A stretch of 64,000 nt of DNA from Comamonas thiooxydans (lineage in GTDB: Bacteria; Pseudomonadota; Gammaproteobacteria; Burkholderiales; Burkholderiaceae_C), in the NCBI RefSeq assembly GCF_002157685.2, contig NZ_AP026738.1:3100001-3164000 (forward strand), read 5' to 3'. The first letter of the stretch is position 1. Each line of letters opens with the position of its first letter. A program made the translations under genes and the position numbers. Below, piece after piece: positions 1 through 64,000 of this stretch. The notes under the pieces were generated by a model that worked only from the letters and a program-made list of their open reading frames with translations, ran no database searches and had not been told where the DNA came from.

Positions 1-88
1 TCTACATGCATGCAACCCTCTGAGAAATTAATACTTAAAGAGCTCCGCCAAATATTATGAATGGTCAGAACCAACATAATTCTTACAA

Positions 89-112
89 GAAAATGATAAA
101 TTCGTCATTTTC
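89..112. promoter_or_regulatory. Inverted repeat upstream of the czcR-like gene
   Basis: Perfect 8-base arms GAAAATGA (89-96) and TCATTTTC (105-112) lie about 30 bases before the response-regulator start in an AT-rich leader. It could be an operator for the regulator itself or a weak hairpin. There is no T-run typical of a terminator directly after it. Confidence 0.4.
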
Positions 113-142
113 TAATATAAAAGATTCTTAAAAATACTGATT

Positions 143-835
143 ATGAAGATACTAGTTGTTGAAGATGAAGTAAAGCTCGCAGAATACCTTGTCAAAGGGC
201 TTGCAGAGGAAGGCTTCGTCGTCGATACAGCTCACAACGGGATCGACGGCTTACATTTAGCAATAGAACTTGACTATGATCTTGTCATTCTCGATGGAAT
301 GCTTCCCGGCATTGATGGATTAGCTGTTTTAGCCGCCCTAAAGCGCGAGAAGCCGACACCCGTTCTGATGCTCACAGCTCGCGGTCAGATAGAGGACCGG
401 GTAAAGGGACTCCAAAGCGGTGCCGACGACTACTTGGTGAAGCCATTCGCATTCTCCGAGCTCGTGGCACGCATGCATGTCTTGCTTCGTCGAAGTAATT
501 TGCACATGACGTCAGGAAGCTTTGAAGCGACTAACCTAGTCTTTGCCGATCTAGAGATGGATTTAGTTCGTCGCAGAGCCATTCGCTCGGGACAGAGACT
601 TGAGCTTACCGCCAAGGAGTTTAATCTTCTCAGCTTACTACTTCGCAGACAGGGAGAGGTTTTGTCACGCACTGAGCTGGCATCGCAAGTATGGGACATG
701 AATTTCGACAGTGAAACTAATGTTGTTGAAGTCGCTATACGCCGTCTTCGACTGAAGCTGGATCAGCCATTTGGACGACCACTTCTTCACACTGTGCGTG
801 GAATGGGCTATGTGCTTGAGTCTCGTCCTGTATGA
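143..835 (+). CDS. OmpR-family heavy-metal response regulator, CzcR/CopR-like
   Basis: DNA-binding response regulator of 230 residues. The receiver domain (about 1-115) shows the acidic pair ED at 7-9, the phospho-acceptor D51 in [10 protein letters not shown]78 and K100 in the LVKPF motif. The C-terminal part (about 130-228) is a winged-helix OmpR/PhoB domain with the family motif RGMGYVLE near the end. The start lies in an AT-rich leader. The stop overlaps the start of the histidine kinase gene (ATGA), so the two are translationally coupled. Placement just upstream of RND efflux genes makes this the metal-responsive activator of the czc-like operon by analogy with CzcRS/CopRS. The inducing metal cannot be read from sequence. 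Confidence 0.9.
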
Positions 836-2166
836 ATACCAAATCAGTACCACACTTAGCTGGCCGCCTAGCTCGTGTACTTGCACTTCAAACCATCGTA
901 GGCCTCGGACTTGTCTGTATCGCTGTCTACTTGGTCATATCAATCACATTGACTGAACGGCAGCAAGACACTTTAGATCACAAACAAACAGCGATTGAAA
1001 TCCTATTGAAACAAGGTCGTGCGCTGCATTCTTCCGAAGCCATCAAACATTTGCTCAAAGACTATCTCACGGGTCATGATGAGCTATCTCTAAAGCTCGT
1101 TTCCGTTGCAGGAGATAACATTGTTGAAGTTCCACGCGGATCTGAAAATGCTGGCCATGTTTTGTCGCGCCGATTCACGGTGAACGTTATTGCGGAGGGT
1201 CGCGGTGTAGAGCCTATGCAGGCAATTTTGCTTCTCGACCGCAGACCAGATGAGCGATTGCTCAGCCGTCTTGGATGGACTCTTGGACTCGCTGCTGTAG
1301 CGGGGGGACTGCTTGTGTCACTTGCAAGCACATGGCTAGTAAGAGTTGGTCTAAAGCCCTTGCGCTCGCTGGTGGAGCAAACGCGCAACCTATCCGCAAA
1401 CGACCTAAATCGGCGCCTTGATGACAGTCATCAACCTCAAGAGCTGAGGCCTTTGGTAGCGCAGTTCAATGCTTTACTAGATAGGTTGGCTAAGGCATAT
1501 CAGCAAATGGAAGCTTTCAATGCGGACGTAGCACATGAGCTAAATACGCCTCTGACGACCCTCATAAGCAGCAGTGAGCTTGCCCTGCGTAAACCACGTA
1601 GTGGGCCTGAGTTGCAAGAGGCACTAGCTTCAAACCTTGAGGACCTGCGACGGATGGCCGGTATCGTCGCCGATATGCTATTTCTATCCAATGCAGACCG
1701 AGGGGTTGAAGCAAGACGCACGAACGTGGACAGCTTGGCAGAGCTTGCTTTCGAAGTGGCAGAGTTCCACGAAGCGGCAATACAAGAGGCTCAACTTCAA
1801 GTTGTGATTGTGGGCGATGCCTCCGCCACAGTGGATGCACGATTACTGCGACGAGCACTGTCCAACCTCCTGGGCAACGCAACTCGTTATGCAGAAAGAG
1901 GTTCGACAATTCAAGTTGAAATTGCGCGCAGCAATGTAGACAGCTCGATTCGCATCGCGGTGATCAACAATGGGACTGAAATCGACCCGATACATCTGCC
2001 TCGATTATTTGACCGGTTCTATCGGGCAGACTCCTCCCGCACTCAAGCGAACCACAACCATGGCTTAGGTTTGACTATCGTAGCGGCGATTGCTCGAATG
2101 CATGGTGGAACTACTTTCGCCACTTCGAGCAACAGAACCACCACGATCGGAGTCAGCTTCTCTTGA
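832..2166 (+). CDS. Heavy-metal sensor histidine kinase, CzcS/CusS-like
   Basis: Membrane sensor kinase of 444 residues. Membrane segments are at about 18-40 and 150-171 and flank a periplasmic sensor region of about 110 residues. A HAMP linker follows (about 172-225). H235 lies in the H-box [11 protein letters not shown]. The N-box is [10 protein letters not shown], followed by an F-box-like RLFDRFYR and the GLGLTIV G2 box. The usual DxGxG box reads INNGTEI; an Asn-Gly form here is common in CusS/CopS-type kinases, so it is not evidence of inactivity. It overlaps the regulator gene by 4 bases. The phosphorylation partner is inferred from that adjacency. Confidence 0.9.
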
Positions 2167-2394
2167 AGCTCACACAATCAATTGCTTGACGAGCTTGGCT
2201 GTCTAGGGGTCCGCTTAGCGAGCGCCCCTCCGAGCTCAAGACGCAGTTCATAAGGGGGAATTAGACGTCAAGCCGGAACATAGAAAGACTGATGCAAGCC
2301 TGCTCTGACATTGAACAGTCCCTTCAGACACCAAAAAGCTGCACAGCATCCACAAAGAAGTTGGGGAATCTCACGACCCTATAATTCTTCGACT

Positions 2395-2748
2395 ATGCCC
2401 CGCCGTCTGGCCTTAATGTGCGTAATGCTGAGTATCTTTTGGCAAGCCCTTTCGGTGGCTGGCCAACTGCCCGTATTCGCCTCTCACGAGGAACTTGAAC
2501 ACGCTGCAATGCACCTTCAAGAGGAAGGCCACTACCATCATCATGATGGCGAGCTAGAGTTCGATGACTCCTCGAACTCTAGATTGCACTTGATGGCCGA
2601 CGCGATGCCGCTAGGGGCTTTTCAAGCAAGTTCAGTGGGTGTTCCAGTGCCTGACTGGGAAAACATCCCGCCAGACGTGACTCCTGCATCTCTCATTCCA
2701 GATCCCATCCTGGAAGGTCTGCGGCGCCCGCCCAAACAGACAGCCTAG
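2395..2748 (+). CDS. Small exported His-rich protein, CzcI-like
   Basis: A hydrophobic N-terminal segment (PRRLALMCVMLSIFWQALSV) is followed by a His/Glu-rich stretch with HEELEHAAMH and HYHHHDGE, then a tail without recognised domains. The size, position before the outer-membrane factor gene and metal-binding character resemble CzcI of Cupriavidus, a periplasmic modulator of Czc. Sequence identity to CzcI could not be tested. An in-frame TTG at 2311 would add 28 residues ahead of the signal peptide. The ATG at 2395 is preferred because it begins directly at the signal sequence, although it lacks a clear ribosome binding site. Confidence 0.6.
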   Translation: MPRRLALMCVMLSIFWQALSVAGQLPVFASHEELEHAAMHLQEEGHYHHHDGELEFDDSSNSRLHLMADAMPLGAFQASSVGVPVPDWENIPPDVTPASLIPDPILEGLRRPPKQTA

Positions 2749-2866
2749 CTCACTTTCACCATAGGTCGGCTTCAATAGTTTGAAGTCACTCCTTCGTTCG
2801 TGCGTGCTTTAGTCATCGCGGTATCTTGCGAGGTATTGCATCGCACTCAGAGCATCTAGAGGCTTT

Positions 2867-4126
2867 GTGAACCCCAAATTCAAATGGAGGCTCTGCATTC
2901 TTGCAGGGCTGACATTGGCGTGCCCTTCATATGCACAGCCAATGGAAGGCGTTGCTGCGTCAAATTTGAGCGGCAACACTCAAAATACAACCCTGGCGTC
3001 TGCCGTTGAGGCAGCCTGGAGCCGTGCCGTAGCCTCTGCTGAGGCGGCAGGCATTTCTCGGCAGGCTATCGCTGAACAGAAAGCGTCAAGCACGCTCTGG
3101 GCTGCACCACCCTCAGTTGAGTTGAGTCACCGAAACGATCGCCTGCAAAACAACAACGGCGTCCGCGAAACGGAAGTAGCGCTGGCAGTCCCTATCTGGC
3201 TCCCCGGGCAGAAAAGTGCCAAGCAGTTGGCCGCAGACTCGCTGTCATCACTCTCTCTAGCTGCTGAGGCCGAAGGGAAGCTACGTATTGCAGAGATAGT
3301 CCGTGAGCTGCATTGGCAGATTGCGGAGCTGCAGGCCAGCCAAACGTTGTCGAAACAACAGACCAGCATTTTTGCGGCCATCGCATCCGACGTGGATAAA
3401 CGTGTCAAAGCTGGCGATCTGGCGAAAGCAGATGCCTTGGCCGCCCAAGGCGAGCTACTAAGTGCACAAGCTGCCGAGTCGCAGGCAGAGACTCAGCTGA
3501 ACGCCGCTAAGCGCCAGTGGACAGCTCTGACCGGCCTGGCTCAGACGCCCGACGCGACCTTGTCGAATGTCGAAAGCGCATCTCCTCGCAAGCTGGATAA
3601 GCACCCTGAAATACTGCGTGTGGAGCAGCAAGTAGACCTGGCTCAAAAGCGTTTGAATTTGGTCCTCAAATCAAATCGAAGTGCTCCAGAGTTGATCACC
3701 AAACTCAGGCAGGACCTCCCAGGCCGCAGCCAGGGCTCAGCCTACAGCTTAGGCCTAGCAGTCCGTATTCCATTCGGCACAGACGATAGAAACGCGCCAT
3801 TGCAAGCTGCCGCTTGGACTGAGCTGGAGGTGGCACAAAGTAAGGAACAAGTGCTTCGAGCTCAGTTGTCTGCTCGCATGGAGAGCGCAAAAGCTGCAGC
3901 ACAAGCAAGCCAGTTGCAGCTGCAAAAAGGGAGTGAAAAAGCCACTTTGCTCAACGAGAGAGCCAAGTTGATTCGAGCCTCTTTCAATGCAGGCGAAACA
4001 TCTCTCCCAGAACTCCTGCGCGCCGCCAGTGCTGCTGCTCAAGCCGACTACAGCGCTGCTCGCCAGGAAGCCGCATTTGGCCTCGCACGTGCACGCCTTC
4101 AACAAGCCTACGGACAACTGCCATGA
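2867..4126 (+). CDS. czcC: Outer-membrane factor of RND metal efflux, CzcC-like
   Basis: TolC-superfamily protein of 419 residues starting at GTG, with AGAGG 5 bases upstream. The signal peptide has a lipobox-free ...LACPSYA|QP pattern. The body is Ala/Gln/Leu-rich with two long helical repeats (about 120-240 and 310-415), as in outer-membrane channel proteins. The motif VALAVPIWLPGQKSA is typical of CzcC-type channels. The role is to carry cations from the inner-membrane pump across the outer membrane. The last codons overlap the start of the next gene (4123), supporting one transcript with czcB and czcA. Confidence 0.88.
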   Translation: MNPKFKWRLCILAGLTLACPSYAQPMEGVAASNLSGNTQNTTLASAVEAAWSRAVASAEAAGISRQAIAEQKASSTLWAAPPSVELSHRNDRLQNNNGVRETEVALAVPIWLPGQKSAKQLAADSLSSLSLAAEAEGKLRIAEIVRELHWQIAELQASQTLSKQQTSIFAAIASDVDKRVKAGDLAKADALAAQGELLSAQAAESQAETQLNAAKRQWTALTGLAQTPDATLSNVESASPRKLDKHPEILRVEQQVDLAQKRLNLVLKSNRSAPELITKLRQDLPGRSQGSAYSLGLAVRIPFGTDDRNAPLQAAAWTELEVAQSKEQVLRAQLSARMESAKAAAQASQLQLQKGSEKATLLNERAKLIRASFNAGETSLPELLRAASAAAQADYSAARQEAAFGLARARLQQAYGQLP

Positions 4127-4731
4127 ATTCCCCGCTTTCAATTCCTCGCGTTGCTAAACGTTTGTTCTTACTGAGCAGCCTCGCTCTTTCTTCGGGGGTC
4201 GCTCTCGCAGCCCCTGGCGCACACGGTCCCAATGGCGAACACTTGGACTCAGCCCCAACCGCTGGAGCTAGCTCCTCTGCACCACGGTTTGAGGCTAAGT
4301 CTGAAAGCTATGAACTGGTTGGGCGTCTCCAAGACGGCGAGCTCTCCATGTTCATCAACCGATTCGCCACCAATGAGCCTGTAGATCAAGCCAAGGTGGA
4401 AGTCGAGCTAGGCCAACTGAAAGCCCCCGCGCCATATAACTCGGACCAGGGCGACTATGCCGTGGCTGACGAGAAGTTTCTGGCAGAACTGAGAAAAAAA
4501 GGTGCTCATGCGCTGGTAATAACAATTCTGGACGGCAGTGACTCTGACCTTCTAGATGGGACCTTAAATGTTGCGAATGCTGCAATGCATGAACCAGCAC
4601 ATTCACATACCGGCGATAACGCCCTGATTTTGGGTGGTTTGATGTTTGTAGCACTTATGTTGACAGGTGGCCTCGGCTGGCTTATTGGCAGCGCCTCTCG
4701 CAACAACACTGCAAAGAGAGATGCCCAATGA
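4123..4731 (+). CDS. Small exported membrane-anchored protein of the czc-like operon
   Basis: Protein of 202 residues with a signal peptide ending near ALAA, a soluble periplasmic domain and one C-terminal membrane helix (about 165-190). Directly after the signal peptide it carries PGAHGPNGEHLD, the same 12 residues found at the same place in the next protein, CzcB. The middle part (GRLQDGELSMFINRFATNEP) resembles the extra N-terminal domain found in some CzcB proteins. It may therefore be a CzcB N-domain made as a separate subunit. Its start overlaps czcC and its stop overlaps czcB (ATGA). Its function has not been identified here; a metal-handling or adaptor role is inference. Confidence 0.7.
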   Translation: MNSPLSIPRVAKRLFLLSSLALSSGVALAAPGAHGPNGEHLDSAPTAGASSSAPRFEAKSESYELVGRLQDGELSMFINRFATNEPVDQAKVEVELGQLKAPAPYNSDQGDYAVADEKFLAELRKKGAHALVITILDGSDSDLLDGTLNVANAAMHEPAHSHTGDNALILGGLMFVALMLTGGLGWLIGSASRNNTAKRDAQ

Positions 4732-5846
4732 AGCGATTTATCCTCCTCTCAACACTTGCAATCACATCTGTGGCTCAGGCTTCTCCCGGCGCTCATGGTC
4801 CCAACGGAGAGCATCTGGATACGGCCTCGGCCACTCCATCGGCAGCAGGTTTGAGTCGCCTGCCTGATGGCAGCGTCAATGTGCCCATGCTGTCCCAGCG
4901 TCGATTGGCAATTCGCACGGAAATTGCCTCGATGTCCGAAGCAAGCGCAACCATCGAACTGCCAGCCAAAGTCATTGCAGACCCCAATGCCAGTGGCCTG
5001 GTTCAGACGGTTGTGGGCGGAAAGATTGAGGCCGGAGCTCAAGGCTTGCCGTTCGCTGGCAAGACTGTACGCAAAGGGGAAGTCTTAGCGGTTGTGGCCC
5101 ATCACGCTGACCCCCTGGCCTTATCTGGGCAACGTTCCCAGTTGGCCGAGCTCAGAGGTGCCCGAGAAATTGCACAAAAGCGTGTGGAGCGGCTTAAAGG
5201 GCTTGAAGGCACTGTCCCGCGCAAAGAGATTGAAGCAGCTCAGACAGAACTTTCAAGCCTGAGGGCGCGTGAAAGCGCAATCGGTGGCGGCCTTGCTGCC
5301 AAGGAAAGCGTAGCGGCTCCCGTCTCAGGTGTAATCGCCAGCGCCAACGTAGTGCTTGGCCAGGTTGTCGAATCCAAGGATGTCTTGTTTGAGATCACCG
5401 ATCCAGCCAAGGTCATGGTGGAAGCGACAACGGCCGATCCTGCTCTAGCAGCCAACATCAGTGCAGCAACGATCAAAGCGACGCCAGGTGTCCGTTTGGA
5501 GCTCATTGGCGCTGGTCGTAGCTTGCGTGATGGAGTATTGCCGCTGACTTTCAAGGCGGTCGCGTCCGATGGTACGCAACAGCTACCGATTGCTATTGGC
5601 CAACCTGTCACCGTGATCGCCAACTCCAAGCAAAGTGTCAAAGGCTTTGTTCTTCCCGCACAGGCGATCACCCGCAATCCGGCCAATGAGCCTGTCGTCT
5701 GGATCAAGTCAGGAGCAGAGCGCTATATCCCGCAACCCGTGCAGTACCAAGCACTGGATGCGAGCAGGATCGTTGTCACCAAGGGGCTTGGCGATGAAAA
5801 CCGGGTCGTGGTTCAAGGTGCGGCGCTGATCGCACAAATCCGCTGA
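4728..5846 (+). CDS. czcB: Periplasmic adaptor (membrane fusion protein), CzcB-like
   Basis: HlyD/CzcB-family adaptor of 372 residues that links the RND pump to the outer-membrane channel. It has a signal peptide, then PGAHGPNGEHLD shared with the upstream protein, then a biotinyl-lipoyl-like half (about 85-125), an alpha-hairpin (about 130-185), the second lipoyl half (AAPVSGVIASANVVLGQVV) and beta-barrel and membrane-proximal domains. The C-terminal region (VLPAQAITRNPANEPVVW) is typical of the family. It overlaps the preceding gene by ATGA, and czcA follows after 15 bases. Confidence 0.9.
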   Translation: MKRFILLSTLAITSVAQASPGAHGPNGEHLDTASATPSAAGLSRLPDGSVNVPMLSQRRLAIRTEIASMSEASATIELPAKVIADPNASGLVQTVVGGKIEAGAQGLPFAGKTVRKGEVLAVVAHHADPLALSGQRSQLAELRGAREIAQKRVERLKGLEGTVPRKEIEAAQTELSSLRARESAIGGGLAAKESVAAPVSGVIASANVVLGQVVESKDVLFEITDPAKVMVEATTADPALAANISAATIKATPGVRLELIGAGRSLRDGVLPLTFKAVASDGTQQLPIAIGQPVTVIANSKQSVKGFVLPAQAITRNPANEPVVWIKSGAERYIPQPVQYQALDASRIVVTKGLGDENRVVVQGAALIAQIR

Positions 5847-5861
5847 ACTGTGAGGTGACAC

Positions 5862-8800
5862 ATGTTCAACTGGATTGTTCGCAACAGCCTGCATAACCGG
5901 CTGTTTGTGCTGGCGTTCGCTGCGATATTGATGGTCTACGGGATCATCACGGCGGTCAAAACGCCTGTTGACGTCTTCCCGGACCTCAACAAACCTCTGA
6001 TCACTGTTTTGACCGAAGCCGGGGGCATGGCCCCCGAAGAAGTCGAGCAGCTGGTGACTTTCCCCATTGAAACAGCATTGAATGGCATGCCGGGGGTCAC
6101 TCGCGTGCGCTCCATGTCCGGGGTCGGTTTGTCGATTCTCTATGCCGAGTTTGACTGGGGAACTGACATCTACCGCAATCGCCAGTTGGTGGCGGAGCGG
6201 CTTGCGCTCGTACGCGAGCGACTTCCCGCTGATGTGGTGCCGGTGATGGGCCCTGTGTCCTCCATCATGGGTGAGGTCATGCTGCTGGCCCTGCCCTTGA
6301 ATGTGAGCGAAAAAGGCGCATCGGCCGCAACCCCCATGCAGGCTCGGGAGTATGCAGACTTTGTGCTGCGCCCCCGCTTGTTGGCTGTCCAAGGTGTTTC
6401 GCAAGTCATTCCCATTGGGGGTGAAGTACGTCAATTGCGTGTGGAGCCTGACACCGCCCGGATGGCTCAGTTCGGCGTCACCCTTTCTCAGCTTGAAACG
6501 GCTCTCAAGGGGTTTGCTGGCAACGCAGGCGGTGGTTTCATCGACCTCAATAGCAAGGAATATCTGATCCGCCACATTGGGCGTACCAACAAGGTCGAGG
6601 ACCTGCGGTCCGCTGCAGTGGCCTGGCGCGATGGCCGTCCGATCCGCCTGGAGCAAGTTGCCAATGTCCGCTTCGCTGCGGCCATGAAACGCGGTGACGG
6701 TGGTTACAACGGCTCTCCTGCGGTCATCGTCAGCGTTCAGAAGCAGCCTGAAGCCGATACGGTTCGTGTGACCCGCGACATCGAGCAAGCCCTTCGCGAG
6801 CTCGGTAAGGGCCGCCCAGAAGGAATCAATGAACCCAGAGCCTTGTTTCGGCAGGCCGACTTCATTGAAGCCTCTATTGGCAATGTGACGGAAGCACTGC
6901 GTGACGGGGCCGTCATGGTCGCCATCGTGCTGTTTGCCTTCCTGCTTTCAGCCAGAACCACGTTGATCTCACTGGTCGCCATCCCGCTGTCACTGGCTGC
7001 CACGGCATTGGTATTTCACTGGCTGGGCCAATCAATCAATGTGATGACCTTGGGTGGACTTGCCATTGCCATTGGCGAGCTGGTTGACGATGCGGTGGTG
7101 GACGTAGAAAACATTCTGCGCAGACTCAAGCAAAACCGAGAGCTGGAGCACCCGGTGCCGACGCTTGAGGTTGTCCGCAAAGCCAGCGTGGAAGTCCGCT
7201 CCGGTATCGTCTATGCCACGGCCATCGTGGTGCTGGTGTTCGTGCCGCTGTTTGCCCTGCCAGGGGTTGAAGGCCGCTTGTTCTCACCGCTGGGGATCGC
7301 CTACATCATCTCCATCCTGGCTTCCATGCTGGTGTCGATGACGGTGACGCCGGTGCTGTGCTCCTACCTCCTGCCAAGGATGAAGCGCATCGATCATGGG
7401 GACAGTCCCATCGTCAAACGCCTCAAGCACTGGGATGAAAAGCTGCTGGCCTGGTCTTTCCCAAGAGGCAAGGCGCTGATGGCTGCGGCCTTGGCCGCAG
7501 TAGTGATTGCACTAGCCAGCGTTCCCTTCTTCCCAAGAGCGTTCCTGCCAGCCTTCAACGAAGGCTCTCTGGTTCTGGGCATGGTGTTCAATCCGGGGAC
7601 GTCATTGGCAGAGGCCAATCGAATGGGCTCCTTGGCTGAGACCTTGATCATGGAAGTGTCGGAGGTTACTCAGGTCGGGCGCAGAACAGGTCGAGCCGAG
7701 CTGGACGAGCATGCAGAAGGCGTTCACTCTGCCGAAATTGACGTGGACCTGAAGCGCAGCGAACGCGACCGTGAAGCCGTGATGGCCGATATTCGCGCCA
7801 AGCTGTCCGTGCTGCCCGCACAAGTCGCCGTAGGCCAGCCGATTTCTCACCGCCTGGATCACTTGCTGTCCGGTGTCCGGGCTCAGATCGCCCTGAAGAT
7901 CTCCGGTGACGATACCGACACGCTGCGTGGCCTGGCCGAGCAAATGCGGCAAAGCCTCTCAACCATCCCTGGCCTGGTTGACCTGACTGTCGAGAAGCAG
8001 GTGCTGATTCCTCAGATTACTGTGCGTCTTGATCATCAGAAGGCTGCCCAGGTGGGGCTGGCTCCCGGAGAGGCTATTCGGGTGCTGCAAGCGCTGACGG
8101 ACGGTGCTCATGGTGCACAGATCGTGGATGGCCCTCGTCGCTACGAGCTGGTGTTGCGTTTGCCTGATGAAGGTCGCAGCCCGCAAGATCTGGCTCGAAC
8201 CCTGATCGACACGCCGGCTGGCCGGATTCCTGTCTCCGCTATTGCGACGGTTTCCGAGACAGATGGACCCAACCAGATCGGCCGGGAAAACGGCCGCCGT
8301 CGCATCGTTGTCTATGCCAACACGGACGGCTCAGACATGAGTCGTATCGTGCGTGACATTCGTGCGGTGATCGATCGCACCCAGCTGCCGACCGGCAATT
8401 CCATCTCCCTGGAAGGCCAGTTCCAAGCTCAGGAGCAGGCGACGCAAAAGATTATCTGGCTCTCTCTGATGTCGCTGGCATTGGTGTTCCTGGTGCTGTA
8501 CACGCGCTATCGCTCGACAACGCTGGCGTTGATCATCATGGCCAACATTCCCTTGGCACTGGTAGGCAGTGTGATTGCCATGTGGCTTTCAGGGATCACG
8601 CTCTCCGTGGCCTCCATGGTTGGCTTCATTACCTTGACGGGTATTGCAGTTCGCAACGGCATCCTCAAGGTGAGCCACTACATCAACCTCTGCAAGTTTG
8701 AAGGGGAGCAGTTCGGCCAACCCACGGTTGTCCGAGGCTCGCTGGAGCGCTTGACGCCTGTGCTGATGACTGCGCTGGTAGCTGCGTTTGCCCTGACGCC

Positions 8801-9005
8801 GTTGTTGCTGTCGGCAGATGCTGCAGGCAAGGAAATTTTGCACCCAGTCGCGGTGGTCATCTTCGGTGGCTTGGTGAGTTCCACACTCCTCGACACACTG
8901 CTGACTCCACTGATGTACCTGGCATTTGGCCGAAAAGCCACCGAGAAGCTTCTGGCTCCCAATCCAGATGCCGAAGGCACGCCTGAGCAACAGGAAGCGT
9001 TTTAA
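5862..9005 (+). CDS. czcA: RND heavy-metal efflux pump, CzcA/CusA family
   Basis: Inner-membrane proton-driven cation exporter of 1047 residues, full length for the HME-RND family. GAGGTG precedes the ATG. The expected layout is present: TM1 at about 12-32, a large periplasmic loop, TM2-TM6 (about 345-490), a second loop and TM7-TM12 to about 1015. The substrate-class motif in TM4 reads [15 protein letters not shown] (about 402-416). This differs from the DFGxxVDGAVV form of classical CzcA and from the CusA form, so the metal (Zn, Co, Cd, Ni or other) should not be assigned from the name. It is the last of the three structural efflux genes. Confidence 0.93.
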
Positions 9006-9064
9006 AGCAATTACGGGCTTTGAGGCGCAGCCCTTGATGCGCCTCGCTTTAGCTAGGAATAGTT

Positions 9065-9436
9065 ATGAAAAAACTGCTGTCTGCAGCTGTCCTGGGCCTT
9101 TCTCTGATCAGCATGAACGCCATGGCTCATGGCACTGCCAAGCCTCAGCACGGAGGCATTGTCCAATCGGCCAGCGATCTGTCCTTTGAGCTGGTTCCAC
9201 AAGCCAATGGTGCTGCCATCTACGTAATCGATCACGACGATCCTGCTGACGTGAGCAAGATGGGCGGCAAACTGACTGCGCTCAATGGTGCGGAAAAATC
9301 TGAAGCCGACATCAAGCCTGCCGGTGGCAACAAACTTGAAGCAACGGGTATTAAGGTTGCCAAAGGCAGCAAAGTCGTTGCGACCATCACCGGCGTTGAG
9401 GGCCAAACTGTCACCGTGCGCTTTTCGGTGAAGTAA
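9065..9436 (+). CDS. Small periplasmic protein of the metal efflux operon
   Basis: Protein of 123 residues with a clear signal peptide cleaved after NAMA and a mature N-terminus HGTAKPQHGG that could bind metal. The rest (about 90 residues) is predicted to be a small beta-rich domain with no Cys. It lies 59 bases after czcA and 38 bases before a His-rich transporter, on the same strand, so it is probably co-transcribed. No named family was recognised; a periplasmic metal-binding accessory role is inferred from context. Confidence 0.7.
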   Translation: MKKLLSAAVLGLSLISMNAMAHGTAKPQHGGIVQSASDLSFELVPQANGAAIYVIDHDDPADVSKMGGKLTALNGAEKSEADIKPAGGNKLEATGIKVAKGSKVVATITGVEGQTVTVRFSVK

Positions 9437-9474
9437 TACCCAGCTCGACTAAGCATAGGTAAGACGAGGTAGTT

Positions 9475-10518
9475 ATGAATGTTTTGGCAAACCGTGGAGT
9501 TGTCGCCGCACTCAGCGCAGCAGTTCTATTTGGAGCAGGTACACCAGCAGTCAAGATGCTGCTGGAGCATGCCAGTCCCTGGTTGATGGCAGGCATTCTC
9601 TACCTCGGCTCTGGCATCGGCTTGCTGATCTACAGGCTGGTGACGAAAGCTCCTGCCGTAACCCTGAAACGTAGTGAGATGGGGTGGTTGGCCGGAGCCG
9701 TCGTAGCAGGCGGCATGATGGGTCCGCTGCTCTTGATGACAGGCTTGTCCGGGATGGCAGCAACCGATGCCTCTTTGCTACTCAATGCAGAGGGGGTGCT
9801 GACGGCTGTTCTGGCCTGGTTTGTGTTCAAAGAAAACTTTGATCGCCGTATCGCCTTGGGTATGGTGGCGATCGTCGCTGGTGCGGTCGTGCTCAGCTGG
9901 CCGAGTCAAACGGGCTCTGCGAGTCTTTGGCCCACGCTTGCAGTGCTCGGTGCTTGTCTGTCCTGGGCCATTGATAACAATCTGACCCGTAAGGTGTCGA
10001 TTGCGGATGCCTCGTTCATTGCAATGATGAAGGGCTTGGCTGCGGGGGCCACCAACTTGTTGCTGGCTTTGGCAACTGGTGCTGTCTGGCCGTCACCAGG
10101 AGTCGTGGCCTTAGGCACAGTGATTGGCTTCCTGAGCTATGGCACAAGCCTGGTCTTGTTCGTGATCGCCTTGCGCTACTTGGGCACTGCTCGCACTGGA
10201 GCATATTTTTCTATCGCACCGTTTTTTGGAGCCATTCTGGCGATTTTTCTCCTGGGAGAGCCGGCATCGCCTCGATTGCTCATCGCAGGCGTTCTGATGG
10301 GAATCGGGGTTTGGTTACACCTTACTGAAACCCATCAGCACGAGCACACCCATGAGCAAATAGAGCATAGCCATGAGCACGAACATGATGAACATCATCA
10401 GCATGTCCATGCGGACGGGTCGACGCCAACTGGTAAGCACACGCATTTGCACACTCATGAGCCTATGACACACAGCCATGAGCACTTTCCAGATATTCAT
10501 CATCAGCACAAACATTGA
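9475..10518 (+). CDS. DMT/EamA-family transporter with a His-rich C-terminal tail
   Basis: Inner-membrane transporter of 347 residues. About ten hydrophobic helices (residues 10-280) contain two EamA repeats, for example GAGTPAVKMLLEHASPW in the first half and the paired ALRYLGTARTGAYFSIAPFF motif in the second. After the last helix comes a 66-residue tail holding 24 histidines. Such tails usually bind Zn, Ni or Co. Position at the end of the RND operon, with a terminator after it, suggests cation export or metal sensing at the cytoplasmic face. The transported substrate is unknown. Confidence 0.85.
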   Translation: MNVLANRGVVAALSAAVLFGAGTPAVKMLLEHASPWLMAGILYLGSGIGLLIYRLVTKAPAVTLKRSEMGWLAGAVVAGGMMGPLLLMTGLSGMAATDASLLLNAEGVLTAVLAWFVFKENFDRRIALGMVAIVAGAVVLSWPSQTGSASLWPTLAVLGACLSWAIDNNLTRKVSIADASFIAMMKGLAAGATNLLLALATGAVWPSPGVVALGTVIGFLSYGTSLVLFVIALRYLGTARTGAYFSIAPFFGAILAIFLLGEPASPRLLIAGVLMGIGVWLHLTETHQHEHTHEQIEHSHEHEHDEHHQHVHADGSTPTGKHTHLHTHEPMTHSHEHFPDIHHQHKH

Positions 10519-10556
10519 TGTTTGAGGCATTTTCGGGGCTATCTGCTCTCAGGCAA

Positions 10557-10581
10557 CCGTTGCTTTTACAACGGCTTTTTT
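10557..10581 (+). terminator. Rho-independent terminator after the efflux operon
   Basis: The stem is CCGTTG (10557-10562) with CAACGG (10569-10574), followed by a run of Ts. It separates the metal efflux operon from the chromate genes. Confidence 0.7.
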
Positions 10582-10601
10582 GATGAAGTTCGGAATGATT
10601 T

Positions 10602-10617
10602 TGTAGAGATCGCTACA
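10602..10617. promoter_or_regulatory. Candidate operator upstream of chrB
   Basis: TGTAGAGATCGCTACA is palindromic at 14 of 16 positions and sits about 40 bases before the chrB start, between the terminator and the gene. ChrB is a known chromate-responsive autoregulator in related clusters, so this is a plausible binding site. Binding is not shown. Confidence 0.4.
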
Positions 10618-10655
10618 GCATTGCAGCATTCATGACAGCACTCTAAGCTGCTGCC

Positions 10656-11618
10656 ATGACTCTCACTTCGGACTCTTGGCTGGCTTTGATCATCAGCCTC
10701 CCCGCCTCAAGCGCTACGCCGCGCATGCGGATTTGGCGCGCCGTGAAGGCATTGGGCTGTGCCGCCCTGCGCGATGGTGCCTATCTGCTTCCAGCGCAAG
10801 TTGAGCAAGCTGCGCAATTGCAAGCCCTTGCCGACGATGCGCTGCAGGAAGGTGGCCAAGCCTGGCTGCTGCAGGTGCAAGCGCGCGATATAGCCGAACA
10901 AACCACTTTCCAGGCGCTGTTCGACCGAACGGTCGACTACGCCCCCTGGCTGGAAGAACTGGCGCAAGCGCGCCAGACACTCTCCGTCATGAGCGCGACC
11001 GAGTTGGGGCGTCTGCAGCGCAAGCACGCGCGGACCTATGAAGCCATCCGCAGGATCGACTTCTTCCCTGCAGAAACCTCGATCCGCGCCGAAGCCCAGT
11101 GGCGGGACTTCAACAACGCCATCGAAGCCCTGCAATCGCCGGGTGAGCCACAGGCAATCGCCGGACACATTGCCCGACGTGATCGCATGCAGCACCAGGG
11201 GCGTCTCTGGGCAACACGCCGCAATCTCTGGGTAGACCGCGTGGCCAGTGCCTGGCTGATCCAGCGCTTCATTGATCCCCACGCACGCTTTCAATGGCTG
11301 GACACCCCGGCTGACTGCCCACCTGATGCGCTGGGTTTCGACTTTGATGGCGCGACCTTTTCGCACGTTGGCGACCGGGTGACCTTTGAGGTGCTGCTGT
11401 CGAGCTTTGGCCTCGACAGTGATCGAGGACTTTCCCAACTGGGCGCCATGGTGCATGCACTTGATGTGGGAGGCACATCCACGGCCGAGGCTGCGGGCTT
11501 CGAGGCTGTGCTTGCAGGTGCCCGCAAACGTTGGCCCGACGACGACTCACTCCTTGCAGACATAGGCGGGGTACTGGACTCGCTTCACGCCCATTTTTCC
11601 AGCCCACGCAAGCCGTAG
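10656..11618 (+). CDS. chrB: Chromate resistance regulator ChrB
   Basis: Protein of 320 residues with the two-part ChrB layout. The N-terminal half (about 1-170) is the ChrB N domain, with the opening SLPASSATPRMRIWRAVKALGC. The C-terminal half (about 185-315) is the ChrB C domain, starting RRNLWVDRVASAWLIQRFID. In characterised clusters ChrB is a chromate-sensing activator or repressor of chrA. It is the first gene of chrB-chrA-sod-(ChrB C domain), spaced by 24-63 bases. The isolated C domain recurs at 13537. Confidence 0.92.
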   Translation: MTLTSDSWLALIISLPASSATPRMRIWRAVKALGCAALRDGAYLLPAQVEQAAQLQALADDALQEGGQAWLLQVQARDIAEQTTFQALFDRTVDYAPWLEELAQARQTLSVMSATELGRLQRKHARTYEAIRRIDFFPAETSIRAEAQWRDFNNAIEALQSPGEPQAIAGHIARRDRMQHQGRLWATRRNLWVDRVASAWLIQRFIDPHARFQWLDTPADCPPDALGFDFDGATFSHVGDRVTFEVLLSSFGLDSDRGLSQLGAMVHALDVGGTSTAEAAGFEAVLAGARKRWPDDDSLLADIGGVLDSLHAHFSSPRKP

Positions 11619-11642
11619 CACTCAAGCACTTCAGAAACGAAC

Positions 11643-12836
11643 ATGAACAACCTCAACACAACGGTATTAGCCGATACCAGCCCCCCTGGCTACACACTCT
11701 GGCAGCTCGTGCGCTACATGCTGGCTCTAGGAACCTGGGGCTTTGGAGGCCCCGTGGCCTTAGCGGGTTATATGTACCGCGATCTGGTCGAAAAGCGCCA
11801 GTGGATCACCGATGCCGACTACAAGGAAGGCTTGGCCCTGGCCCAGTTGATGCCCGGTCCGCTGGCCGCACAGTTGGCGATCTACCTAGGCTATGTCCAC
11901 TTTCGGTTTCTAGGTGCCTCTCTGGTAGGGATCGCGTTCGTCCTGCCATCTTTCTTCATGGTCGTAGCTCTTGGTGCAGCCTACGTGGCCTACGGTGGCA
12001 TTGGCTGGATGCAGTCGGTTTTCTATGGCGTAGGGGCTGCGGTGATCGGCATCATCGCCATGAGTGCCTACAAGCTGACGACAAAGAGCGTTGGCAAGGA
12101 CAAATTGCTTTGGGTCATCTTCCTGATCAGCGCCGCCGTCACAGTGATCAATAAGTCGGAAGAAATTTGGCTCTTTCTTGGTGCGGGTGTACTCGTATGG
12201 CTCTGGAGAGCACCTCCCTCCTGGCTGACCCGTAAAAGCGGCCTCAATGGCGTTGCTATGCCGTTGGTCGGAATGTTCGCACTCAGCACCGTCGACTGGA
12301 CCAAGCTCAAACAGATCATCCTTTACTTCGCCTATGCCGGTAGCTTCGTTTTTGGTAGCGGCCTGGCGATCGTTCCCTTCCTCTATGGTGGCGTCGTCAA
12401 GGAGTATGGCTGGCTAACAGATCAGCAATTCGTAGATGCCGTGGCCGTGGCCATGATCACGCCCGGTCCTGTGGTCATCACCACTGGCTTCATCGGCTAT
12501 CTGGTCACGGGCTTTTGGGGTGCTGTAGCAGCAGCTGCAGCTACGTTCGTGCCTTGCTACTTGTTCACGGTGATCCCTGCGCCGTACTTCAAGAAATACG
12601 GCAAACGCCCTGACGTTATCGCCTTTGTGGATGGCGTCACTGCCGCCGCCATCGGCTCCATCGGGGGCGCTGTAATCGTCATTGGCCAGCGCTCTATCTC
12701 CGACTGGATCACCGCCGCATTGGCAATTGCCACCGCAGCCATCCTGTGGCGCTTCAAGAAACTCCCTGAACCCGTCATCGTGGTTGCGGCAGCACTTATA
12801 GGCTTGGTCATCCATCCGCTGGTCGCACACGGCTAA
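11643..12836 (+). CDS. chrA: Chromate efflux transporter ChrA
   Basis: CHR-family exporter of 397 residues, the long two-domain form. The first CHR repeat contains GTWGFGGPVALAGYM and the second contains GSGLAIVPFLYGG with MITPGPVVITTGFIGYL. About ten or more membrane helices are visible. It exports chromate from the cytoplasm, driven by the membrane potential. It sits between chrB and the superoxide dismutase gene in the order known from mobile chromate-resistance elements. Confidence 0.95.
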   Translation: MNNLNTTVLADTSPPGYTLWQLVRYMLALGTWGFGGPVALAGYMYRDLVEKRQWITDADYKEGLALAQLMPGPLAAQLAIYLGYVHFRFLGASLVGIAFVLPSFFMVVALGAAYVAYGGIGWMQSVFYGVGAAVIGIIAMSAYKLTTKSVGKDKLLWVIFLISAAVTVINKSEEIWLFLGAGVLVWLWRAPPSWLTRKSGLNGVAMPLVGMFALSTVDWTKLKQIILYFAYAGSFVFGSGLAIVPFLYGGVVKEYGWLTDQQFVDAVAVAMITPGPVVITTGFIGYLVTGFWGAVAAAAATFVPCYLFTVIPAPYFKKYGKRPDVIAFVDGVTAAAIGSIGGAVIVIGQRSISDWITAALAIATAAILWRFKKLPEPVIVVAAALIGLVIHPLVAHG

Positions 12837-12899
12837 TGCTCACCTGGATCTCAGCTGAATTTGCCACCCCACATCCGCCAACCTCCGAGGAGCATTCCC

Positions 12900-13514
12900 A
12901 TGGTTCTTCAACTGCGCCCGCTCACCATCGATCCAGCTTCGCTCAATGGTCTGTCTGAAAAGTTGATCGTTAGCCATCATGCGAACAACTACACCGGCGC
13001 TGTCAAACGCTTGAATGCCATCCGCCAGCAGTTGTCGCAGCTGGACTGGCCATCGGCGCCCGTGTTCACGATTAACGGCTTGAAGCGCGAGGAGCTTATC
13101 GCCGCCAACTCGGCCTGGTTGCATGAGTTGTATTTCGACATCCTGGGTGGAAACGGAGTGCTGCCGGATTCAGAGCTCTCAGCCGCCATAGCACGTGATT
13201 TCGGCAGTGTTGACCGTTGGCGGGCAGAGTTTTCCGCGCTGGCCAAGGCGATGGGGGGAGGCTCGGGCTGGGCGCTGTTGTCGTGGTCTTCCCGGGAGGG
13301 CCAGCTAATCACCCATTGGGCTCCAGACCACACGCATCTAGTGGCTGGCGCCACGCCCATATTGGCCCTGGACATGTACGAGCATGCGTATCACATGGAT
13401 TTCGGCGCCAAGGCTGCAGCCTATGTAGACGCATTCATGCAGAACATCCACTGGGAAGCGGTGATACGTAACTTCAGAGCCGCAACAGAGGTCTCTCGTA
13501 CCACTGGCGTCTAG
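12900..13514 (+). CDS. chrC: Fe/Mn superoxide dismutase, ChrC type
   Basis: Superoxide dismutase of 204 residues. The metal ligands are visible as His in SHHANNYTGAV near the N-terminus, a second His in the ELYFDILGGNG/AANSAWLHEL region, and the C-terminal Asp and His in LDMYEHAYHMDF. It is cytoplasmic. The upstream TTG frame would add 13 residues; the ATG at 12900 is chosen because GAGGAG lies 7 bases before it. Within chromate clusters this enzyme (ChrC) removes superoxide formed during Cr(VI) reduction. Confidence 0.9.
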   Translation: MVLQLRPLTIDPASLNGLSEKLIVSHHANNYTGAVKRLNAIRQQLSQLDWPSAPVFTINGLKREELIAANSAWLHELYFDILGGNGVLPDSELSAAIARDFGSVDRWRAEFSALAKAMGGGSGWALLSWSSREGQLITHWAPDHTHLVAGATPILALDMYEHAYHMDFGAKAAAYVDAFMQNIHWEAVIRNFRAATEVSRTTGV

Positions 13515-13536
13515 TGGGAAGCAAAGGAGTAGCACC

Positions 13537-13995
13537 ATGAAATGGATAACCCGAGAACGCCCGAAGATCGATCGCATCGCCTGCCCCTGGCTGATTGCGC
13601 GCTTTATCGATAAAGAGCCCGAGTTTCTCTATGTGCCGGCTAGCGAGGTATTGAACTCCGCCAGAGCCACGGGTGCCATCCCCTATGACATCCCAAATGT
13701 CGAGCTAAGCCATGTGGGGGAGCTGTGCAGCTTTGATGCCTTTATGGCGAAGTACGGCCTGGATTCACCAGCATTGCGCCAGCTGGCTGAGATCGTGCGC
13801 GGTGCCGACACATCTCGACTCGACCTAACACCGCAGTCGGCCGGGCTCTATGCGCTATCGCTGGGTCTATCCCATAACTTCGATGACGATCACGAAATGC
13901 TCAAGCATGGGCTCGTGATGTACGACGCGCTCTATACATGGTGCCGCTCTTGCCAGACCGAGACACACCGTTGGCCGCCAACCCTGACCGACTGA
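13537..13995 (+). CDS. Stand-alone ChrB C-terminal domain protein
   Basis: Protein of 152 residues that aligns by eye to the C half of ChrB. RPKIDRIACPWLIARFIDKEPEF matches the ChrB segment WVDRVASAWLIQRFIDPHARF. GGAG lies 9 bases before the ATG. The order chrB-chrA-chrC-this gene resembles that of the transposable chromate cluster TnOtChr, whose fourth gene is named chrF; equivalence is not shown. It may be an enzyme or a modulator of ChrB. The gene ends 23 bases before the next open frame. Confidence 0.8.
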   Translation: MKWITRERPKIDRIACPWLIARFIDKEPEFLYVPASEVLNSARATGAIPYDIPNVELSHVGELCSFDAFMAKYGLDSPALRQLAEIVRGADTSRLDLTPQSAGLYALSLGLSHNFDDDHEMLKHGLVMYDALYTWCRSCQTETHRWPPTLTD

Positions 13996-14018
13996 CCACC
14001 TGGACCGTGACTATCAAA

Positions 14019-14436
14019 ATGTTTGCCTTCTCCCTACGGTCCCAGGTCCGTCATAACGCCTGGAGCTCCCGACTCGTCCTCGCCACATGTGTCCAGGCCA
14101 TGAGCTTGGCCGCTGCTTCACCATCAGTTGGACATGGCGAGCTCACCGGCTCGCAGATCCACGCAGCAATCGTCGGCAAGTACGTGACCGACGAACACCA
14201 TTGGGTGTCACAAATACTTTCCCAATGGACGCGTTGAGCGGTTGGAGAACGAGCGATTGAAGTCAGCACGCTGGTCCATAAAAAACGACCGGCTGTGCTT
14301 GCTTCAACCTGAGATCAGCAAGGTCGAGCCGATCTGCTACCGCGTGGTGCGCGACGGGCAAGAGTTGCAATACTTAGATGACAGCGACTATGTGGCGTTC
14401 CGTGGCGTGGTGAAGCCCATGCCCAAAAGTGAGTAA
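14019..14436 (+). pseudogene. Exported protein broken by a single-base frameshift
   Basis: The frame from 14019 gives a signal peptide and a mature part ending GKYVTDEHHW, then runs out of frame and stops at 14237. The shifted frame continues with HKYFPNGRVERLENERLK and runs to 14436 with good coding character (KSARWSIKNDRLCLLQPEI, CYRVVRDG). Removing one G from the GGG at 14203-14205 would join both parts into one protein of about 138 residues. The family is not recognised. It could be a true mutation in the chromate cluster or a sequencing error. Confidence 0.65.
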
Positions 14437-14581
14437 GGCTGAATGAGGGCATGCATGCGCTCTCTCCATATCCTCCGTTACAGGAAATCGCTACTATCGT
14501 GGTCGTTTTCTACGGGAGGTCGAGTGGCGCCAACGGGGCGGCTTGACCGGGTAGCGAGATCCACTGGTTTCGTCATCTTGC

Positions 14582-14911
14582 TCATCGCGTTGATCTTTGG
14601 CGGACTCTTTTTGGTAGGTTCGACTCCACTAGAGAGAACTCAGTTTCGTTAATGCCTACCTTCCCCAACTGGTTGATGAAGTCGTCAACGAGCTCTAAAG
14701 CCCATAGTGCCTTTAGGTAAAACCCAAATTGCACCCCTGGGTGGCCGGCCTCCATCTTTACGACGGTGTTCAAAGACATCTGAGTGGCATCGGCGAGATG
14801 TTGCTGGGTCATCTCTCGAATACGACGAGCCATTCTGATCTTTTTTCCCATAAGCAGTGCGGCATCTTCTGACTCAAGGGGCAGCATCGCGGTGTCGGAG
14901 GACTTTTTCAT
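14582..14911 (-). CDS. XRE-family transcriptional regulator
   Basis: Protein of 109 residues with one helix-turn-helix at about 25-55 (RRIREMTQQHLADATQMSLNTV), then the MEAGHPGVQFGFYLKALWAL segment typical of small Xre/HipB-like regulators. It is preceded by an AT-rich 300-base region with repeated TTAAAGG/CCTTTAA words that could be its operator. The partner gene, if any, is not obvious; the next gene upstream on the same strand is a phosphatase 300 bases away. Confidence 0.8.
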   Translation of the reverse strand: MKKSSDTAMLPLESEDAALLMGKKIRMARRIREMTQQHLADATQMSLNTVVKMEAGHPGVQFGFYLKALWALELVDDFINQLGKVGINETEFSLVESNLPKRVRQRSTR

Positions 14912-15214
14912 AAGCTATGTGGAAAAAATTACCTTTTAAATAGTAATTAAGTCTAATTTTTACCACTTAAAGGAAAGTTTATTGATTCAATTTAGGCAGA
15001 AACCTGCCTTGTGCTCGCATCTTGGCTGGAAGGGAGGCTGCACCAAATTTCCCTTTAAATGATATGCAAACCATATAAATAACAATTAAAGGCAAATTTA
15101 CATACACAGTAAGCGGCAGATGCGTCTTCGGGGCAAGGCTTAAACCAAACAGCCTCTGCGAAACCAGGTGCGATTCAACGCTGAGCTTTAACTTCACTTG
15201 ACTGCAGCATCAAA
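14912..15214. promoter_or_regulatory. AT-rich intergenic region with repeated CCTTTAA words
   Basis: This non-coding stretch between the XRE gene and the phosphatase gene contains four related words: CCTTTTAAA (14932-14940), TTAAAGGA (14967-14974), CCCTTTAAAT (15051-15060) and ATTAAAGG (15085-15092). Two are in each orientation. The first is just upstream of the XRE start. They may be regulator binding sites; no gene was found here. Confidence 0.35.
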
Positions 15215-15685
15215 TCAACGCTTACTAACCTCCATGGTCGTCACAACAGACCGATTGGCTTGATTGAGACTGCTCGCGCTCACAGCAAAGCCGTAGATAT
15301 TGTGTAAAGCCAAGACAACGCCGCATGATCGCGAATAGCCGCCCTCACAATGGACAACCACGGTCCTGATCTCCGGCGCCAGAGCCTGCACGAATGCATG
15401 GATATCCTTCGCCTGCTGGAGCGTAAAACCGTCCTTGATTTTTGCCTTCGCTCGCGCAGAAATCTCCGTGTCCAAAAAATCGACGTCGGCAAAGCTCAGC
15501 CGCAAAAGCTGGGTAAATCCATGTACTTCAGCAAGGGCTCGCTCAGGAGCAGTGATCGAAATCATCGCCACTGTACCGAGCGGTGGAAGTTGTTCTGCCA
15601 CCTGTCTTGAAACAGCAATTGCCTGGCGAACGCCTGATGGTGGTTTATATAGAAGACCTATGACTTCCTTCAGCGACTGACCCAC
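15215..15685 (-). CDS. Tyrosine/dual-specificity phosphatase-like protein
   Basis: Protein of 156 residues. The only strong motif is HCEGGYSRS, the HCX5R phosphate-binding loop of cysteine phosphatases, at about 113-121, preceded by the strand IRTVVVH. An Asp in SFADVDFLDTEI could serve as general acid. The N-terminus starts MGQSLKEVIG; an internal Met (MISITAPERA) is an alternative start. It is cytoplasmic. Target unknown. It sits among island accessory genes with wide gaps either side. Confidence 0.6.
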   Translation of the reverse strand: MGQSLKEVIGLLYKPPSGVRQAIAVSRQVAEQLPPLGTVAMISITAPERALAEVHGFTQLLRLSFADVDFLDTEISARAKAKIKDGFTLQQAKDIHAFVQALAPEIRTVVVHCEGGYSRSCGVVLALHNIYGFAVSASSLNQANRSVVTTMEVSKR

Positions 15686-15953
15686 TTTTCATCCCCCTTG
15701 CAGCGTGCATCCAGGGCACACTTATTTACGCATATCCCGAAGCGCTCTCCTGTCGCTACGTGATCCCTTCTGGATCGATAGATCCATACCATCTACTGAA
15801 GATCAGCGGCTCGCTCATATCAAGAGCCGAGTCGCGATGGAAAGCCGAAGGTTAGTGGAGCCCGTTTAAGCAGCTCATGGACAGCTGACGCCGCCCCTGA
15901 GACGCTGCGTCGTTGGCACCTGGTGAGCCTGAAGGCGGCTTGAGATCACAGCG

Positions 15954-16496
15954 TCATAGGGCGAAGGTGATCCGCTGCAGACCAAGTCGAACCTGCTCTA
16001 CAACTGCCGGATCCGCCAGACCTTTTTCAGGATGTGATCTGACAAGCTTGTTACGACACCAAGCGGGCCACTGCAAATAGTCATCGTCAATCGCAAGCCA
16101 ATCAGATGGACGACGACGAAACACATCAGCCCAGACCTGCATACCTCGGTAAGCTGATTCGAATTCGGCCCGATTCATTTGACTGTGAAAGGTTGCCCCG
16201 ACGACCCTAGTGCGAAGCTCAAGAGGCAGACGACGCGCGGCACCATGACAACCGTACTTCATGGCCCAGGAAGTAGACAGGACGATGCGGACTGCGGGAT
16301 GAGGCTCCAAGAGCTCGACAAGCAGAGGAGCATGTTCGAATAACCTGTCTCTAGAAGATGCGTCTAGGTAGGGCCCTTTTGACGCTGACCAAAGCACATT
16401 ATGGTGATGTAAAACCCCGTCGAAATCGAGGTACAGTACCGGCCCGCAACCAGACAAACCTAAAGACTCTGACCTATTGATGTACATGTTCGTCAT
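15954..16496 (-). CDS. HAD-fold protein of the RNA-repair-associated type
   Basis: Protein of 180 residues with the HAD motif I DFDGVLHHH at about 24-32, motif II in IVLSTSWA (about 72-79) and motif III/IV acids in WLAIDDDYLQWP. This pattern matches the small HAD domain found in multidomain RNA-repair proteins (PF18143 type) and in many stand-alone island genes. The likely activity is phosphate transfer or removal; the substrate is unknown. Two small unknown genes lie upstream on the same strand with gaps of 81 and 63 bases, so the three may form an operon. Confidence 0.7.
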   Translation of the reverse strand: MTNMYINRSESLGLSGCGPVLYLDFDGVLHHHNVLWSASKGPYLDASSRDRLFEHAPLLVELLEPHPAVRIVLSTSWAMKYGCHGAARRLPLELRTRVVGATFHSQMNRAEFESAYRGMQVWADVFRRRPSDWLAIDDDYLQWPAWCRNKLVRSHPEKGLADPAVVEQVRLGLQRITFAL

Positions 16497-16577
16497 GGCA
16501 GATCTTCTTCGGAAAAGTGCAATTTTTCAGTAGCAGCCGACAATCAGGCCCTCAATACTTCAGGCTCTCCAGCTGAC

Positions 16578-16904
16578 CTACAGAGATCTAAAGTGATCTT
16601 TTAACTTACCCATAATCCACAAATTTTCGTCTGCAGTTAGACCCCAAGGCTTTTGGGACAACGATTGTGCAACTGCTTTAAGAAGCGCCTCCCAAGAATG
16701 CGATGGTTCTTTTTTCCGCTCACAATAGGTCACAAGCTGATCTACAAGATCTTTGCAGACATCATAACGTTGATAAATCTCATCTTCATCAGGCTGATCA
16801 AGATAGTAACGACCATCAATTTTGACAACACTTAATTTTGGCTGTGCGCCAGAGAGTGCGCTGAAACTATGCTGCCTCGGAAAATCTGAGGGTACTTTGT
16901 TCAT
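16578..16904 (-). CDS. Hypothetical protein, 108 residues
   Basis: This small soluble protein has no recognised catalytic motif. The N-terminal segment FSALSGAQPKLSVVKIDGRYY resembles the start of HipA-type N domains (SGAQPK), but the protein is far too short to be HipA. The C-terminal half is helical with a WGLTADENLWIMGKL motif. It lies between the 141-residue unknown and the HAD gene on the same strand, and is probably co-transcribed with them. Confidence 0.55.
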   Translation of the reverse strand: MNKVPSDFPRQHSFSALSGAQPKLSVVKIDGRYYLDQPDEDEIYQRYDVCKDLVDQLVTYCERKKEPSHSWEALLKAVAQSLSQKPWGLTADENLWIMGKLKDHFRSL

Positions 16905-16967
16905 GATTTAGATCTGTCTGTAAGTGGAGCTTCTGAATTCAACGTGCATAGCGCCTGAAGTCACGCC

Positions 16968-17393
16968 TCACACGCCACTTCTAAGAATATTTTCGAACTT
17001 CTCAATAAGCGTTGCATAACCAGAGTGATTAGGAATTCCTTGACGACGAGACAAGATTTCTGCATCCACATATGCATGGAACAACTTCAGCCCTTCGTCG
17101 ATATACCGCTCCTCAAGTAATTTCGGCGATGCAGGACGAAGATTTGCTAGAGACGGGTGTCTCCATAAGAGCGCGAAAACCATTGCTACTGGGGCAAGGG
17201 CATTTCGTCCTAGGTTACCTCTCAACAATGAGACGCTGTCGAACCCTTGCAAATTTGGAAGGCATTTAGCAAGCGCAGCAAGTTCATCCAACGTGAAGTT
17301 TGCAAGGGGCTGATGCAGCCAATTTTTCGCCTGCATTTTGCTTAGAGCCTCTGAGTAAGTTAGACCAACCGAGTGCTCTGCTGTCGTTGACAT
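16968..17393 (-). CDS. Hypothetical protein, 141 residues
   Basis: This helical soluble protein has no recognised family. Internal stretches such as NFTLDELAALAKCLPNL and LLEERYIDEGLKLFHAYVD have coding character, and the frame is open with ATG start. It is the first gene of a possible three-gene unit (this gene, the 108-residue gene, the HAD gene). Function unknown. Confidence 0.5.
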   Translation of the reverse strand: MSTTAEHSVGLTYSEALSKMQAKNWLHQPLANFTLDELAALAKCLPNLQGFDSVSLLRGNLGRNALAPVAMVFALLWRHPSLANLRPASPKLLEERYIDEGLKLFHAYVDAEILSRRQGIPNHSGYATLIEKFENILRSGV

Positions 17394-17618
17394 CGCTGTA
17401 TTTCTCTATGAACTCAAAGGTAGTAGATAGCTTCGGAGATGCCGAGCCTGCGGCACAGCTCTGCCAGCAGCAAGCTGGCTTCAACCTCTCTCAACAATCC
17501 ATGATCTGCTTCGTTAAATAGCTTCTTCAGCTTCTGTCATTGAGCTGGCACGCCAAGGCCAATGCTACTCAATGCAGCTAGTGCACTGAGGAGGCACAAC
17601 GATAGCTTTAGTCAAATT

Positions 17619-17663
17619 GTGCCATATATGTCAGTGCCATATAAGAAGTAGTCACATAAGAAG
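17619..17663. repeat. Three imperfect 15-base direct repeats upstream of an XRE gene
   Basis: Successive 15-mers are GTGCCATATATGTCA, GTGCCATATAAGAAG and TAGTCACATAAGAAG. Copies 1 and 2 share GTGCCATATA; copies 2 and 3 share ATAAGAAG. They end about 35 bases before the XRE start at 17699 and are likely binding sites or part of its promoter. Confidence 0.5.
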
Positions 17664-17698
17664 TCGACGTGCAAGAGGTGTTACAGGAACATGTGATC

Positions 17699-17974
17699 AT
17701 GTATGTTCCGAAGCTCCCAAAGCAAAAAACGACTGTCTCTACGAAGGAGCTACTCGCCAAGAATCTTGTGTATCTGCGTGCTGAACGTAAGATGTCCCAA
17801 GAGGATCTCAGCTACCTGGCGGGACTAAGCAGAACAGTTGTTAGCCACATTGAACGCAAACAACGCAACGTGACCCTCGAAACTTTAGAGGCTCTTGCAG
17901 CGGCCCTCAACGTCCCTGTTCGTGATCTGCTCGAGGAATCCATTCCGAATCAATTGCCGCCAGCCAAAGAATGA
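17699..17974 (+). CDS. XRE-family transcriptional regulator
   Basis: Protein of 91 residues with a canonical Cro/C1 helix-turn-helix (about 18-72): LRAERKMSQEDLSYLAGLSR, then VVSHIERKQRNVTLETLEAL. The ATG at 17699 is preferred over the GTG ten codons upstream because ACAGGAAC lies ahead of it. Short direct repeats just upstream suggest autoregulation. It is the only plus-strand gene in this part of the island and has no obvious partner. Confidence 0.8.
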   Translation: MYVPKLPKQKTTVSTKELLAKNLVYLRAERKMSQEDLSYLAGLSRTVVSHIERKQRNVTLETLEALAAALNVPVRDLLEESIPNQLPPAKE

Positions 17975-18583
17975 TGGCCCCCGGTTCGACAGAGGCTTTA
18001 GCGTCTATTTGGAGCCGCCATCTCTACAGCTTGAAACAAGCTTGCCTTAGCTACGCCACCCAATTTCAGCTTTGTCAGCAAAGCGATTCTTAGGTTATCC
18101 CTGGCGCACAGGGATGAATCTACAGGGCCTCGTTCATCGCTCTAATGACGTCGGCCAAGTCGCTGTCATAGCTGTCTCACTTGATATCAGGGGAGAGATC
18201 GACGGTGATCACGAGTCGTTCGAAGATGCCAGCTTGGGACTTTTCTTAGGCAGGACTACGCTGTCGCCAACCTGGAACGGCCGGGCATGTAGAACCTGGT
18301 CGGCCACAACAAGCGCAAAGTCCGTAAACATCGGACCTCCCACGACGGCCTGCGATGTGCTTGCAATGACCTATCACGTGTCACCAGCCTTGCCTAGCAG
18401 TGAGCTTCCTTGAGCCACGAACCTTGTTGTCTCACCAAGCACAGACCCACCGATTGCGAGTACGTAGCTTTCCGCACGACCTAAGATACCTGACCCGGAT
18501 CTTAGAAGTTGATAACTATCTAGCTAGACCGACTTAAACTCATTTTCTAATCCACATGCATGAAAACTAGCTGGTCTGATTAA
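17975..18583. other. Stretch without a supported gene
   Basis: A 113-codon open frame at 18072-18413 (plus) was examined and not accepted: its composition is not protein-like and no motif was seen. No terminal inverted repeat was recognised beside the recombinase module. Confidence 0.5.
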
Positions 18584-18985
18584 TTATTTTTTTGAGGGCC
18601 TTAAAATATTGACTCCTGCCCCAAATGAAGCCACTACTCCCTCAAGTTTAGCGACCAAGAGAACAAGACGAGCATTCTCACTTGCTAGACCTCTGTTTTG
18701 CACACGTAGCTCTTTTACTTCTGTGCGAAGTTCATCAGCCCGATTTTGTGCTTTCTTAATTGCGGACCGTTTAACCTCAAGCTGCTGTTTCGGCCCCCGC
18801 CCACTGGCGTTTCGAATCTCATCAGCAATATCCGAATATTTAGTGTGTATGAGGGTGTGACTTACACCTACTTCACGTGCAACAGCGCTAATAGATGGTC
18901 CATTTTTTCCTACCCGATCAGCATCGCGTTTAAGCTTTTTGAAAGCCAACTGTAGGCGCTCCCGCGTAGTACGTGACTCAGGCAT
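18584..18985 (-). CDS. TnpC-like small accessory protein of the recombinase module
   Basis: Protein of 133 residues. The N-terminal part has a helix-turn-helix-like motif (ISAVAREVGVSHTLIHTKY). It is followed by a long coiled coil (about 70-118: KKAQNRADELRTEVKELRVQ). This is the layout of TnpC of Tn554 and of related small proteins that follow paired tyrosine recombinases. Its start overlaps the end of the upstream recombinase gene by 8 bases, so the four genes are translationally linked. In Tn554 TnpC influences the efficiency and orientation of transposition. Confidence 0.75.
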   Translation of the reverse strand: MPESRTTRERLQLAFKKLKRDADRVGKNGPSISAVAREVGVSHTLIHTKYSDIADEIRNASGRGPKQQLEVKRSAIKKAQNRADELRTEVKELRVQNRGLASENARLVLLVAKLEGVVASFGAGVNILRPSKK

Positions 18986-20858
18986 TGTGCAACCCTCCTT
19001 CTGCGTCTATAAGTTGCGATAAGACTTCCTCTGCCAAAGCAAGCCCTTTTGCAGCTTTTGCCAATCCTCCTGGACCAATGTCTGTAGCATTTAGAAGCTC
19101 ATTATGCTGTGCACGAAGCCCGCCCCATACTTCCGTGAAACTATTATCAATAACTGCATTTCCACAGTTCGCACACGTAGGCGCGTCAAATAGTCCATAG
19201 CCTCCGCAGTCTTGTGCTTCTGCAAGACACCAACTATGGCCGGTGCTACGAATATGCAAGCCTTCTCTGATGCTATCAACAAAATCACGCCTACTTTTGA
19301 AGAAAATGGGTTGATGATGCTTTCCCGCATAACTACGAATGCGCTTACCAAGGCCACCAGCAAGAGGCGTAGAAGCCTCCATCCAATGGTCCACTAGCGC
19401 AAGGTCAAAATAATCTTCTTCGGCTTCAATGAGCTCATAAAGTTCGCGATCCGTATCCGAAAGAGATGCATACCAATCGGTCATCAGCACACTAGCATGC
19501 TTAAAATGATGCTGCAAAGTGACCAAATCAATACGTACTCGTTTATTAAGATGCACTACGATTACCGCATACGTTCTCCGAAACCGATGCGTGCTCAATG
19601 GCGACTTCAATAGTATTCCCTTACGAACAGCAAAGGCATTTAACTGTTTATTGTGCGACCGAGTTGTGACGGAGAAATTTTCAACAGGAGACTCTAATAA
19701 AAATAGTCTATCGACATTGCGTTCAAGCTCAAGGACTTCCGCTGCTAGTTGCCCACGAGAAATCAAATCCGTCGATTCGGAGAGCTTCCTTCGTGTCGTG
19801 ATTAGTTGGTTAGCTAAGTCTTGACGAATAGGTAGTGAATGATGCTCCAGAATATCCACGGCCATCTTTGCAATTTCGGGAGCAAGCCATCGTGCTGGGC
19901 CATCACCAATTTTCCGAGTTGTCGATTTTAGCCACCAATAGGTCTCTCCGTCTTTTACTTCAGGATAGATGCATCCAACACGCAGATCTCCAAGCTCGTG
20001 TACTCTGCAGCCAGTCGTCATTGCCAATATAATGTAAGCAGCAGTCCGAATGTCAGCTAACGCCGTTTCAAATTTAAATGAAGAACTGAACCCAGCGGCG
20101 CGCACAGCACGACGCTTAACAGTTGCCCCCCATTGCTTTCTGGTAATATCTCCCTCGGCCAATCCCCACTTCGATTCCAATTCATCTCTGAGTTTCAGCA
20201 AGCGGGGTGCATCTTCAAGTTGTAATATGGCGGCACCAAACAATCTAGCGGCCTCGCCCAGGGGAATTAGCTCAGTTTTACGTTCTTCATTCGCTCCTGG
20301 CTCCCAGGTTGGTCCTATTATTTCAAATCTAAGCGCAGTAACTGCGTCAGCTGAAAAGCTCTCAATCATTGCATGCCTTAAATCATAGACTTTACGTAGC
20401 AGTGAAATATGAGTTGCTAATGTTCGATCACGGACACCGCTATCTCGCAAAAACTGGATATATCTAGACAAATCAAACGCGGTGACACGGCTAAATCCAT
20501 TTACTCCAGCTGCATTACACCATTTTGCAAACGAATTGAGATTAATACTTTTTTTTGGGATAGTAGCCGGATCAAGTTGGATTCCTCCCAGAGGTTTCCT
20601 AAATGTAAAAGCTGCTATAGCACTCTTCATGCAGGATAGCCATTCGACTGGCGTCTTGTTCCAATCGATTTCTTTCTCAACCCTGGATCTATCTGGATGT
20701 GGCATAAAAGGCGTGTAGTTCCAGATTTTATCTCCGTAAAATGAAAGGGGCACTTCGTCGCCATTAGAGAGGCGTATATATGAAACAACAAGTTTATCTA
20801 ATTTTTCAGGAGCCAAGTGCATAGGCTCCGAACATGCTTGATAGGATTGGCTAATCAT
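18978..20858 (-). CDS. Large tyrosine recombinase (TnpB-like), catalytically complete
   Basis: Protein of 626 residues from the ATG at 20858, chosen because it overlaps the upstream stop as ATGA; a 14-residue longer form is possible. The catalytic set is visible: R285 in TTGCRVHEL, H424 and R427 in THRFRRTY, H454 in FKHAS and Y463 in TDWYASL. The C-terminal tail has paired Cys (CLAEAQDC, CANCGNAV) suggesting a zinc-binding element. Length and organisation are close to TnpB of Tn554. It should cut and join DNA at the element ends. Confidence 0.85.
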   Translation of the reverse strand: MISQSYQACSEPMHLAPEKLDKLVVSYIRLSNGDEVPLSFYGDKIWNYTPFMPHPDRSRVEKEIDWNKTPVEWLSCMKSAIAAFTFRKPLGGIQLDPATIPKKSINLNSFAKWCNAAGVNGFSRVTAFDLSRYIQFLRDSGVRDRTLATHISLLRKVYDLRHAMIESFSADAVTALRFEIIGPTWEPGANEERKTELIPLGEAARLFGAAILQLEDAPRLLKLRDELESKWGLAEGDITRKQWGATVKRRAVRAAGFSSSFKFETALADIRTAAYIILAMTTGCRVHELGDLRVGCIYPEVKDGETYWWLKSTTRKIGDGPARWLAPEIAKMAVDILEHHSLPIRQDLANQLITTRRKLSESTDLISRGQLAAEVLELERNVDRLFLLESPVENFSVTTRSHNKQLNAFAVRKGILLKSPLSTHRFRRTYAVIVVHLNKRVRIDLVTLQHHFKHASVLMTDWYASLSDTDRELYELIEAEEDYFDLALVDHWMEASTPLAGGLGKRIRSYAGKHHQPIFFKSRRDFVDSIREGLHIRSTGHSWCLAEAQDCGGYGLFDAPTCANCGNAVIDNSFTEVWGGLRAQHNELLNATDIGPGGLAKAAKGLALAEEVLSQLIDAEGGLHNA

Positions 20859-22471
20859 AGGATGGACCTCAATGCCTCCAGCACGCTTGGGGAACGCCAC
20901 ATAGGATGGGGCTCCAATCGAGAAAAATCCTTCGCTTGCGCAACAACACTGGCATCAAACCTAGGTGCAATATCGCGATCAATAACTCTTACAACCCACC
21001 CGAACAACTTATTCCAAGCATCAGGTCCAATGCGGCTTCTCAGCGAAAATAGAGCCCAATAAAAGCTGAAAAGCTTATATAAATCATCTTGGACGATTAC
21101 TTGAGATTTACATCGAAAACATGACAGAAAGTCTACACACGGCTCACCGTTTCCAGGAGCCAACTCACCGTTCAACGCATCTCGACAACCTGAGTGTGGT
21201 GTAGCATCACGCTTAACTGAGGCCCCAGAAAGAGTTTCAACAAGAACCTCGCCCGCTAGTCGGTGTTCTTTAAGCATTTCAGGTGTCACGGCAAGATACC
21301 TCTCAACTGAACCTGGGGTACTGGATGCGCTCCTTGCCGTGGCAAGTAGGTCTCCGCGCGATGCCCTCCATATCCTGTTTATTTTGGTATTGCGGAACAA
21401 CTGACTAGTCATCTTTAATCGAGTTCCATCATCCCGAAGTAAGCAGTGCCGGTCGGTAAATTGATCTGCAATGGAACTGAGTGTCCCAGTGTCCAAACCC
21501 AAAACCCGTTGATCGCGCTCATAAACCCAAAGTTTGTCTTCGAGAGAAGTTCCAATAGCACGCTTTGCAGCGGCTGCAGAAAGATGAACCACGCGTTCAC
21601 AGAGCTTAAAGACATCTAATGAGACAATCCTTGTTTCAGAAGGCTCAATTGGAGTCTTGCTGAAAGCATCAGCGCGTCGCTTGAAAGTAATCAAAATTTT
21701 CCGATTCACCCGTGGATGATTAATGAAGCACCTTTCTAGGTTCCTGGACATTTCAAGAAGGGGAGTTGGATTGATGCCTGTTTTTAGAAAAATTGCAAAA
21801 ATGCATAACCCAAGGCGAGTAGATTCTGCCCATGCAGGATGTGTTCCGTCGAAAACCTGTGCAACCTCGATCGACAGTGGCCTGAGAATACGTTCCCGCT
21901 CGGAATCAGAGAGTGGCTGGATGTAGTGACGACGATTTTTCGGATCTGTAGCACCAGGGAATGGATTTCTACGAAACAAATCTTTCGCCAAAATGAGTCG
22001 ACGATCCACGAGCGCTTCAAGCACTGTCTTGACTTTCTGATATACCGTACGCGAGGTGTTCCTTGACCAGACCTCTCCATTTTTTTTCACTCGCGTATTA
22101 AGCCATCCGCAGAAAACCTCAATCAACTCTGAGTTAATGTTCCCCAAGGTTGGCGGATTGCCATACTGCGCGGATTCAATGCAAAACCGAAACCAACATC
22201 TAATTCCAGAACTTGCGATGGTGTTAAGTGCATAAGGCTCCGGAACGCCTTGAAGCGACATCAGCCTCAATTCCTGCACAATTGCAGAAATACTATCATC
22301 GAAACCAAATCCAAAATACTCTCCATAATCATAGTTGACTTCACGTCCGTTAGGAAGCTCAAGCGACAATGTCGCATACTTACTTTTCAAATCGGGCTTG
22401 GCATTCGGAAAAATTGGCGTAATAGGAATGAGATCTTCCCCATTTACTTTGAAGTCTTTCTTTTTGGCCAT
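20855..22471 (-). CDS. Tyrosine-recombinase-like protein with a degenerate active site
   Basis: Protein of 538 residues, start supported by GAGGTG 6 bases upstream and a 10-base gap from the preceding gene. The C-terminal half has the integrase fold pattern. But the first catalytic Arg position reads TGINPTPLLEM (231-241) rather than TGxRxxEL, the HxxR position reads QLFR (357-360), and the next His is absent near SASSTPGSVERYL. A Tyr remains (Y392). A CVDFLSCFRC cluster follows. It may be a structural partner of the two complete recombinases rather than an active enzyme. Confidence 0.75.
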   Translation of the reverse strand: MAKKKDFKVNGEDLIPITPIFPNAKPDLKSKYATLSLELPNGREVNYDYGEYFGFGFDDSISAIVQELRLMSLQGVPEPYALNTIASSGIRCWFRFCIESAQYGNPPTLGNINSELIEVFCGWLNTRVKKNGEVWSRNTSRTVYQKVKTVLEALVDRRLILAKDLFRRNPFPGATDPKNRRHYIQPLSDSERERILRPLSIEVAQVFDGTHPAWAESTRLGLCIFAIFLKTGINPTPLLEMSRNLERCFINHPRVNRKILITFKRRADAFSKTPIEPSETRIVSLDVFKLCERVVHLSAAAAKRAIGTSLEDKLWVYERDQRVLGLDTGTLSSIADQFTDRHCLLRDDGTRLKMTSQLFRNTKINRIWRASRGDLLATARSASSTPGSVERYLAVTPEMLKEHRLAGEVLVETLSGASVKRDATPHSGCRDALNGELAPGNGEPCVDFLSCFRCKSQVIVQDDLYKLFSFYWALFSLRSRIGPDAWNKLFGWVVRVIDRDIAPRFDASVVAQAKDFSRLEPHPMWRSPSVLEALRSIL

Positions 22472-22480
22472 CTTAACACC

Positions 22481-23695
22481 TCACTTCTCGTTAAGATATC
22501 CGAGCACTAGGGCATCAATTTCTGACTGATAGTTTGTCCCATAACTATCATCAATCGCATCGAGGTGATCCACATAGCGCGATGTTGTGGTGATTGACGA
22601 ATGTCCAAGTAAGTTTTTCAAAATAATCAACGGCGAACTACGAATTTTTCCGGCACTTTTTAAATCTTGAAGCGAAGAAAGAGTGTGTGTCGCAAAAGTG
22701 TGACGAAGCATATGAGGGTGAATATGAAATCCTATTCGCCGACCAAGCCGATCAAGAGGCGCAACTAACCCATCATCAACAAATGGTTTTCCGAACCTAT
22801 TGAGAAATAAATTATTACTATCAGGAGCTAGACGTTGCAATCTTGGCCGGATTCCCTCCCGATATTGCCAGAGTATATTCATACAACCCACAGATACTCG
22901 AACAGTCCTCCTCTTGTTATTCTTTACATTCATATCGGAAGGATCGAGATTTACAGAGACAGTCTTTACTTTCGATGAAAATTTACTGCAATCAACAACG
23001 TATTTCTTGGGAAATGAAACAAGCTCCTCCGCACGCAAGCCAGTATTCAATCCGAGATAGAGCACCGCCCTGTGAGTAGGATTATTAGCACCCGACAAAA
23101 CAGTTTCAATTTGGCCTCTAGTCAAAACCAATAATGGCTCATCTGGCTCAGGTAAACTCAAACTAGAAATCTTCCGTATCTCGCCCTCTGCTGAATTATG
23201 GGAGAATATTCCACGATTTTTATGTGCTCGTATATCAATACGCATACTAGGCATCTCGGTAACTAACCCGACTTGAAGTGCCCATGTATAGAAGCGCTCT
23301 ACCGTTGCTCTTTTTTCATTGATGTAGCGCCCCTTATTACCCACGCTCTTTTTGCACCAATGTACATAGTGGGCAAGTGATGATACGTCACCACTTCCTT
23401 CGACAGGAATTCGATCCCAGCTTAGATTCTTTCTAGGTTCCAGATAACCGAAATAATCATAGAGGTGGCGGCCATAGGCCTCCCAGGTCTTTAAGTCTTC
23501 TGCTCCAACCCGGCCAATCAGGTAATCCACAAAAAACCGGAGCGCTACCTCGACTATGTGTCCTTTGGAGTCAACAAGAATCGGGAATCCTTCATAGGAT
23601 TGCCCGCCAACCTCAAAGCTGGAGTCACTGAGATAAAGCCTCACAGATTTTTCTCCATTTGCCACTTGATTCCTGCCACCGAACCCAGACCACAA
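22481..23695 (-). CDS. Tyrosine recombinase/integrase (TnpA-like)
   Basis: Protein of 404 residues with a complete catalytic set: R221 in NTGLRAEEL, H328 and R331 in HMLRHTF, H365 in LLGHSS and Y374 in TSRYVDHL. A SAM-like core-binding domain occupies about 48-160. The start is TTG at 23695, with AAAGGAC ahead of it; no ATG fits the N-terminus well. It is the first gene of the four-gene mobility unit and lies nearest the island end, as tnpA does in Tn554. Confidence 0.88.
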   Translation of the reverse strand: MWSGFGGRNQVANGEKSVRLYLSDSSFEVGGQSYEGFPILVDSKGHIVEVALRFFVDYLIGRVGAEDLKTWEAYGRHLYDYFGYLEPRKNLSWDRIPVEGSGDVSSLAHYVHWCKKSVGNKGRYINEKRATVERFYTWALQVGLVTEMPSMRIDIRAHKNRGIFSHNSAEGEIRKISSLSLPEPDEPLLVLTRGQIETVLSGANNPTHRAVLYLGLNTGLRAEELVSFPKKYVVDCSKFSSKVKTVSVNLDPSDMNVKNNKRRTVRVSVGCMNILWQYREGIRPRLQRLAPDSNNLFLNRFGKPFVDDGLVAPLDRLGRRIGFHIHPHMLRHTFATHTLSSLQDLKSAGKIRSSPLIILKNLLGHSSITTTSRYVDHLDAIDDSYGTNYQSEIDALVLGYLNEK

Positions 23696-23784
23696 TAAGT
23701 CCTTTGGAAGTCTACAAGGTCGTCTACACTTTGCTTTGCACGCCTTTCGCGCAAATTGAAGTCAGCGAGCACGCCATAATTTAT

Positions 23785-23798
23785 AGAACGATCGTTCT
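23785..23798. promoter_or_regulatory. Perfect 14-base palindrome upstream of the recombinase operon
   Basis: AGAACGATCGTTCT lies about 90 bases before the TTG start of the first recombinase, in the short segment between that gene and the IS. It may be an operator or a recombinase binding site. Confidence 0.45.
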
Positions 23799-23996
23799 TA
23801 CAGGAGGGCCACTGAAAGGCTAAGTCGCTCTTGCACGGCGGGAATCCATGTATCGAATAAGGCAAGAGAATCTGATGATGAAATGAAGTCTTATGCGAAC
23901 GACCTTGATAAGGGCTTACGTTTTGCCTTCTAGAATGCCGGCTTTGAATCAACCAAACAGCTAAGCCCTCGCCTGCAAACGCATGGGATGCCCTAA

Positions 23997-24869
23997 GAGG
24001 GGCTAACATCACTTCGTCATAGCCCCTCGCAGAGCAGTTATGCTTGCGGCCCTCATGGCAAGACGACCCGTTAGCAAAGAACTGTGGCGACAGCTACAAC
24101 CCCTGATCCCAGCCTTCGTGCCTTCTGCCAAAGGCGGTGCGCGCAAGCTCGCGGTCAGCGACGAAGCCGCCCTCAACGGCATCCTGTTCGTGCTGCAAAC
24201 AGGCATTCCATGGGAGGACCTTCCCCAATCTCTTGGGTACGGCAGCGGCATGACTTGCTGGCGGCGCCTGCGTGACTGGAATGCCGCTGGTGTCTGGAAG
24301 CAGTTGCACCAGGCCATGCTGACGCGCTTGCGTGAACACGACCAGATCGATTGGAGCCGGACCAGCATTGATGGCTCCTCGGTACCAAGCCCCCGGGGGG
24401 CCAGGAAACGGGCCCCAACCCCACGGATAGAGGCAAGCTCGGCTCCAAACGACACATCGTCGTAGATGCCAGAGGCATCCCGCTGGTGATCTTGGTCAGC
24501 GGCGCGAACCGGCACGACTCTAAGATGTTCGAGAGGTGCGTGGACGCGATTCCTGCGATTGCAGGCTTGTCAGGGCATCCCCGTAAAAGACCAGCCAAGC
24601 TGCACGCCGACAAAGGCTACGACTTCAAGCGATGCCGAACCCACCTGAGGCAGCGGGGCATCATCGGCCGGATTGCCAGACGAGGCGTTGAGAGCAGCCA
24701 GCGGCTGGGCAAGCACCGCTGGGTGGTGGAGAGGACGCACAGCTGGTTTGCAGGCTTTGGCAAGCTGCGAATCCGCTTTGAACGACGGCTGAATATCCAC
24801 GAAGCGCTCTTGAAGTTGGCGGCAGCGATCATCTGCGCACGCTTCGTGGATAGGTGGTGTTAGCCAGTC
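23997..24869 (+). mobile_element. IS5-family insertion sequence (IS427-like), 873 bp
   Basis: Terminal inverted repeats are GAGGGGCTAACATCAC (23997-24012) and, read inward from the other end, GACTGGCTAACACCAC (24854-24869), matching at 13 of 16. Both ends are flanked by TAA (23994-23996 and 24870-24872), a TNA-type target duplication usual for the IS427 group. The element holds one transposase in two frames. It sits between the recombinase module and the island end, so it appears to be a later insertion into the island terminus. Confidence 0.85.
24040..24863 (+). CDS. IS5-family transposase made by -1 frameshifting
   Basis: The first frame (24040-24465) encodes the N-terminal DUF4096-type domain (GILFVLQTGIPWEDLP, WRRLRDWNAAGVW) and reaches the first catalytic Asp region (SIDGSSV). 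The second frame runs to 24863 and encodes RHIVVDARGIPL, the DKGYD motif (second Asp) and the RWVVERTHSWF motif (Glu). Frame 1 passes to frame 2 by a -1 shift at the G6 run 24395-24400, giving a full-length DDE transposase. This is typical of the family, so it is scored as a functional gene rather than a pseudogene. Confidence 0.85.
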
Positions 24870-24910
24870 TAAGTGTGAGATCGGCTGAGTAACAAGTCTA
24901 TGTCGGAAGA

Positions 24911-25240
24911 ACAGTTGATGTCCGTGCCGATGGCCGCAGGAATCACGAAGTCTGGCGACGTGGCCACCACCGCCCCCACGGGCGCAATGCTGCCGGGGTG
25001 AAAGTCCGGCGTGGCACAGGCTTTGCAGACCTCGCCATGGCCTTGCGGGTCGGCAACCGAGGCGAAGTCCAGCAGTTGACTAACGGCTTTGTGCTCCAGC
25101 GGCAGGCTGTCGGGCAACAAAATGGTGGCTGCTGCCTGCTCGTTATGGATTTGATAGATATTGTCTCGGTAGGAGACCTGGATGCCCTGACGTGACAGAG
25201 CTTTTTGCAGTCGGGAAAGCTTCCCGGAAGAGTGCGGCAT
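24911..25240 (-). pseudogene. rtcB: 5' part of rtcB, cut at the GTDINC active-site motif
   Basis: The N-terminal region matches the RtcB RNA ligase family: PDFHPGSIAPVGAVVA followed by VIPAAIGTDINC, the conserved motif whose Asp and Cys bind Mn. The family would continue with GMR; here the frame changes to SSDIDLLL and ends in the IS. The 3' two thirds of the gene are not in the window. ATG at 25240 is used as start; TTG at 25264 is possible. The gene was evidently interrupted by the island. RtcB joins RNA 2',3'-cyclic phosphate and 5'-OH ends, so that activity should be lost unless another copy exists. Confidence 0.75.
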
Positions 25241-25389
25241 GATGCTGAAAAAACAGGTACGCAACAGCGCATCTCCGAATCTGGGAGATGCAACGCACCT
25301 TCGAGCAGCAGCATCAAGAAGGACTGATAAGAGGCTTATTCTAATGAGTAAGCGCCGGGCCGCCTAACCGGCGTTGCTAATATGCTGCA

Positions 25390-25962
25390 ATGCGCAATGC
25401 AATTCGGTCCTTTCAGATTCCCGTACCACTGCAGACTTTGTATGACGCAGCCGCGGCCCTAGGCCCGCAGTTCGGCCTGTCGCCCGAAACCGTTTTTGGA
25501 GACTGCGGCCTGCGGCTGGAGATCCCTCCCGTGCCCAGCTACATCGATTGGTGCACGCCGCGCAATGTGATGACGTTTGCGACCACGGGCTGCGACAGCG
25601 TTCATTACAGCTATCTGGTCGATGAGCGCCTGCCCGATAGCGTCAGCCCCATCGTCATGACACTGCCCTGCGTGAACGAATTGAGCTGGGTGATTGCCGA
25701 GAACTTTCAGGAATTCTTTGACTACGGCTACTACGTGGGCTGGCGCGAACTGGAGCAGCTGTACTACGAAGATGAAAAAGGCGAAGCCTGCTTTCACGAG
25801 GCAAGCCAGTCATTGAGCAATCTCGGCATGCAGCAGCTGCCGCTGCTGCACAAGGCGTTGAATATGCAGGCTGTGCTGCCGACGCTGCAACGCTTTGGCG
25901 ATCTGCAGAACAAGTACCAGGCCTTATTGAATATTCCGCCCATGCCGGCAGAGCATGCCTGA
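25390..25962 (+). CDS. Hypothetical protein, 190 residues
   Basis: This soluble acidic protein starts MRNAIRSFQIPVPLQTLYD. It contains an aromatic-rich segment (SYIDWCTPRNVMTFATTG) and DGYGYYVGWRELEQLYY-like residues in the middle. The order and spacing are loosely reminiscent of SMI1/KNR4 (SUKH) proteins, which include immunity proteins, but the match is not secure. It is divergent from the truncated rtcB, with 125-150 bases between them, and is the first intact core gene. Confidence 0.6.
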   Translation: MRNAIRSFQIPVPLQTLYDAAAALGPQFGLSPETVFGDCGLRLEIPPVPSYIDWCTPRNVMTFATTGCDSVHYSYLVDERLPDSVSPIVMTLPCVNELSWVIAENFQEFFDYGYYVGWRELEQLYYEDEKGEACFHEASQSLSNLGMQQLPLLHKALNMQAVLPTLQRFGDLQNKYQALLNIPPMPAEHA

Positions 25963-26026
25963 TTGCGTATCCATCCATCGCCTCGATCCCCATATTCGCT
26001 GAGCGATACCGCTTTTCATCCGAAAT

Positions 26027-26416
26027 TCAATCCAGAAATCGGGCAGCCACAGCGGGATCCGGCATCATGCACTGCTCGCTTTTGCCAAACCAGTGATAGC
26101 GGTTCCTGGCGATCATGCGGTAGAGCGCATCGCGCAATGCAGCGGGTATCAACCTGATCACCGCTGTCAGTCGCCAGGGCCAGCCCAGTGCGTGCAGCAC
26201 GCGCAGGATGGCATCCGTGTGCTGCCAGGAGCGTGAGCCGTCCACCAGCAGCAGGGTCTGCAGACCTTCTATGCGCAAGCCTGCATCGGCCAACAGCTTG
26301 CCGCCGACCTCGCCCTGTATGGCGGCGAACTGAAAAATGCCCTGCTGGTCGTGCTTGAGCAAGAACTGCACCCAGCCATTGCACAACAGACATTGCGCAT
26401 CAAAGACCACAATCAT
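26027..26416 (-). CDS. DCC-family thiol-disulfide oxidoreductase-like protein
   Basis: Protein of 129 residues beginning MIVVFDAQCLLCNGW; the DxxCxxC pattern is that of the DCC1/DUF393 family, a thioredoxin-like group. The RLTAVIRLIPAALRDALY and RYHWFG motifs are also family-typical. The ATG overlaps the stop of the DUF4166 gene (ATGA), and this is the last gene of a three-gene operon. The substrate is unknown; redox activity is inferred from the family. Confidence 0.85.
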   Translation of the reverse strand: MIVVFDAQCLLCNGWVQFLLKHDQQGIFQFAAIQGEVGGKLLADAGLRIEGLQTLLLVDGSRSWQHTDAILRVLHALGWPWRLTAVIRLIPAALRDALYRMIARNRYHWFGKSEQCMMPDPAVAARFLD

Positions 26417-26958
26417 TCTTTTTCCTCGGGCAGCAACAGATAGCCACGATAGCTGGCCACTACACCAATGAGGGGTACGGCCGCTTCGACATGAAATTGC
26501 ATATGCTCGCCGGCTCCGGTTTCTTCGGCCACGATGCGCGGTGCCAGCCAGCCCGGGCATGGGAAGCCCAGAAAATACAGACGCCGCAGTCGCATGAGAA
26601 GCCGTCCATCCACCGCCTGCAAGGCAAAGCACAGTCGCGCCAGGCCAAGGCGCTCGGTCAGGTGGCCATTGTTCAACTGCATGGTTGAGCGCATGAGCTG
26701 CGAGGGGAAGATGCGAATCCAGGTTTCCACCTCGGGACTGGCCTGCAGTTCGAAATGAATCGTCCCCTCGCTGGCGGTGCGTGGCGTGCCCAGAGCCAGC
26801 GCCAACAGCTTGGCCGCCAGAGTCCGGGGGGCGCCGGTCTGTACCCTGCCCTGAAGCTCATGCTCACCCTGCAGGCCGTGAAAGCGCTGCAGGGCGACAT
26901 CGAGCTTGCAGAACTCATCGCCCATGGCCTGCTGAAACAAAGAGGCACTCCGCATCAT
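26413..26958 (-). CDS. DUF4166 domain protein
   Basis: Protein of 181 residues starting MMRSASLFQQAMGDEF. The segments QRFHGLQGEHELQGRV and MQFHVEAAVPLIGVVASYRG are characteristic of DUF4166. The ATG at 26958 overlaps the upstream stop by one base (TGATG), which fixes the start over a longer open frame. Genes of this family usually lie beside a saccharopine-dehydrogenase-like gene and a DCC oxidoreductase gene, as here. The biochemical role is unknown. Confidence 0.8.
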   Translation of the reverse strand: MMRSASLFQQAMGDEFCKLDVALQRFHGLQGEHELQGRVQTGAPRTLAAKLLALALGTPRTASEGTIHFELQASPEVETWIRIFPSQLMRSTMQLNNGHLTERLGLARLCFALQAVDGRLLMRLRRLYFLGFPCPGWLAPRIVAEETGAGEHMQFHVEAAVPLIGVVASYRGYLLLPEEKE

Positions 26959-28070
26959 CAAGCAAGCTCCCGCATCTGAATATCCAGTCCCTGCGCTTCG
27001 TCCGCAAAGTCCTGCAGCGTCAGCAGCCCCACGCAAGGCCTAGCGCCTGGCTCCAGCGGTGCACCCGCAGCCAGCTTGCGTACCAGCGCACTGGCAGCCA
27101 GCGTGGGAACATAAGGCCCGTCGCCCGAGCCCGCCATAAGCACCCAGCGGCGCTGGTAGGCTTGCCCCTTTGCATCCAGGCCACTGACCGTGACATGCAT
27201 GGCTCCTGCATCGCTGCCCCAGTTCCTGAACCAGTCCGCCATGTGCTTGAGCCTGCGCGCATGTGCAGACCAGTCCTGCACCAGCCCTCTGTGAGCCAGC
27301 CAGGCCATGGCATTCATCCCGCGCTGCAAAAACGACAACTCAAGCCCAGCACCGAATCTGATGGAAGGACTGCCTTCATAGCGAAGCGGTAGCAGTGCGA
27401 GATCCGGTACATCGCAGGCCGACAGCAGCCGCCGTCCAACAGGTGCCGGATAGTCATGCCGATAGCTGCGCAGCCAGCCAATCACGGCTTGCTGCCGGGA
27501 GCCAGGCAGCGGCTTGCCACAATAGCTGAGGATGGCAGCGACGGTGGACAGGCCTCTATCCGTACGATTGCCCGGGCTGATGCCTATGTCGATACGGCTG
27601 ACGCGAGCCATGGCCGAAGCTAGCGCATCCACGACCGCCGAGGACAGCGCAGGCACCGAGCTGGCACCGCTGAGCAACAGCACGCCCGCAGCTTTGGCCT
27701 GCGGGTCGAGCACATCGATGCCGCCGACAAAGTCACGCCCATCGGCCAGATCCACATAGTGGACGCCGGCGTGGGTACAGGCTCGGGCCACGCGGTAGTC
27801 CTGCCCCTGAAACGGGCCCGAGGTGTGAATGAGCGCATCCACCTCCAGCGTCTTGAGCCTGTCCTCCAGACCGGGCACCATCACGTCCAGCACCGCGTGG
27901 CTCAGGCTTGAGCAAGCGCCCGGAGCCAGACTTCCAACCAGCGCCTGCGCCGCAGAGGCCGAGCGCCCTGCCACCACGATGTGCAAACCGCTTTGCCTGG
28001 CCAGCCTGGCAACCAGCCGGCTGCCGAAGAAGCCGTAAGCACCGACGACCATGACCTTGAATTCACGCAT
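26958..28070 (-). CDS. Saccharopine dehydrogenase-like NAD(P)-binding protein
   Basis: Protein of 370 residues with an N-terminal Rossmann fold (VMVVGAYGFFGSRLVARLA, about 5-23), the GRSASAAQAL strand-helix and TSGPFQGQDY typical of the saccharopine dehydrogenase superfamily. The C-terminal part is family-like but not close to LYS9 enzymes, so true saccharopine metabolism is unlikely. It is first in the operon with the DUF4166 and DCC genes. The substrate is unknown. Confidence 0.85.
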   Translation of the reverse strand: MREFKVMVVGAYGFFGSRLVARLARQSGLHIVVAGRSASAAQALVGSLAPGACSSLSHAVLDVMVPGLEDRLKTLEVDALIHTSGPFQGQDYRVARACTHAGVHYVDLADGRDFVGGIDVLDPQAKAAGVLLLSGASSVPALSSAVVDALASAMARVSRIDIGISPGNRTDRGLSTVAAILSYCGKPLPGSRQQAVIGWLRSYRHDYPAPVGRRLLSACDVPDLALLPLRYEGSPSIRFGAGLELSFLQRGMNAMAWLAHRGLVQDWSAHARRLKHMADWFRNWGSDAGAMHVTVSGLDAKGQAYQRRWVLMAGSGDGPYVPTLAASALVRKLAAGAPLEPGARPCVGLLTLQDFADEAQGLDIQMRELA

Positions 28071-28164
28071 GCCGCAGTGTAGCGGGACGCGGGTTTCGCT
28101 CTGGAGCGCAAGCCCGGCAGCGGCGAGCCTGCTCAGCCGCGTTCATGGCTCGGTCACAGCAGGG

Positions 28165-29487
28165 TCAAAGCCCGTACTTGCGAATCTTGTCGTGCAGCGT
28201 TGTCTTGGGGGTGTGCAGCGCCTGTGCCGTGCGCGTCAGGCTACCTTCGTTGTTGCGCAAGGCTTCGGAAATCAGGGAACGCTCTATGGACTCCATGGTT
28301 GCCGCCAACGAAGCCGCTGCCTCGGGCGCCGTACCGGGTGGGGACAGGCCGGCATCCAGCCCCAGCGTGATGCGCTCGGCCGTGTTGCGTAGCTCGCGCA
28401 CATTGCCTGGCCAGTCGTGGGCAAGCAGCGCCTGCAGACGCTGCGGCGTCAGCTCTGCCACGGGCCGCTGGTGGCGGGCGGCGGCCTGCAACGCGAAATG
28501 CTCGAACAGCAGTGCAACATCCTCGCGGCGCTCGCGCAGCGGGGGCAGGTTCACGGCGACCACATTGAGACGATAGTAGAGATCGGAGCGAAACAGGCCC
28601 TGACGGCTGAGTTCCAGCAAATCGACCTTGGTTGCAGCAATCACACGGCAGTCGACGGCAATGAGCGTGTTCGAGCCCAGACGCTCCAGCACTCTTTCCT
28701 GCAGCACGCGCAGCAGCTTGGCCTGCATGGGCAGGGGCATGCTTTCGATCTCGTCGAGAAACAAGGTGCCGCCGCTGGCATGTTCGATCTTGCCGATGCG
28801 CTTCTTGCCCGCGCCGGTAAAGGCCCCGGCCTCGCTGCCGAACATTTCGCTGTCAAACAGCGTCTCCGGCAGGCCGCCGCAGTTGATGGCGACAAAATTG
28901 CCGCTCTTGCGCCGGCTGGATTCATGCAGGCTGCGCGCGACTCTTTCCTTGCCGGTGCCCGTTTCCCCCCAGATCAGCACATCAGCCTCGCTGGCCGCCA
29001 GGCTTTGCAATGTGCTGCGCAGCTGCTGCATGGGCAGCGAGCGCCCCAGCAACTGGTGCTGCAACACATCCCGACTTTGTAGCTGCTGGCGCAGGCTGCG
29101 CACCTCCAGCACCAGGCGACGGCGCTCCAGCGCACGGCGCACGGCTTCCACAAGGCGCTCGGGCGCAAACGGCTTTTCCAGAAAATCGGCCGCACCATCC
29201 TTCATGGCCTGCACGGCCATGGAGATATCGCCATGCCCGGTAATGAGAATCACGGGCAGTTCGGCGTCCAGCACGCGGACGGCGGCCAGCAGCCCAAGGC
29301 CGCTCATCTGCGGCAAGCGGATGTCGCTGACCACGATGCCGGCAAAATCCGGGGACAGGTGCTTTTGCGCCTGCTCGGCACTGCTCACGCAGATGCAGTC
29401 CAGACCTTCGAGGCGCATGGTCTGCTCGCAGGCCATGGCGACATCGGCATCGTCTTCAACGATCAGGACTTTGAGGGAAGGGTTCAT
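28165..29487 (-). CDS. dctD: Sigma-54 dependent response regulator DctD
   Basis: NtrC-family activator of 440 residues. The receiver (about 1-120) has the acceptor Asp in VVSDIRLPQM and Lys in FLEKPFAPE. The AAA+ domain (about 145-370) has Walker A GETGTGKE, the sigma-54 contact loop GAFTGA and Walker B LFLDEIESMP. The C-terminal Fis-type helix-turn-helix reads TRTAQALHTPKTTLHDKI. It follows dctB by 13 bases. It should activate dctA in response to C4-dicarboxylates sensed by DctB, consistent with a sigma-54-like promoter upstream of dctA. Confidence 0.93.
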   Translation of the reverse strand: MNPSLKVLIVEDDADVAMACEQTMRLEGLDCICVSSAEQAQKHLSPDFAGIVVSDIRLPQMSGLGLLAAVRVLDAELPVILITGHGDISMAVQAMKDGAADFLEKPFAPERLVEAVRRALERRRLVLEVRSLRQQLQSRDVLQHQLLGRSLPMQQLRSTLQSLAASEADVLIWGETGTGKERVARSLHESSRRKSGNFVAINCGGLPETLFDSEMFGSEAGAFTGAGKKRIGKIEHASGGTLFLDEIESMPLPMQAKLLRVLQERVLERLGSNTLIAVDCRVIAATKVDLLELSRQGLFRSDLYYRLNVVAVNLPPLRERREDVALLFEHFALQAAARHQRPVAELTPQRLQALLAHDWPGNVRELRNTAERITLGLDAGLSPPGTAPEAAASLAATMESIERSLISEALRNNEGSLTRTAQALHTPKTTLHDKIRKYGL

Positions 29488-29500
29488 GGGCTGCAGGCAA

Positions 29501-31381
29501 TCAGGACAGCGGCCGAGTATCCACCAAGGGCAGGCTCAGCGTGAAGATGGCCCCGCCTTCCGGATGGTTGCCGCCCGTCAGGCTGCCGCCTGCGGCCTGG
29601 GCGATCTCGGCCGACAAAGGTAGGCCCAGACCCAGGCCCAGTCCCTCGGGCTTGGTCGTGAAAAAAGGCTCAAACAGTCGCGCTTGCGCCTGATCGCTGA
29701 GTCCCGGACCATGGTCGCGCACCGTGATCTGCGCCCAGGCACCGGAACGGTTGCAGGCAATTTCCACGCACCGCGTGTTGCCGCCCTGCACAGCGTCCAG
29801 CGCGTTGCTCAACAGATTGATCAACACCTGCTGTACGCGATTGGCATCGCACCAGGCGCTCAACTCAAGATCCGAGGGCTGTCGCACGACCATGACGCCG
29901 CTTTGGGCAATACGCGGCTCCATGAGGGACAGAGCGCCATCGACCACCTTGGCCAGTTCAACCGGCTCGGGCTGGCCGGCGGACTTGCGGGCAAAGTTGC
30001 GCAACTGCCCGGTAATACGCCCCATACGCTCGGTCAGCTCGGCCATGCGCTGCAGATTGCTTTGCACCATCTCGCTCTGACCGCGTTCCAGAAAGCGCTG
30101 ACTGTTGCCGGCCAGCGCCCGCAAGGCCGCCAGGGGCTGATTCAACTCATGGGCCACTTCCGTGGAAAGCTGACCGATGACGGCTAGTTTGCCTGCCTGT
30201 ACCAACTCGTCCTGCGCCGCGCGCAGCGTGGTCTCGGCCTGCATGCGCTCCATCACCTCCTGCTGCAGCGCCACATTGGCACTCTGCAGATCGGCCGTGC
30301 GCTGCTGCACCTTGTTTTCCAGCACCTCGTTGGCTTGTTTCAGCGCCTGCTGGGCCGCCAGTTGCTCACGCACATGTCTGCGCCGCTGATACAGCAAAGC
30401 TCCCAGCAAAAGCATCAACGCAATCAACGCCCCCGTCACCCAGGCGCGACTGGCCGCCAACTGCAATGCAACGCTCAAGGGGGAAAGCACGGTAATCTGC
30501 CAGGGTGTGCCGGCCATAGGTCTGGACTGGGCCAGAAAGCGGCCAGCGCTCTGGTCTGCCGCAGCGTCCTTGACATCGGGAATGCTCACCTGCCTGACGC
30601 CCGTGACACTGCCACTGCTCATGCCACGCCACCCCAGAGGCCGCAGGCTCAGGCGGTTGTATTTCTGCGAAGCTTCCAGCTCGGCACGTCTTGCCTCATC
30701 CAACGGCAGCAAGGTGGCAAAGCGCCAGGCAGGCATGTTGCTGAGAATGACCACGGTATTTTCATCGCTGACCAGTACCGGAGACTCCGCACTGGCCCAG
30801 GATTGCTCGAGCTGCGCCAGCCCGACCTTGACCACCACCACGCCATGCATCTCGCCCTGCCCCAAGGTAGTGGTCAGGTAATAGCCGGGCTCGCCGCGAG
30901 TGGTGCCCACGCCGAAGTAGCGCCCGCGCCCTTCTCGCAATGCCTGCTGGACATAGGGCCTGAAACCGAGACTCTCGCCCACAAAACTGTCGGCGCGGCG
31001 CCAATTGCTGGCAGCCAGCACATGACCGTCGTGATCGAGCATGTAGACGCTGAGGGTGCCCGCACGACGGCTCAGCTCCTCCAGATAGAGATTGGCGCGA
31101 GACTGCAGTCTTTCGTCGCCCGGCGATTGCAGCAGCGACAGGATCTCGGGCTGCAAGGCCACGACATCGGGCAGAAAGGCAAATTTCTCGATCTCGCGCC
31201 GCAGGCTGGCAGCATAGAGATCGAGGCGGTTGTTGCCGGCAGCCACGACGGTCTCGAGACCGATCTTGACGAAGCCCTGATAGCCCAGCCAGCCGCCCAG
31301 GCTGCTTGCAGCCAGCCAGAGCAGGATCAGCAAAACAGCACGCAGGCGCGGGGGCAGGAAAGCTAACATGGTGCGAACCAT
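29501..31381 (-). CDS. dctB: C4-dicarboxylate sensor histidine kinase DctB
   Basis: Protein of 626 residues from ATG 31381 (a later ATG at 31369 is equally possible; the longer frame upstream is not coding-like). TM1 (LRAVLLILLWLAASSLGGWL) and TM2 (VTGALIALMLLLGALLY) enclose a periplasmic PAS-type sensor of about 260 residues. A coiled coil follows, then the H-box EVAHELNQPLAALRAL, N-box INLLSNALDAV and G boxes RDHGPGLSD and GLGLGLPL. It partners with DctD directly downstream. Confidence 0.92.
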   Translation of the reverse strand: MVRTMLAFLPPRLRAVLLILLWLAASSLGGWLGYQGFVKIGLETVVAAGNNRLDLYAASLRREIEKFAFLPDVVALQPEILSLLQSPGDERLQSRANLYLEELSRRAGTLSVYMLDHDGHVLAASNWRRADSFVGESLGFRPYVQQALREGRGRYFGVGTTRGEPGYYLTTTLGQGEMHGVVVVKVGLAQLEQSWASAESPVLVSDENTVVILSNMPAWRFATLLPLDEARRAELEASQKYNRLSLRPLGWRGMSSGSVTGVRQVSIPDVKDAAADQSAGRFLAQSRPMAGTPWQITVLSPLSVALQLAASRAWVTGALIALMLLLGALLYQRRRHVREQLAAQQALKQANEVLENKVQQRTADLQSANVALQQEVMERMQAETTLRAAQDELVQAGKLAVIGQLSTEVAHELNQPLAALRALAGNSQRFLERGQSEMVQSNLQRMAELTERMGRITGQLRNFARKSAGQPEPVELAKVVDGALSLMEPRIAQSGVMVVRQPSDLELSAWCDANRVQQVLINLLSNALDAVQGGNTRCVEIACNRSGAWAQITVRDHGPGLSDQAQARLFEPFFTTKPEGLGLGLGLPLSAEIAQAAGGSLTGGNHPEGGAIFTLSLPLVDTRPLS

Positions 31382-31431
31382 GGTAGCAGCGCCCGGCACC
31401 GCAGGGGACAGGAATCCGGGCAACGGGAAGA

Positions 31432-32727
31432 TCAGGCTCGAACGCGAATGGGCTCGGGCATCAGCTGTGGCTCGACAGCCAGATCTGCGCACGACTCCGG
31501 CTCTTCGTTGCCTTCCCATTTGGCAACCACGGCCGTGGCAATGGCGTTACCCAGCACATTGGTCAATGTACGGCCCATGTCCAGGAAGTGGTCGATGCCC
31601 AGAATCAGCAGGATGCCCGCTTCCGGCAAACCGAACATGGGCAGCACGGCGGCCACCACCACCAGCGAGGCACGAGGCACGCCGGCAATGCCCTTGCTGG
31701 AGATCATCAGCACCAGCAGCATGGTCAGCTGAGCAGTCAATGTCATCTCGATGCCGTAGGCCTGAGAGATGAAGATGGCCAGGAAGGTGGTGTAGATCAT
31801 GGAGCCATCGAGGTTGAACGAGTAACCCAGAGGCAGCACAAAGCCTGTGATACGCGGCTTGATGCCGAATTTTTCCAGCTGCTCCATGAGCTTGGGCAGC
31901 GTGGATTCGCTGCTGGCCGTGAAAAAGCCCACCAGTACCGGACCGCGAATCAGCGACAGAAGGCGGAAGACATCCTTGCCCAGCACCAGATAGCCGGCGC
32001 CGATGAGCAGCACCCACAGCGCGGCCAGCGCAATATAGAAGCCCAACAGGAACTTGCCGAACACCAGCAGCATGCCCAAGCCATGGGTGGCAATGGTGCC
32101 GGCGACAGAGCCGAACACGCCCACGGGTGCAAAGCGCATCACATATTCGGTCACGCGCAGCATTACATGCGAGGTCTCTTCCATCAGATCAACCAGCATG
32201 TGCTTTTTCTGATGGTTCAGGTAGCCCAGAGCGATACCGAAGAACAGCGCAAACACAAGGATCTGCAACACCTCATTGGTGGCCATGGCCTCGAAGATGT
32301 TCTTGGGGAAGACATGGGTGATGAAATCCTTGAAATTCAGCGCACCGGTCTTCAGACCCAGGCTCTCGGCATTGGTGGGAAGCTCCACCGTCAGGCCATG
32401 GCCGGGCTGCAACACATTGGCAAAAACCAGCCCCAGAAACAGCGAGCAGAACGATGCCGCGATAAACCAGCCCAGCGCACGACCACCCACTCGGCCCACA
32501 GAGCCGGCATCGCCCATATTGGCCAGCCCCGCCACCAGCGTGGCAAACACCAGGGGCGCGATGATCATCTTGATCATGCGCAGAAATACGTCGGTGAGAA
32601 TGCCGAAATAGCCGGCAATGTCTTTGGCTGTCTCCGGTGTCGCGGCGTTGGCGTGGACGAGATAGCCCACAACCACACCCAGAACCATGGCCAGCAGAAC
32701 CATGATGGTCAGGCGGTTGGATTTCAT
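31432..32727 (-). CDS. dctA: C4-dicarboxylate:cation symporter DctA
   Basis: DAACS-family transporter of 431 residues, the usual DctA length when started at MKSNRLTIMV (32727). Landmarks are the first helix MVLLAMVLGVVVGYLV, the serine-rich motif FFTASSESTLPK, the NLDGSMIYTTF motif and the GVPRASLVV segment. It takes up succinate, fumarate, malate and similar acids. The longer frame upstream lacks coding character. It heads the dctA-dctB-dctD set, and a candidate -24/-12 promoter lies about 180 bases upstream. Confidence 0.93.
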   Translation of the reverse strand: MKSNRLTIMVLLAMVLGVVVGYLVHANAATPETAKDIAGYFGILTDVFLRMIKMIIAPLVFATLVAGLANMGDAGSVGRVGGRALGWFIAASFCSLFLGLVFANVLQPGHGLTVELPTNAESLGLKTGALNFKDFITHVFPKNIFEAMATNEVLQILVFALFFGIALGYLNHQKKHMLVDLMEETSHVMLRVTEYVMRFAPVGVFGSVAGTIATHGLGMLLVFGKFLLGFYIALAALWVLLIGAGYLVLGKDVFRLLSLIRGPVLVGFFTASSESTLPKLMEQLEKFGIKPRITGFVLPLGYSFNLDGSMIYTTFLAIFISQAYGIEMTLTAQLTMLLVLMISSKGIAGVPRASLVVVAAVLPMFGLPEAGILLILGIDHFLDMGRTLTNVLGNAIATAVVAKWEGNEEPESCADLAVEPQLMPEPIRVRA

Positions 32728-32905
32728 TTCTTGGAATCTTGGTATGCGTTGTTTGAGCCGCTGCCTGACTCTAGGCCATGCAGGCACCGGGTTCTGGCAG
32801 CGACAACAAACCGAGACGGACCGCCGACGCAACCGAGGTTTCGTCAGCAAGGTCCAGCCCCAGTCTCACTTGGTCAGCCGCAGTGAAGCGGCGTGCCGTC
32901 CTTTA

Positions 32906-32921
32906 AGCACATACCGTGCCA
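32906..32921 (-). promoter_or_regulatory. Candidate sigma-54 (-24/-12) promoter of dctA
   Basis: On the minus strand the sequence reads TGGCACGGTATGTGCT. The GG and GC dinucleotides are 12 bases apart, as required. The -24 half TGGCAC matches fully; the -12 half reads GTGCT instead of TTGCA. This gives a leader of about 170 bases before dctA. DctD, encoded downstream, is a sigma-54 activator. Confidence 0.55.
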
Positions 32922-33036
32922 GTCAAAAAATCACGTCCAAGTCTTTGATTTGCTTATATTCAAAATACTTTTCCGCATAACCACAATCGGATTTCCGGAC
33001 GCCATCCGGATTGATGTACGGAATTCCGAACATGAC

Positions 33037-33459
33037 TCAGGCAGTTACTGCTGAACGTATCCAGTCCGGCAGCGCAGCGGCTTTCTGCCGGGGAAAATCC
33101 ACCCAGATCACGGTGCCTCCGCCGGCTGCACAAATGACTCCCGGCTGTGCCACACGCTCCATGGTGGCCCAGGTCTCAAAGGTGGTGCGCGCGGGATCGC
33201 TGACAAACATCTTGAGCAGCACCTCGTCCGGATACGCAAGCTGCTGATAGAAATTGCAGAAGGCGTTGACGATGACCGGCCCTTGCCCCGCAGGGTCCGG
33301 ATTCAGGCCCATGCCATGCATCCAGTCGATACGGGCAGTTTCCAGGTAGCGAAAGTACTGGGCGTTGTTGACATGCCCCATGGCATCCATATCGCCCCAG
33401 CGTATGGGAAAGCGCGTTTCATAGACCTGCTTCTTCAGCTCGGGCAGCTCGATTTTCAT
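33037..33459 (-). CDS. Acyl-CoA thioesterase, 4-hydroxybenzoyl-CoA thioesterase family
   Basis: Hot-dog fold protein of 140 residues. The catalytic region reads IRWGDMDAMGHVNNAQYFRYLE, with the Asp of DMDAMGH as in 4HBT/YbgC enzymes. It is single-domain and cytoplasmic. The natural acyl-CoA substrate cannot be told from sequence. It lies divergent from the ETF-QO gene and 310 bases from dctA. Confidence 0.88.
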   Translation of the reverse strand: MKIELPELKKQVYETRFPIRWGDMDAMGHVNNAQYFRYLETARIDWMHGMGLNPDPAGQGPVIVNAFCNFYQQLAYPDEVLLKMFVSDPARTTFETWATMERVAQPGVICAAGGGTVIWVDFPRQKAAALPDWIRSAVTA

Positions 33460-33716
33460 GCCGGTATGTCTCCTGATTGAACAAGGTTTGCAACTGCATC
33501 ATCACCTTGTTCTAGTTTCTTTGAGGGATGGCACGCCCTGGGGCGATCACTAGCCTATGGACTTTGCCGCAACACCGATTGATGCGCTGTCGCCAAATCT
33601 GCACGGTCGTGCCGGGCTGTCAGCATAGAATCGCCCGCATCGCGGTTTTTGCAGACGCACCTGCCAAGGCCGCGCACGCCAGTTTTCCCAATCCAATATC
33701 AAGCGAGACTTTCCCG

Positions 33717-35420
33717 ATGACAAACGAAGAGATCCTGGCCCAGTACGGCCCGCGAGAGGCCATGGAATATGACGTGGTGGTGGTGGGCGGTGGCCCCGGT
33801 GGCCTAGCCACTGCCATTCGCCTCAAGCAGCTGGCGGCCGAAAAAGGTCAGGATGTCTCCGTAGTCGTGCTGGAAAAAGGCTCCGAGCCCGGCGCGCACA
33901 CGCTGTCTGGCGCAATCATGGATCCTCGCGCGCTGACCGAGTTGATCCCCGACTGGAAGGAAAAGGGGGCTCCCCTGAACCAGCCGGTGACCGAAGACGC
34001 CATGGTCTTCCTTGGCGAGAAGAGTTCCTTGCGCACGCCCAACTGGCTGCTGCCCAAGTGCTTCCATAACGAAGGCAACTACATTGTTCGCCTGGGCTTT
34101 GTCACCAAATGGCTGGCGGAACAGGCCGAAGCCCTGGGCGTGGAAATCTTCCCTGGCTTCACGGCCGCCGAAGTGCTCTACAACGAAGACGGCTCCGTCA
34201 AGGGCGTAGCCACCGGCAATATGGGCATCAGCAAGGAAGGCGAGCCCACGGGCGACTTCCAACTGGGCATGGAACTGCACGGCAAGTACACCATCTTTGC
34301 CGAGGGTGCGCGCGGCCACCTCGGCAAGCAGATCATCGCCAAGTACTCCCTGGACGCCAACCGCGACCCGCAGACTTACGGTCTGGGCATCAAGGAACTC
34401 TGGGAGATCGACCCCAAGCGTCACAAACCCGGCATGGTGCTGCACACCGCAGGCTGGCCCATGAAGAGCGACACCTACGGCGGAGCCTTCCTCTATCACC
34501 TGGAAGACAATCTGGTCACGCTGGGCTTCATCACCGGTCTGGACTATTCCAACCCCTATCTGTCTCCATTCGAGGAGATGCAGCGCTGGAAGACCCATCC
34601 CAATATCCGCTACTACCTGGAAGGCGACGAAGCCAACGGCATCAAGCCCGCCAAGCGCATCAGCTACGGTGCCCGTGCCATCACGGCTGGCGGCATCTCC
34701 AGCCTGCCCCGCTTTGTCTTCCCCGGCGGCGCGCTGGTGGGCTGCGAAGCCGGCTTCCTCAACGTCAGCCGCATCAAGGGCAGCCATGCCGCGATCAAGA
34801 CCGGCATGCTGGCCGCCGAAGCTGCCTACGCCGCCATCGTCGCCGGTCGCCAGGGCGATGAGTTGACGGCCTATACCTATGCGTTCGAGAACAGCTGGCT
34901 CTATGAGGAGCTGTGGAAGGCGCGCAACTTCAAGGCCTGGTTCAAGAAGGGTCTGACTACGGCCACAGTGATGAACGGCCTGGAGCAGTTCGTGCTGCGC
35001 GGCAACATCCCCTGGACACTGCATCGCAACAAACCCGACCATGCCTATCTGAAGCCTGCAGCCGATTGCGCGCCCATCGAGTACCCCAGGCCCGACGGCA
35101 AGCTGACCTTCGACCGCCTCTCCAGCGTGTTCATCAGCAGCACCAATCATGCAGAGAACCAACCAGCTCACCTGACGCTCAAGGACGCCAGCGTTCCCGT
35201 CGACGTGAACCTGACCAAGTTCGCCGGTCCCGAGCAGCGCTACTGCCCCGCAGGCGTCTACGAATTCGTGGAGGACGAAGTCAATGCCGGCAAGCAGCGC
35301 CTGCAGATCAACGCACAGAACTGCGTGCACTGCAAGACCTGCGACATCAAGGACCCGACACAGAACATCGTCTGGGTGACACCCGAAGGCGGCGGCGGCC
35401 CCAACTACTCAGGTATGTAA
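33717..35420 (+). CDS. Electron transfer flavoprotein-ubiquinone oxidoreductase
   Basis: ETF-QO of 567 residues from ATG 33717; the 63 codons upstream are not coding-like. The FAD-binding GGGPGGLATAIRL motif is at about 24-36. The C-terminal [4Fe-4S] cysteines lie in RYCPAGVYEF and NCVHCKTCDIKD. It passes electrons from ETF (fatty acid and amino acid oxidation) to ubiquinone at the inner membrane. It ends GGGGPNYSGM, as in the family. A strong terminator follows. Confidence 0.95.
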   Translation: MTNEEILAQYGPREAMEYDVVVVGGGPGGLATAIRLKQLAAEKGQDVSVVVLEKGSEPGAHTLSGAIMDPRALTELIPDWKEKGAPLNQPVTEDAMVFLGEKSSLRTPNWLLPKCFHNEGNYIVRLGFVTKWLAEQAEALGVEIFPGFTAAEVLYNEDGSVKGVATGNMGISKEGEPTGDFQLGMELHGKYTIFAEGARGHLGKQIIAKYSLDANRDPQTYGLGIKELWEIDPKRHKPGMVLHTAGWPMKSDTYGGAFLYHLEDNLVTLGFITGLDYSNPYLSPFEEMQRWKTHPNIRYYLEGDEANGIKPAKRISYGARAITAGGISSLPRFVFPGGALVGCEAGFLNVSRIKGSHAAIKTGMLAAEAAYAAIVAGRQGDELTAYTYAFENSWLYEELWKARNFKAWFKKGLTTATVMNGLEQFVLRGNIPWTLHRNKPDHAYLKPAADCAPIEYPRPDGKLTFDRLSSVFISSTNHAENQPAHLTLKDASVPVDVNLTKFAGPEQRYCPAGVYEFVEDEVNAGKQRLQINAQNCVHCKTCDIKDPTQNIVWVTPEGGGGPNYSGM

Positions 35421-35471
35421 TCCGTCCACGATTGCATTCGGCGGCGGCAACTGCTCCGGATGCTGCGCCAC

Positions 35472-35504
35472 AAAGCCTGCGCCAGCCACTGCTGCGCAGG
35501 CTTT
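35472..35504 (+). terminator. Rho-independent terminator after ETF-QO
   Basis: Arms AAGCCTGCGC and GCGCAGGCTT form a perfect 10-base stem around an 11-base loop, followed by Ts. Confidence 0.85.
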
Positions 35505-35510
35505 TTTCAT

Positions 35511-35962
35511 GGACTGAATGTTTTTAGCAACGCAGGCTGCCAAATGCCCACAAATTTGCAGCATCACAGAAAAAACGCATGCCACCGCAATCGCCGCGAA
35601 TCACTCAATGAAGATCGCTTGCCAGCGCAGAAAGGGCAATTTTCAAAAAACAGGCAATTGCATCAATATGCCTGCTCATATCGCATAAGGCGCAGGAAAA
35701 ATGCGGCGCAAAACCGAAATCGGGCCTCACTCAACGCAATATTGCGCGCCATTGCCCGGCTTCCACACACACTAACTCCTGCCAATTAGCGCTTTGCGCA
35801 GCTTTCATGCCATTTTTTCGCAATCATCGTATAGGGATAAACAAGGTTATCTCAATCGCGAAGACAGCCAGATCGGTGCAGTAGACTTTGCCGCGAGGCG
35901 ACGCGCATCACGCACTGCCGTCTTAATTCACCTGCAACACACAACAAACGCTGGAGATACAC
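35511..35962. other. Long leader region upstream of the ABC importer
   Basis: About 450 bases without a supported gene. It is locally A-rich and less GC-rich than the neighbours and should hold the promoter of the ABC operon. No riboswitch, T-box or trp-type leader peptide was recognised; structure prediction was not possible. Confidence 0.4.
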
Positions 35963-36931
35963 ATGAAGCAGCTGTCCTTGGCCCGCATGGGCGCACTGGC
36001 CCTGGCAATTTCCGCCATGTCGGGTGCCTATGCCGCCGACACCAAGTCCGTGGCCGTGACCGCCATTGTTGAACACCCCGCCCTGGATGCGGTGCGCGAC
36101 GGCGTCAAGGACGCCCTGAAGGCAGCCGGCTACGAAGACGGCAAGTCCCTGAAGTGGCAATACCAGAGTGCACAGGGCAATACCGGTACGGCCGCCCAGA
36201 TCGCGCGCAAGTTCGTGGGTGACAAGCCCGATGCCATCGTCGCCATTGCCACTCCTTCCGCGCAGGCCGTGATCGCGTCGACCAAGACCGTGCCCGTCGT
36301 GTTCTCTGCCGTGACCGACCCCGTTGCCGCCAAGCTGGTCGCCAGCTGGGAACCCTCCAAGAACAATGTGACCGGCGTTTCCGACCTGCTGGCCCTGGAC
36401 AAGCAAATGGATCTGGTCAAGCAGGTCGTGCCCAATGCCAAGCGCATCGGCATGGTCTACAACCCCGGTGAAGCCAACTCCGCCGTAGTCGTGAAGGAAC
36501 TTCAGGCCCTGCTGCCCAAGATGGGCTGGACTCTGGTAACGGCTGCGGCTCCCCGCTCGGTGGACGTCTCCAGCGCCGCTCGCTCGCTGGTGGGCAAGGT
36601 GGACGTGATCTACACCAACACAGACAACAACGTGGTGTCGGCCTACGAATCGCTGGTCAAGGTGGGCCAGGACGCCAAGATTCCTCTGGTGGCTTCTGAC
36701 ACCGACTCCGTCAAGCGCGGCGCTGTGGCTGCCTACGGCATCAACTACCGCGATCTGGGCGAACAGACAGGCCGCATGGTTGTGCGCATTCTCAAGGGCG
36801 AAAAGCCTGGCGACATCAAGCCCGAAGTCTCTACCAAGATGGAGCTGTTCGTGAATCCCGCTGCGGCTGAAAAGCAAGGCGTGAAGCTGTCCGACGCGCT
36901 GATCAAGTCCGCCGCGACCGTGGTCAAGTAA
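35963..36931 (+). CDS. ABC transporter substrate-binding protein, TrpX-like
   Basis: Periplasmic binding protein of 322 residues (PF04392 type) with a signal peptide ending MSGAYAA. The order of motifs VAVTAIVEHPALDAVRDGV, then FSAVTDPVAAKLV and NPGEANSAVVVKELQ, is that of the TrpX/YtrF family. Gram-positive members bind tryptophan or other amino acids, so an aromatic amino acid ligand is possible. A hairpin separates it from the permease gene, a usual way to make the binding protein in excess. Confidence 0.85.
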   Translation: MKQLSLARMGALALAISAMSGAYAADTKSVAVTAIVEHPALDAVRDGVKDALKAAGYEDGKSLKWQYQSAQGNTGTAAQIARKFVGDKPDAIVAIATPSAQAVIASTKTVPVVFSAVTDPVAAKLVASWEPSKNNVTGVSDLLALDKQMDLVKQVVPNAKRIGMVYNPGEANSAVVVKELQALLPKMGWTLVTAAAPRSVDVSSAARSLVGKVDVIYTNTDNNVVSAYESLVKVGQDAKIPLVASDTDSVKRGAVAAYGINYRDLGEQTGRMVVRILKGEKPGDIKPEVSTKMELFVNPAAAEKQGVKLSDALIKSAATVVK

Positions 36932-36949
36932 TCCCACTCCCTGTCGCCA

Positions 36950-36972
36950 GCACCGCCGCTCTCAGGCGGTGC
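36950..36972 (+). terminator. Intra-operon hairpin between binding protein and permease genes
   Basis: Arms GCACCGCC (36950-36957) and GGCGGTGC (36965-36972) with a 7-base loop. No T-run follows directly, so it more likely stabilises or attenuates the transcript than stops it. Confidence 0.5.
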
Positions 36973-37048
36973 CAGCACAGCGGCAGGTGCCGTGGCAACA
37001 TGGCCCTGCCGATTTTTTTAGACGTTTGCCGCGCCTGTCGCTCTCTCT

Positions 37049-37933
37049 ATGTCTCTATTTTCCATCCTCGGTGCCATTGAAATTGGCCTGATATTCAGCC
37101 TGGTGGCGCTGGGCGTCTTCATCTCCTTTCGCTTGCTGCGTTTCCCCGATCTGACGGTCGACGGCAGCTTCCCCCTTGGCGGTGCGGTGTGCGCCATTCT
37201 GATTTCCACGGGCACCAACCCCTGGCTGGCCACGCTGGCCGGCACGGCAGCCGGAGCCGTGGCCGGCTTCATCACAGGCTGGCTCAACGTCAAGCTCAAG
37301 ATCATGGACCTGCTGGCTTCCATCCTGATGATGATCGGCCTGTACTCGGTCAACCTGCGCATCATGGGCGGCCCCAATGTGCCGCTGATCAACGAGCCCA
37401 CACTGTTCACCATGCTGCAGCCGGCGAACATTGAAGACTATGTGATGCGTCCGCTGATCATGCTGGGCTTCGTCATCGTGGCCAAGCTGGCTCTGGACTG
37501 GTTCTTTGCCACCGAACGCGGTCTGGCCATCCGCTCCACGGGCTCCAACGCCCGCATGGCCCGCGCTCAGGGCGTCAACACCGGCGCCATGATTCTGCTG
37601 GGCATGGCAATTTCCAACGGCCTGGTCGGCCTGGCCGGAGCGCTGTTCGTGCAGACGCAGGGCGGCTCCGACATCTCCATGGGCATCGGCACCATCGTCA
37701 TCGGTCTGGCGGCCGTGATCGTGGGCGAGACCATCCTGCCCTCGCGCAAGATCATCTGGGCCACGCTGGCCGTGGTGCTTGGCGCCGTGGTCTACCGCTT
37801 CTTCATCGCAGCGGCCCTCAATATCGATGCCATCGGCCTCAAGGCACAGGACTTGAATCTGGTGACGGCAGTGCTGGTGACCATCGCACTGGTGATTCCG
37901 CAAATCAAGAAAAAGCTGAGCAAGCGCAAGTAA
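37049..37933 (+). CDS. ABC transporter permease, TrpY-like
   Basis: Inner-membrane permease of 294 residues of the BPD_transp_2 (branched-chain/ribose) type. About eight hydrophobic helices are visible, with the loop FATERGLAIRSTGSNARMARAQG, where the ATPase docks. It lies between the binding protein and the ATPase genes and is followed by the ATPase after 23 bases. With its neighbours it forms a complete importer. Confidence 0.88.
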   Translation: MSLFSILGAIEIGLIFSLVALGVFISFRLLRFPDLTVDGSFPLGGAVCAILISTGTNPWLATLAGTAAGAVAGFITGWLNVKLKIMDLLASILMMIGLYSVNLRIMGGPNVPLINEPTLFTMLQPANIEDYVMRPLIMLGFVIVAKLALDWFFATERGLAIRSTGSNARMARAQGVNTGAMILLGMAISNGLVGLAGALFVQTQGGSDISMGIGTIVIGLAAVIVGETILPSRKIIWATLAVVLGAVVYRFFIAAALNIDAIGLKAQDLNLVTAVLVTIALVIPQIKKKLSKRK

Positions 37934-37956
37934 GAAGAAGGACGGCGGAGAACACC

Positions 37957-38751
37957 ATGCTGAACGCACAAAACCTCGAACTCACCTTCAATCCCGGCAC
38001 GCCGATCGAAACCCGCGCCCTGCGCGGCCTGTCGCTGTCCATCCCCGACGGTCAGTTTGTGACCGTCATCGGCTCCAACGGCGCAGGCAAGTCCACATTT
38101 CTGAACTGCGTCTCGGGCGACCAGAGCGTGGACAAGGGCAAGATCGAAATTGCCGGCATCGACATGACGCGCATGCCGGTATGGTCCCGCTCCAAGCAGG
38201 TGGCCCGCGTGTTTCAGGACCCCATGGCCGGCACCTGTGAAGACCTTTCCATCGAAGAGAACATGGCGCTGGCTCACGAACGCGGCAATCTCCGCGGCCT
38301 GTCCAAGGCAGTCAAGGCCAGCAATCGCGAGCTGTACCGCGACCGCCTGGCCACGCTGGGCCTGGGTCTGGAAAATCGCCTGACCGACCGTATCGGCCTG
38401 CTCTCTGGCGGACAGCGCCAGGCCGTGAGCCTGCTGATGGCAGCGCTGCAGCCTTCACGCATTCTGCTGCTGGACGAACACACGGCCGCTCTTGACCCGC
38501 GCACCGCGGACTTTGTGCTGCAACTGACCGCACGCATCGTGCAGGAAGCCAATCTCACCACCATGATGGTCACGCACAGCATGCGCCAGGCTCTGGACGT
38601 GGGCACGCGTACCGTCATGCTGCACCAGGGCAATGTGGTGCTGGACGTCAGCGGCGAAGAACGCTCCAAAATGGATGTGCCCGACCTGCTGCATATGTTC
38701 GAGAAAGTACGTGGCGAGAAGCTGGCCGATGATGCATTGCTGCTGAGCTAA
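37957..38751 (+). CDS. ABC transporter ATP-binding protein, TrpZ-like
   Basis: ATPase of 264 residues. Walker A is GSNGAGKST (about 45-53), the signature is LSGGQRQAVS, Walker B is RILLLDEHTAAL and the H-loop is MVTHSMRQA. It energises the importer formed with the two upstream proteins. The gene is followed by a long palindromic repeat that can act as terminator for this operon and for the convergent MFS gene. Confidence 0.92.
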   Translation: MLNAQNLELTFNPGTPIETRALRGLSLSIPDGQFVTVIGSNGAGKSTFLNCVSGDQSVDKGKIEIAGIDMTRMPVWSRSKQVARVFQDPMAGTCEDLSIEENMALAHERGNLRGLSKAVKASNRELYRDRLATLGLGLENRLTDRIGLLSGGQRQAVSLLMAALQPSRILLLDEHTAALDPRTADFVLQLTARIVQEANLTTMMVTHSMRQALDVGTRTVMLHQGNVVLDVSGEERSKMDVPDLLHMFEKVRGEKLADDALLLS

Positions 38752-38769
38752 GCCAGAAATCATCAAAAC

Positions 38770-38810
38770 AATAGCTGCTAACGCTTTATACATAAGCGTT
38801 GGCAGCTATT
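38770..38810. repeat. Palindromic intergenic repeat, possible bidirectional terminator
   Basis: Arms AATAGCTGCTAACGCTT (38770-38786) and AAGCGTTGGCAGCTATT (38794-38810) pair at 16 of 17 positions around a 7-base loop. Related words occur near 45660, 50255 and 53415. Confidence 0.75.
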
Positions 38811-38825
38811 TCATATCAAATCAAC

Positions 38826-40292
38826 TCAGCCAGCCTGAGGCTTCAGCACCTGAACCGGCGGCCTGCGCCCCATGGCCGCGCACACCAGCACGGCCAGCAG
38901 GGCAATCAGCGCCGTGCCCCATTCCGCATTCTGCAGACCCTGGGCATTGGCCTGCTGCAGAGCCTGGGCACTTGCAGAGCCTGTGGCCTGCAACTGCGCC
39001 ACAGGCCGAGCTGCCACCATCACCAGCACGGCCAGCCCCAGTGCCGCCCCCACCTGCTGGGCCGTGGCAGCCACACCGGAGGCCACCCCCTGCTGCAGCG
39101 GCTCGATGCCCTCGCCCACCAATACCCACATTCCGGTCCAGCTGGCGCCCTGGCCTATGCTCATCACGATGAAGCCCGGCACCAGCCACCAGTAATTGCC
39201 GGCCAACGGCAGCAGGGCGGCGGTCCAGACCAGGCCCGCCAGGCCGGCCGTCCAGCCGGCCATCAGCACAATGCGGGCGCTGTGACGCGCCAGACCTCGT
39301 TCGGCCCAGCGAATACCGACGGTGCAGACAATGGTGGGCAGCACAAAGGCCAGCCCGGCCTGCAACGGGCTCCAGCCCAGCACCTGCTGAAAGTACAGAC
39401 CCAGGAAGTAGTACTGCACGCCATAGCAGCTCATGAACAGCAGTGTCAGCAGCATGGCGTGCTGCAGTCCGCGCATCCTCAGCATGGTCAGCGGCATCAG
39501 CGGCGCGGCCACCTGTCTTTCAATGGCTAGAAATGTCGCCAGCGCCAGCAAGGCCGCCAGCATCACGGCCAGGGTGCGCCCGTCCAGCCAGCCCCATTGC
39601 GGACCTTGCACCAGGGCCGTGACCAGCAGACAACTGCCCAGCGTCACGCTGATGCAACCGGCCACATCAAAGCGGCGCTGATGACGCGGCACGCTGGGCA
39701 TGGCGGGCAGATAGCGCAGTGCCGCCAGCGCGCAAGGCCAGGCAACCGGAACCAGCACCCACAGCACCCAGTTCCACCCCAGCAACTGGGTCAGCACACC
39801 GCCCAGCAAGGCCCCCGCCGCCAGCCCTGCGGCACTTGCCATGCTCCACACGGCCAGCGCCCGATTGCGCTCGGCACCGGGGCGATACAAGGTGTTGATC
39901 ATGGCCAGCGTGGCCGGGAACAGCAGTGCCGCCCCAACGCCCTGCGCCGCACGCGCCGCGATCAGCAGCCAGGCCTCCGTGGCAAAGCCGCCGGCCAGCG
40001 ACGCCAGTCCGAACAAGGCCATGGCTGCTATATACATGCGGCGCTGGCCCAGCAGATCGGCGCAGCGCCCGCCCAGCAGCAGACAGCCGCCGAAAGCCAC
40101 GCTATAGCCACTGATCACCCATTGCAGATGGTGCGCAGGCAGCTGCAGATGCATGCCCATGGCGTCCAGCGCCACAAACACGATCGTCGCATCCAGCGCA
40201 ATCATCAGCTGCGCCAGCGACAACAGGGCCAGCGCGGCACGCGGATAGCGCAGACTGGGCAGGGCTGGCAACTTGTCTTTCTCTTGATCCAT
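38826..40292 (-). CDS. MFS multidrug exporter, DHA2 family
   Basis: Protein of 488 residues with about 14 hydrophobic helices. The DHA2 pattern is visible: LDATIVFVALDAMG in helix 1, LLLGGRCADLLGQRRMYI in loop 2-3, and RAAQGVGAALLFPATLAMI. The start at 40292 is chosen over ATG 40307 because GAGGA lies 8 bases before it. It is divergent from a LysR gene 198 bases away that probably controls it. The substrate is unknown; drugs or organic toxicants are typical. Confidence 0.88.
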   Translation of the reverse strand: MDQEKDKLPALPSLRYPRAALALLSLAQLMIALDATIVFVALDAMGMHLQLPAHHLQWVISGYSVAFGGCLLLGGRCADLLGQRRMYIAAMALFGLASLAGGFATEAWLLIAARAAQGVGAALLFPATLAMINTLYRPGAERNRALAVWSMASAAGLAAGALLGGVLTQLLGWNWVLWVLVPVAWPCALAALRYLPAMPSVPRHQRRFDVAGCISVTLGSCLLVTALVQGPQWGWLDGRTLAVMLAALLALATFLAIERQVAAPLMPLTMLRMRGLQHAMLLTLLFMSCYGVQYYFLGLYFQQVLGWSPLQAGLAFVLPTIVCTVGIRWAERGLARHSARIVLMAGWTAGLAGLVWTAALLPLAGNYWWLVPGFIVMSIGQGASWTGMWVLVGEGIEPLQQGVASGVAATAQQVGAALGLAVLVMVAARPVAQLQATGSASAQALQQANAQGLQNAEWGTALIALLAVLVCAAMGRRPPVQVLKPQAG

Positions 40293-40490
40293 CACATCGG
40301 TCCTCATTCTCGAAAAGGAGCGGCTGCTCGCCTCGCCGCCGCGGCGGGCGTGAGTGCTCCAAAGCGTGCTGCATTGCAGGTACAGCGTGAATGACCGGTC
40401 AGGCAGGCATCGTATTTAATTCAAGGATGTAGATAAATATGAAAATCATGTTTAACTTATGCATATACGCATCAATCAAGCCTGATCACC

Positions 40491-41381
40491 ATGGATCTGA
40501 ACGCCGTACACATGCTGGTCAAGGTGGCCGAGTGCAAGAGCTTCACGCAGGCCGCGCACAGCCTGGGAACCACGCAGTCCCGCATCTCACGGGCGATTGC
40601 CCAGCTGGAAGCCGACCTGGGCACCCGGCTGCTGCATCGCAATACGCGCAATGTCTCGCTCACGCCTGATGGCTGCACCCTGGTGGACCGCAGCGCCGCG
40701 CTGATTGCCGGGCTTGATGAAGCGCGCCGGCTGATGCTGGACCGGCGCTGCGAACCCAGTGGCGTGCTGCGCATGACCGCGCCCTCGGTGCTGGGACGGG
40801 TAGTGCTCACGCCGTTGCTGGGGCCGCTGATGGACCGCTACCCGGATCTGCAGATCGACGCCAGCTTTACCGACCGGGTGGTGGACATGGTGGACGAAGG
40901 TTTTGACGCTGCCGTGCGCATAGGCCCTCTGGCCGACAGCCGCATGATTGCACGCAGCCTGCCGCCGCTGCGCTGGGTGACCGTGGTCGCCCCCAGCTAT
41001 CTGCAAGCCCATGGCGCACCGCGTACGCTGCAAGAGCTGGCCCGGCACCGCTGCCTCTCGGTCTACAACCACTACCAAGGGTTTCAGGTGCCCTGGCAAT
41101 TCAAGGCCGAAGACGAAGAACCGCTGGACTGGATGCCTCCGCAGTCCATCAGTTTCGACAGCGGCGATCCTTTGATCGAAGGCTCGCTGGCCGGTCTGGG
41201 TGTGGCCCAGGTCATGGAGTTTGCCGTGCGTGAGCATATTGCCAGCGCACGGCTCATCCCCGTGCTGACGCAACTCGAAGGCCGCAGCCGCGAACTGTCC
41301 CTGGTCTACCCCCGCACCCGCCATGCCTCGCCCAAGGTCAAGGCGCTGGCCCAGATGCTGCTGGAGCAGGCGCGCTGGTAA
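40491..41381 (+). CDS. LysR-family transcriptional regulator
   Basis: Protein of 296 residues. The N-terminal winged helix (about 1-60) reads MDLNAVHMLVKVAECKSFTQ and AAHSLGTTQSRISRAIAQLE. The C-terminal effector domain follows (FTDRVVDMVDEGFDAAVRIG, typical of the CrgA-type LysR subgroup). It is divergent from the DHA2 exporter gene, the standard arrangement for a LysR regulator and its target. The effector is unknown. Confidence 0.9.
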   Translation: MDLNAVHMLVKVAECKSFTQAAHSLGTTQSRISRAIAQLEADLGTRLLHRNTRNVSLTPDGCTLVDRSAALIAGLDEARRLMLDRRCEPSGVLRMTAPSVLGRVVLTPLLGPLMDRYPDLQIDASFTDRVVDMVDEGFDAAVRIGPLADSRMIARSLPPLRWVTVVAPSYLQAHGAPRTLQELARHRCLSVYNHYQGFQVPWQFKAEDEEPLDWMPPQSISFDSGDPLIEGSLAGLGVAQVMEFAVREHIASARLIPVLTQLEGRSRELSLVYPRTRHASPKVKALAQMLLEQARW

Positions 41382-41383
41382 GC

Positions 41384-42040
41384 GGCAAGCCGACACCGCG
41401 CAGAGAGGCAGCACCCACCGCATTGCCCTGATTGAATGCCCCACATTGACCGATGAAGCCCGCAGCCTGCATGACCCGCATCTGCACGGGCAGCACGAGG
41501 CCAAAGGCCGCCGCGCCCAGACCACCAGACCGATGGCTGCGCCGGGTGCGTGGTCATGAGCAGCGGCAGCAGGGCCGTGACGATGGCCAGCAACGCCAAA
41601 ATGATCTTGGTAGCACCGTCCAGCGACCAATCGGCCAATGTGAAACCTATGCCGATCAGTACCAGAGCGAAGGCCACGAAGCCGGGACTGGCATGCGTGA
41701 TCTCGGCCAGCACAGGCGCCACACAGGTTTGGAGCGCAGACATGGCACCGGCCCCCAGCACCGACAGCAGCACTTCGGGGCAGGCCAGCACCTTCCGCTC
41801 GCGGCGCACGTCGGGGCGTGTTCGCGGATCGCCCTGGGGCCGCGCGGCAATGGTGATCAGGCCCTGAACGGCCGTGCCGCCAAAGGCTAGATGCCAGTCC
41901 ACCTACTGGCCGATCCAGGTCGCCGCAGGCACACCGCCGATAGATTGCCCAAGGTGAACAGCAGCGTCATGAAACGAGCTCCCCGCATGACACCCAAGGC
42001 ATAGGCCGACACCAGCATGCCCGCTCCATCTTTGCGGATG
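41384..42040 (-). pseudogene. Decayed MFS (DHA1/AraJ-type) transporter gene
   Basis: Read on the minus strand, three frames together give recognisable MFS pieces: GMLVSAYALGV and RFMTLLFTLGN, then AATWIGQ, an in-frame stop and DWHLAFGGTAVQGLITIA, then MSALQTCVAPVLAEI, TKIILALLAIVTALLPLLM and AIGLVVWA. The expected sequence between FTLGN and AATWIGQ is missing, and the C-terminal part is frameshifted. The gene cannot make a transporter. Confidence 0.75.
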
Positions 42041-42456
42041 GAGCCATTTATTCACCAAATTCTCTTGAACTGAATTCAAAAATGAAAGCGTTCCCGGACC
42101 GCGCCTTGCCTCAATCCGTTGCATCCTCGCCACCATCTGCGCGCCTCAGGTCGATGCAGAGCACATGCCACCCACAAGCGGCCGCATCGGCAGCAGCGCA
42201 TAAATCCATACAAAACAAATACTTGGCAAAAAGCTCGGCCGATTCCCCGTACTTCATGACAACCCGAAGCGCGCGCACCCGCCATAAATCGCTCACAATC
42301 TGCACCCACTGAACGGCAATGCGTGTCATCGCCGATCGCGCACGCCGCGTTGTTACCCCAGGGACGGCCGTGCAGAACCACAATAATGCAAGCCATGACA
42401 ACGGCCTTAGCCAGCCTGTCTACCCCTGTCATGGCCTGCCAGAAAACCTCGTATTC
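42041..42456. other. Intergenic region upstream of the lysP-like gene
   Basis: About 415 bases with no supported gene; open frames here are short or antisense. It should hold the promoter of the permease gene. No specific operator was recognised. Confidence 0.4.
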
Positions 42457-43932
42457 ATGAGCGACAGCGAATCCACCGCAGCAACCGGCCAGTTGCACCG
42501 TTCCCTCAAGGCCCGACATATGTCGATGATCGCCATCGGCGGCTCCATCGGCACCGGCCTTTTTGTCGCCTCCGGCGCAACCATCTCGCAAGCAGGCCCA
42601 GGCGGCGCCTTGCTGGCCTACATGATCGTGGGCCTGATGGTCTATTTCCTGATGACCAGTCTGGGCGAGATGGCCGCACACATGCCCGTCTCCGGCTCTT
42701 TCGCCACTTATGGCGCCAAGTACGTGGACGAAGGTTTCGGCTTCGCGCTGGGCTGGAACTACTGGTACAACTGGGCCGTGACCATCGCCGTGGACCTGGT
42801 TGCGGCCCAGTTGGTGATGGCGTACTGGTTCCCGGGCACCAACGGCGTGCTGTGGAGTGCATTGTTTCTGGCGCTGATGTTCGGCCTGAATGCACTGTCC
42901 GCCAGGGGCTTTGGCGAGTCCGAGTTCTGGTTTGCTGCCATCAAGGTCACAACGGTGCTGGTCTTCATCGCCATCGGCGTGCTGATGATCTTCGGTATTT
43001 TGCAAGGTGGCGCGCCTGACGGTATCTGGGGCAATATCGCCAACCTGAGCACAGGCGACGCGCCGTTTGCTGGTGGTTTTGCAGCCTTGATCGGCGTGGC
43101 CATGGTGGTGGGCTTTTCCTTCCAGGGCACGGAGCTGATCGGCATCGCCGCCGGCGAGTCCGAAGATCCCGCCAAGAACGTGCCCAAGGCCGTGCGCAAG
43201 GTGTTCTGGCGCATTTTGCTGTTCTACGTCTTTGCCATCCTCATCATCGGTCTGCTGATTCCCTATACCGATCCCAAGCTGCTGCGCAACGATCTGGGCG
43301 ATATCGCCGTCAGCCCCTTCACACTGGTGTTCGAGCGTGCCGGCCTGCTGGGCGCCGCCGCCGTGATGAATGCCGTGGTGCTGACCTCCGTGCTGTCGGC
43401 CGGCAACTCCGGCATGTATGCATCCACCCGCATGCTGTATGCGCTGGCCAAGCAAGGCATGGCGCCCAAGGTGTTCGCCCAGGTCAACACGCGTGGCGTG
43501 CCCGTGCTGGCATTGATCGCCACCACCGTGATTGCCGCCCTGTGCTTTCTGACCAATATCTTCAGCCCCGAAGTGGTCTACATCTGGCTGCTGAATCTGT
43601 CCGGCATGTGCGGCTTCGTCGCCTGGCTGGGCATTGCCATCAGCCACTACCGTTTCCGCAAGGGCTGCGAAGTGCAGAACTACGATATGAACCAGCTGCC
43701 CTACAAGGCAGCGGCCTTCCCCTTCGGCCCCATCTTCGCCTTTGTGCTGTGCCTGATCATCACCCTGGGCCAGAACTACGAGAATCTGATCAAGGACCAG
43801 ATCGACTGGGTCGGTGCCATCGCCACCTACATCGGCCTGCCTCTCTTCCTGGCCATCTGGTTTGGCTACAAATGGGTCAAGGGCACCAAGATCGTCAAAT
43901 ACTCGGAAATGGATCTGAACGGCTCGCGTTAA
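42457..43932 (+). CDS. Amino acid permease, LysP-like
   Basis: APC-superfamily permease of 491 residues from ATG 42457; the longer frame upstream is not protein-like. Helix 1 holds MIAIGGSIGTGLFVASGATI and the next loop SLGEMAAHMPVSGSFATYG, typical of amino acid permeases. The FGLNALSARGFGESEFWFA segment is close to LysP. Twelve helices are expected. Lysine is the most likely substrate by resemblance; other cationic or hydrophobic amino acids cannot be excluded. Confidence 0.85.
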   Translation: MSDSESTAATGQLHRSLKARHMSMIAIGGSIGTGLFVASGATISQAGPGGALLAYMIVGLMVYFLMTSLGEMAAHMPVSGSFATYGAKYVDEGFGFALGWNYWYNWAVTIAVDLVAAQLVMAYWFPGTNGVLWSALFLALMFGLNALSARGFGESEFWFAAIKVTTVLVFIAIGVLMIFGILQGGAPDGIWGNIANLSTGDAPFAGGFAALIGVAMVVGFSFQGTELIGIAAGESEDPAKNVPKAVRKVFWRILLFYVFAILIIGLLIPYTDPKLLRNDLGDIAVSPFTLVFERAGLLGAAAVMNAVVLTSVLSAGNSGMYASTRMLYALAKQGMAPKVFAQVNTRGVPVLALIATTVIAALCFLTNIFSPEVVYIWLLNLSGMCGFVAWLGIAISHYRFRKGCEVQNYDMNQLPYKAAAFPFGPIFAFVLCLIITLGQNYENLIKDQIDWVGAIATYIGLPLFLAIWFGYKWVKGTKIVKYSEMDLNGSR

Positions 43933-43957
43933 TACCTAGTCATTTTTGATCCCGCCC

Positions 43958-43985
43958 AAGGCAGCGTCGGCAACGGCGCTGCCTT
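43958..43985 (+). terminator. Rho-independent terminator after the permease gene
   Basis: Arms AAGGCAGCG and CGCTGCCTT are followed by TTTTT. Confidence 0.85.
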
Positions 43986-44117
43986 TTTTGCGTCCTGAGC
44001 TTGCCTCGAATGCTGTCGATTAGTCCCAACAGACGATTCATGTCATGACAAATATCTGAAGAATGAATGCTCACAGGCAACGGCCTGCAAGGTTTTTTCA
44101 CTAGGAAAACAAGAGCA

Positions 44118-45494
44118 ATGCAACACAAGACGATGAGCACAGCACTGATGCTGTGCATAGGTTTGCTGAGCGCAGGTGCCGCCTGTGCCAAGGTTCCCGC
44201 CGCGGAAGCCGACAAGCTGGGCAAGGAGCTGACCTGCACCGGCGCCATCAAAGCCGGCAATGCCGACGGCAGCATCCCGCCATTCACGGGCAAGATCCTC
44301 GGCGTTCCGCCCGGCGTGAAGTTCACCAAGTCTGTGGGACAGTTCCAGCCCGATATCTACGCCAACGAAAAGCCGCTGTTCGAAATCACGGCCGCCAATA
44401 TGGCGCAATATGGCGACAAGCTCAGTGCCGGCCAGAAGGCACTACTGAGCAAGTTCCCCACCACCATGCGCATTCCCGTCTATCCGGGCCACCGCGACTT
44501 CCGTTATGACGACGATATCTGCGCCGTCATCAAGCGCAATGCACTGGAGGCCGAGGTAGTCAACGACGGCAATGGGGTCAAGGGCTTCATGGGCGCGCTG
44601 CCCTTCCCCATTCCCAAGACCGGCCTGGAACTGCTCTGGAACAACCTCATGCCCAGCCGCGCCAGCACCGAAGAGGTGGAACGCGACATGGCACTGGTGG
44701 GCGCAAGCGGCGATATCGCCTGGGGCCGCACCAGCTATATCCAGCTCAGTCGTTATGACTCCAAGGAAAATCTGGGCAAGCCCAACGAAGGCAAATACGC
44801 CTATGTGACCAATTTTTCAATCCTGCCCGAACGCGAAAAAGGCGGCGTGATTCTGTCCATCGAGCCCATGAACTTTGGCACGGACAAGCGCCTGGCCTGG
44901 AATTACGATCCTGGCACACGCCGCGTGCGGCAACTGCCCGAGTTCGGCTATGACCAACCCTCCCCCGGCACCAGCGGCAAGGCGACCATCGACTCCGAGC
45001 GCCTGTTCAACGGCGGCTCCGAGCGCTACGAGTGGACCATGCACGGCAAGCGCGAGATGTTCATTCCTGCGAACACCTTCCGCATCAACCAGCAGATGAA
45101 ATACGCCGATCTGCTCAAGCCAGGTCACCCCAACCCGGCCTACACCCGCTATGAACTGCGCCGCGTCTGGGTGCTGGAGGGCAAGCTCAAGCCCGGCTTC
45201 CGTCACCTGTACTCCAAGCGTGTGATGTTCATCGACGAAGACACCGGCCACGCCGTCTCGGGCGACTTCTACGACGCACGCGGCCAGTTGTGGCAGCATG
45301 GTGAAATCAATTACTACTATGCCTACGACATCAAGAAATGGCATGCGGGCACATCGTTCTACTATGACCTGAATGCCGGCTCCTATGTGAGCATGAATCT
45401 GGTCCAGGAGCGCCCCAAGGCACCGATTCTGGGCAAGGACGACCTCAAGCCCAGCCAGTACACTCCCGAGGCGATTCGCAACCTGGGCAATTGA
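44118..45494 (+). CDS. DUF1329 exported protein
   Basis: Protein of 458 residues with a signal peptide ending SAGAACA, then a DUF1329 domain over most of its length, including RIPVYPGHRDFRYDD, the AYVTNFSILPEREKGG segment and the RRVWVLEGKLKPGFRHLYSK region. Family members are outer-membrane-associated or periplasmic, often found near genes for lipid, steroid or hydrocarbon metabolism, with unknown biochemical role. The ATG at 44118 begins the signal sequence; the frame 51 bases upstream is an alternative. Confidence 0.85.
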   Translation: MQHKTMSTALMLCIGLLSAGAACAKVPAAEADKLGKELTCTGAIKAGNADGSIPPFTGKILGVPPGVKFTKSVGQFQPDIYANEKPLFEITAANMAQYGDKLSAGQKALLSKFPTTMRIPVYPGHRDFRYDDDICAVIKRNALEAEVVNDGNGVKGFMGALPFPIPKTGLELLWNNLMPSRASTEEVERDMALVGASGDIAWGRTSYIQLSRYDSKENLGKPNEGKYAYVTNFSILPEREKGGVILSIEPMNFGTDKRLAWNYDPGTRRVRQLPEFGYDQPSPGTSGKATIDSERLFNGGSERYEWTMHGKREMFIPANTFRINQQMKYADLLKPGHPNPAYTRYELRRVWVLEGKLKPGFRHLYSKRVMFIDEDTGHAVSGDFYDARGQLWQHGEINYYYAYDIKKWHAGTSFYYDLNAGSYVSMNLVQERPKAPILGKDDLKPSQYTPEAIRNLGN

Positions 45495-45543
45495 TAGACA
45501 ACAGGTGGCTCAACCACCGCGCGCACCGCACCGCAAGGTGTAA

Positions 45544-45564
45544 AGAGAGGCCATGAGCCTCTCT
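45544..45564 (+). terminator. Rho-independent terminator after the DUF1329 gene
   Basis: Arms AGAGAGG and CCTCTCT enclose a short loop and are followed by a run of Ts. Confidence 0.8.
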
Positions 45565-45960
45565 TTTTTATGGCCACTCCCGTCCCGAAACTGGCACGCC
45601 CCTGCGTATGCGCGGGCAGCGTGCTAGGATGAAACACGGTGCCAGCCTTGAAAACCATAGCAGCTGGCGTCGCCTTTTCTGTCTTCGAGTCGATTTCAAC
45701 GTGAACATCATTCACAAGCGGCCAACGACCCACCCGGTCGCGTGGCAGGGCGCGGATCTGGCGGGCGCCCCCTCCCGGACTCATCGGCCATCCGCCGACA
45801 CCCTTGCCGCCATCGACGCCATGCGGGCCCGGTTCGGACAACACCTTGAGTCACTTTGGAACAAGGCGTCCCGCTCGGCCAAGGTCGCAGCCTCGTCCTG
45901 TTTTAATCCCTGCACAACAAAGCCCGACTAAGCTTGCAGACGATTTAGTTCGCCGCAATC
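45565..45960. other. Intergenic region upstream of the SulP gene
   Basis: Nearly 400 bases without a supported gene. It contains a partial copy of the palindromic repeat family (ATAGCAGCTGGCG near 45658). An open frame at 45608-45931 lacks coding character and recognisable motifs. Confidence 0.45.
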
Positions 45961-47685
45961 ATGACTTCCATGCAATCCCTGGCCCGATGGCTGCCCTTTC
46001 TTAATTGGCCCAAACCGACTTTCGGCCTGCTGCGCGGCGAATTCTGGGCCGGCTTGACCGTGGGCCTGATGTTGCTGCCCCAGGGCGTGGCTTACGCCGC
46101 GCTGGCGGGCATGCCGCTGATTACCGGCATCTATGCCTCCATCATTCCTGCTGCGGTGGCCATCCTCTTCAGCCCGTCGCCCCGCCTAGGCGTGGGGCCG
46201 ACGGCACTGAGCGCCTTGCTGATCGGCGCATCTCTGACCGGCATGGCCGAACCGGGCTCGGCCCAGTGGGTGGTACTCGCTGCATGGATGGCCATTCTGT
46301 CGGGCCTCGTTCAATGGAGTCTGGGCGTGGTACGCGCGGGTTGGCTGCTCAATCTGGTCACCTCGCCGGTACTGGCAGGTTTTACCCAGGCTGCTGCGCT
46401 GCTGATTCTGGCTTCGCAGTTGCCCACCCTGCTGGGCATGCGCGCCGACTGGTCCACCGTCTGGCATTCGCCGTCCATCTATCTGTTCAGCATCCAATCC
46501 ATCGCCTACGGCCTGGTCAGCATGGGCTTGCTGATGCTGGCCAAGAAATGGCGCCCTGCTTTTCCCTCGGCCATTTTCATCATCGGTCTGAGCGGGTTCA
46601 TCAGCTGGCTCACGGGCTTCGCCGATGGGGGCGGAGCCGTGATCGGCCACCTGCCTGCGGGGCTGCCCAGCTTCCAATGGCCCGGCATGCTGGACTGGGA
46701 GCAGTTCGGCGCCCTGGTCATGCCTGTGCTGGTCATCTCCCTGGTCAGCTTTCTGGAAACCGCGTCCAGCGCCCAGGTCGAGCATCAGCAGGCCGGCACG
46801 CGCTGGAACGAAAACCAGGATTTGATCGCCCAGGGCCTGTCCAAGATCAGCGCCGGCCTCTTCGGCAGCTTTGCCACCAGCGCATCTTTCTCACGCTCTG
46901 CCGTCAATCTGCTCGCAGGCGCCAGGACCGGCTATGCCAACGTCTTTTCCATTTTGCTGGTGGTTGTGGTCGTGCTCTGGTTCATTCCCTGGCTCTACCA
47001 TGTGCCGCAAGCAACGCTAGCTGCCATCGTAATCACCGCTGTACTCAACCTGGTCAAGCCCAGCGCGATTCTCAAGCTTTTCAGGATCTCCAAGGTCGAA
47101 GCCAGCATCAGCGTCGCCACGCTGGTGCTGACCATCGTCACCGCCCCACGCATGTACTGGGGTGTGTTCGCGGGCATCATGCTCAGCCAGGCTTACTACC
47201 TCTATCACCACCTGCACCCACGCATCATCGAGGTCGGCGAGCATCCCGACGGCAGCCTGCGCAGCCGCCTGCTTTGGCAATTGCCCCCTCTGGCACCTGA
47301 AGTCGTGGCTCTGCGCATGGATGCAGACCTGGACTTCGCCACGGCCACGGCACTTGAGCGCTACGCGGCCGATGCCCTGCAGCAAACGCCCCAGGCCAAA
47401 GACCTGGCACTGCTGATGCAGTCCATCAACAGCATAGACATCACCGGAGTCGAAACATTTGCCCGACTGGAACGCCTGGTCGCATTGCGCGGCGGTCTGC
47501 TGCACGTGGTCGGATTGAAGTTGCCGGCCGAGCAAAGGCTGGAACGCGCCGGACTGCTGCACAAGGAAGGCAGCCCCATCAGGCTCTATCGCACCGATGC
47601 CGACTTTCTGCGAACGCTTGGCAATTTCCCCACAGAACTGACTAGGATCAACGCTGACGAAAAGCCTACATCCACAAAAAGTTAG
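45961..47685 (+). CDS. SulP-family sulfate/anion permease with STAS domain
   Basis: Protein of 574 residues. The transmembrane core (about 25-425) has GLTVGLMLLPQGVAYAALAG and SPRLGVGPTALSALL, typical of SulP. The C-terminal cytoplasmic part (about 445-560) is a STAS domain (LALLMQSINSIDITGVETFARLE). It imports sulfate, bicarbonate or a related anion; the substrate is not determined by sequence. GTG of the GGDEF gene follows 41 bases later. Confidence 0.92.
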   Translation: MTSMQSLARWLPFLNWPKPTFGLLRGEFWAGLTVGLMLLPQGVAYAALAGMPLITGIYASIIPAAVAILFSPSPRLGVGPTALSALLIGASLTGMAEPGSAQWVVLAAWMAILSGLVQWSLGVVRAGWLLNLVTSPVLAGFTQAAALLILASQLPTLLGMRADWSTVWHSPSIYLFSIQSIAYGLVSMGLLMLAKKWRPAFPSAIFIIGLSGFISWLTGFADGGGAVIGHLPAGLPSFQWPGMLDWEQFGALVMPVLVISLVSFLETASSAQVEHQQAGTRWNENQDLIAQGLSKISAGLFGSFATSASFSRSAVNLLAGARTGYANVFSILLVVVVVLWFIPWLYHVPQATLAAIVITAVLNLVKPSAILKLFRISKVEASISVATLVLTIVTAPRMYWGVFAGIMLSQAYYLYHHLHPRIIEVGEHPDGSLRSRLLWQLPPLAPEVVALRMDADLDFATATALERYAADALQQTPQAKDLALLMQSINSIDITGVETFARLERLVALRGGLLHVVGLKLPAEQRLERAGLLHKEGSPIRLYRTDADFLRTLGNFPTELTRINADEKPTSTKS

Positions 47686-47725
47686 GGGGCGCTGCTACAC
47701 TGACGGTCATCATTGATAGTTTGTC

Positions 47726-48520
47726 GTGACTTCATCCGCCCCCCACCAATCCGTGTTTTTGCGCGATCTGCGCCTTGCCACCGCACACAATCTGGTGACT
47801 CGCGCGGGCGGTAGCGATAACCGTCTGCCCACCGACACTCCCACCCATTACCTGCAAGCACTGATTGATGGCTTGTGCGCACTGTCCTTGCGCGACCCCC
47901 TCACGGGGCTGGCCAACCGGCGCCATTTCCGCTCCGTGATCGAGCGCGAGATCGACCGCGTGGCCCGCTCCGGAGAAACCGCACTGCTGCTGATGCTGGA
48001 CATCGACCATTTCAAGCAGATCAACGACGAACACGGTCATATTGCTGGCGATATGGTGTTGCAATCCGTGGCACAGACCCTGTCGGAAATCATTCGCCCC
48101 ATGGACACCCTGGCGCGCTTCGGAGGCGAAGAATTTGCCATCGTGCTTCCGGTGTGCCCTGCGCATCAGGGCCGTGCGGTCGCCGAGCGTCTGCGCCAGG
48201 CCATCGAGAGCAACTCCATCGCTGTGTCCTCCGGCCAGTCGCTGAAGGTCACTGTGAGTATTGGCGGGGTCTACGCCCAGCAATGGATCCGCAGCACAGC
48301 GCAACTGTGGACCGAGCGCGCCGATCGCCAGCTCTATCTGGCCAAATCGGCGGGACGCAACTGCGTCTGCGTGGAGGATCCGCCCGACAGTACGGTGAGT
48401 GCCGAGGAAAAAAGCCTGCTTTTCAGCCCTTTGACTGCCTCTTCGTTAGAGGAAAATGTCTCTGACAATACAGCACCAGACGTAAACACCGACGCCGCAA
48501 GCCAGGTCATAACGCCTTGA
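47726..48520 (+). CDS. GGDEF-domain diguanylate cyclase
   Basis: Protein of 264 residues starting at GTG. The GGDEF domain (about 55-210) begins LRDPLTGLANRRHF, has the Mg-binding Asp in LMLDIDHFKQINDEHGH and the active-site loop FGGEEFAIVL (GGEEF). There is no membrane segment or recognised sensor domain in the 50-residue N-terminal part. It should make cyclic di-GMP. The C-terminal 45 residues are Ser/Asp-rich. Only 4 bases separate it from the FlhG-like gene. Confidence 0.9.
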   Translation: MTSSAPHQSVFLRDLRLATAHNLVTRAGGSDNRLPTDTPTHYLQALIDGLCALSLRDPLTGLANRRHFRSVIEREIDRVARSGETALLLMLDIDHFKQINDEHGHIAGDMVLQSVAQTLSEIIRPMDTLARFGGEEFAIVLPVCPAHQGRAVAERLRQAIESNSIAVSSGQSLKVTVSIGGVYAQQWIRSTAQLWTERADRQLYLAKSAGRNCVCVEDPPDSTVSAEEKSLLFSPLTASSLEENVSDNTAPDVNTDAASQVITP

Positions 48521-48524
48521 GACG

Positions 48525-49376
48525 ATGGACACCTTGGCCCCTCACCCTACTTTGCCCGCTCATATATCCATGGAAGATGCCCTGCGGGCGCCTGGCCGCA
48601 ACAAGCAGGCCCACATCATTGCCGTCACCAGCGGCAAAGGCGGTGTCGGCAAGACTTTCGTCTCGGCCAATCTGGCTGCTGCGCTGACGCGTCATGGCTT
48701 CAACGTGCTGGTATTGGACGCGGACCTGGGCCTGGCCAATCTGGATGTAGTGCTCAACCTCTACCCCAAGGTCACGCTGCACGATGTGTTCACGGGTCGC
48801 TCCACGCTGGAAGATGCCATTCTGACCACGCCGGGCGGTTATTCCGTGCTGCTGGCAGGCTCGGGCATGATCGAGTACTCGCGCCTCACCCCCGAGATTC
48901 GTTCCCAGTTCATGCGCACGGTGGAGCTGCTGCGCCCGCGCTATGACATCATCCTGCTCGACACCGGTGCCGGCATCTCGGATGTGGTGCTGTTCTCCGT
49001 CTCTCTGGCAACCGAAGTGCTGGTCGTGGCCACGCCCGAGCCCACTTCGCTGACCGATGCCTACGCCGCCATCAAGGTGCTGGCCCTGCAGCAAAAGCGC
49101 CAGCAAATCCGTCTGGTCATCAACCAGGCACAACGCCCCGGCGATGGCCGCGCCATCACGGGCCAGTTGCAGCAGGTGCTCAACCGCTTCGTGACCACCG
49201 AGTCCGGCCAGCCGCTGCAGCTGACCCACTGGGGCGATATTCCGGTCGACTCCGCCGTGCGCGAGGCCGTGATGCGTCGCCAGTTGCTGCTGCAGGCCAT
49301 GCCCGGAGCACCCGCATCCCTCGCAGTGGCACAGCTGTCCAATAAAATCAAGGCAGAGCTGACGGCCCCGGTCTGA
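48525..49376 (+). CDS. MinD/ParA-like ATPase, FlhG type
   Basis: Protein of 283 residues. The deviant Walker A motif TSGKGGVGKTF is at about 35-45, Walker A' is VLDADLGLANLDVVL, and switch I/II contain DIILLDTGAGI. This matches the FlhG/MotR branch, which controls flagellar number in many bacteria. No flagellar genes are visible nearby, so the role may differ here. The close spacing to the GGDEF gene suggests co-transcription and possible coupling of c-di-GMP to cell-pole or flagellar control. Confidence 0.82.
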   Translation: MDTLAPHPTLPAHISMEDALRAPGRNKQAHIIAVTSGKGGVGKTFVSANLAAALTRHGFNVLVLDADLGLANLDVVLNLYPKVTLHDVFTGRSTLEDAILTTPGGYSVLLAGSGMIEYSRLTPEIRSQFMRTVELLRPRYDIILLDTGAGISDVVLFSVSLATEVLVVATPEPTSLTDAYAAIKVLALQQKRQQIRLVINQAQRPGDGRAITGQLQQVLNRFVTTESGQPLQLTHWGDIPVDSAVREAVMRRQLLLQAMPGAPASLAVAQLSNKIKAELTAPV

Positions 49377-49426
49377 GCTGCATCACTGTCGATGCAGCGC
49401 CCGCGCGGCCGCCCCCGGATATCGAC

Positions 49427-50212
49427 GTGGCCGACATACTCAACATCTCCTGCTACAAATTCACGCCCCTGCCCGACGCCGACCAGCTGCGCCAGACGCT
49501 GCTGGAGCGTGCACATGACCTGAGCCTCAAGGGCACGGTGCTGCTGGCCGAAGAAGGCATCAACTTTTTCCTGGCCGGCCCTGCCGAAGCCGTTCGCAGT
49601 TTTGTGGACCAGCTGAAACAAGACCCGCGATTTGCCGATCTGGCTCCCAAGGAAAGCTGGTCCGAGACCGTACCCTTTCGCAAAATGCTGATCAAGGTCA
49701 AGAACGAGATCATCCGCATGGATCATCCCGCCATTCGACCCGCCCATGGCCGTGCGCCATCGGTCAGCCCGGCCACGCTGCGCCGCTGGCTGGAGCAAGG
49801 CCATGACGACGAGGGCCGTGAGGTGGTGACGCTGGACACGCGCAACGACTACGAAGTGGACGAAGGCGCGTTTGCCGGAACGATCGACTGGCGCCTGGGC
49901 AAGTTCACCGAATTCCCGCCCGCACTGCGCCAGCACAAGGACGAATTCGCCGGCAAGACCGTCGTCAGCTATTGCACTGGCGGCATCCGCTGCGAAAAGG
50001 CCGCCATCCTCATGCAGGACGAAGGTATCGAAAACGTCTACCAGCTCGAAGGCGGCATCCTCAAATATTTCGAGGAGACCGACGGCAAGTTCTACGACGG
50101 AGGCTGCTTCGTCTTTGACGGCCGCGACTCGCTGGGCACCGACCTGTCACGCACCGAGCTGGTTCACCCCCGCCCCATCAAAAAGCATCTGATGGAACAA
50201 GACGCAGAGTAA
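49427..50212 (+). CDS. trhO: tRNA uridine-34 hydroxylase TrhO (rhodanese family)
   Basis: Protein of 261 residues starting at GTG. The N-terminal ferredoxin-like domain (GTVLLAEEGINFFLAG) and central rhodanese domain with the catalytic Cys in SYCTGGIRCEKAA are diagnostic of the YceA/TrhO family. It makes 5-hydroxyuridine at position 34 of some tRNAs in an oxygen-dependent reaction. It is cytoplasmic. It lies 50 bases after the FlhG-like gene and may be in the same transcript. Confidence 0.92.
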   Translation: MADILNISCYKFTPLPDADQLRQTLLERAHDLSLKGTVLLAEEGINFFLAGPAEAVRSFVDQLKQDPRFADLAPKESWSETVPFRKMLIKVKNEIIRMDHPAIRPAHGRAPSVSPATLRRWLEQGHDDEGREVVTLDTRNDYEVDEGAFAGTIDWRLGKFTEFPPALRQHKDEFAGKTVVSYCTGGIRCEKAAILMQDEGIENVYQLEGGILKYFEETDGKFYDGGCFVFDGRDSLGTDLSRTELVHPRPIKKHLMEQDAE

Positions 50213-50251
50213 GAAGCGCCAAGGTGGCGCTCAGCGCTACTATCAAAAACT

Positions 50252-50329
50252 AAGCGGCTAGCGCTGGCTCTGAATAAGTTTCAGAAATATTTAGCCCTGA
50301 AACTTCTATAAAACCAGCGCTAGCCGCTT
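50252..50329. repeat. Nested palindromic repeat, about 80 bp
   Basis: Outer arms AAGCGGCTAGCGCTGG (50252-50267) and CCAGCGCTAGCCGCTT (50314-50329) are a perfect 16-base inverted repeat. Inside, AGTTTCAG (50277-50284) pairs with CTGAAACT (50297-50304). It lies between convergent genes and may serve as bidirectional terminator. The size and structure suggest a MITE-like dispersed repeat. Confidence 0.8.
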
Positions 50330-50361
50330 TTAATTGGATAGCACCCAACTTAGCTGAACGC

Positions 50362-50916
50362 TTATCTGGCCCAGCGCGCTGCGGCCTTGGCCACGCGCTC
50401 GCCAAACTGGCGTGCGGTTTCCAGATCACCGCCGGCCATCTCGCCGGCCGATGAGTCAGAGGGCGACTGCGCCATGGCACCGCAGAAGCTGCCCATCCAG
50501 TTCACATCGTTGCGCTGGGCGGCCTTGGTGTTCGAAGGCAGCAGGCCCAGTCCCACCCACACGCCGCCATGCTGCATGGCCAGGTGGTAGAAATAATCGA
50601 GCGTGACCTGCTTGTCGCCCTGCACACTCGCGCTGTTGGTAAAGCCGGCAAACAGCTTGTCCTTCCAGGCCTGGGCAAACCAGGCCTTGGACGAGGCATC
50701 GGCAAATTTCTTGAATTGCCAGCTCGGAGCGGCCATATAGGTCGGCGCGCCGAAGACGATGGCATCGGCCGCGGCCAGCTGCTCCCAGCCGCCCTCGGGC
50801 AGATTGCCATCGGCGTCGATGGCCAGCAGTTGTGCGCCCGCGCCCTGGGCCACGGATTGCGCCATGCGCTGGGTATGGCCGTAGCCGGAGTGGTAGACCA
50901 CAACGATATTGCTCAT
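50362..50916 (-). CDS. Flavodoxin-like NAD(P)H oxidoreductase (WrbA-type fold)
   Basis: Protein of 184 residues from ATG 50916, which has GGAAAGAAG ahead of it. The flavodoxin FMN loop is IVVVYHSGYGHTQRMAQ at the N-terminus, and the APTYMAAPSWQFKKFAD segment matches the WrbA/flavodoxin family. It likely reduces quinones or other acceptors with FMN. The neighbours are DoxX and pirin genes on the same strand, a common redox-stress grouping. Confidence 0.85.
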   Translation of the reverse strand: MSNIVVVYHSGYGHTQRMAQSVAQGAGAQLLAIDADGNLPEGGWEQLAAADAIVFGAPTYMAAPSWQFKKFADASSKAWFAQAWKDKLFAGFTNSASVQGDKQVTLDYFYHLAMQHGGVWVGLGLLPSNTKAAQRNDVNWMGSFCGAMAQSPSDSSAGEMAGGDLETARQFGERVAKAAARWAR

Positions 50917-51086
50917 GATTTCTTCTTTCCTGCTTGCGTCGGCGCGGCCATCCGCCGCACCATCCTGTATCTGTGCCAAATAAAGGCCCGCCGGATTGAC
51001 ACCCGGCGGGCCTTGTCTTCCGAAAGCGCGCTAGCTTATCAAAGCTATGACCGCTTGCGCACTTTCAGCTTGTGCTGCCTCATGCT

Positions 51087-51494
51087 TCAGCCTTTGCGGG
51101 CGTCCATGCTCCAGGCGCCTGCTCCATGAGCCGCATAACCAAGCAGGCCCCCGACCACGGCGATGTTCTTCCAGAACAGCAACTGCTGCATCATGGCGGC
51201 CTCTGCAGGCACGCCCCAGAAGTTATGGAAGAAGAAGCTGGCGATCAGCGTGAAGAATCCCAGGATCAAGGCCGCGCAGCGCGTGTGCCAGCCCAGCAAT
51301 ATGGCCAGACCGCCCACGATCTCGATCACCAGGCCCACCGCCACCGCCACCTGGGGCATGGGCATGCCCGCCGATGCTGCATAACCCACGGTGCCCGCAA
51401 AGCCGCTGATTTTCTGAATGCCTGCTGGCAGAAACAGCAGGGCAATCAGCACACGGCCTGCCAAGTCCAGAGGATTTCGCAATTGATTCAACAT
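51087..51494 (-). CDS. DoxX-family membrane protein
   Basis: Protein of 135 residues with four hydrophobic helices. The first has GRVLIALLFLPAGIQKI and the third AALILGFFTLIASFFFH, as in DoxX. The start at 51494 is fixed by TGGAG 6 bases upstream; an earlier ATG adds five residues. The function is not well defined in the family; links to redox stress are reported. It lies between the flavodoxin-like and pirin genes. Confidence 0.85.
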   Translation of the reverse strand: MLNQLRNPLDLAGRVLIALLFLPAGIQKISGFAGTVGYAASAGMPMPQVAVAVGLVIEIVGGLAILLGWHTRCAALILGFFTLIASFFFHNFWGVPAEAAMMQQLLFWKNIAVVGGLLGYAAHGAGAWSMDARKG

Positions 51495-51563
51495 TTCAAC
51501 TCCAGTCATTGCGACCCAGGGCCGCGTTGGTTCATATCAGCACAAGCCTTGAAATCGTCAGAC

Positions 51564-52265
51564 TCAAGGTTCCAGGTCAAACACCAGAACTTCCGCAGCC
51601 CGGCCATTGGCAAGGCGCAGGCGCTCCTCATTTTCAATAAGTGCAGCGTCACCGCTTGTCAGCTTTTGTCCATTCACGTCCAGCTCGCCACGCACCAGGT
51701 GCACATAGGTCTTGCGACCGGCCGGCAGGGCCACATCGGCAGCCTCCTCTGCATCGAACAGACCGGCATACAAGCGTGCATCGGCATTCATGGGAACCGA
51801 GCCCTCGGCACCATCGGGTGAAGCCACCAGACACAGACGTCCACGCTTTTGCGCCTCGCTGAATGTCTTCTGGGCATAACCTGGCTCGATACCTGTGCAT
51901 GCGGGCAGCAGCCAGATCTGCAGAAAGTGCGTGGTCTGCTCCTTGGCGTAGTTCTGCTCGCTGTGCACCACCCCCGAGCCCGCGCTCATGCGCTGCACCT
52001 CTCCAGGCAGGATGGGGGTCTCATTGCCCATGCTGTCCTTGTGCGAGAGCGCACCTTCGAGCACATAGCTGATGATTTCCATATCACGGTGGCCGTGCGA
52101 GCCAAAGCCCGTTCCGGGGGCAATCCGATCTTCGTTGATCACGCGCAGATTGCCGAACCCCATATGGCGCGGGTCGTAGTAACCGGCAAACGAAAAGCTG
52201 TGATAGGACTTGAGCCAGCCGTGGTCGGCGTAGCCGCGTTCCTGGGATTTGCGCAGAGTCATCAT
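51564..52265 (-). CDS. Pirin-family protein
   Basis: Bicupin protein of 233 residues from ATG 52265, with AAAGGAAG ahead of it. The metal-binding first cupin has HGHRDMEIISYVLEG and the following SAGSGVVHSE, with the expected His and Glu ligands. Bacterial pirins include quercetinases, but the substrate here is unknown. It is divergent from a LysR gene, which is a likely regulator. Confidence 0.88.
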   Translation of the reverse strand: MMTLRKSQERGYADHGWLKSYHSFSFAGYYDPRHMGFGNLRVINEDRIAPGTGFGSHGHRDMEIISYVLEGALSHKDSMGNETPILPGEVQRMSAGSGVVHSEQNYAKEQTTHFLQIWLLPACTGIEPGYAQKTFSEAQKRGRLCLVASPDGAEGSVPMNADARLYAGLFDAEEAADVALPAGRKTYVHLVRGELDVNGQKLTSGDAALIENEERLRLANGRAAEVLVFDLEP

Positions 52266-52386
52266 GGTGTGCTTCCTTTCGTTCAAGTGACTGTCTCTAT
52301 GGGCTCTACTGTAGAAGTCGCCTGCCAGGCTGTGGCTGAACGGCGTTGATGGCATCATTCAAACTGTTTGAATCATCAATCTCACC

Positions 52387-53325
52387 ATGCCCAGCTCCCG
52401 CGATGTGCTCACCCCCGACAGCCTGGCCATGCTGCAGGCCATTGCCGAAACCGGCAGCTTTGCCGCCGCAGCGCGCTCCCTGGGCCTGGTGCCAAGTGCA
52501 CTGACCTACCGCGTGCGCCAGATCGAAGATGCGCTCGATGTGCTGCTGTTTGACCGCAGCTCGCGCCATGCCCAGGCTACGGAGGCCGGCCAGGCCTTGC
52601 TGCGCGAAGGCGCCCGCCTGCTGCAGGAGATCGACGCCGTGGCGCACCGCGTCAAGCGTGTGGCCACGGGCTGGGAGCCGCAGCTGACCATCGTCATCGA
52701 CGGGGCCGTGGCCCGCACGCCCATCTTCGAGCTGGTCGAAGCCTTCTATGCGCTGACTCCGCCCACCACGCTTAAGCTGCGTGACGGCATTCTCAACGGC
52801 ACACTGGAAGTGCTGACCAGCGGCCATGCCGATCTGGCCATTGGCGTGGCGGTCAACACCAGCAATGTCTCCGAGCTGCAGACGCGCGAGATCGGGGAGA
52901 TAGATTTCGTCTTCGCCGTCGCGCCGCACCACCCCCTGGCCAGACTCGATGAGCCGCTGTCCGACGAATTGCTGCTGCAGCATCGCATGGTGGCCGTGGC
53001 CGACTCGGGCGTGCGCAGCAACACCAGCTTTGGCCTGGTCAACGGCCAGGACGTGCTTACCGTGGACAGCATGCAGGCCAAGCTGGAGGCCCAGATACGC
53101 GGCATTGGCGCCGGCTTTCTGCCACGCGGCATGGTTCAGGCCTATCTCGATGCAGGCCTGCTGGTCACAAGACAGGTGCAGCGCGCCAGTCGCAATCTGC
53201 GCCTGCACTATGCATGGCCCGGCCCCGCCCACCGCACGCCAGGACGCGCCCTTCAGTGGTGGCTGACGCAACTGGAAAGCCCCGCTACGCGCAAGGCGCT
53301 TATGGAAAACCATCACCGTCAATAA
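52387..53325 (+). CDS. LysR-family transcriptional regulator
   Basis: Protein of 312 residues. The helix-turn-helix is at about 12-70 (AETGSFAAAARSLGLVPSAL then TYRVRQIEDALDVLLFDRS). The effector domain occupies about 95-300. It is divergent from the pirin gene, with 121 bases between starts, and is the probable controller of the pirin-DoxX-flavodoxin set. The effector is unknown. Confidence 0.9.
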   Translation: MPSSRDVLTPDSLAMLQAIAETGSFAAAARSLGLVPSALTYRVRQIEDALDVLLFDRSSRHAQATEAGQALLREGARLLQEIDAVAHRVKRVATGWEPQLTIVIDGAVARTPIFELVEAFYALTPPTTLKLRDGILNGTLEVLTSGHADLAIGVAVNTSNVSELQTREIGEIDFVFAVAPHHPLARLDEPLSDELLLQHRMVAVADSGVRSNTSFGLVNGQDVLTVDSMQAKLEAQIRGIGAGFLPRGMVQAYLDAGLLVTRQVQRASRNLRLHYAWPGPAHRTPGRALQWWLTQLESPATRKALMENHHRQ

Positions 53326-53399
53326 GCTGCTGCGCATCGCAGCCATCACGCGGGAGGTGTAGAGTGAGTTGCGCTGCAACAATTCAGCACAAGCAGCAC

Positions 53400-53440
53400 T
53401 TGCTATCTTTTGGATAGCTGCTACGCTAGAACTCAAACGG
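53400..53440. repeat. Partial copy of the palindromic repeat family
   Basis: GGATAGCTGCTACGCTAG near 53413 resembles one arm of the repeat at 38770 (ATAGCTGCTAACGCTT). Only one arm is recognisable. Confidence 0.4.
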
Positions 53441-53458
53441 TGTCGAAAAGGCTTTTTC

Positions 53459-54574
53459 ATGAATGCTTCCCGCACTCGCGCGTCCGCAACTGCCTCCGCT
53501 TCTTCCCCTTCCCCGCATACCGGCGCCAAGCGCATTGCCGTCATCGGCGCGGGCATTGCAGGTCTGGCCTGTGCCCGCACGCTGCTGCAGGCCGGGCACG
53601 ACGTCCATGTCTATGAGAGCCTGACCCAGGCCGGCGGACGCATGCGCTCGGTCAGCGGCCCCTACGGCAGCTTTGACATCGGCGCCCAGTTCTTCACCGT
53701 ACGCGACCCGCGCTTTCAGCAAGTGCTGGATACCACGCCCGGCAATCTGCGCGCCTGGAGCCTGAACAGCGTGCAGACCCGCAACGCCCAGGGCCGCAGA
53801 GTCGACAAGCACACGCCGGTGCGCGAGACCCACTGGGTCGGCATGCCCGATATGCAGTCCCTGCCACTGGCCTGGGCTGCGCCGCTATGGGATGCAGGAC
53901 GCCTGCATCTGGGCCAGTCCCTGCGCGCCATGAGCCACCACATTGCCAGCGGCAGCCACCACAGCCGCCACCAATGGTCCCTGATGCTGGATACCGAAGA
54001 CCACGGCCCGCAGATTGCTGCCGACTTCGACGCCGTGGTGCTGGCAGTGCCGGCGCCCGTGGCCGCGCAGCTGCTGCAGACCGCGCCGCAGGGTGCGGCC
54101 CTGGCCAGGACCCTGGCCCCTGTGGAAATGGCCCCCTGCTGGGCCATGACGCTGTCCTACCCCATGGCCGCGCAGGCCGGACTGACCACACTGGGCCCGC
54201 AGTGGAATGCCGCACGCAGCACGCATGAGCGCGTTGCCTGGGTGGCCCGCGAGTCTTCCAAACCCGGTCGCGCCCAGACCGAGCGCTGGACGATTCATGC
54301 CAACCCGCTGTGGTCCAACGAGCACCGCCACGACGACGCCACGCGCGTGCTTGCCAAGCTGCAAAAGGCCTTCGGCGAGATCACGGGCATCCGCGTTGCA
54401 CCGCGCCATGCCAGCGTCTACCTCTGGCAGCATGCCCAGACGCTGGCGCCCCTGGGCAGGCCGTTCAGCCACGACCCCTCGGTCGGCCTGAGCCTGTGCG
54501 GGGACTGGTGCCTAGGCATGCGGGTGGAAGACGCTTTTGTCTCGGGTCTGGAAATGGGGCTGGCCCTGGCCTGA
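53459..54574 (+). CDS. FAD-dependent amine oxidase/renalase-like protein
   Basis: Protein of 371 residues from ATG 53459. After a low-complexity N-terminus it has the Rossmann FAD motif [18 protein letters not shown], the GG-doublet motif QAGGRMRSV and a C-terminal FAD contact ([19 protein letters not shown]). This is the layout of the renalase-like NAD(P)-binding group within the flavin monoamine oxidases. The substrate is unknown. It is followed 29 bases later by gluQ. Confidence 0.88.
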
Positions 54575-54603
54575 GCCAACTGCGCGCAGTCAAGGGGCGT
54601 AAG

Positions 54604-55674
54604 ATGGCGTCCCTCATGACTGCGGCCCTCTCCCGTCCCTCCTCCAGCGGTCCCTGTACGGGGCCGTATATCGGGCGCTTTGCGCCCTCTCCCACCGGGC
54701 CGCTGCATGCCGGCTCTCTGGTCGCAGCGCTGGCCAGCTGGCTGGATGCACGCGCCCACCGCGGACGCTGGCTGATTCGCATCGAAGACATCGATCCACC
54801 ACGCTGCCAGGCAGGCGCCGACCAGGAAATCCTGCGCCAGCTGGCCGCCTGCGGCCTGCACTCCGATGCCCCCGTGGTCTGGCAGTCGCAACGCCATGCA
54901 CTCTATGAAAAAGCCCTGCAACAGCTGCAGGCGCAAAAAATGGCCTACCCCTGCGGCTGCACGCGCAAGGATATCGAAGCCGCCTGGCAGGCACAGGGAC
55001 TGGCTCACGAGCGCCATGTGGAGCGACCCTACCCCGGAACCTGCCGTCATGGCCTGCAAGGCAAGCCGGCCAGAGCCTGGCGCTTTGCGCTGGAGCAGCA
55101 GGTGCATGAATTACAAGAAAATCAGCCCCAAACACCCTACCAACAAGCGCAAGCAGCTACGCAAAGCAAAGCAATCGGGCACTCTTTCCTGGAAAGCAAG
55201 CGCCCCGTGCTGCACTGGCAGGACCGGCGTCTGGGCGCGCAGCAGCAAGACCTGCTCGCCAGCGTCGGCGACTTTGTGCTGCGCCGAGCGGACGGGCTCT
55301 GGGCCTACCAGCTGGCCGTGGTCGTCGACGATGCCGAGCAAGCCATCACCGATGTGGTGCGCGGCGAAGACCTGGCAGACAACACCCCGCGCCAGCTAAT
55401 GCTGCAGTGCGCCCTGGGCCTGCCCCAGCCGCGCTATCTGCACACGCCGCTGGTCTGTATGGAAAACGGAGAAAAGCTCTCCAAACAGCATGGCGCACCG
55501 GCCGTGGATGTCAGCCAGCCGCTGACCGTGCTTTCTGGCGCGGCGCAGCAGCTCGGCCTGCCACAAGCGCCCGCAGTCGCATCCTGCAGCAGCGAAAGCC
55601 CCGCAAGCGCCTTGCCTTTGGCGCTGGACTTCTGGGTCCGGTGCTGGCGCCAAACCTACAATATCGCCCCGTGA
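54604..55674 (+). CDS. gluQ: Glutamyl-Q tRNA(Asp) synthetase
   Basis: Protein of 356 residues; a second ATG at 54616 is possible. The class I signature is [15 protein letters not shown] (HIGH equivalent), and KLSKQHGA is the KMSKS equivalent. The zinc site lies in CGCTRKD and TCRHG. It lacks the anticodon-binding domain, as expected for GluQ (YadB), which attaches glutamate to queuosine in tRNA(Asp). The protein is a little longer than the usual 290-320 residues. It overlaps trmB if that gene starts at GTG 55671. Confidence 0.92.
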
Positions 55675-56438
55675 CTTCTTCAAATCCAACACCTACCACC
55701 GATATGGCCGAAAACGTGCCAGCCGCTGACGCATCCGCAGCATCCCAAGGCCAGGCGCCCGAAGGCGTGGCCTATCCCAAGACCATCAAAAGCTATGTAC
55801 GCCGCGCCGGCCGTACCACCACGGGCCAGGCCAAGGCTTTTGAAGAACTGGGTCCGCGCTTTCTGCTGCAATACCAGAAGGCTCCTCTGGACGCCACAGC
55901 CGCCTATGGCCGCGGCGGCAAGCTGATTCTGGAGATCGGCTTCGGCATGGGTGAAGCCACCGCCCATATCGCCCGCGTGCGCCCCGACGATAATTTCCTG
56001 TGCTGCGAAGTGCACGAGCCCGGCGTGGGCGCGCTGCTCAAGCGCATTGGCGAGCAGGAGATCGAGAACATCCGCATCCTGCAGCACGATGCCGTGGAAG
56101 TCATCGACAACATGCTGCCCGAAGCCTCGATCGACGGCGTGCACATCTTCTTCCCCGATCCCTGGCACAAGAAAAAGCACAACAAGCGCCGCCTGATCCA
56201 GAGCCCGCTGATCGCCAAGCTGGCCGCTCGCATCAAGCCCGGTGGCTACATCCACTGCGCCACCGACTGGGAGCCCTATGCAGTGCAGATTCTGGAAGTG
56301 CTGAACGCAGAACCCATGCTGCAGAACACGGCCGAGAACTACGCCGAAAAGCCCGACTACCGCCCCCTGACCAAATTCGAAAACCGCGGCATTCGCCTCG
56401 GTCATGGCGTCTGGGATCTGGTGTTCAGGAAGAAGTAA
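55671..56438 (+). CDS. trmB: tRNA (guanine-46-N7)-methyltransferase TrmB
   Basis: Protein of 255 residues from GTG 55671, which overlaps the gluQ stop (GTGA); ATG 55704 is an alternative. The SAM-binding motif is [11 protein letters not shown], and the RNA-methylase motif is [16 protein letters not shown]. The last residues ([13 protein letters not shown]) are family-typical. It methylates G46 in the tRNA variable loop. It is co-transcribed with gluQ by overlap. Confidence 0.93.
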
Positions 56439-56475
56439 CCCCCTGATGCGCTTTGCGCCCTCCCCTAGCCGGGCG

Positions 56476-56513
56476 CCCCCTTTCTCTACGCGCTTCGCGC
56501 TAAGGAAAGGGGG
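56476..56513. repeat. GC-rich hairpin repeat
   Basis: Arms CCCCCTTTC (56476-56484) and GAAAGGGGG (56505-56513) enclose CGCGCTTCGCGC. The flanks are also GC-rich and repeat-like. It looks like a dispersed intergenic element rather than a gene. Confidence 0.6.
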
Positions 56514-56612
56514 ACGACACCCTCGGTGCGGGGCGGCGCGGCCGGCCCAGGCCCTTCCTCGGTGTCTCCGACTTGGGTTATGCCAGTTTCCAAGGGTTCG
56601 CTCCAACAATAA

Positions 56613-56639
56613 AAAACGCTCCTCATCGAGGAGCGTTTT
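56613..56639. terminator. Bidirectional terminator between trmB and alaS
   Basis: Arms AAAACGCTCCTC and GAGGAGCGTTTT around a 3-base loop give A-run and T-run on both sides, suited to both convergent genes. Confidence 0.88.
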
Positions 56640-56679
56640 GTTTTTGGGCAAGGCAGCCCAGCTGCCTTTTCCGATACGC

Positions 56680-59304
56680 TTACAGGCGCTCGGCCACCCA
56701 GGCCTGCACGCTGGCCAGCGCTGCGGGCACGGCTGCGGCGTCGGTGCCACCGGCCATAGCCATATCGGGCTTGCCACCGCCCTTGCCGCCCACTTGCTGG
56801 GCCACAAAGTTCACCAGCTCGCCAGCCTTGACCTTGGCAGTTTCAGCCTTGGTCACGCCTGCAGCCAATTGCACCTTGTCGCCATCCACGGCAACCAGCA
56901 CGATCACGGCTGCGCCCAGCTTGTCCTTGAGCTTGTCCATGGTGTCGCGCAAGGTCTTGGCATCGGCGCCTTCGAGCTTGGCGGCCAGCACCTTGACACC
57001 ATTGACGTCGGCTGCCTGCGTGGCCAGTTCATCACCCTGGCTGGAAGCCAGCTTGCCCTTGAGCGCAGCGATTTCCTTTTCCAGTGCCTTGATCTGATCC
57101 AGTGCACCGCCGATGCGGTTGGTCAGCTCGGCCACAGGGGCCTTGAAAGCGGCTGCAGCCTGGTCCACAGTGGACTCCAGCGACTGCAGATAGGCCAGCG
57201 CGTTTTCGCCGGTAATGCCTTCGATACGGCGCACGCCAGCGGCCACACCGGATTCGCCCACCACCTTGAACAGGCCGATGTCGCCGGTACGGCTGACATG
57301 AGTGCCGCCACAGAGTTCGCGGCTGGAGCCGATGTCCAGCACGCGCACGGTTTCGCCGTACTTCTCGCCGAACAGCATCATCGCGCCGGTCTTCTGGGCC
57401 GACTCGATATCCATCACGCGCGCATCGGTAGCGGTGTTGGCCAGCACCTCGGCATTGACGCGGGCTTCGATCTCGCGGATCTGCTCGGCCGTCACCGGGG
57501 CGTTGTGCGCAAAGTCGAAGCGGGTACGCTCGGCATTGACTAGCGAGCCCTTTTGCTGCACATGGCCGCCCAGCACTTCGCGCAAGGCCTTGTGCATGAT
57601 GTGTGTGACCGAGTGGTTGCGCATGGTCGCAGCGCGCACGGCGGTATCCACCTGTGCTTCAACGGCATCGCCCACCTTCAGGCTGCCGGATTCCAGCTGG
57701 CCGTGGTGACCGAATACATCGGCCTTGATCTTGAGCGTATCTTCCACGGCAAAGCGGTTTCCGCCTGCGGCAATCACGCCCTGGTCGCCGACCTGGCCGC
57801 CGGATTCGGCGTAGAAGGGGGTTGTGTCCAGCACCACGACACCGTTTTGGCCGGCCTGGAGTTCATTCACGCTCACGCCATCGGCGTACAGCGCGACGAT
57901 CTTGGCAGCCTCGGCCAGCTTGTCGTAGCCGGTGAACACATTGGCGTCCCCCGTGTATTCCAGCGCGCGGTCCATCTTGAACTTGCCGGCTGCGCGGGCC
58001 GTTTCCTTCTGGTGCTGCATGGCGGCGTTGAAGCCTGCCTCGTCCACCGTCACGCCACGCTCGCGCGCCACGTCGTTGGACAGGTCCAGCGGGAAGCCGT
58101 AGGTGTCATGCAGCTTGAAGGCCACATCGCCGGGCAGCACCTTGACGTCACCGGCCAGTGCGCTGTCCAGGATTTCCATGCCGTTGGCCAGGGTCTCGAA
58201 GAAACGCTCTTCCTCGGCCTTGAGCACGCTGGTGATATGCGCTTCCTGCTCCTTGAGCTTGGGATAGGCATCGCCCATCTGGACAACCAGGTCGGCCACC
58301 AGCTTGTGGAAGAAGGGAGTCTTCTGACCCAGCTTGTAGCCGTGACGGATGGCTCGACGGATGATGCGGCGCTGCACATAGCCGCGACCTTCGTTGGAAG
58401 GAATCACACCGTCGGACACCAGGAAGGAGGTCGCGCGGATATGGTCGGCAATCACCTTCAGGGAAGGAGTGCTCAGATCTTCTGTGTGGGTTTCGCGGCC
58501 GGCAGCCTTGATCAATGCCTGGAACAGGTCGATCTCGTAGTTGCTGTGCACATGCTGCAGGATGGCAGCCAGACGCTCCAGGCCCATGCCGGTGTCCACG
58601 CAGGGCGCAGGCAGCTTCACCACGGAGCCGTCTTCCTTCATGTCGAACTGCATGAACACATGGTTCCAGATCTCGATGAAGCGGTCGCCGTCTTCGTCAG
58701 GCGAGCCGGGAGGGCCGCCGGCAATGTGCTCGCCGTGGTCGTAGAAGATTTCCGAGCAGGGGCCGCAGGGGCCAGTGTCGGCCATCATCCAGAAGTTGTC
58801 GCTCTTGTACTTGCCGCCCTTGTTGTCGCCGATGCGAATGATGCGCTCGGCAGGCAGGCCGATGACGTTCTTCCAGATGTCATAGGCTTCGTCGTCTTCG
58901 TGATAGACCGTGGCCAGCAGCTTCTCGGCGGGCAGGCCGAAAACCTTGGTCAGCAGCTCCCAGCCCCACTCGATGGACTCCTTCTTGAAGTAGTCGCCGA
59001 AGGACCAGTTGCCCAGCATTTCGAAGAACGTGTGGTGGCGCGCGGTGTAGCCCACGTTTTCCAGGTCGTTGTGCTTGCCGCCGGCGCGCAGGCAGGCCTG
59101 CACCGAAGTTGCGCGATTGTAGGGACGCTTGTCCGTGCCGAGGAACACATCCTTGAACTGCACCATGCCGGAGTTGGTGAACATCAGCGTCGGATCGTTG
59201 CCGGGAACCAGCGAGCTGGACGCGACAACCGTGTGGCCCTTGGAAGCGTAGAAATCCAGGAACGTCTTGCGGATGTCCGCAACGGAAAAAGTGGGTGTAC
59301 TCAT
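56680..59304 (-). CDS. alaS: Alanyl-tRNA synthetase
   Basis: Protein of 874 residues from ATG 59304, the usual bacterial length. The class II catalytic core has [20 protein letters not shown]; the editing domain has [11 protein letters not shown] and the [12 protein letters not shown] motif; the C-terminal C-Ala domain ends AWVAERL. Longer frames antisense to it are shadows. It charges tRNA(Ala). A strong bidirectional terminator lies after it. Confidence 0.97.
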
Positions 59305-59514
59305 GGTGTTTGGTATGAAGACGCCTGCATGACGCCTGCGATCAGTACGGCCCGGCGCTGCTTTTTCAGGAGCTGCGCAGACAGGCAAATCAGCCGAACA
59401 TTATAGGTTTGCAGCTACATACCCGCGCGGCCTTGTGCCGATAACAGCGATCATGAATTTTCATGCGTTGCATTAATGTCTTCATCATCGGCTTGCGGAT
59501 AATCGGCAACCACT

Positions 59515-59808
59515 ATGAGCGACACACCCCAAACCGAGACCTCCAAGCCCGCTGCCCCTGCCAAAAACCGCCTGGTGGTCTGGCTCATCGCCCTGCCCGT
59601 GATCATCTTTGGCGCGCTCATGCTCGTCGGCCAGTTCATGGACGATCCACTCAGCAAGCAGCGCTGGACGGAAGCTGAAACCATCAAGATCTGCTGGAAG
59701 CAGACGGCCAAGCCCGAGACCGAGCGCAAGACCCAGGAGTTCAGGTCCCCCGAAGACTGCGAGCGCCTCGAGTTCGACTTCAAGACCCGCTACGGCGAAA
59801 ACCCCTGA
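59515..59808 (+). CDS. Small single-span membrane protein
   Basis: Protein of 97 residues with one membrane helix (VVWLIALPVIIFGALMLVG, about 21-39) and a soluble C-terminal part with two Cys (ICWKQ, EDCERL) that could pair in the periplasm. No family was recognised. It is divergent from alaS. Confidence 0.65.
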   Translation: MSDTPQTETSKPAAPAKNRLVVWLIALPVIIFGALMLVGQFMDDPLSKQRWTEAETIKICWKQTAKPETERKTQEFRSPEDCERLEFDFKTRYGENP

Positions 59809-59866
59809 AGCAGCTGCGACGGGCAAGCCCGGGCCCCCTGGCACGCGTCCTGCGTGACTCAGAGAC

Positions 59867-60265
59867 TTACTCTTCGCCCCAGTCTTCCTCGGCGCCCTCT
59901 TCCTCTTCTGCTGCGGCCAGAGCGATCATGCGGTCGAAGGTCTCGATGATTGCGACGCGACGGTCCTGCTTGTAGCCTTCTTCCGGCTCCAGCTCGTCGA
60001 TGCTCTGGTCCCAGGCCTGCAGATAAGTGGCTTTCCATTGCTCCAGCGTCTGCAGATCCGGCCACAGCGGATGCATGCCGCTTTCGGCCATGGCGCACAG
60101 AAGCTCGATGCGGCAGGGAACCAGATCAGACTCGGGCTCGCCCGCCTGCAAGGCCTCGGGCGAGTCCAGGGCCTCGGCAATTTCATCGATGAGCTGGCCC
60201 GTGATATCCGCCAGCCAGTCCAATGCGGTGTCGTTATCGAAATTGCCGTGCGACCAAGTACCCAT
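59867..60265 (-). CDS. DUF4259 domain protein
   Basis: Protein of 132 residues starting MGTWSHGNFDNDTALDWL, the typical opening of DUF4259. AAGGAG lies ahead of the ATG at 60265, and the TTG two codons upstream is not needed. The C-terminus is strongly acidic (EEEEGAEEDW). Function unknown; cytoplasmic. Confidence 0.85.
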   Translation of the reverse strand: MGTWSHGNFDNDTALDWLADITGQLIDEIAEALDSPEALQAGEPESDLVPCRIELLCAMAESGMHPLWPDLQTLEQWKATYLQAWDQSIDELEPEEGYKQDRRVAIIETFDRMIALAAAEEEEGAEEDWGEE

Positions 60266-60368
60266 GACCAAACTCCTTGCAGCGATATGTCAGTAAAGCA
60301 AGGCTCAACATAGCGGGCCTTGATGTCAAAACTGTGTCAGCGCGGAAGATCGATCCAGGCGCGGCAGG

Positions 60369-60842
60369 TCAACGGTTGCGATTTTTCATGGCGCGCTCCA
60401 CCTCGCGCTTGCCTTCTCGGTCCTTGATCACATCGCGCTTGTCATGCTCGGCCTTGCCCTTGGCCAGGGCGATCTCGCATTTCACGTAACCGTTCTTCCA
60501 GTGCAGATTGATGGGCACCAGGGTATAGCCCTTTTGCTCCACCTTGCCGACGAGGCGCTTGATCTCGTCCTTTTTCAAGAGCAGCTTCTTGATACGTGCC
60601 GAGTCGGGATTGACGTGGGTGGAAGCCGTCTTGAGCGGGTTGATCTGGCAGCCCAGCAGGAACAGCTCTCCGTCCTTGATCAGCACATAGCCATCGGTGA
60701 GCTGCACCTTGCCGCTGCGCAGGGCCTTGACCTCCCAGCCGTGCAGCACCATGCCGGCTTCGTGGCGCTCCTCGAAGAAATAGTTGAAAGCTGCTTTTTT
60801 ATTGTCGGCAATGCGCGACGATGTTTCTGGTTTCTTGGCCAT
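60369..60842 (-). CDS. smpB: SsrA-binding protein SmpB
   Basis: Protein of 157 residues with family motifs [31 protein letters not shown] and the basic C-terminal tail ([20 protein letters not shown]). It binds tmRNA and brings it to stalled ribosomes. It is divergent from the ratA gene, the usual arrangement in beta-proteobacteria. Confidence 0.96.
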
Positions 60843-61001
60843 GGAATATTAGTTGCAGGCGGACCGGAGATGAAAGCTCTCCCTACAATACTGGATTGCC
60901 GTCTCGCCTCTGAGCGATGATTTTAGTTTCGCATCGCGCCTCTGGGTGTATTGGCCTAGGCCAATTCCCTGCTCTTGCGCCCTGCTGATTGCTCTTTGTT
61001 C

Positions 61002-61454
61002 ATGAAAAACGTCAACAAGTCCGTCCTCATCTGGTACAGCCCCGAAGAAATGTTTGCCCTCGTGACGGACGTGGCCCACTATGCCGACTTTCTGCCCTGG
61101 TGCGATCATGCCAAGATTCTGGAGCAGGACGACACAGGTATGACAGCCGAGGTGGGTATTGCGTTCAGCGGACTGCGCAAGTCTTTCGTGACGCGCAACA
61201 CGAACAGTAGCATGGATGACGGCGGCAAGCAGGTCAGCATGCGTCTGGTCAAAGGACCTTTCTCGCGTCTTGAAGGCCACTGGCGCTTTCATCCCGTAGG
61301 CGACGGCACGCAACGCGCCTGCAAGGTCGAGCTGCAGCTGGACTACGGCTTCGACAACGGTGCCGTGGCCGCCATCATCGGCCCGGTCTTCGACCGCATC
61401 GCAGGCTCCATGGTCGACGCCTTCATCAAGCGCGCCGAGCAGATCTATGGCTGA
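61002..61454 (+). CDS. ratA: RatA/Coq10-family START-domain protein
   Basis: Protein of 150 residues with the family opening VLIWYSPEEMFALVTDVAHY and the core RLVKGPFSRLEGHWRF. Coq10 homologues bind ubiquinone; in E. coli RatA is described as inhibiting 70S ribosome assembly. The start is ATG 61002 over an upstream frame. It overlaps the next gene, rnfH, by 8 bases and is divergent from smpB, matching the conserved smpB-ratA-rnfH order. Confidence 0.9.
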   Translation: MKNVNKSVLIWYSPEEMFALVTDVAHYADFLPWCDHAKILEQDDTGMTAEVGIAFSGLRKSFVTRNTNSSMDDGGKQVSMRLVKGPFSRLEGHWRFHPVGDGTQRACKVELQLDYGFDNGAVAAIIGPVFDRIAGSMVDAFIKRAEQIYG

Positions 61455-61809
61455 TGCTCTGCCCGAGGTTATCGACATCACGGTCTGCCTATCGCCCTGC
61501 TCCGGCGCCGTGCAGGAAGCCTTGTTACAGCTTCCCGCTGGCAGCACTGTCCAGCAGGCGCTGGACGCCATGACCGCCCCAACAGCCTTGTCGGACCTGC
61601 AACTGCCCGAACCCTTGGCCGGCATGGTCGGCATCTGGGGCAAAGTCGCGAATCCGGGCCAGGTTCTCAAGCATGGAGATCGTCTGGAGGTCTATCGACC
61701 GCTGACCGTAGACCCCAAGGTTGCCCGACGCGAACGCTTTGCCCGTCAGGGCGCGCGCAGCGCCGGGCTTTTCAAACGCCAGAGAGACGGAGCCAAGGCT
61801 GGCTACTAG
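61447..61809 (+). CDS. rnfH: RnfH-family protein
   Basis: Protein of 120 residues with a beta-grasp (ubiquitin-like) fold. The family segment VGIWGKVANPGQVLKHGDRLE is clear, followed by YRPLTVDPKVARRERFA. Its role is poorly known. It lies directly after ratA and ends in a terminator shared with the convergent DUF4124 gene. Confidence 0.9.
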   Translation: MADALPEVIDITVCLSPCSGAVQEALLQLPAGSTVQQALDAMTAPTALSDLQLPEPLAGMVGIWGKVANPGQVLKHGDRLEVYRPLTVDPKVARRERFARQGARSAGLFKRQRDGAKAGY

Positions 61810-61830
61810 CCAGCAGTCAGCGGGACTCAA

Positions 61831-61857
61831 AAAAAGCGCCTTCTGATGGCGCTTTTT
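61831..61857. terminator. Bidirectional terminator after rnfH
   Basis: Arms AAAAAGCGCC and GGCGCTTTTT around a 7-base loop, with A-run and T-run flanks. Confidence 0.85.
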
Positions 61858-61886
61858 TATCGAGACCCCGGCGAAGGCCCCGGCGA

Positions 61887-63969
<2,083 letters not shown>

Positions 63970-64000
63970 GCAAGTCCCTTGAAATCTGACCAGATTGAAA

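What the first reader, a model, noticed from the sequence alone, without database searches (positions are those of the whole stretch)
18584..23695. Four-gene mobility module with three recombinases, the middle one apparently inactive
Three tyrosine-recombinase-like genes and one TnpC-like coiled-coil gene are joined by a 10-base gap, an ATGA overlap and an 8-base overlap. The first and third proteins show complete catalytic sets (R, HxxR, H, Y). The middle protein keeps only the Tyr and one Arg: TGINPTPLLEM replaces TGxR and QLFR replaces HxxR. Tn554 has two recombinases plus TnpC; RIT elements have three active recombinases and no TnpC. This combination fits neither exactly and may be a distinct family in which a non-catalytic recombinase is a structural subunit.
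Basis: partly seen in the sequence, partly recalled or inferred. Interest (0 to 1): 0.7.

Follow-up and report, generated by a model that had tools for sequence, protein, structure and literature searches.

The report
Metal-resistance island that splits rtcB
The four genes are the DNA-moving machinery of a 45.5-kb mobile island inserted into the active-site codons of the RNA-repair gene rtcB in a Comamonas bacterium; the machinery is of a recently named kind (SE elements), but this branch lies outside its published host range and one of its three recombinases looks like a disarmed partner.

Summary
In detail: four coupled minus-strand genes, two complete tyrosine recombinases (about 387 and 626 aa), between them one without Arg I and the HxxR His (538 aa), and a coiled-coil protein. 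This order is that of published SEs (strand-biased circularizing integrative elements, intA-tfp-intB-srap; PMC10214605), so 'distinct family' fails at that level. New here: (1) five relatives are contiguous across a 45,543-bp insertion whose right end is this module; it has imperfect terminal inverted repeats, 6-bp spacers (CAACTG / AAACTG), and splits rtcB at the GTDINC codons. (2) Three related modules abut the same rtcB codons. (3) In 87 aligned middle proteins Arg I is always Asn, the HxxR His always absent, Arg II, Lys and Tyr always kept: a maintained pseudo-recombinase, not decay. (4) The branch is common in Betaproteobacteria (27 of 79 loci), where the SE survey found no Tfp/Srap homologues. 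Filed as a new variant of a known kind. Membership rests on anatomy and weak homology; a GInt third protein also gives a weak profile match, and the type GInt was not available. Strand-biased copy-out, with the disarmed subunit blocking second-strand exchange, is inferred, not shown.

The parts
22481..23644 (-). intA-like tyrosine recombinase, 387 aa from GTG 23644 (404 aa if TTG 23695 is used), RHRHY complete
20855..22471 (-). tfp-like protein, 538 aa: tyrosine-recombinase fold, Arg I replaced by Asn234, HxxR His replaced by Gln357, Lys264, Arg360 and Tyr392 kept, C-terminal C429/C445/C451/C454 motif
18978..20858 (-). intB-like large tyrosine recombinase, 626 aa, RHRHY complete, C-terminal Cys motif
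18584..18985 (-). srap-like (TnpC/DUF6262-like) coiled-coil protein, 133 aa
24887..24911 (-). terminal motif C (attL side), TTCTTCCGACATAGACTTGTTACTC read on the minus strand; first base of the element is 24911
   Evidence: found with 2 mismatches over a 22-base probe in L050/L062 and L061
24912..24917 (-). 6-bp spacer CAACTG at attL; the empty site reads CAACTG in relatives G019 and G029 and CAATTG in G021, G017 and G013
24908..25240 (-). 5' part of the target gene rtcB (residues 1-111 of the 467-aa G019 protein); residues 109-467 lie outside the window at G000:C1:3078291-3079367
23997..24869 (+). IS5-family-like insertion sequence between attL and intA, two ORFs (24040-24465, 24486-24863), probable 3-bp TAA duplication
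   Evidence: ends and duplication read by eye, family name from my own knowledge
1..18583 (.). cargo part of the element inside the window (two-component kinase, AcrB-type efflux pump, chrB-chrA and others); the element goes on to the attR end at G000:C1:3079369, window coordinate -20631

Best explanation
The four genes are the recombination core of a 45,543-bp integrative element of SE type (intA-tfp-intB-srap) in a Comamonas of the C. testosteroni group. Shown here (about 0.9): the two ends, the empty site in relatives, the target (rtcB codons for GTDINC), the imperfect terminal repeats, the 6-bp spacers, and recurrence of gene order and target in relatives. Inferred from the SE literature (about 0.6): IntA and IntB bind the C and C' ends, cut 6 bp apart, exchange one specific strand between attL and attR, host replication turns this into a circular copy, and the circle integrates into another rtcB leaving its 6 bp at attR. 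Own proposal (about 0.35): the middle protein binds as a recombinase-like protomer but, with Asn for Arg I, cannot activate the scissile phosphate; it fixes the architecture and keeps the second strand from being cut, giving the strand bias and the missing empty site reported for SEs. The srap-like protein is an auxiliary assembly factor.
For: Contiguous empty site in 5 of the 5 close relatives fetched. C/C' imperfect inverted repeat: score reached by 33 of 20,000 random pairs from the same element; in a second complete element (G025, 16,976 bp) by 268 of 20,000. In both, attL and attR spacers differ by one base (CAACTG/AAACTG; AGGCTG/CGGCTG), as expected if attR carries bases brought from a former site. 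Same rtcB codon in the four related modules in which I read an end: own, L050/L062, L061, L063. Mer-carrying L009 on pBT2436: ATCTGA-N12-GTTAGTA at both ends and ACAACG spacers inside umuC, read by eye without an empty site. Four-gene order in 74 of 79 loci and in 6 of 6 other loci of the genus, one with intA shortened, one (L050) the same as L062 of the 79. Homology to the Tfp of named SE-Pda04Ya311: hhalign 94.5%, E 8e-8, residues 227-529; by eye that Tfp also reads TGQN and keeps the Tyr. Asn/Arg/Lys/Tyr pattern in 87 of 87. Recombinase fold.
Against: No circle, strand bias or lack of an empty donor site was tested; these come from Vibrio SEs. BLASTP to SE references is weak: against SE-Pda04Ya311 E 0.16, 5e-4, 2e-5, 0.26 for genes 1-4; against V. 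pectenicida L143 3e-9, 1e-8, 5e-17, none; the two references are closer to one another in genes 1, 3 and 4 (1e-19, 6e-24, 2e-5) though not in gene 2 (9e-8). L143 and L144 are SE-like by my reading, not named in the paper. The third protein of the E. coli GInt gives a hhalign match of 53%, E 1.4e-4, over residues 337-492. The SE survey found no Tfp/Srap homologues in Alpha- or Betaproteobacteria. An insertion sequence lies between attL and intA, so this copy may be silent. The spacer difference could be a later point change; L009 has identical spacers. By PMC10214605, Tn554 leaves a 6-bp footprint without a tfp.
Confidence: 0.8

Rival explanations
1. [quoted passage not shown]
For: Also three recombinase-like genes and a small gene at one end, and reported in Betaproteobacteria (PMC5385486, PMC10214605). 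hhalign of the middle family with the third protein of an E. coli GInt: 53%, E 1.4e-4, residues 337-492.
Against: The one GInt I could fetch, at the E. coli ssb site (L020), has no BLASTP match to the proteins compared below E 0.05, and hhalign with its second protein is 0.6%. The papers place the non-catalytic GinC after ginA and ginB; here the non-catalytic gene is second. Caveat: the type GInt (P. stutzeri DSM 4166) was not available, and I identified L020 as a GInt from its ssb site, gene set and PMC5385486/PMC10121019, not from a published list.
Confidence: 0.14
2. Tn554-like transposon with an extra, decaying recombinase gene.
For: TnpA/TnpB/TnpC counterparts and a 6-bp footprint (PMC10214605).
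Against: The middle gene is open over 538 codons and conserved: N234, K264, R360, Y392 in 87 of 87 aligned sequences, and coupled to gene 3 by ATGA.
Confidence: 0.03
3. The 45.5-kb insertion was moved by something else and the module is only a passenger near its edge.
For: An insertion sequence separates intA from attL and the cargo is mosaic.
Against: The same end sequence and the same rtcB codon flank the intA end of two other modules (L050/L062, L061) with 62-66% identity in the middle protein, in another kind of rtcB; G025 shows both ends.
Confidence: 0.05
4. The middle protein still takes part in catalysis in trans, its conserved Tyr being the nucleophile in an active site completed by a neighbour.
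For: Tyr392, Arg360 and Lys264 are invariant in 87 of 87 sequences, which a purely structural role does not obviously need.
Against: Arg I is Asn in all 87 and the HxxR His is gone in all 87; in most tyrosine recombinases these act with the Tyr of the same subunit, Flp-type enzymes excepted (general knowledge).
Confidence: 0.2

Closest known systems
SE, strand-biased circularizing integrative elements (SE-6945, SE-6283, SE-Pda04Ya311)
   Same: Gene order intA-tfp-intB-srap at one end, catalytic sets in first and third protein, 6-bp spacers, imperfect terminal inverted repeats, insertion in a gene, coupled genes (PMC10214605; SE-Pda04Ya311 fetched as L141).
   Different: Host is a betaproteobacterium; Tfp 538 aa (the survey filtered out hits under 550 aa before counting unique sequences); local identities to the SE references mostly 18-29%; target rtcB; 45.5 kb (published median 15.7 kb, maximum 58.5 kb). 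Circle and strand bias untested.
GInt (ginABCD; PMC8865565 lists Tn6488 and Tn6571 with ginABCD as Tn554 subfamilies, passages)
   Same: Three recombinase-like genes plus a TnpC-like gene, all four essential in one member; 6-nt staggered cuts proposed (PMC5385486).
   Different: Place of the non-catalytic gene; no BLASTP similarity to the E. coli ssb GInt, weak profile match with its third protein only; other target.
Tn554
   Same: One ordinary and one long recombinase plus TnpC; 6-bp footprint.
   Different: No tfp counterpart (PMC10214605).
RIT elements
   Same: Three adjacent recombinase-like genes.
   Different: RIT proteins of the archetype are 315-410 aa, all with the catalytic Tyr, 34-bp inverted repeats, no fourth gene (PMC10214605 Table 1; PMC3414803 passages).

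Membership tests
SE element | Four core genes in the order catalytic - non-catalytic - large catalytic - small auxiliary, at one end | tested here: met
SE element | RHRY in IntA and IntB, absent as a set from the second protein | tested here: met
   Arg II and Tyr are nevertheless kept in 87 of 87
SE element | Sequence homology of the second protein to a named SE Tfp | tested here: met
   hhalign 94.5%, E 8e-8 against SE-Pda04Ya311; BLASTP alone weak, E 5e-4
SE element | Homology of the fourth protein to a named Srap | tested here: inconclusive
   BLASTP E 0.26 against SE-Pda04Ya311, 2e-7 against the SE-like L014
SE element | Imperfect terminal inverted repeats (13-19 bp published) | tested here: met
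   33 of 20,000 random pairs reach the score; the alignment needs a gap
SE element | 6-bp spacer between element end and target at both borders | tested here: met
SE element | attL x attR recombination without empty site and with only the left 6 bp in the circle | not testable with these tools
   needs PCR and amplicon sequencing
SE element | No mobilisation genes | not tested
   only 10 cargo ORFs were scanned; no relaxase among them
SE element | Published host range Gammaproteobacteria (a distribution, not a definition) | tested here: not met
   host Comamonas by alaS; 27 of 79 loci are Betaproteobacteria by record title
GInt | Homology to GInt proteins | tested here: inconclusive
   no BLASTP match to the E. 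coli ssb GInt; hhalign 0.6% and 53%; type element not available
GInt | Non-catalytic GinC after ginA and ginB | tested here: not met
   non-catalytic gene is second; gin order taken from PMC5385486, PMC6405952 and PMC10214605
RIT | Three catalytic recombinases of 315-410 aa and no fourth gene | tested here: not met
Tn554 | TnpA, TnpB, TnpC only | tested here: not met

The most novel reading that the evidence does not exclude
The window belongs to a further lineage of SE-type elements, spread over Beta- and Gammaproteobacteria and not in the published survey, in which an obligate pseudo-recombinase (Arg I fixed as Asn, Tyr kept) is the dedicated subunit that forbids second-strand exchange and so turns two ordinary tyrosine recombinases into a one-strand, copy-out transposase; one sub-branch reads the active-site codons of rtcB, a widely conserved gene, as its target.
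Probability: 0.35. Interest if true: 0.75.

Novelty: new variant of a known kind. Interest (0 to 1): 0.52.

Why it matters
If it holds, a recently named class of mobile elements reaches beyond the Gammaproteobacteria. Two complete members with defined ends and a shared target in a conserved gene can be assayed, and the question why SEs move only one strand becomes a question about one subunit that has lost Arg I but keeps its Tyr. It also explains how metal-resistance and phage-defence cargo came into this Comamonas chromosome.

Tried and rejected
The repeat search of 15500-27500 gave no ends, because one end lies 20.6 kb outside the window. An ABC-transporter target (as for the Pht-PAI GInt) was looked for upstream of intA in the 79 loci: I noticed none, but one printed stretch per locus was read by eye only. 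The genome-contig scan with P0002 alone found 14 stretches and no relative; alignment A1 found 172 relatives, of which the best 80 (79 distinct loci) were kept, so the tail is not surveyed and the sample leans towards the query. tblastn of P0002 in plasmids: 147 records, all under 60% identity, Pseudomonas 87, Burkholderia 13, Paraburkholderia 10, Cupriavidus 7 among them. 369 genomes of the class gave a match in 2, own included; 53 of the genus in 7, own included. PADLOC gave nothing for the four proteins. The middle family's best PDB match by profile is XerA, E 0.033; P0003 has none at E 1; hhalign of the middle family with P0003 gave 0.2%. Print: SE terms occur in 8 papers, all listed, none on Betaproteobacteria by title and start of abstract; of wider searches only the first 10 and 25 of 513 were listed. 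Islands in rtcB: 15 of 94 papers listed, none of those 15 with the word rtcB; the one paper with all four terms, PMC3224125, has rtcBA as island cargo (passages). Absence from this library is not absence from print. The 87 middle proteins include identical or near-identical copies (L098/L099, L070/L071, L095/L096, L127/L132/L133 and others), related sequences are not independent, and L141, L143, L144 and the genus loci L050-L055 were not in that count. The tree took 70 of the 79 loci (shortened ones dropped) plus 16 references. L061 and L068 are labelled Sphingomonas/Sphingomonadales MAGs and may be mis-binned.
Full report
WHAT IS THERE. The window lies at G000:C1:3100001-3164000 of a single-contig 5.9-Mb genome. 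Its alaS product is 99% identical to named Comamonas testosteroni/thiooxydans proteins, so the host is a betaproteobacterium of that group. Sizes: about 387, 538, 626, 133 aa.

THE NAMED FAMILY. PMC10214605 (first part of the Background, Results, Discussion and the survey method read) describes SEs with intA-tfp-intB-srap, Tfp having a recombinase fold without the RHRY set. Knock-outs of intA, intB and srap each abolished circle detection; only the srap knock-out could be complemented, and no tfp knock-out was obtained. GInts (PMC5385486: abstract, Results, Discussion and legends read) also need four genes, the non-catalytic one being called GinC.

ENDS AND TARGET. DNA from the right of the module was searched in 61 genomes, own included; five close relatives were fetched, and 60 kb of the own left flank. 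All five run on from window -20,636/-20,633 to 24,912: G000 holds an insertion of 45,543 bp, G000:C1:3079369-3124911. Read on the element strand, the empty site in G019 is GGCACGGATATCAACTGCGGCATACGCC, inside rtcB at the codons GTDINC-GIR. The attL border of G000 reads ATCAACTG|TTCTTCCGACATAGACTTGTTACT and the attR border AGTAACAGTTACCATGTCGTCAGAG|AAACTG|CGG. The 467-aa rtcB of G019 is found in two parts, residues 1-111 at window 25240-24908 and 109-467 beyond the left end; the genome has a second, apparently whole rtcB at C1:4192294-4193334. The ends form an imperfect inverted repeat whose score 33 of 20,000 random pairs from the element reach.

INDEPENDENT COPIES. G025 (same contig as L062, a Burkholderiaceae MAG placed in the same genus) has a module with 62% identity in the middle protein in an element of 16,976 bp, in a different rtcB (VGVDIG), with attL AGGCTG|TTCTTCCGACATCTACTTG and attR TTGTAGTAAGAA|CGGCTG|CGG. 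L061 (labelled Sphingomonas MAG, 66%) shows the same attL in rtcB. L063 (Dechloromonas MAG, 52%, intA shortened) shows the attR side, GTTACCATGTAGTAAGAA|CGGTTG|CGG, in rtcB. That is each of the four related modules in which I read an end. Further off, the mer-carrying element L009 of pBT2436 lies in umuC with like-built ends and ACAACG at both sides (by eye).

WHERE IT BELONGS. BLASTP E-values of the window against the SE-like V. pectenicida L143 are 3e-9, 1e-8, 5e-17 for genes 1-3 and none for gene 4; against SE-Pda04Ya311 (L141, the GMA-1 element of pAQU1) 0.16, 5e-4, 2e-5, 0.26. L141 and L143 are closer to one another in genes 1, 3 and 4 (1e-19, 6e-24, 2e-5) but not in gene 2 (9e-8). Profile comparison with the Tfp of L141 gives 94.5%. 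The E. coli ssb GInt gives nothing by BLASTP; its second and third proteins give 0.6% and 53% by profile. A FastTree of 86 taxa on genes 1-3 has three groups: L141+L144, L143+L014+L015, and 81 others with the window; the support of the 81-group is 0.73 and there is no true outgroup. By title, counted by eye, 27 of the 79 loci are Betaproteobacteria, 49 Gammaproteobacteria, 2 Alphaproteobacteria and 1 is unplaced. In the genus 7 of 53 genomes carry one, own included.

CARGO. ORFs between the ends are listed. Pfam for ten of them: HamA with a helicase neighbour (Hachiman-like phage defence) next to attR, a UmuC-like polymerase, two AcrB-type efflux pumps in CBA-like clusters, a sigma-70 factor, a histidine kinase, ChrB and a chromate transporter, and an EptA-like phosphoethanolamine transferase. 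G+C is 0.43-0.50 at 16-24 kb against 0.56-0.69 to the right of it.

MECHANISM. Shown: boundaries, target, spacers, conservation. Inferred from the SE literature: one-strand exchange and copy-out. My proposal, untested, is that the middle protein occupies recombinase positions in the synapse and, lacking Arg I, prevents the second exchange. The invariant Tyr leaves catalysis in trans open.

Noticed in passing
window -19964 to -16996 (L049:36-3004): HamA and a helicase neighbour, a Hachiman-like phage-defence pair, sit next to the attR end of the element.
   Followed up: partly
L115:3393-13813 and L084: Two four-gene modules of this kind lie close together in one locus; in L115 they are head to head with overlapping first ORFs.
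   Followed up: no
L010 (pVb1796, IncC plasmid): A relative of the module is followed by an integron integrase gene and blaVMB-1, so this resistance gene may ride on an SE-type element.
   Followed up: no
L142:10840-16158: Upstream of a GMA-1-carrying SE lies a second four-gene module whose middle gene is annotated in two pieces, with qnrS2 behind it.
   Followed up: no
L009, about 7713-17520 (pBT2436): A mercury-resistance element of this branch is inserted in umuC at the SNNDG codons; L111 also has umuC sequence upstream of intA.
   Followed up: partly
L020/L019: The E. coli ssb-site GInt carries avs4; its second protein reads TGRRP in box I and ARRFR for HxxR, its third SRITE and HQAR, so the published statements on which Gin protein lacks which residue deserve a check.
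   Followed up: no
window 23997-24869: Insertion sequence inside the element between attL and intA; partial, diverged matches elsewhere in the genome (85% and 78%).
   Followed up: partly
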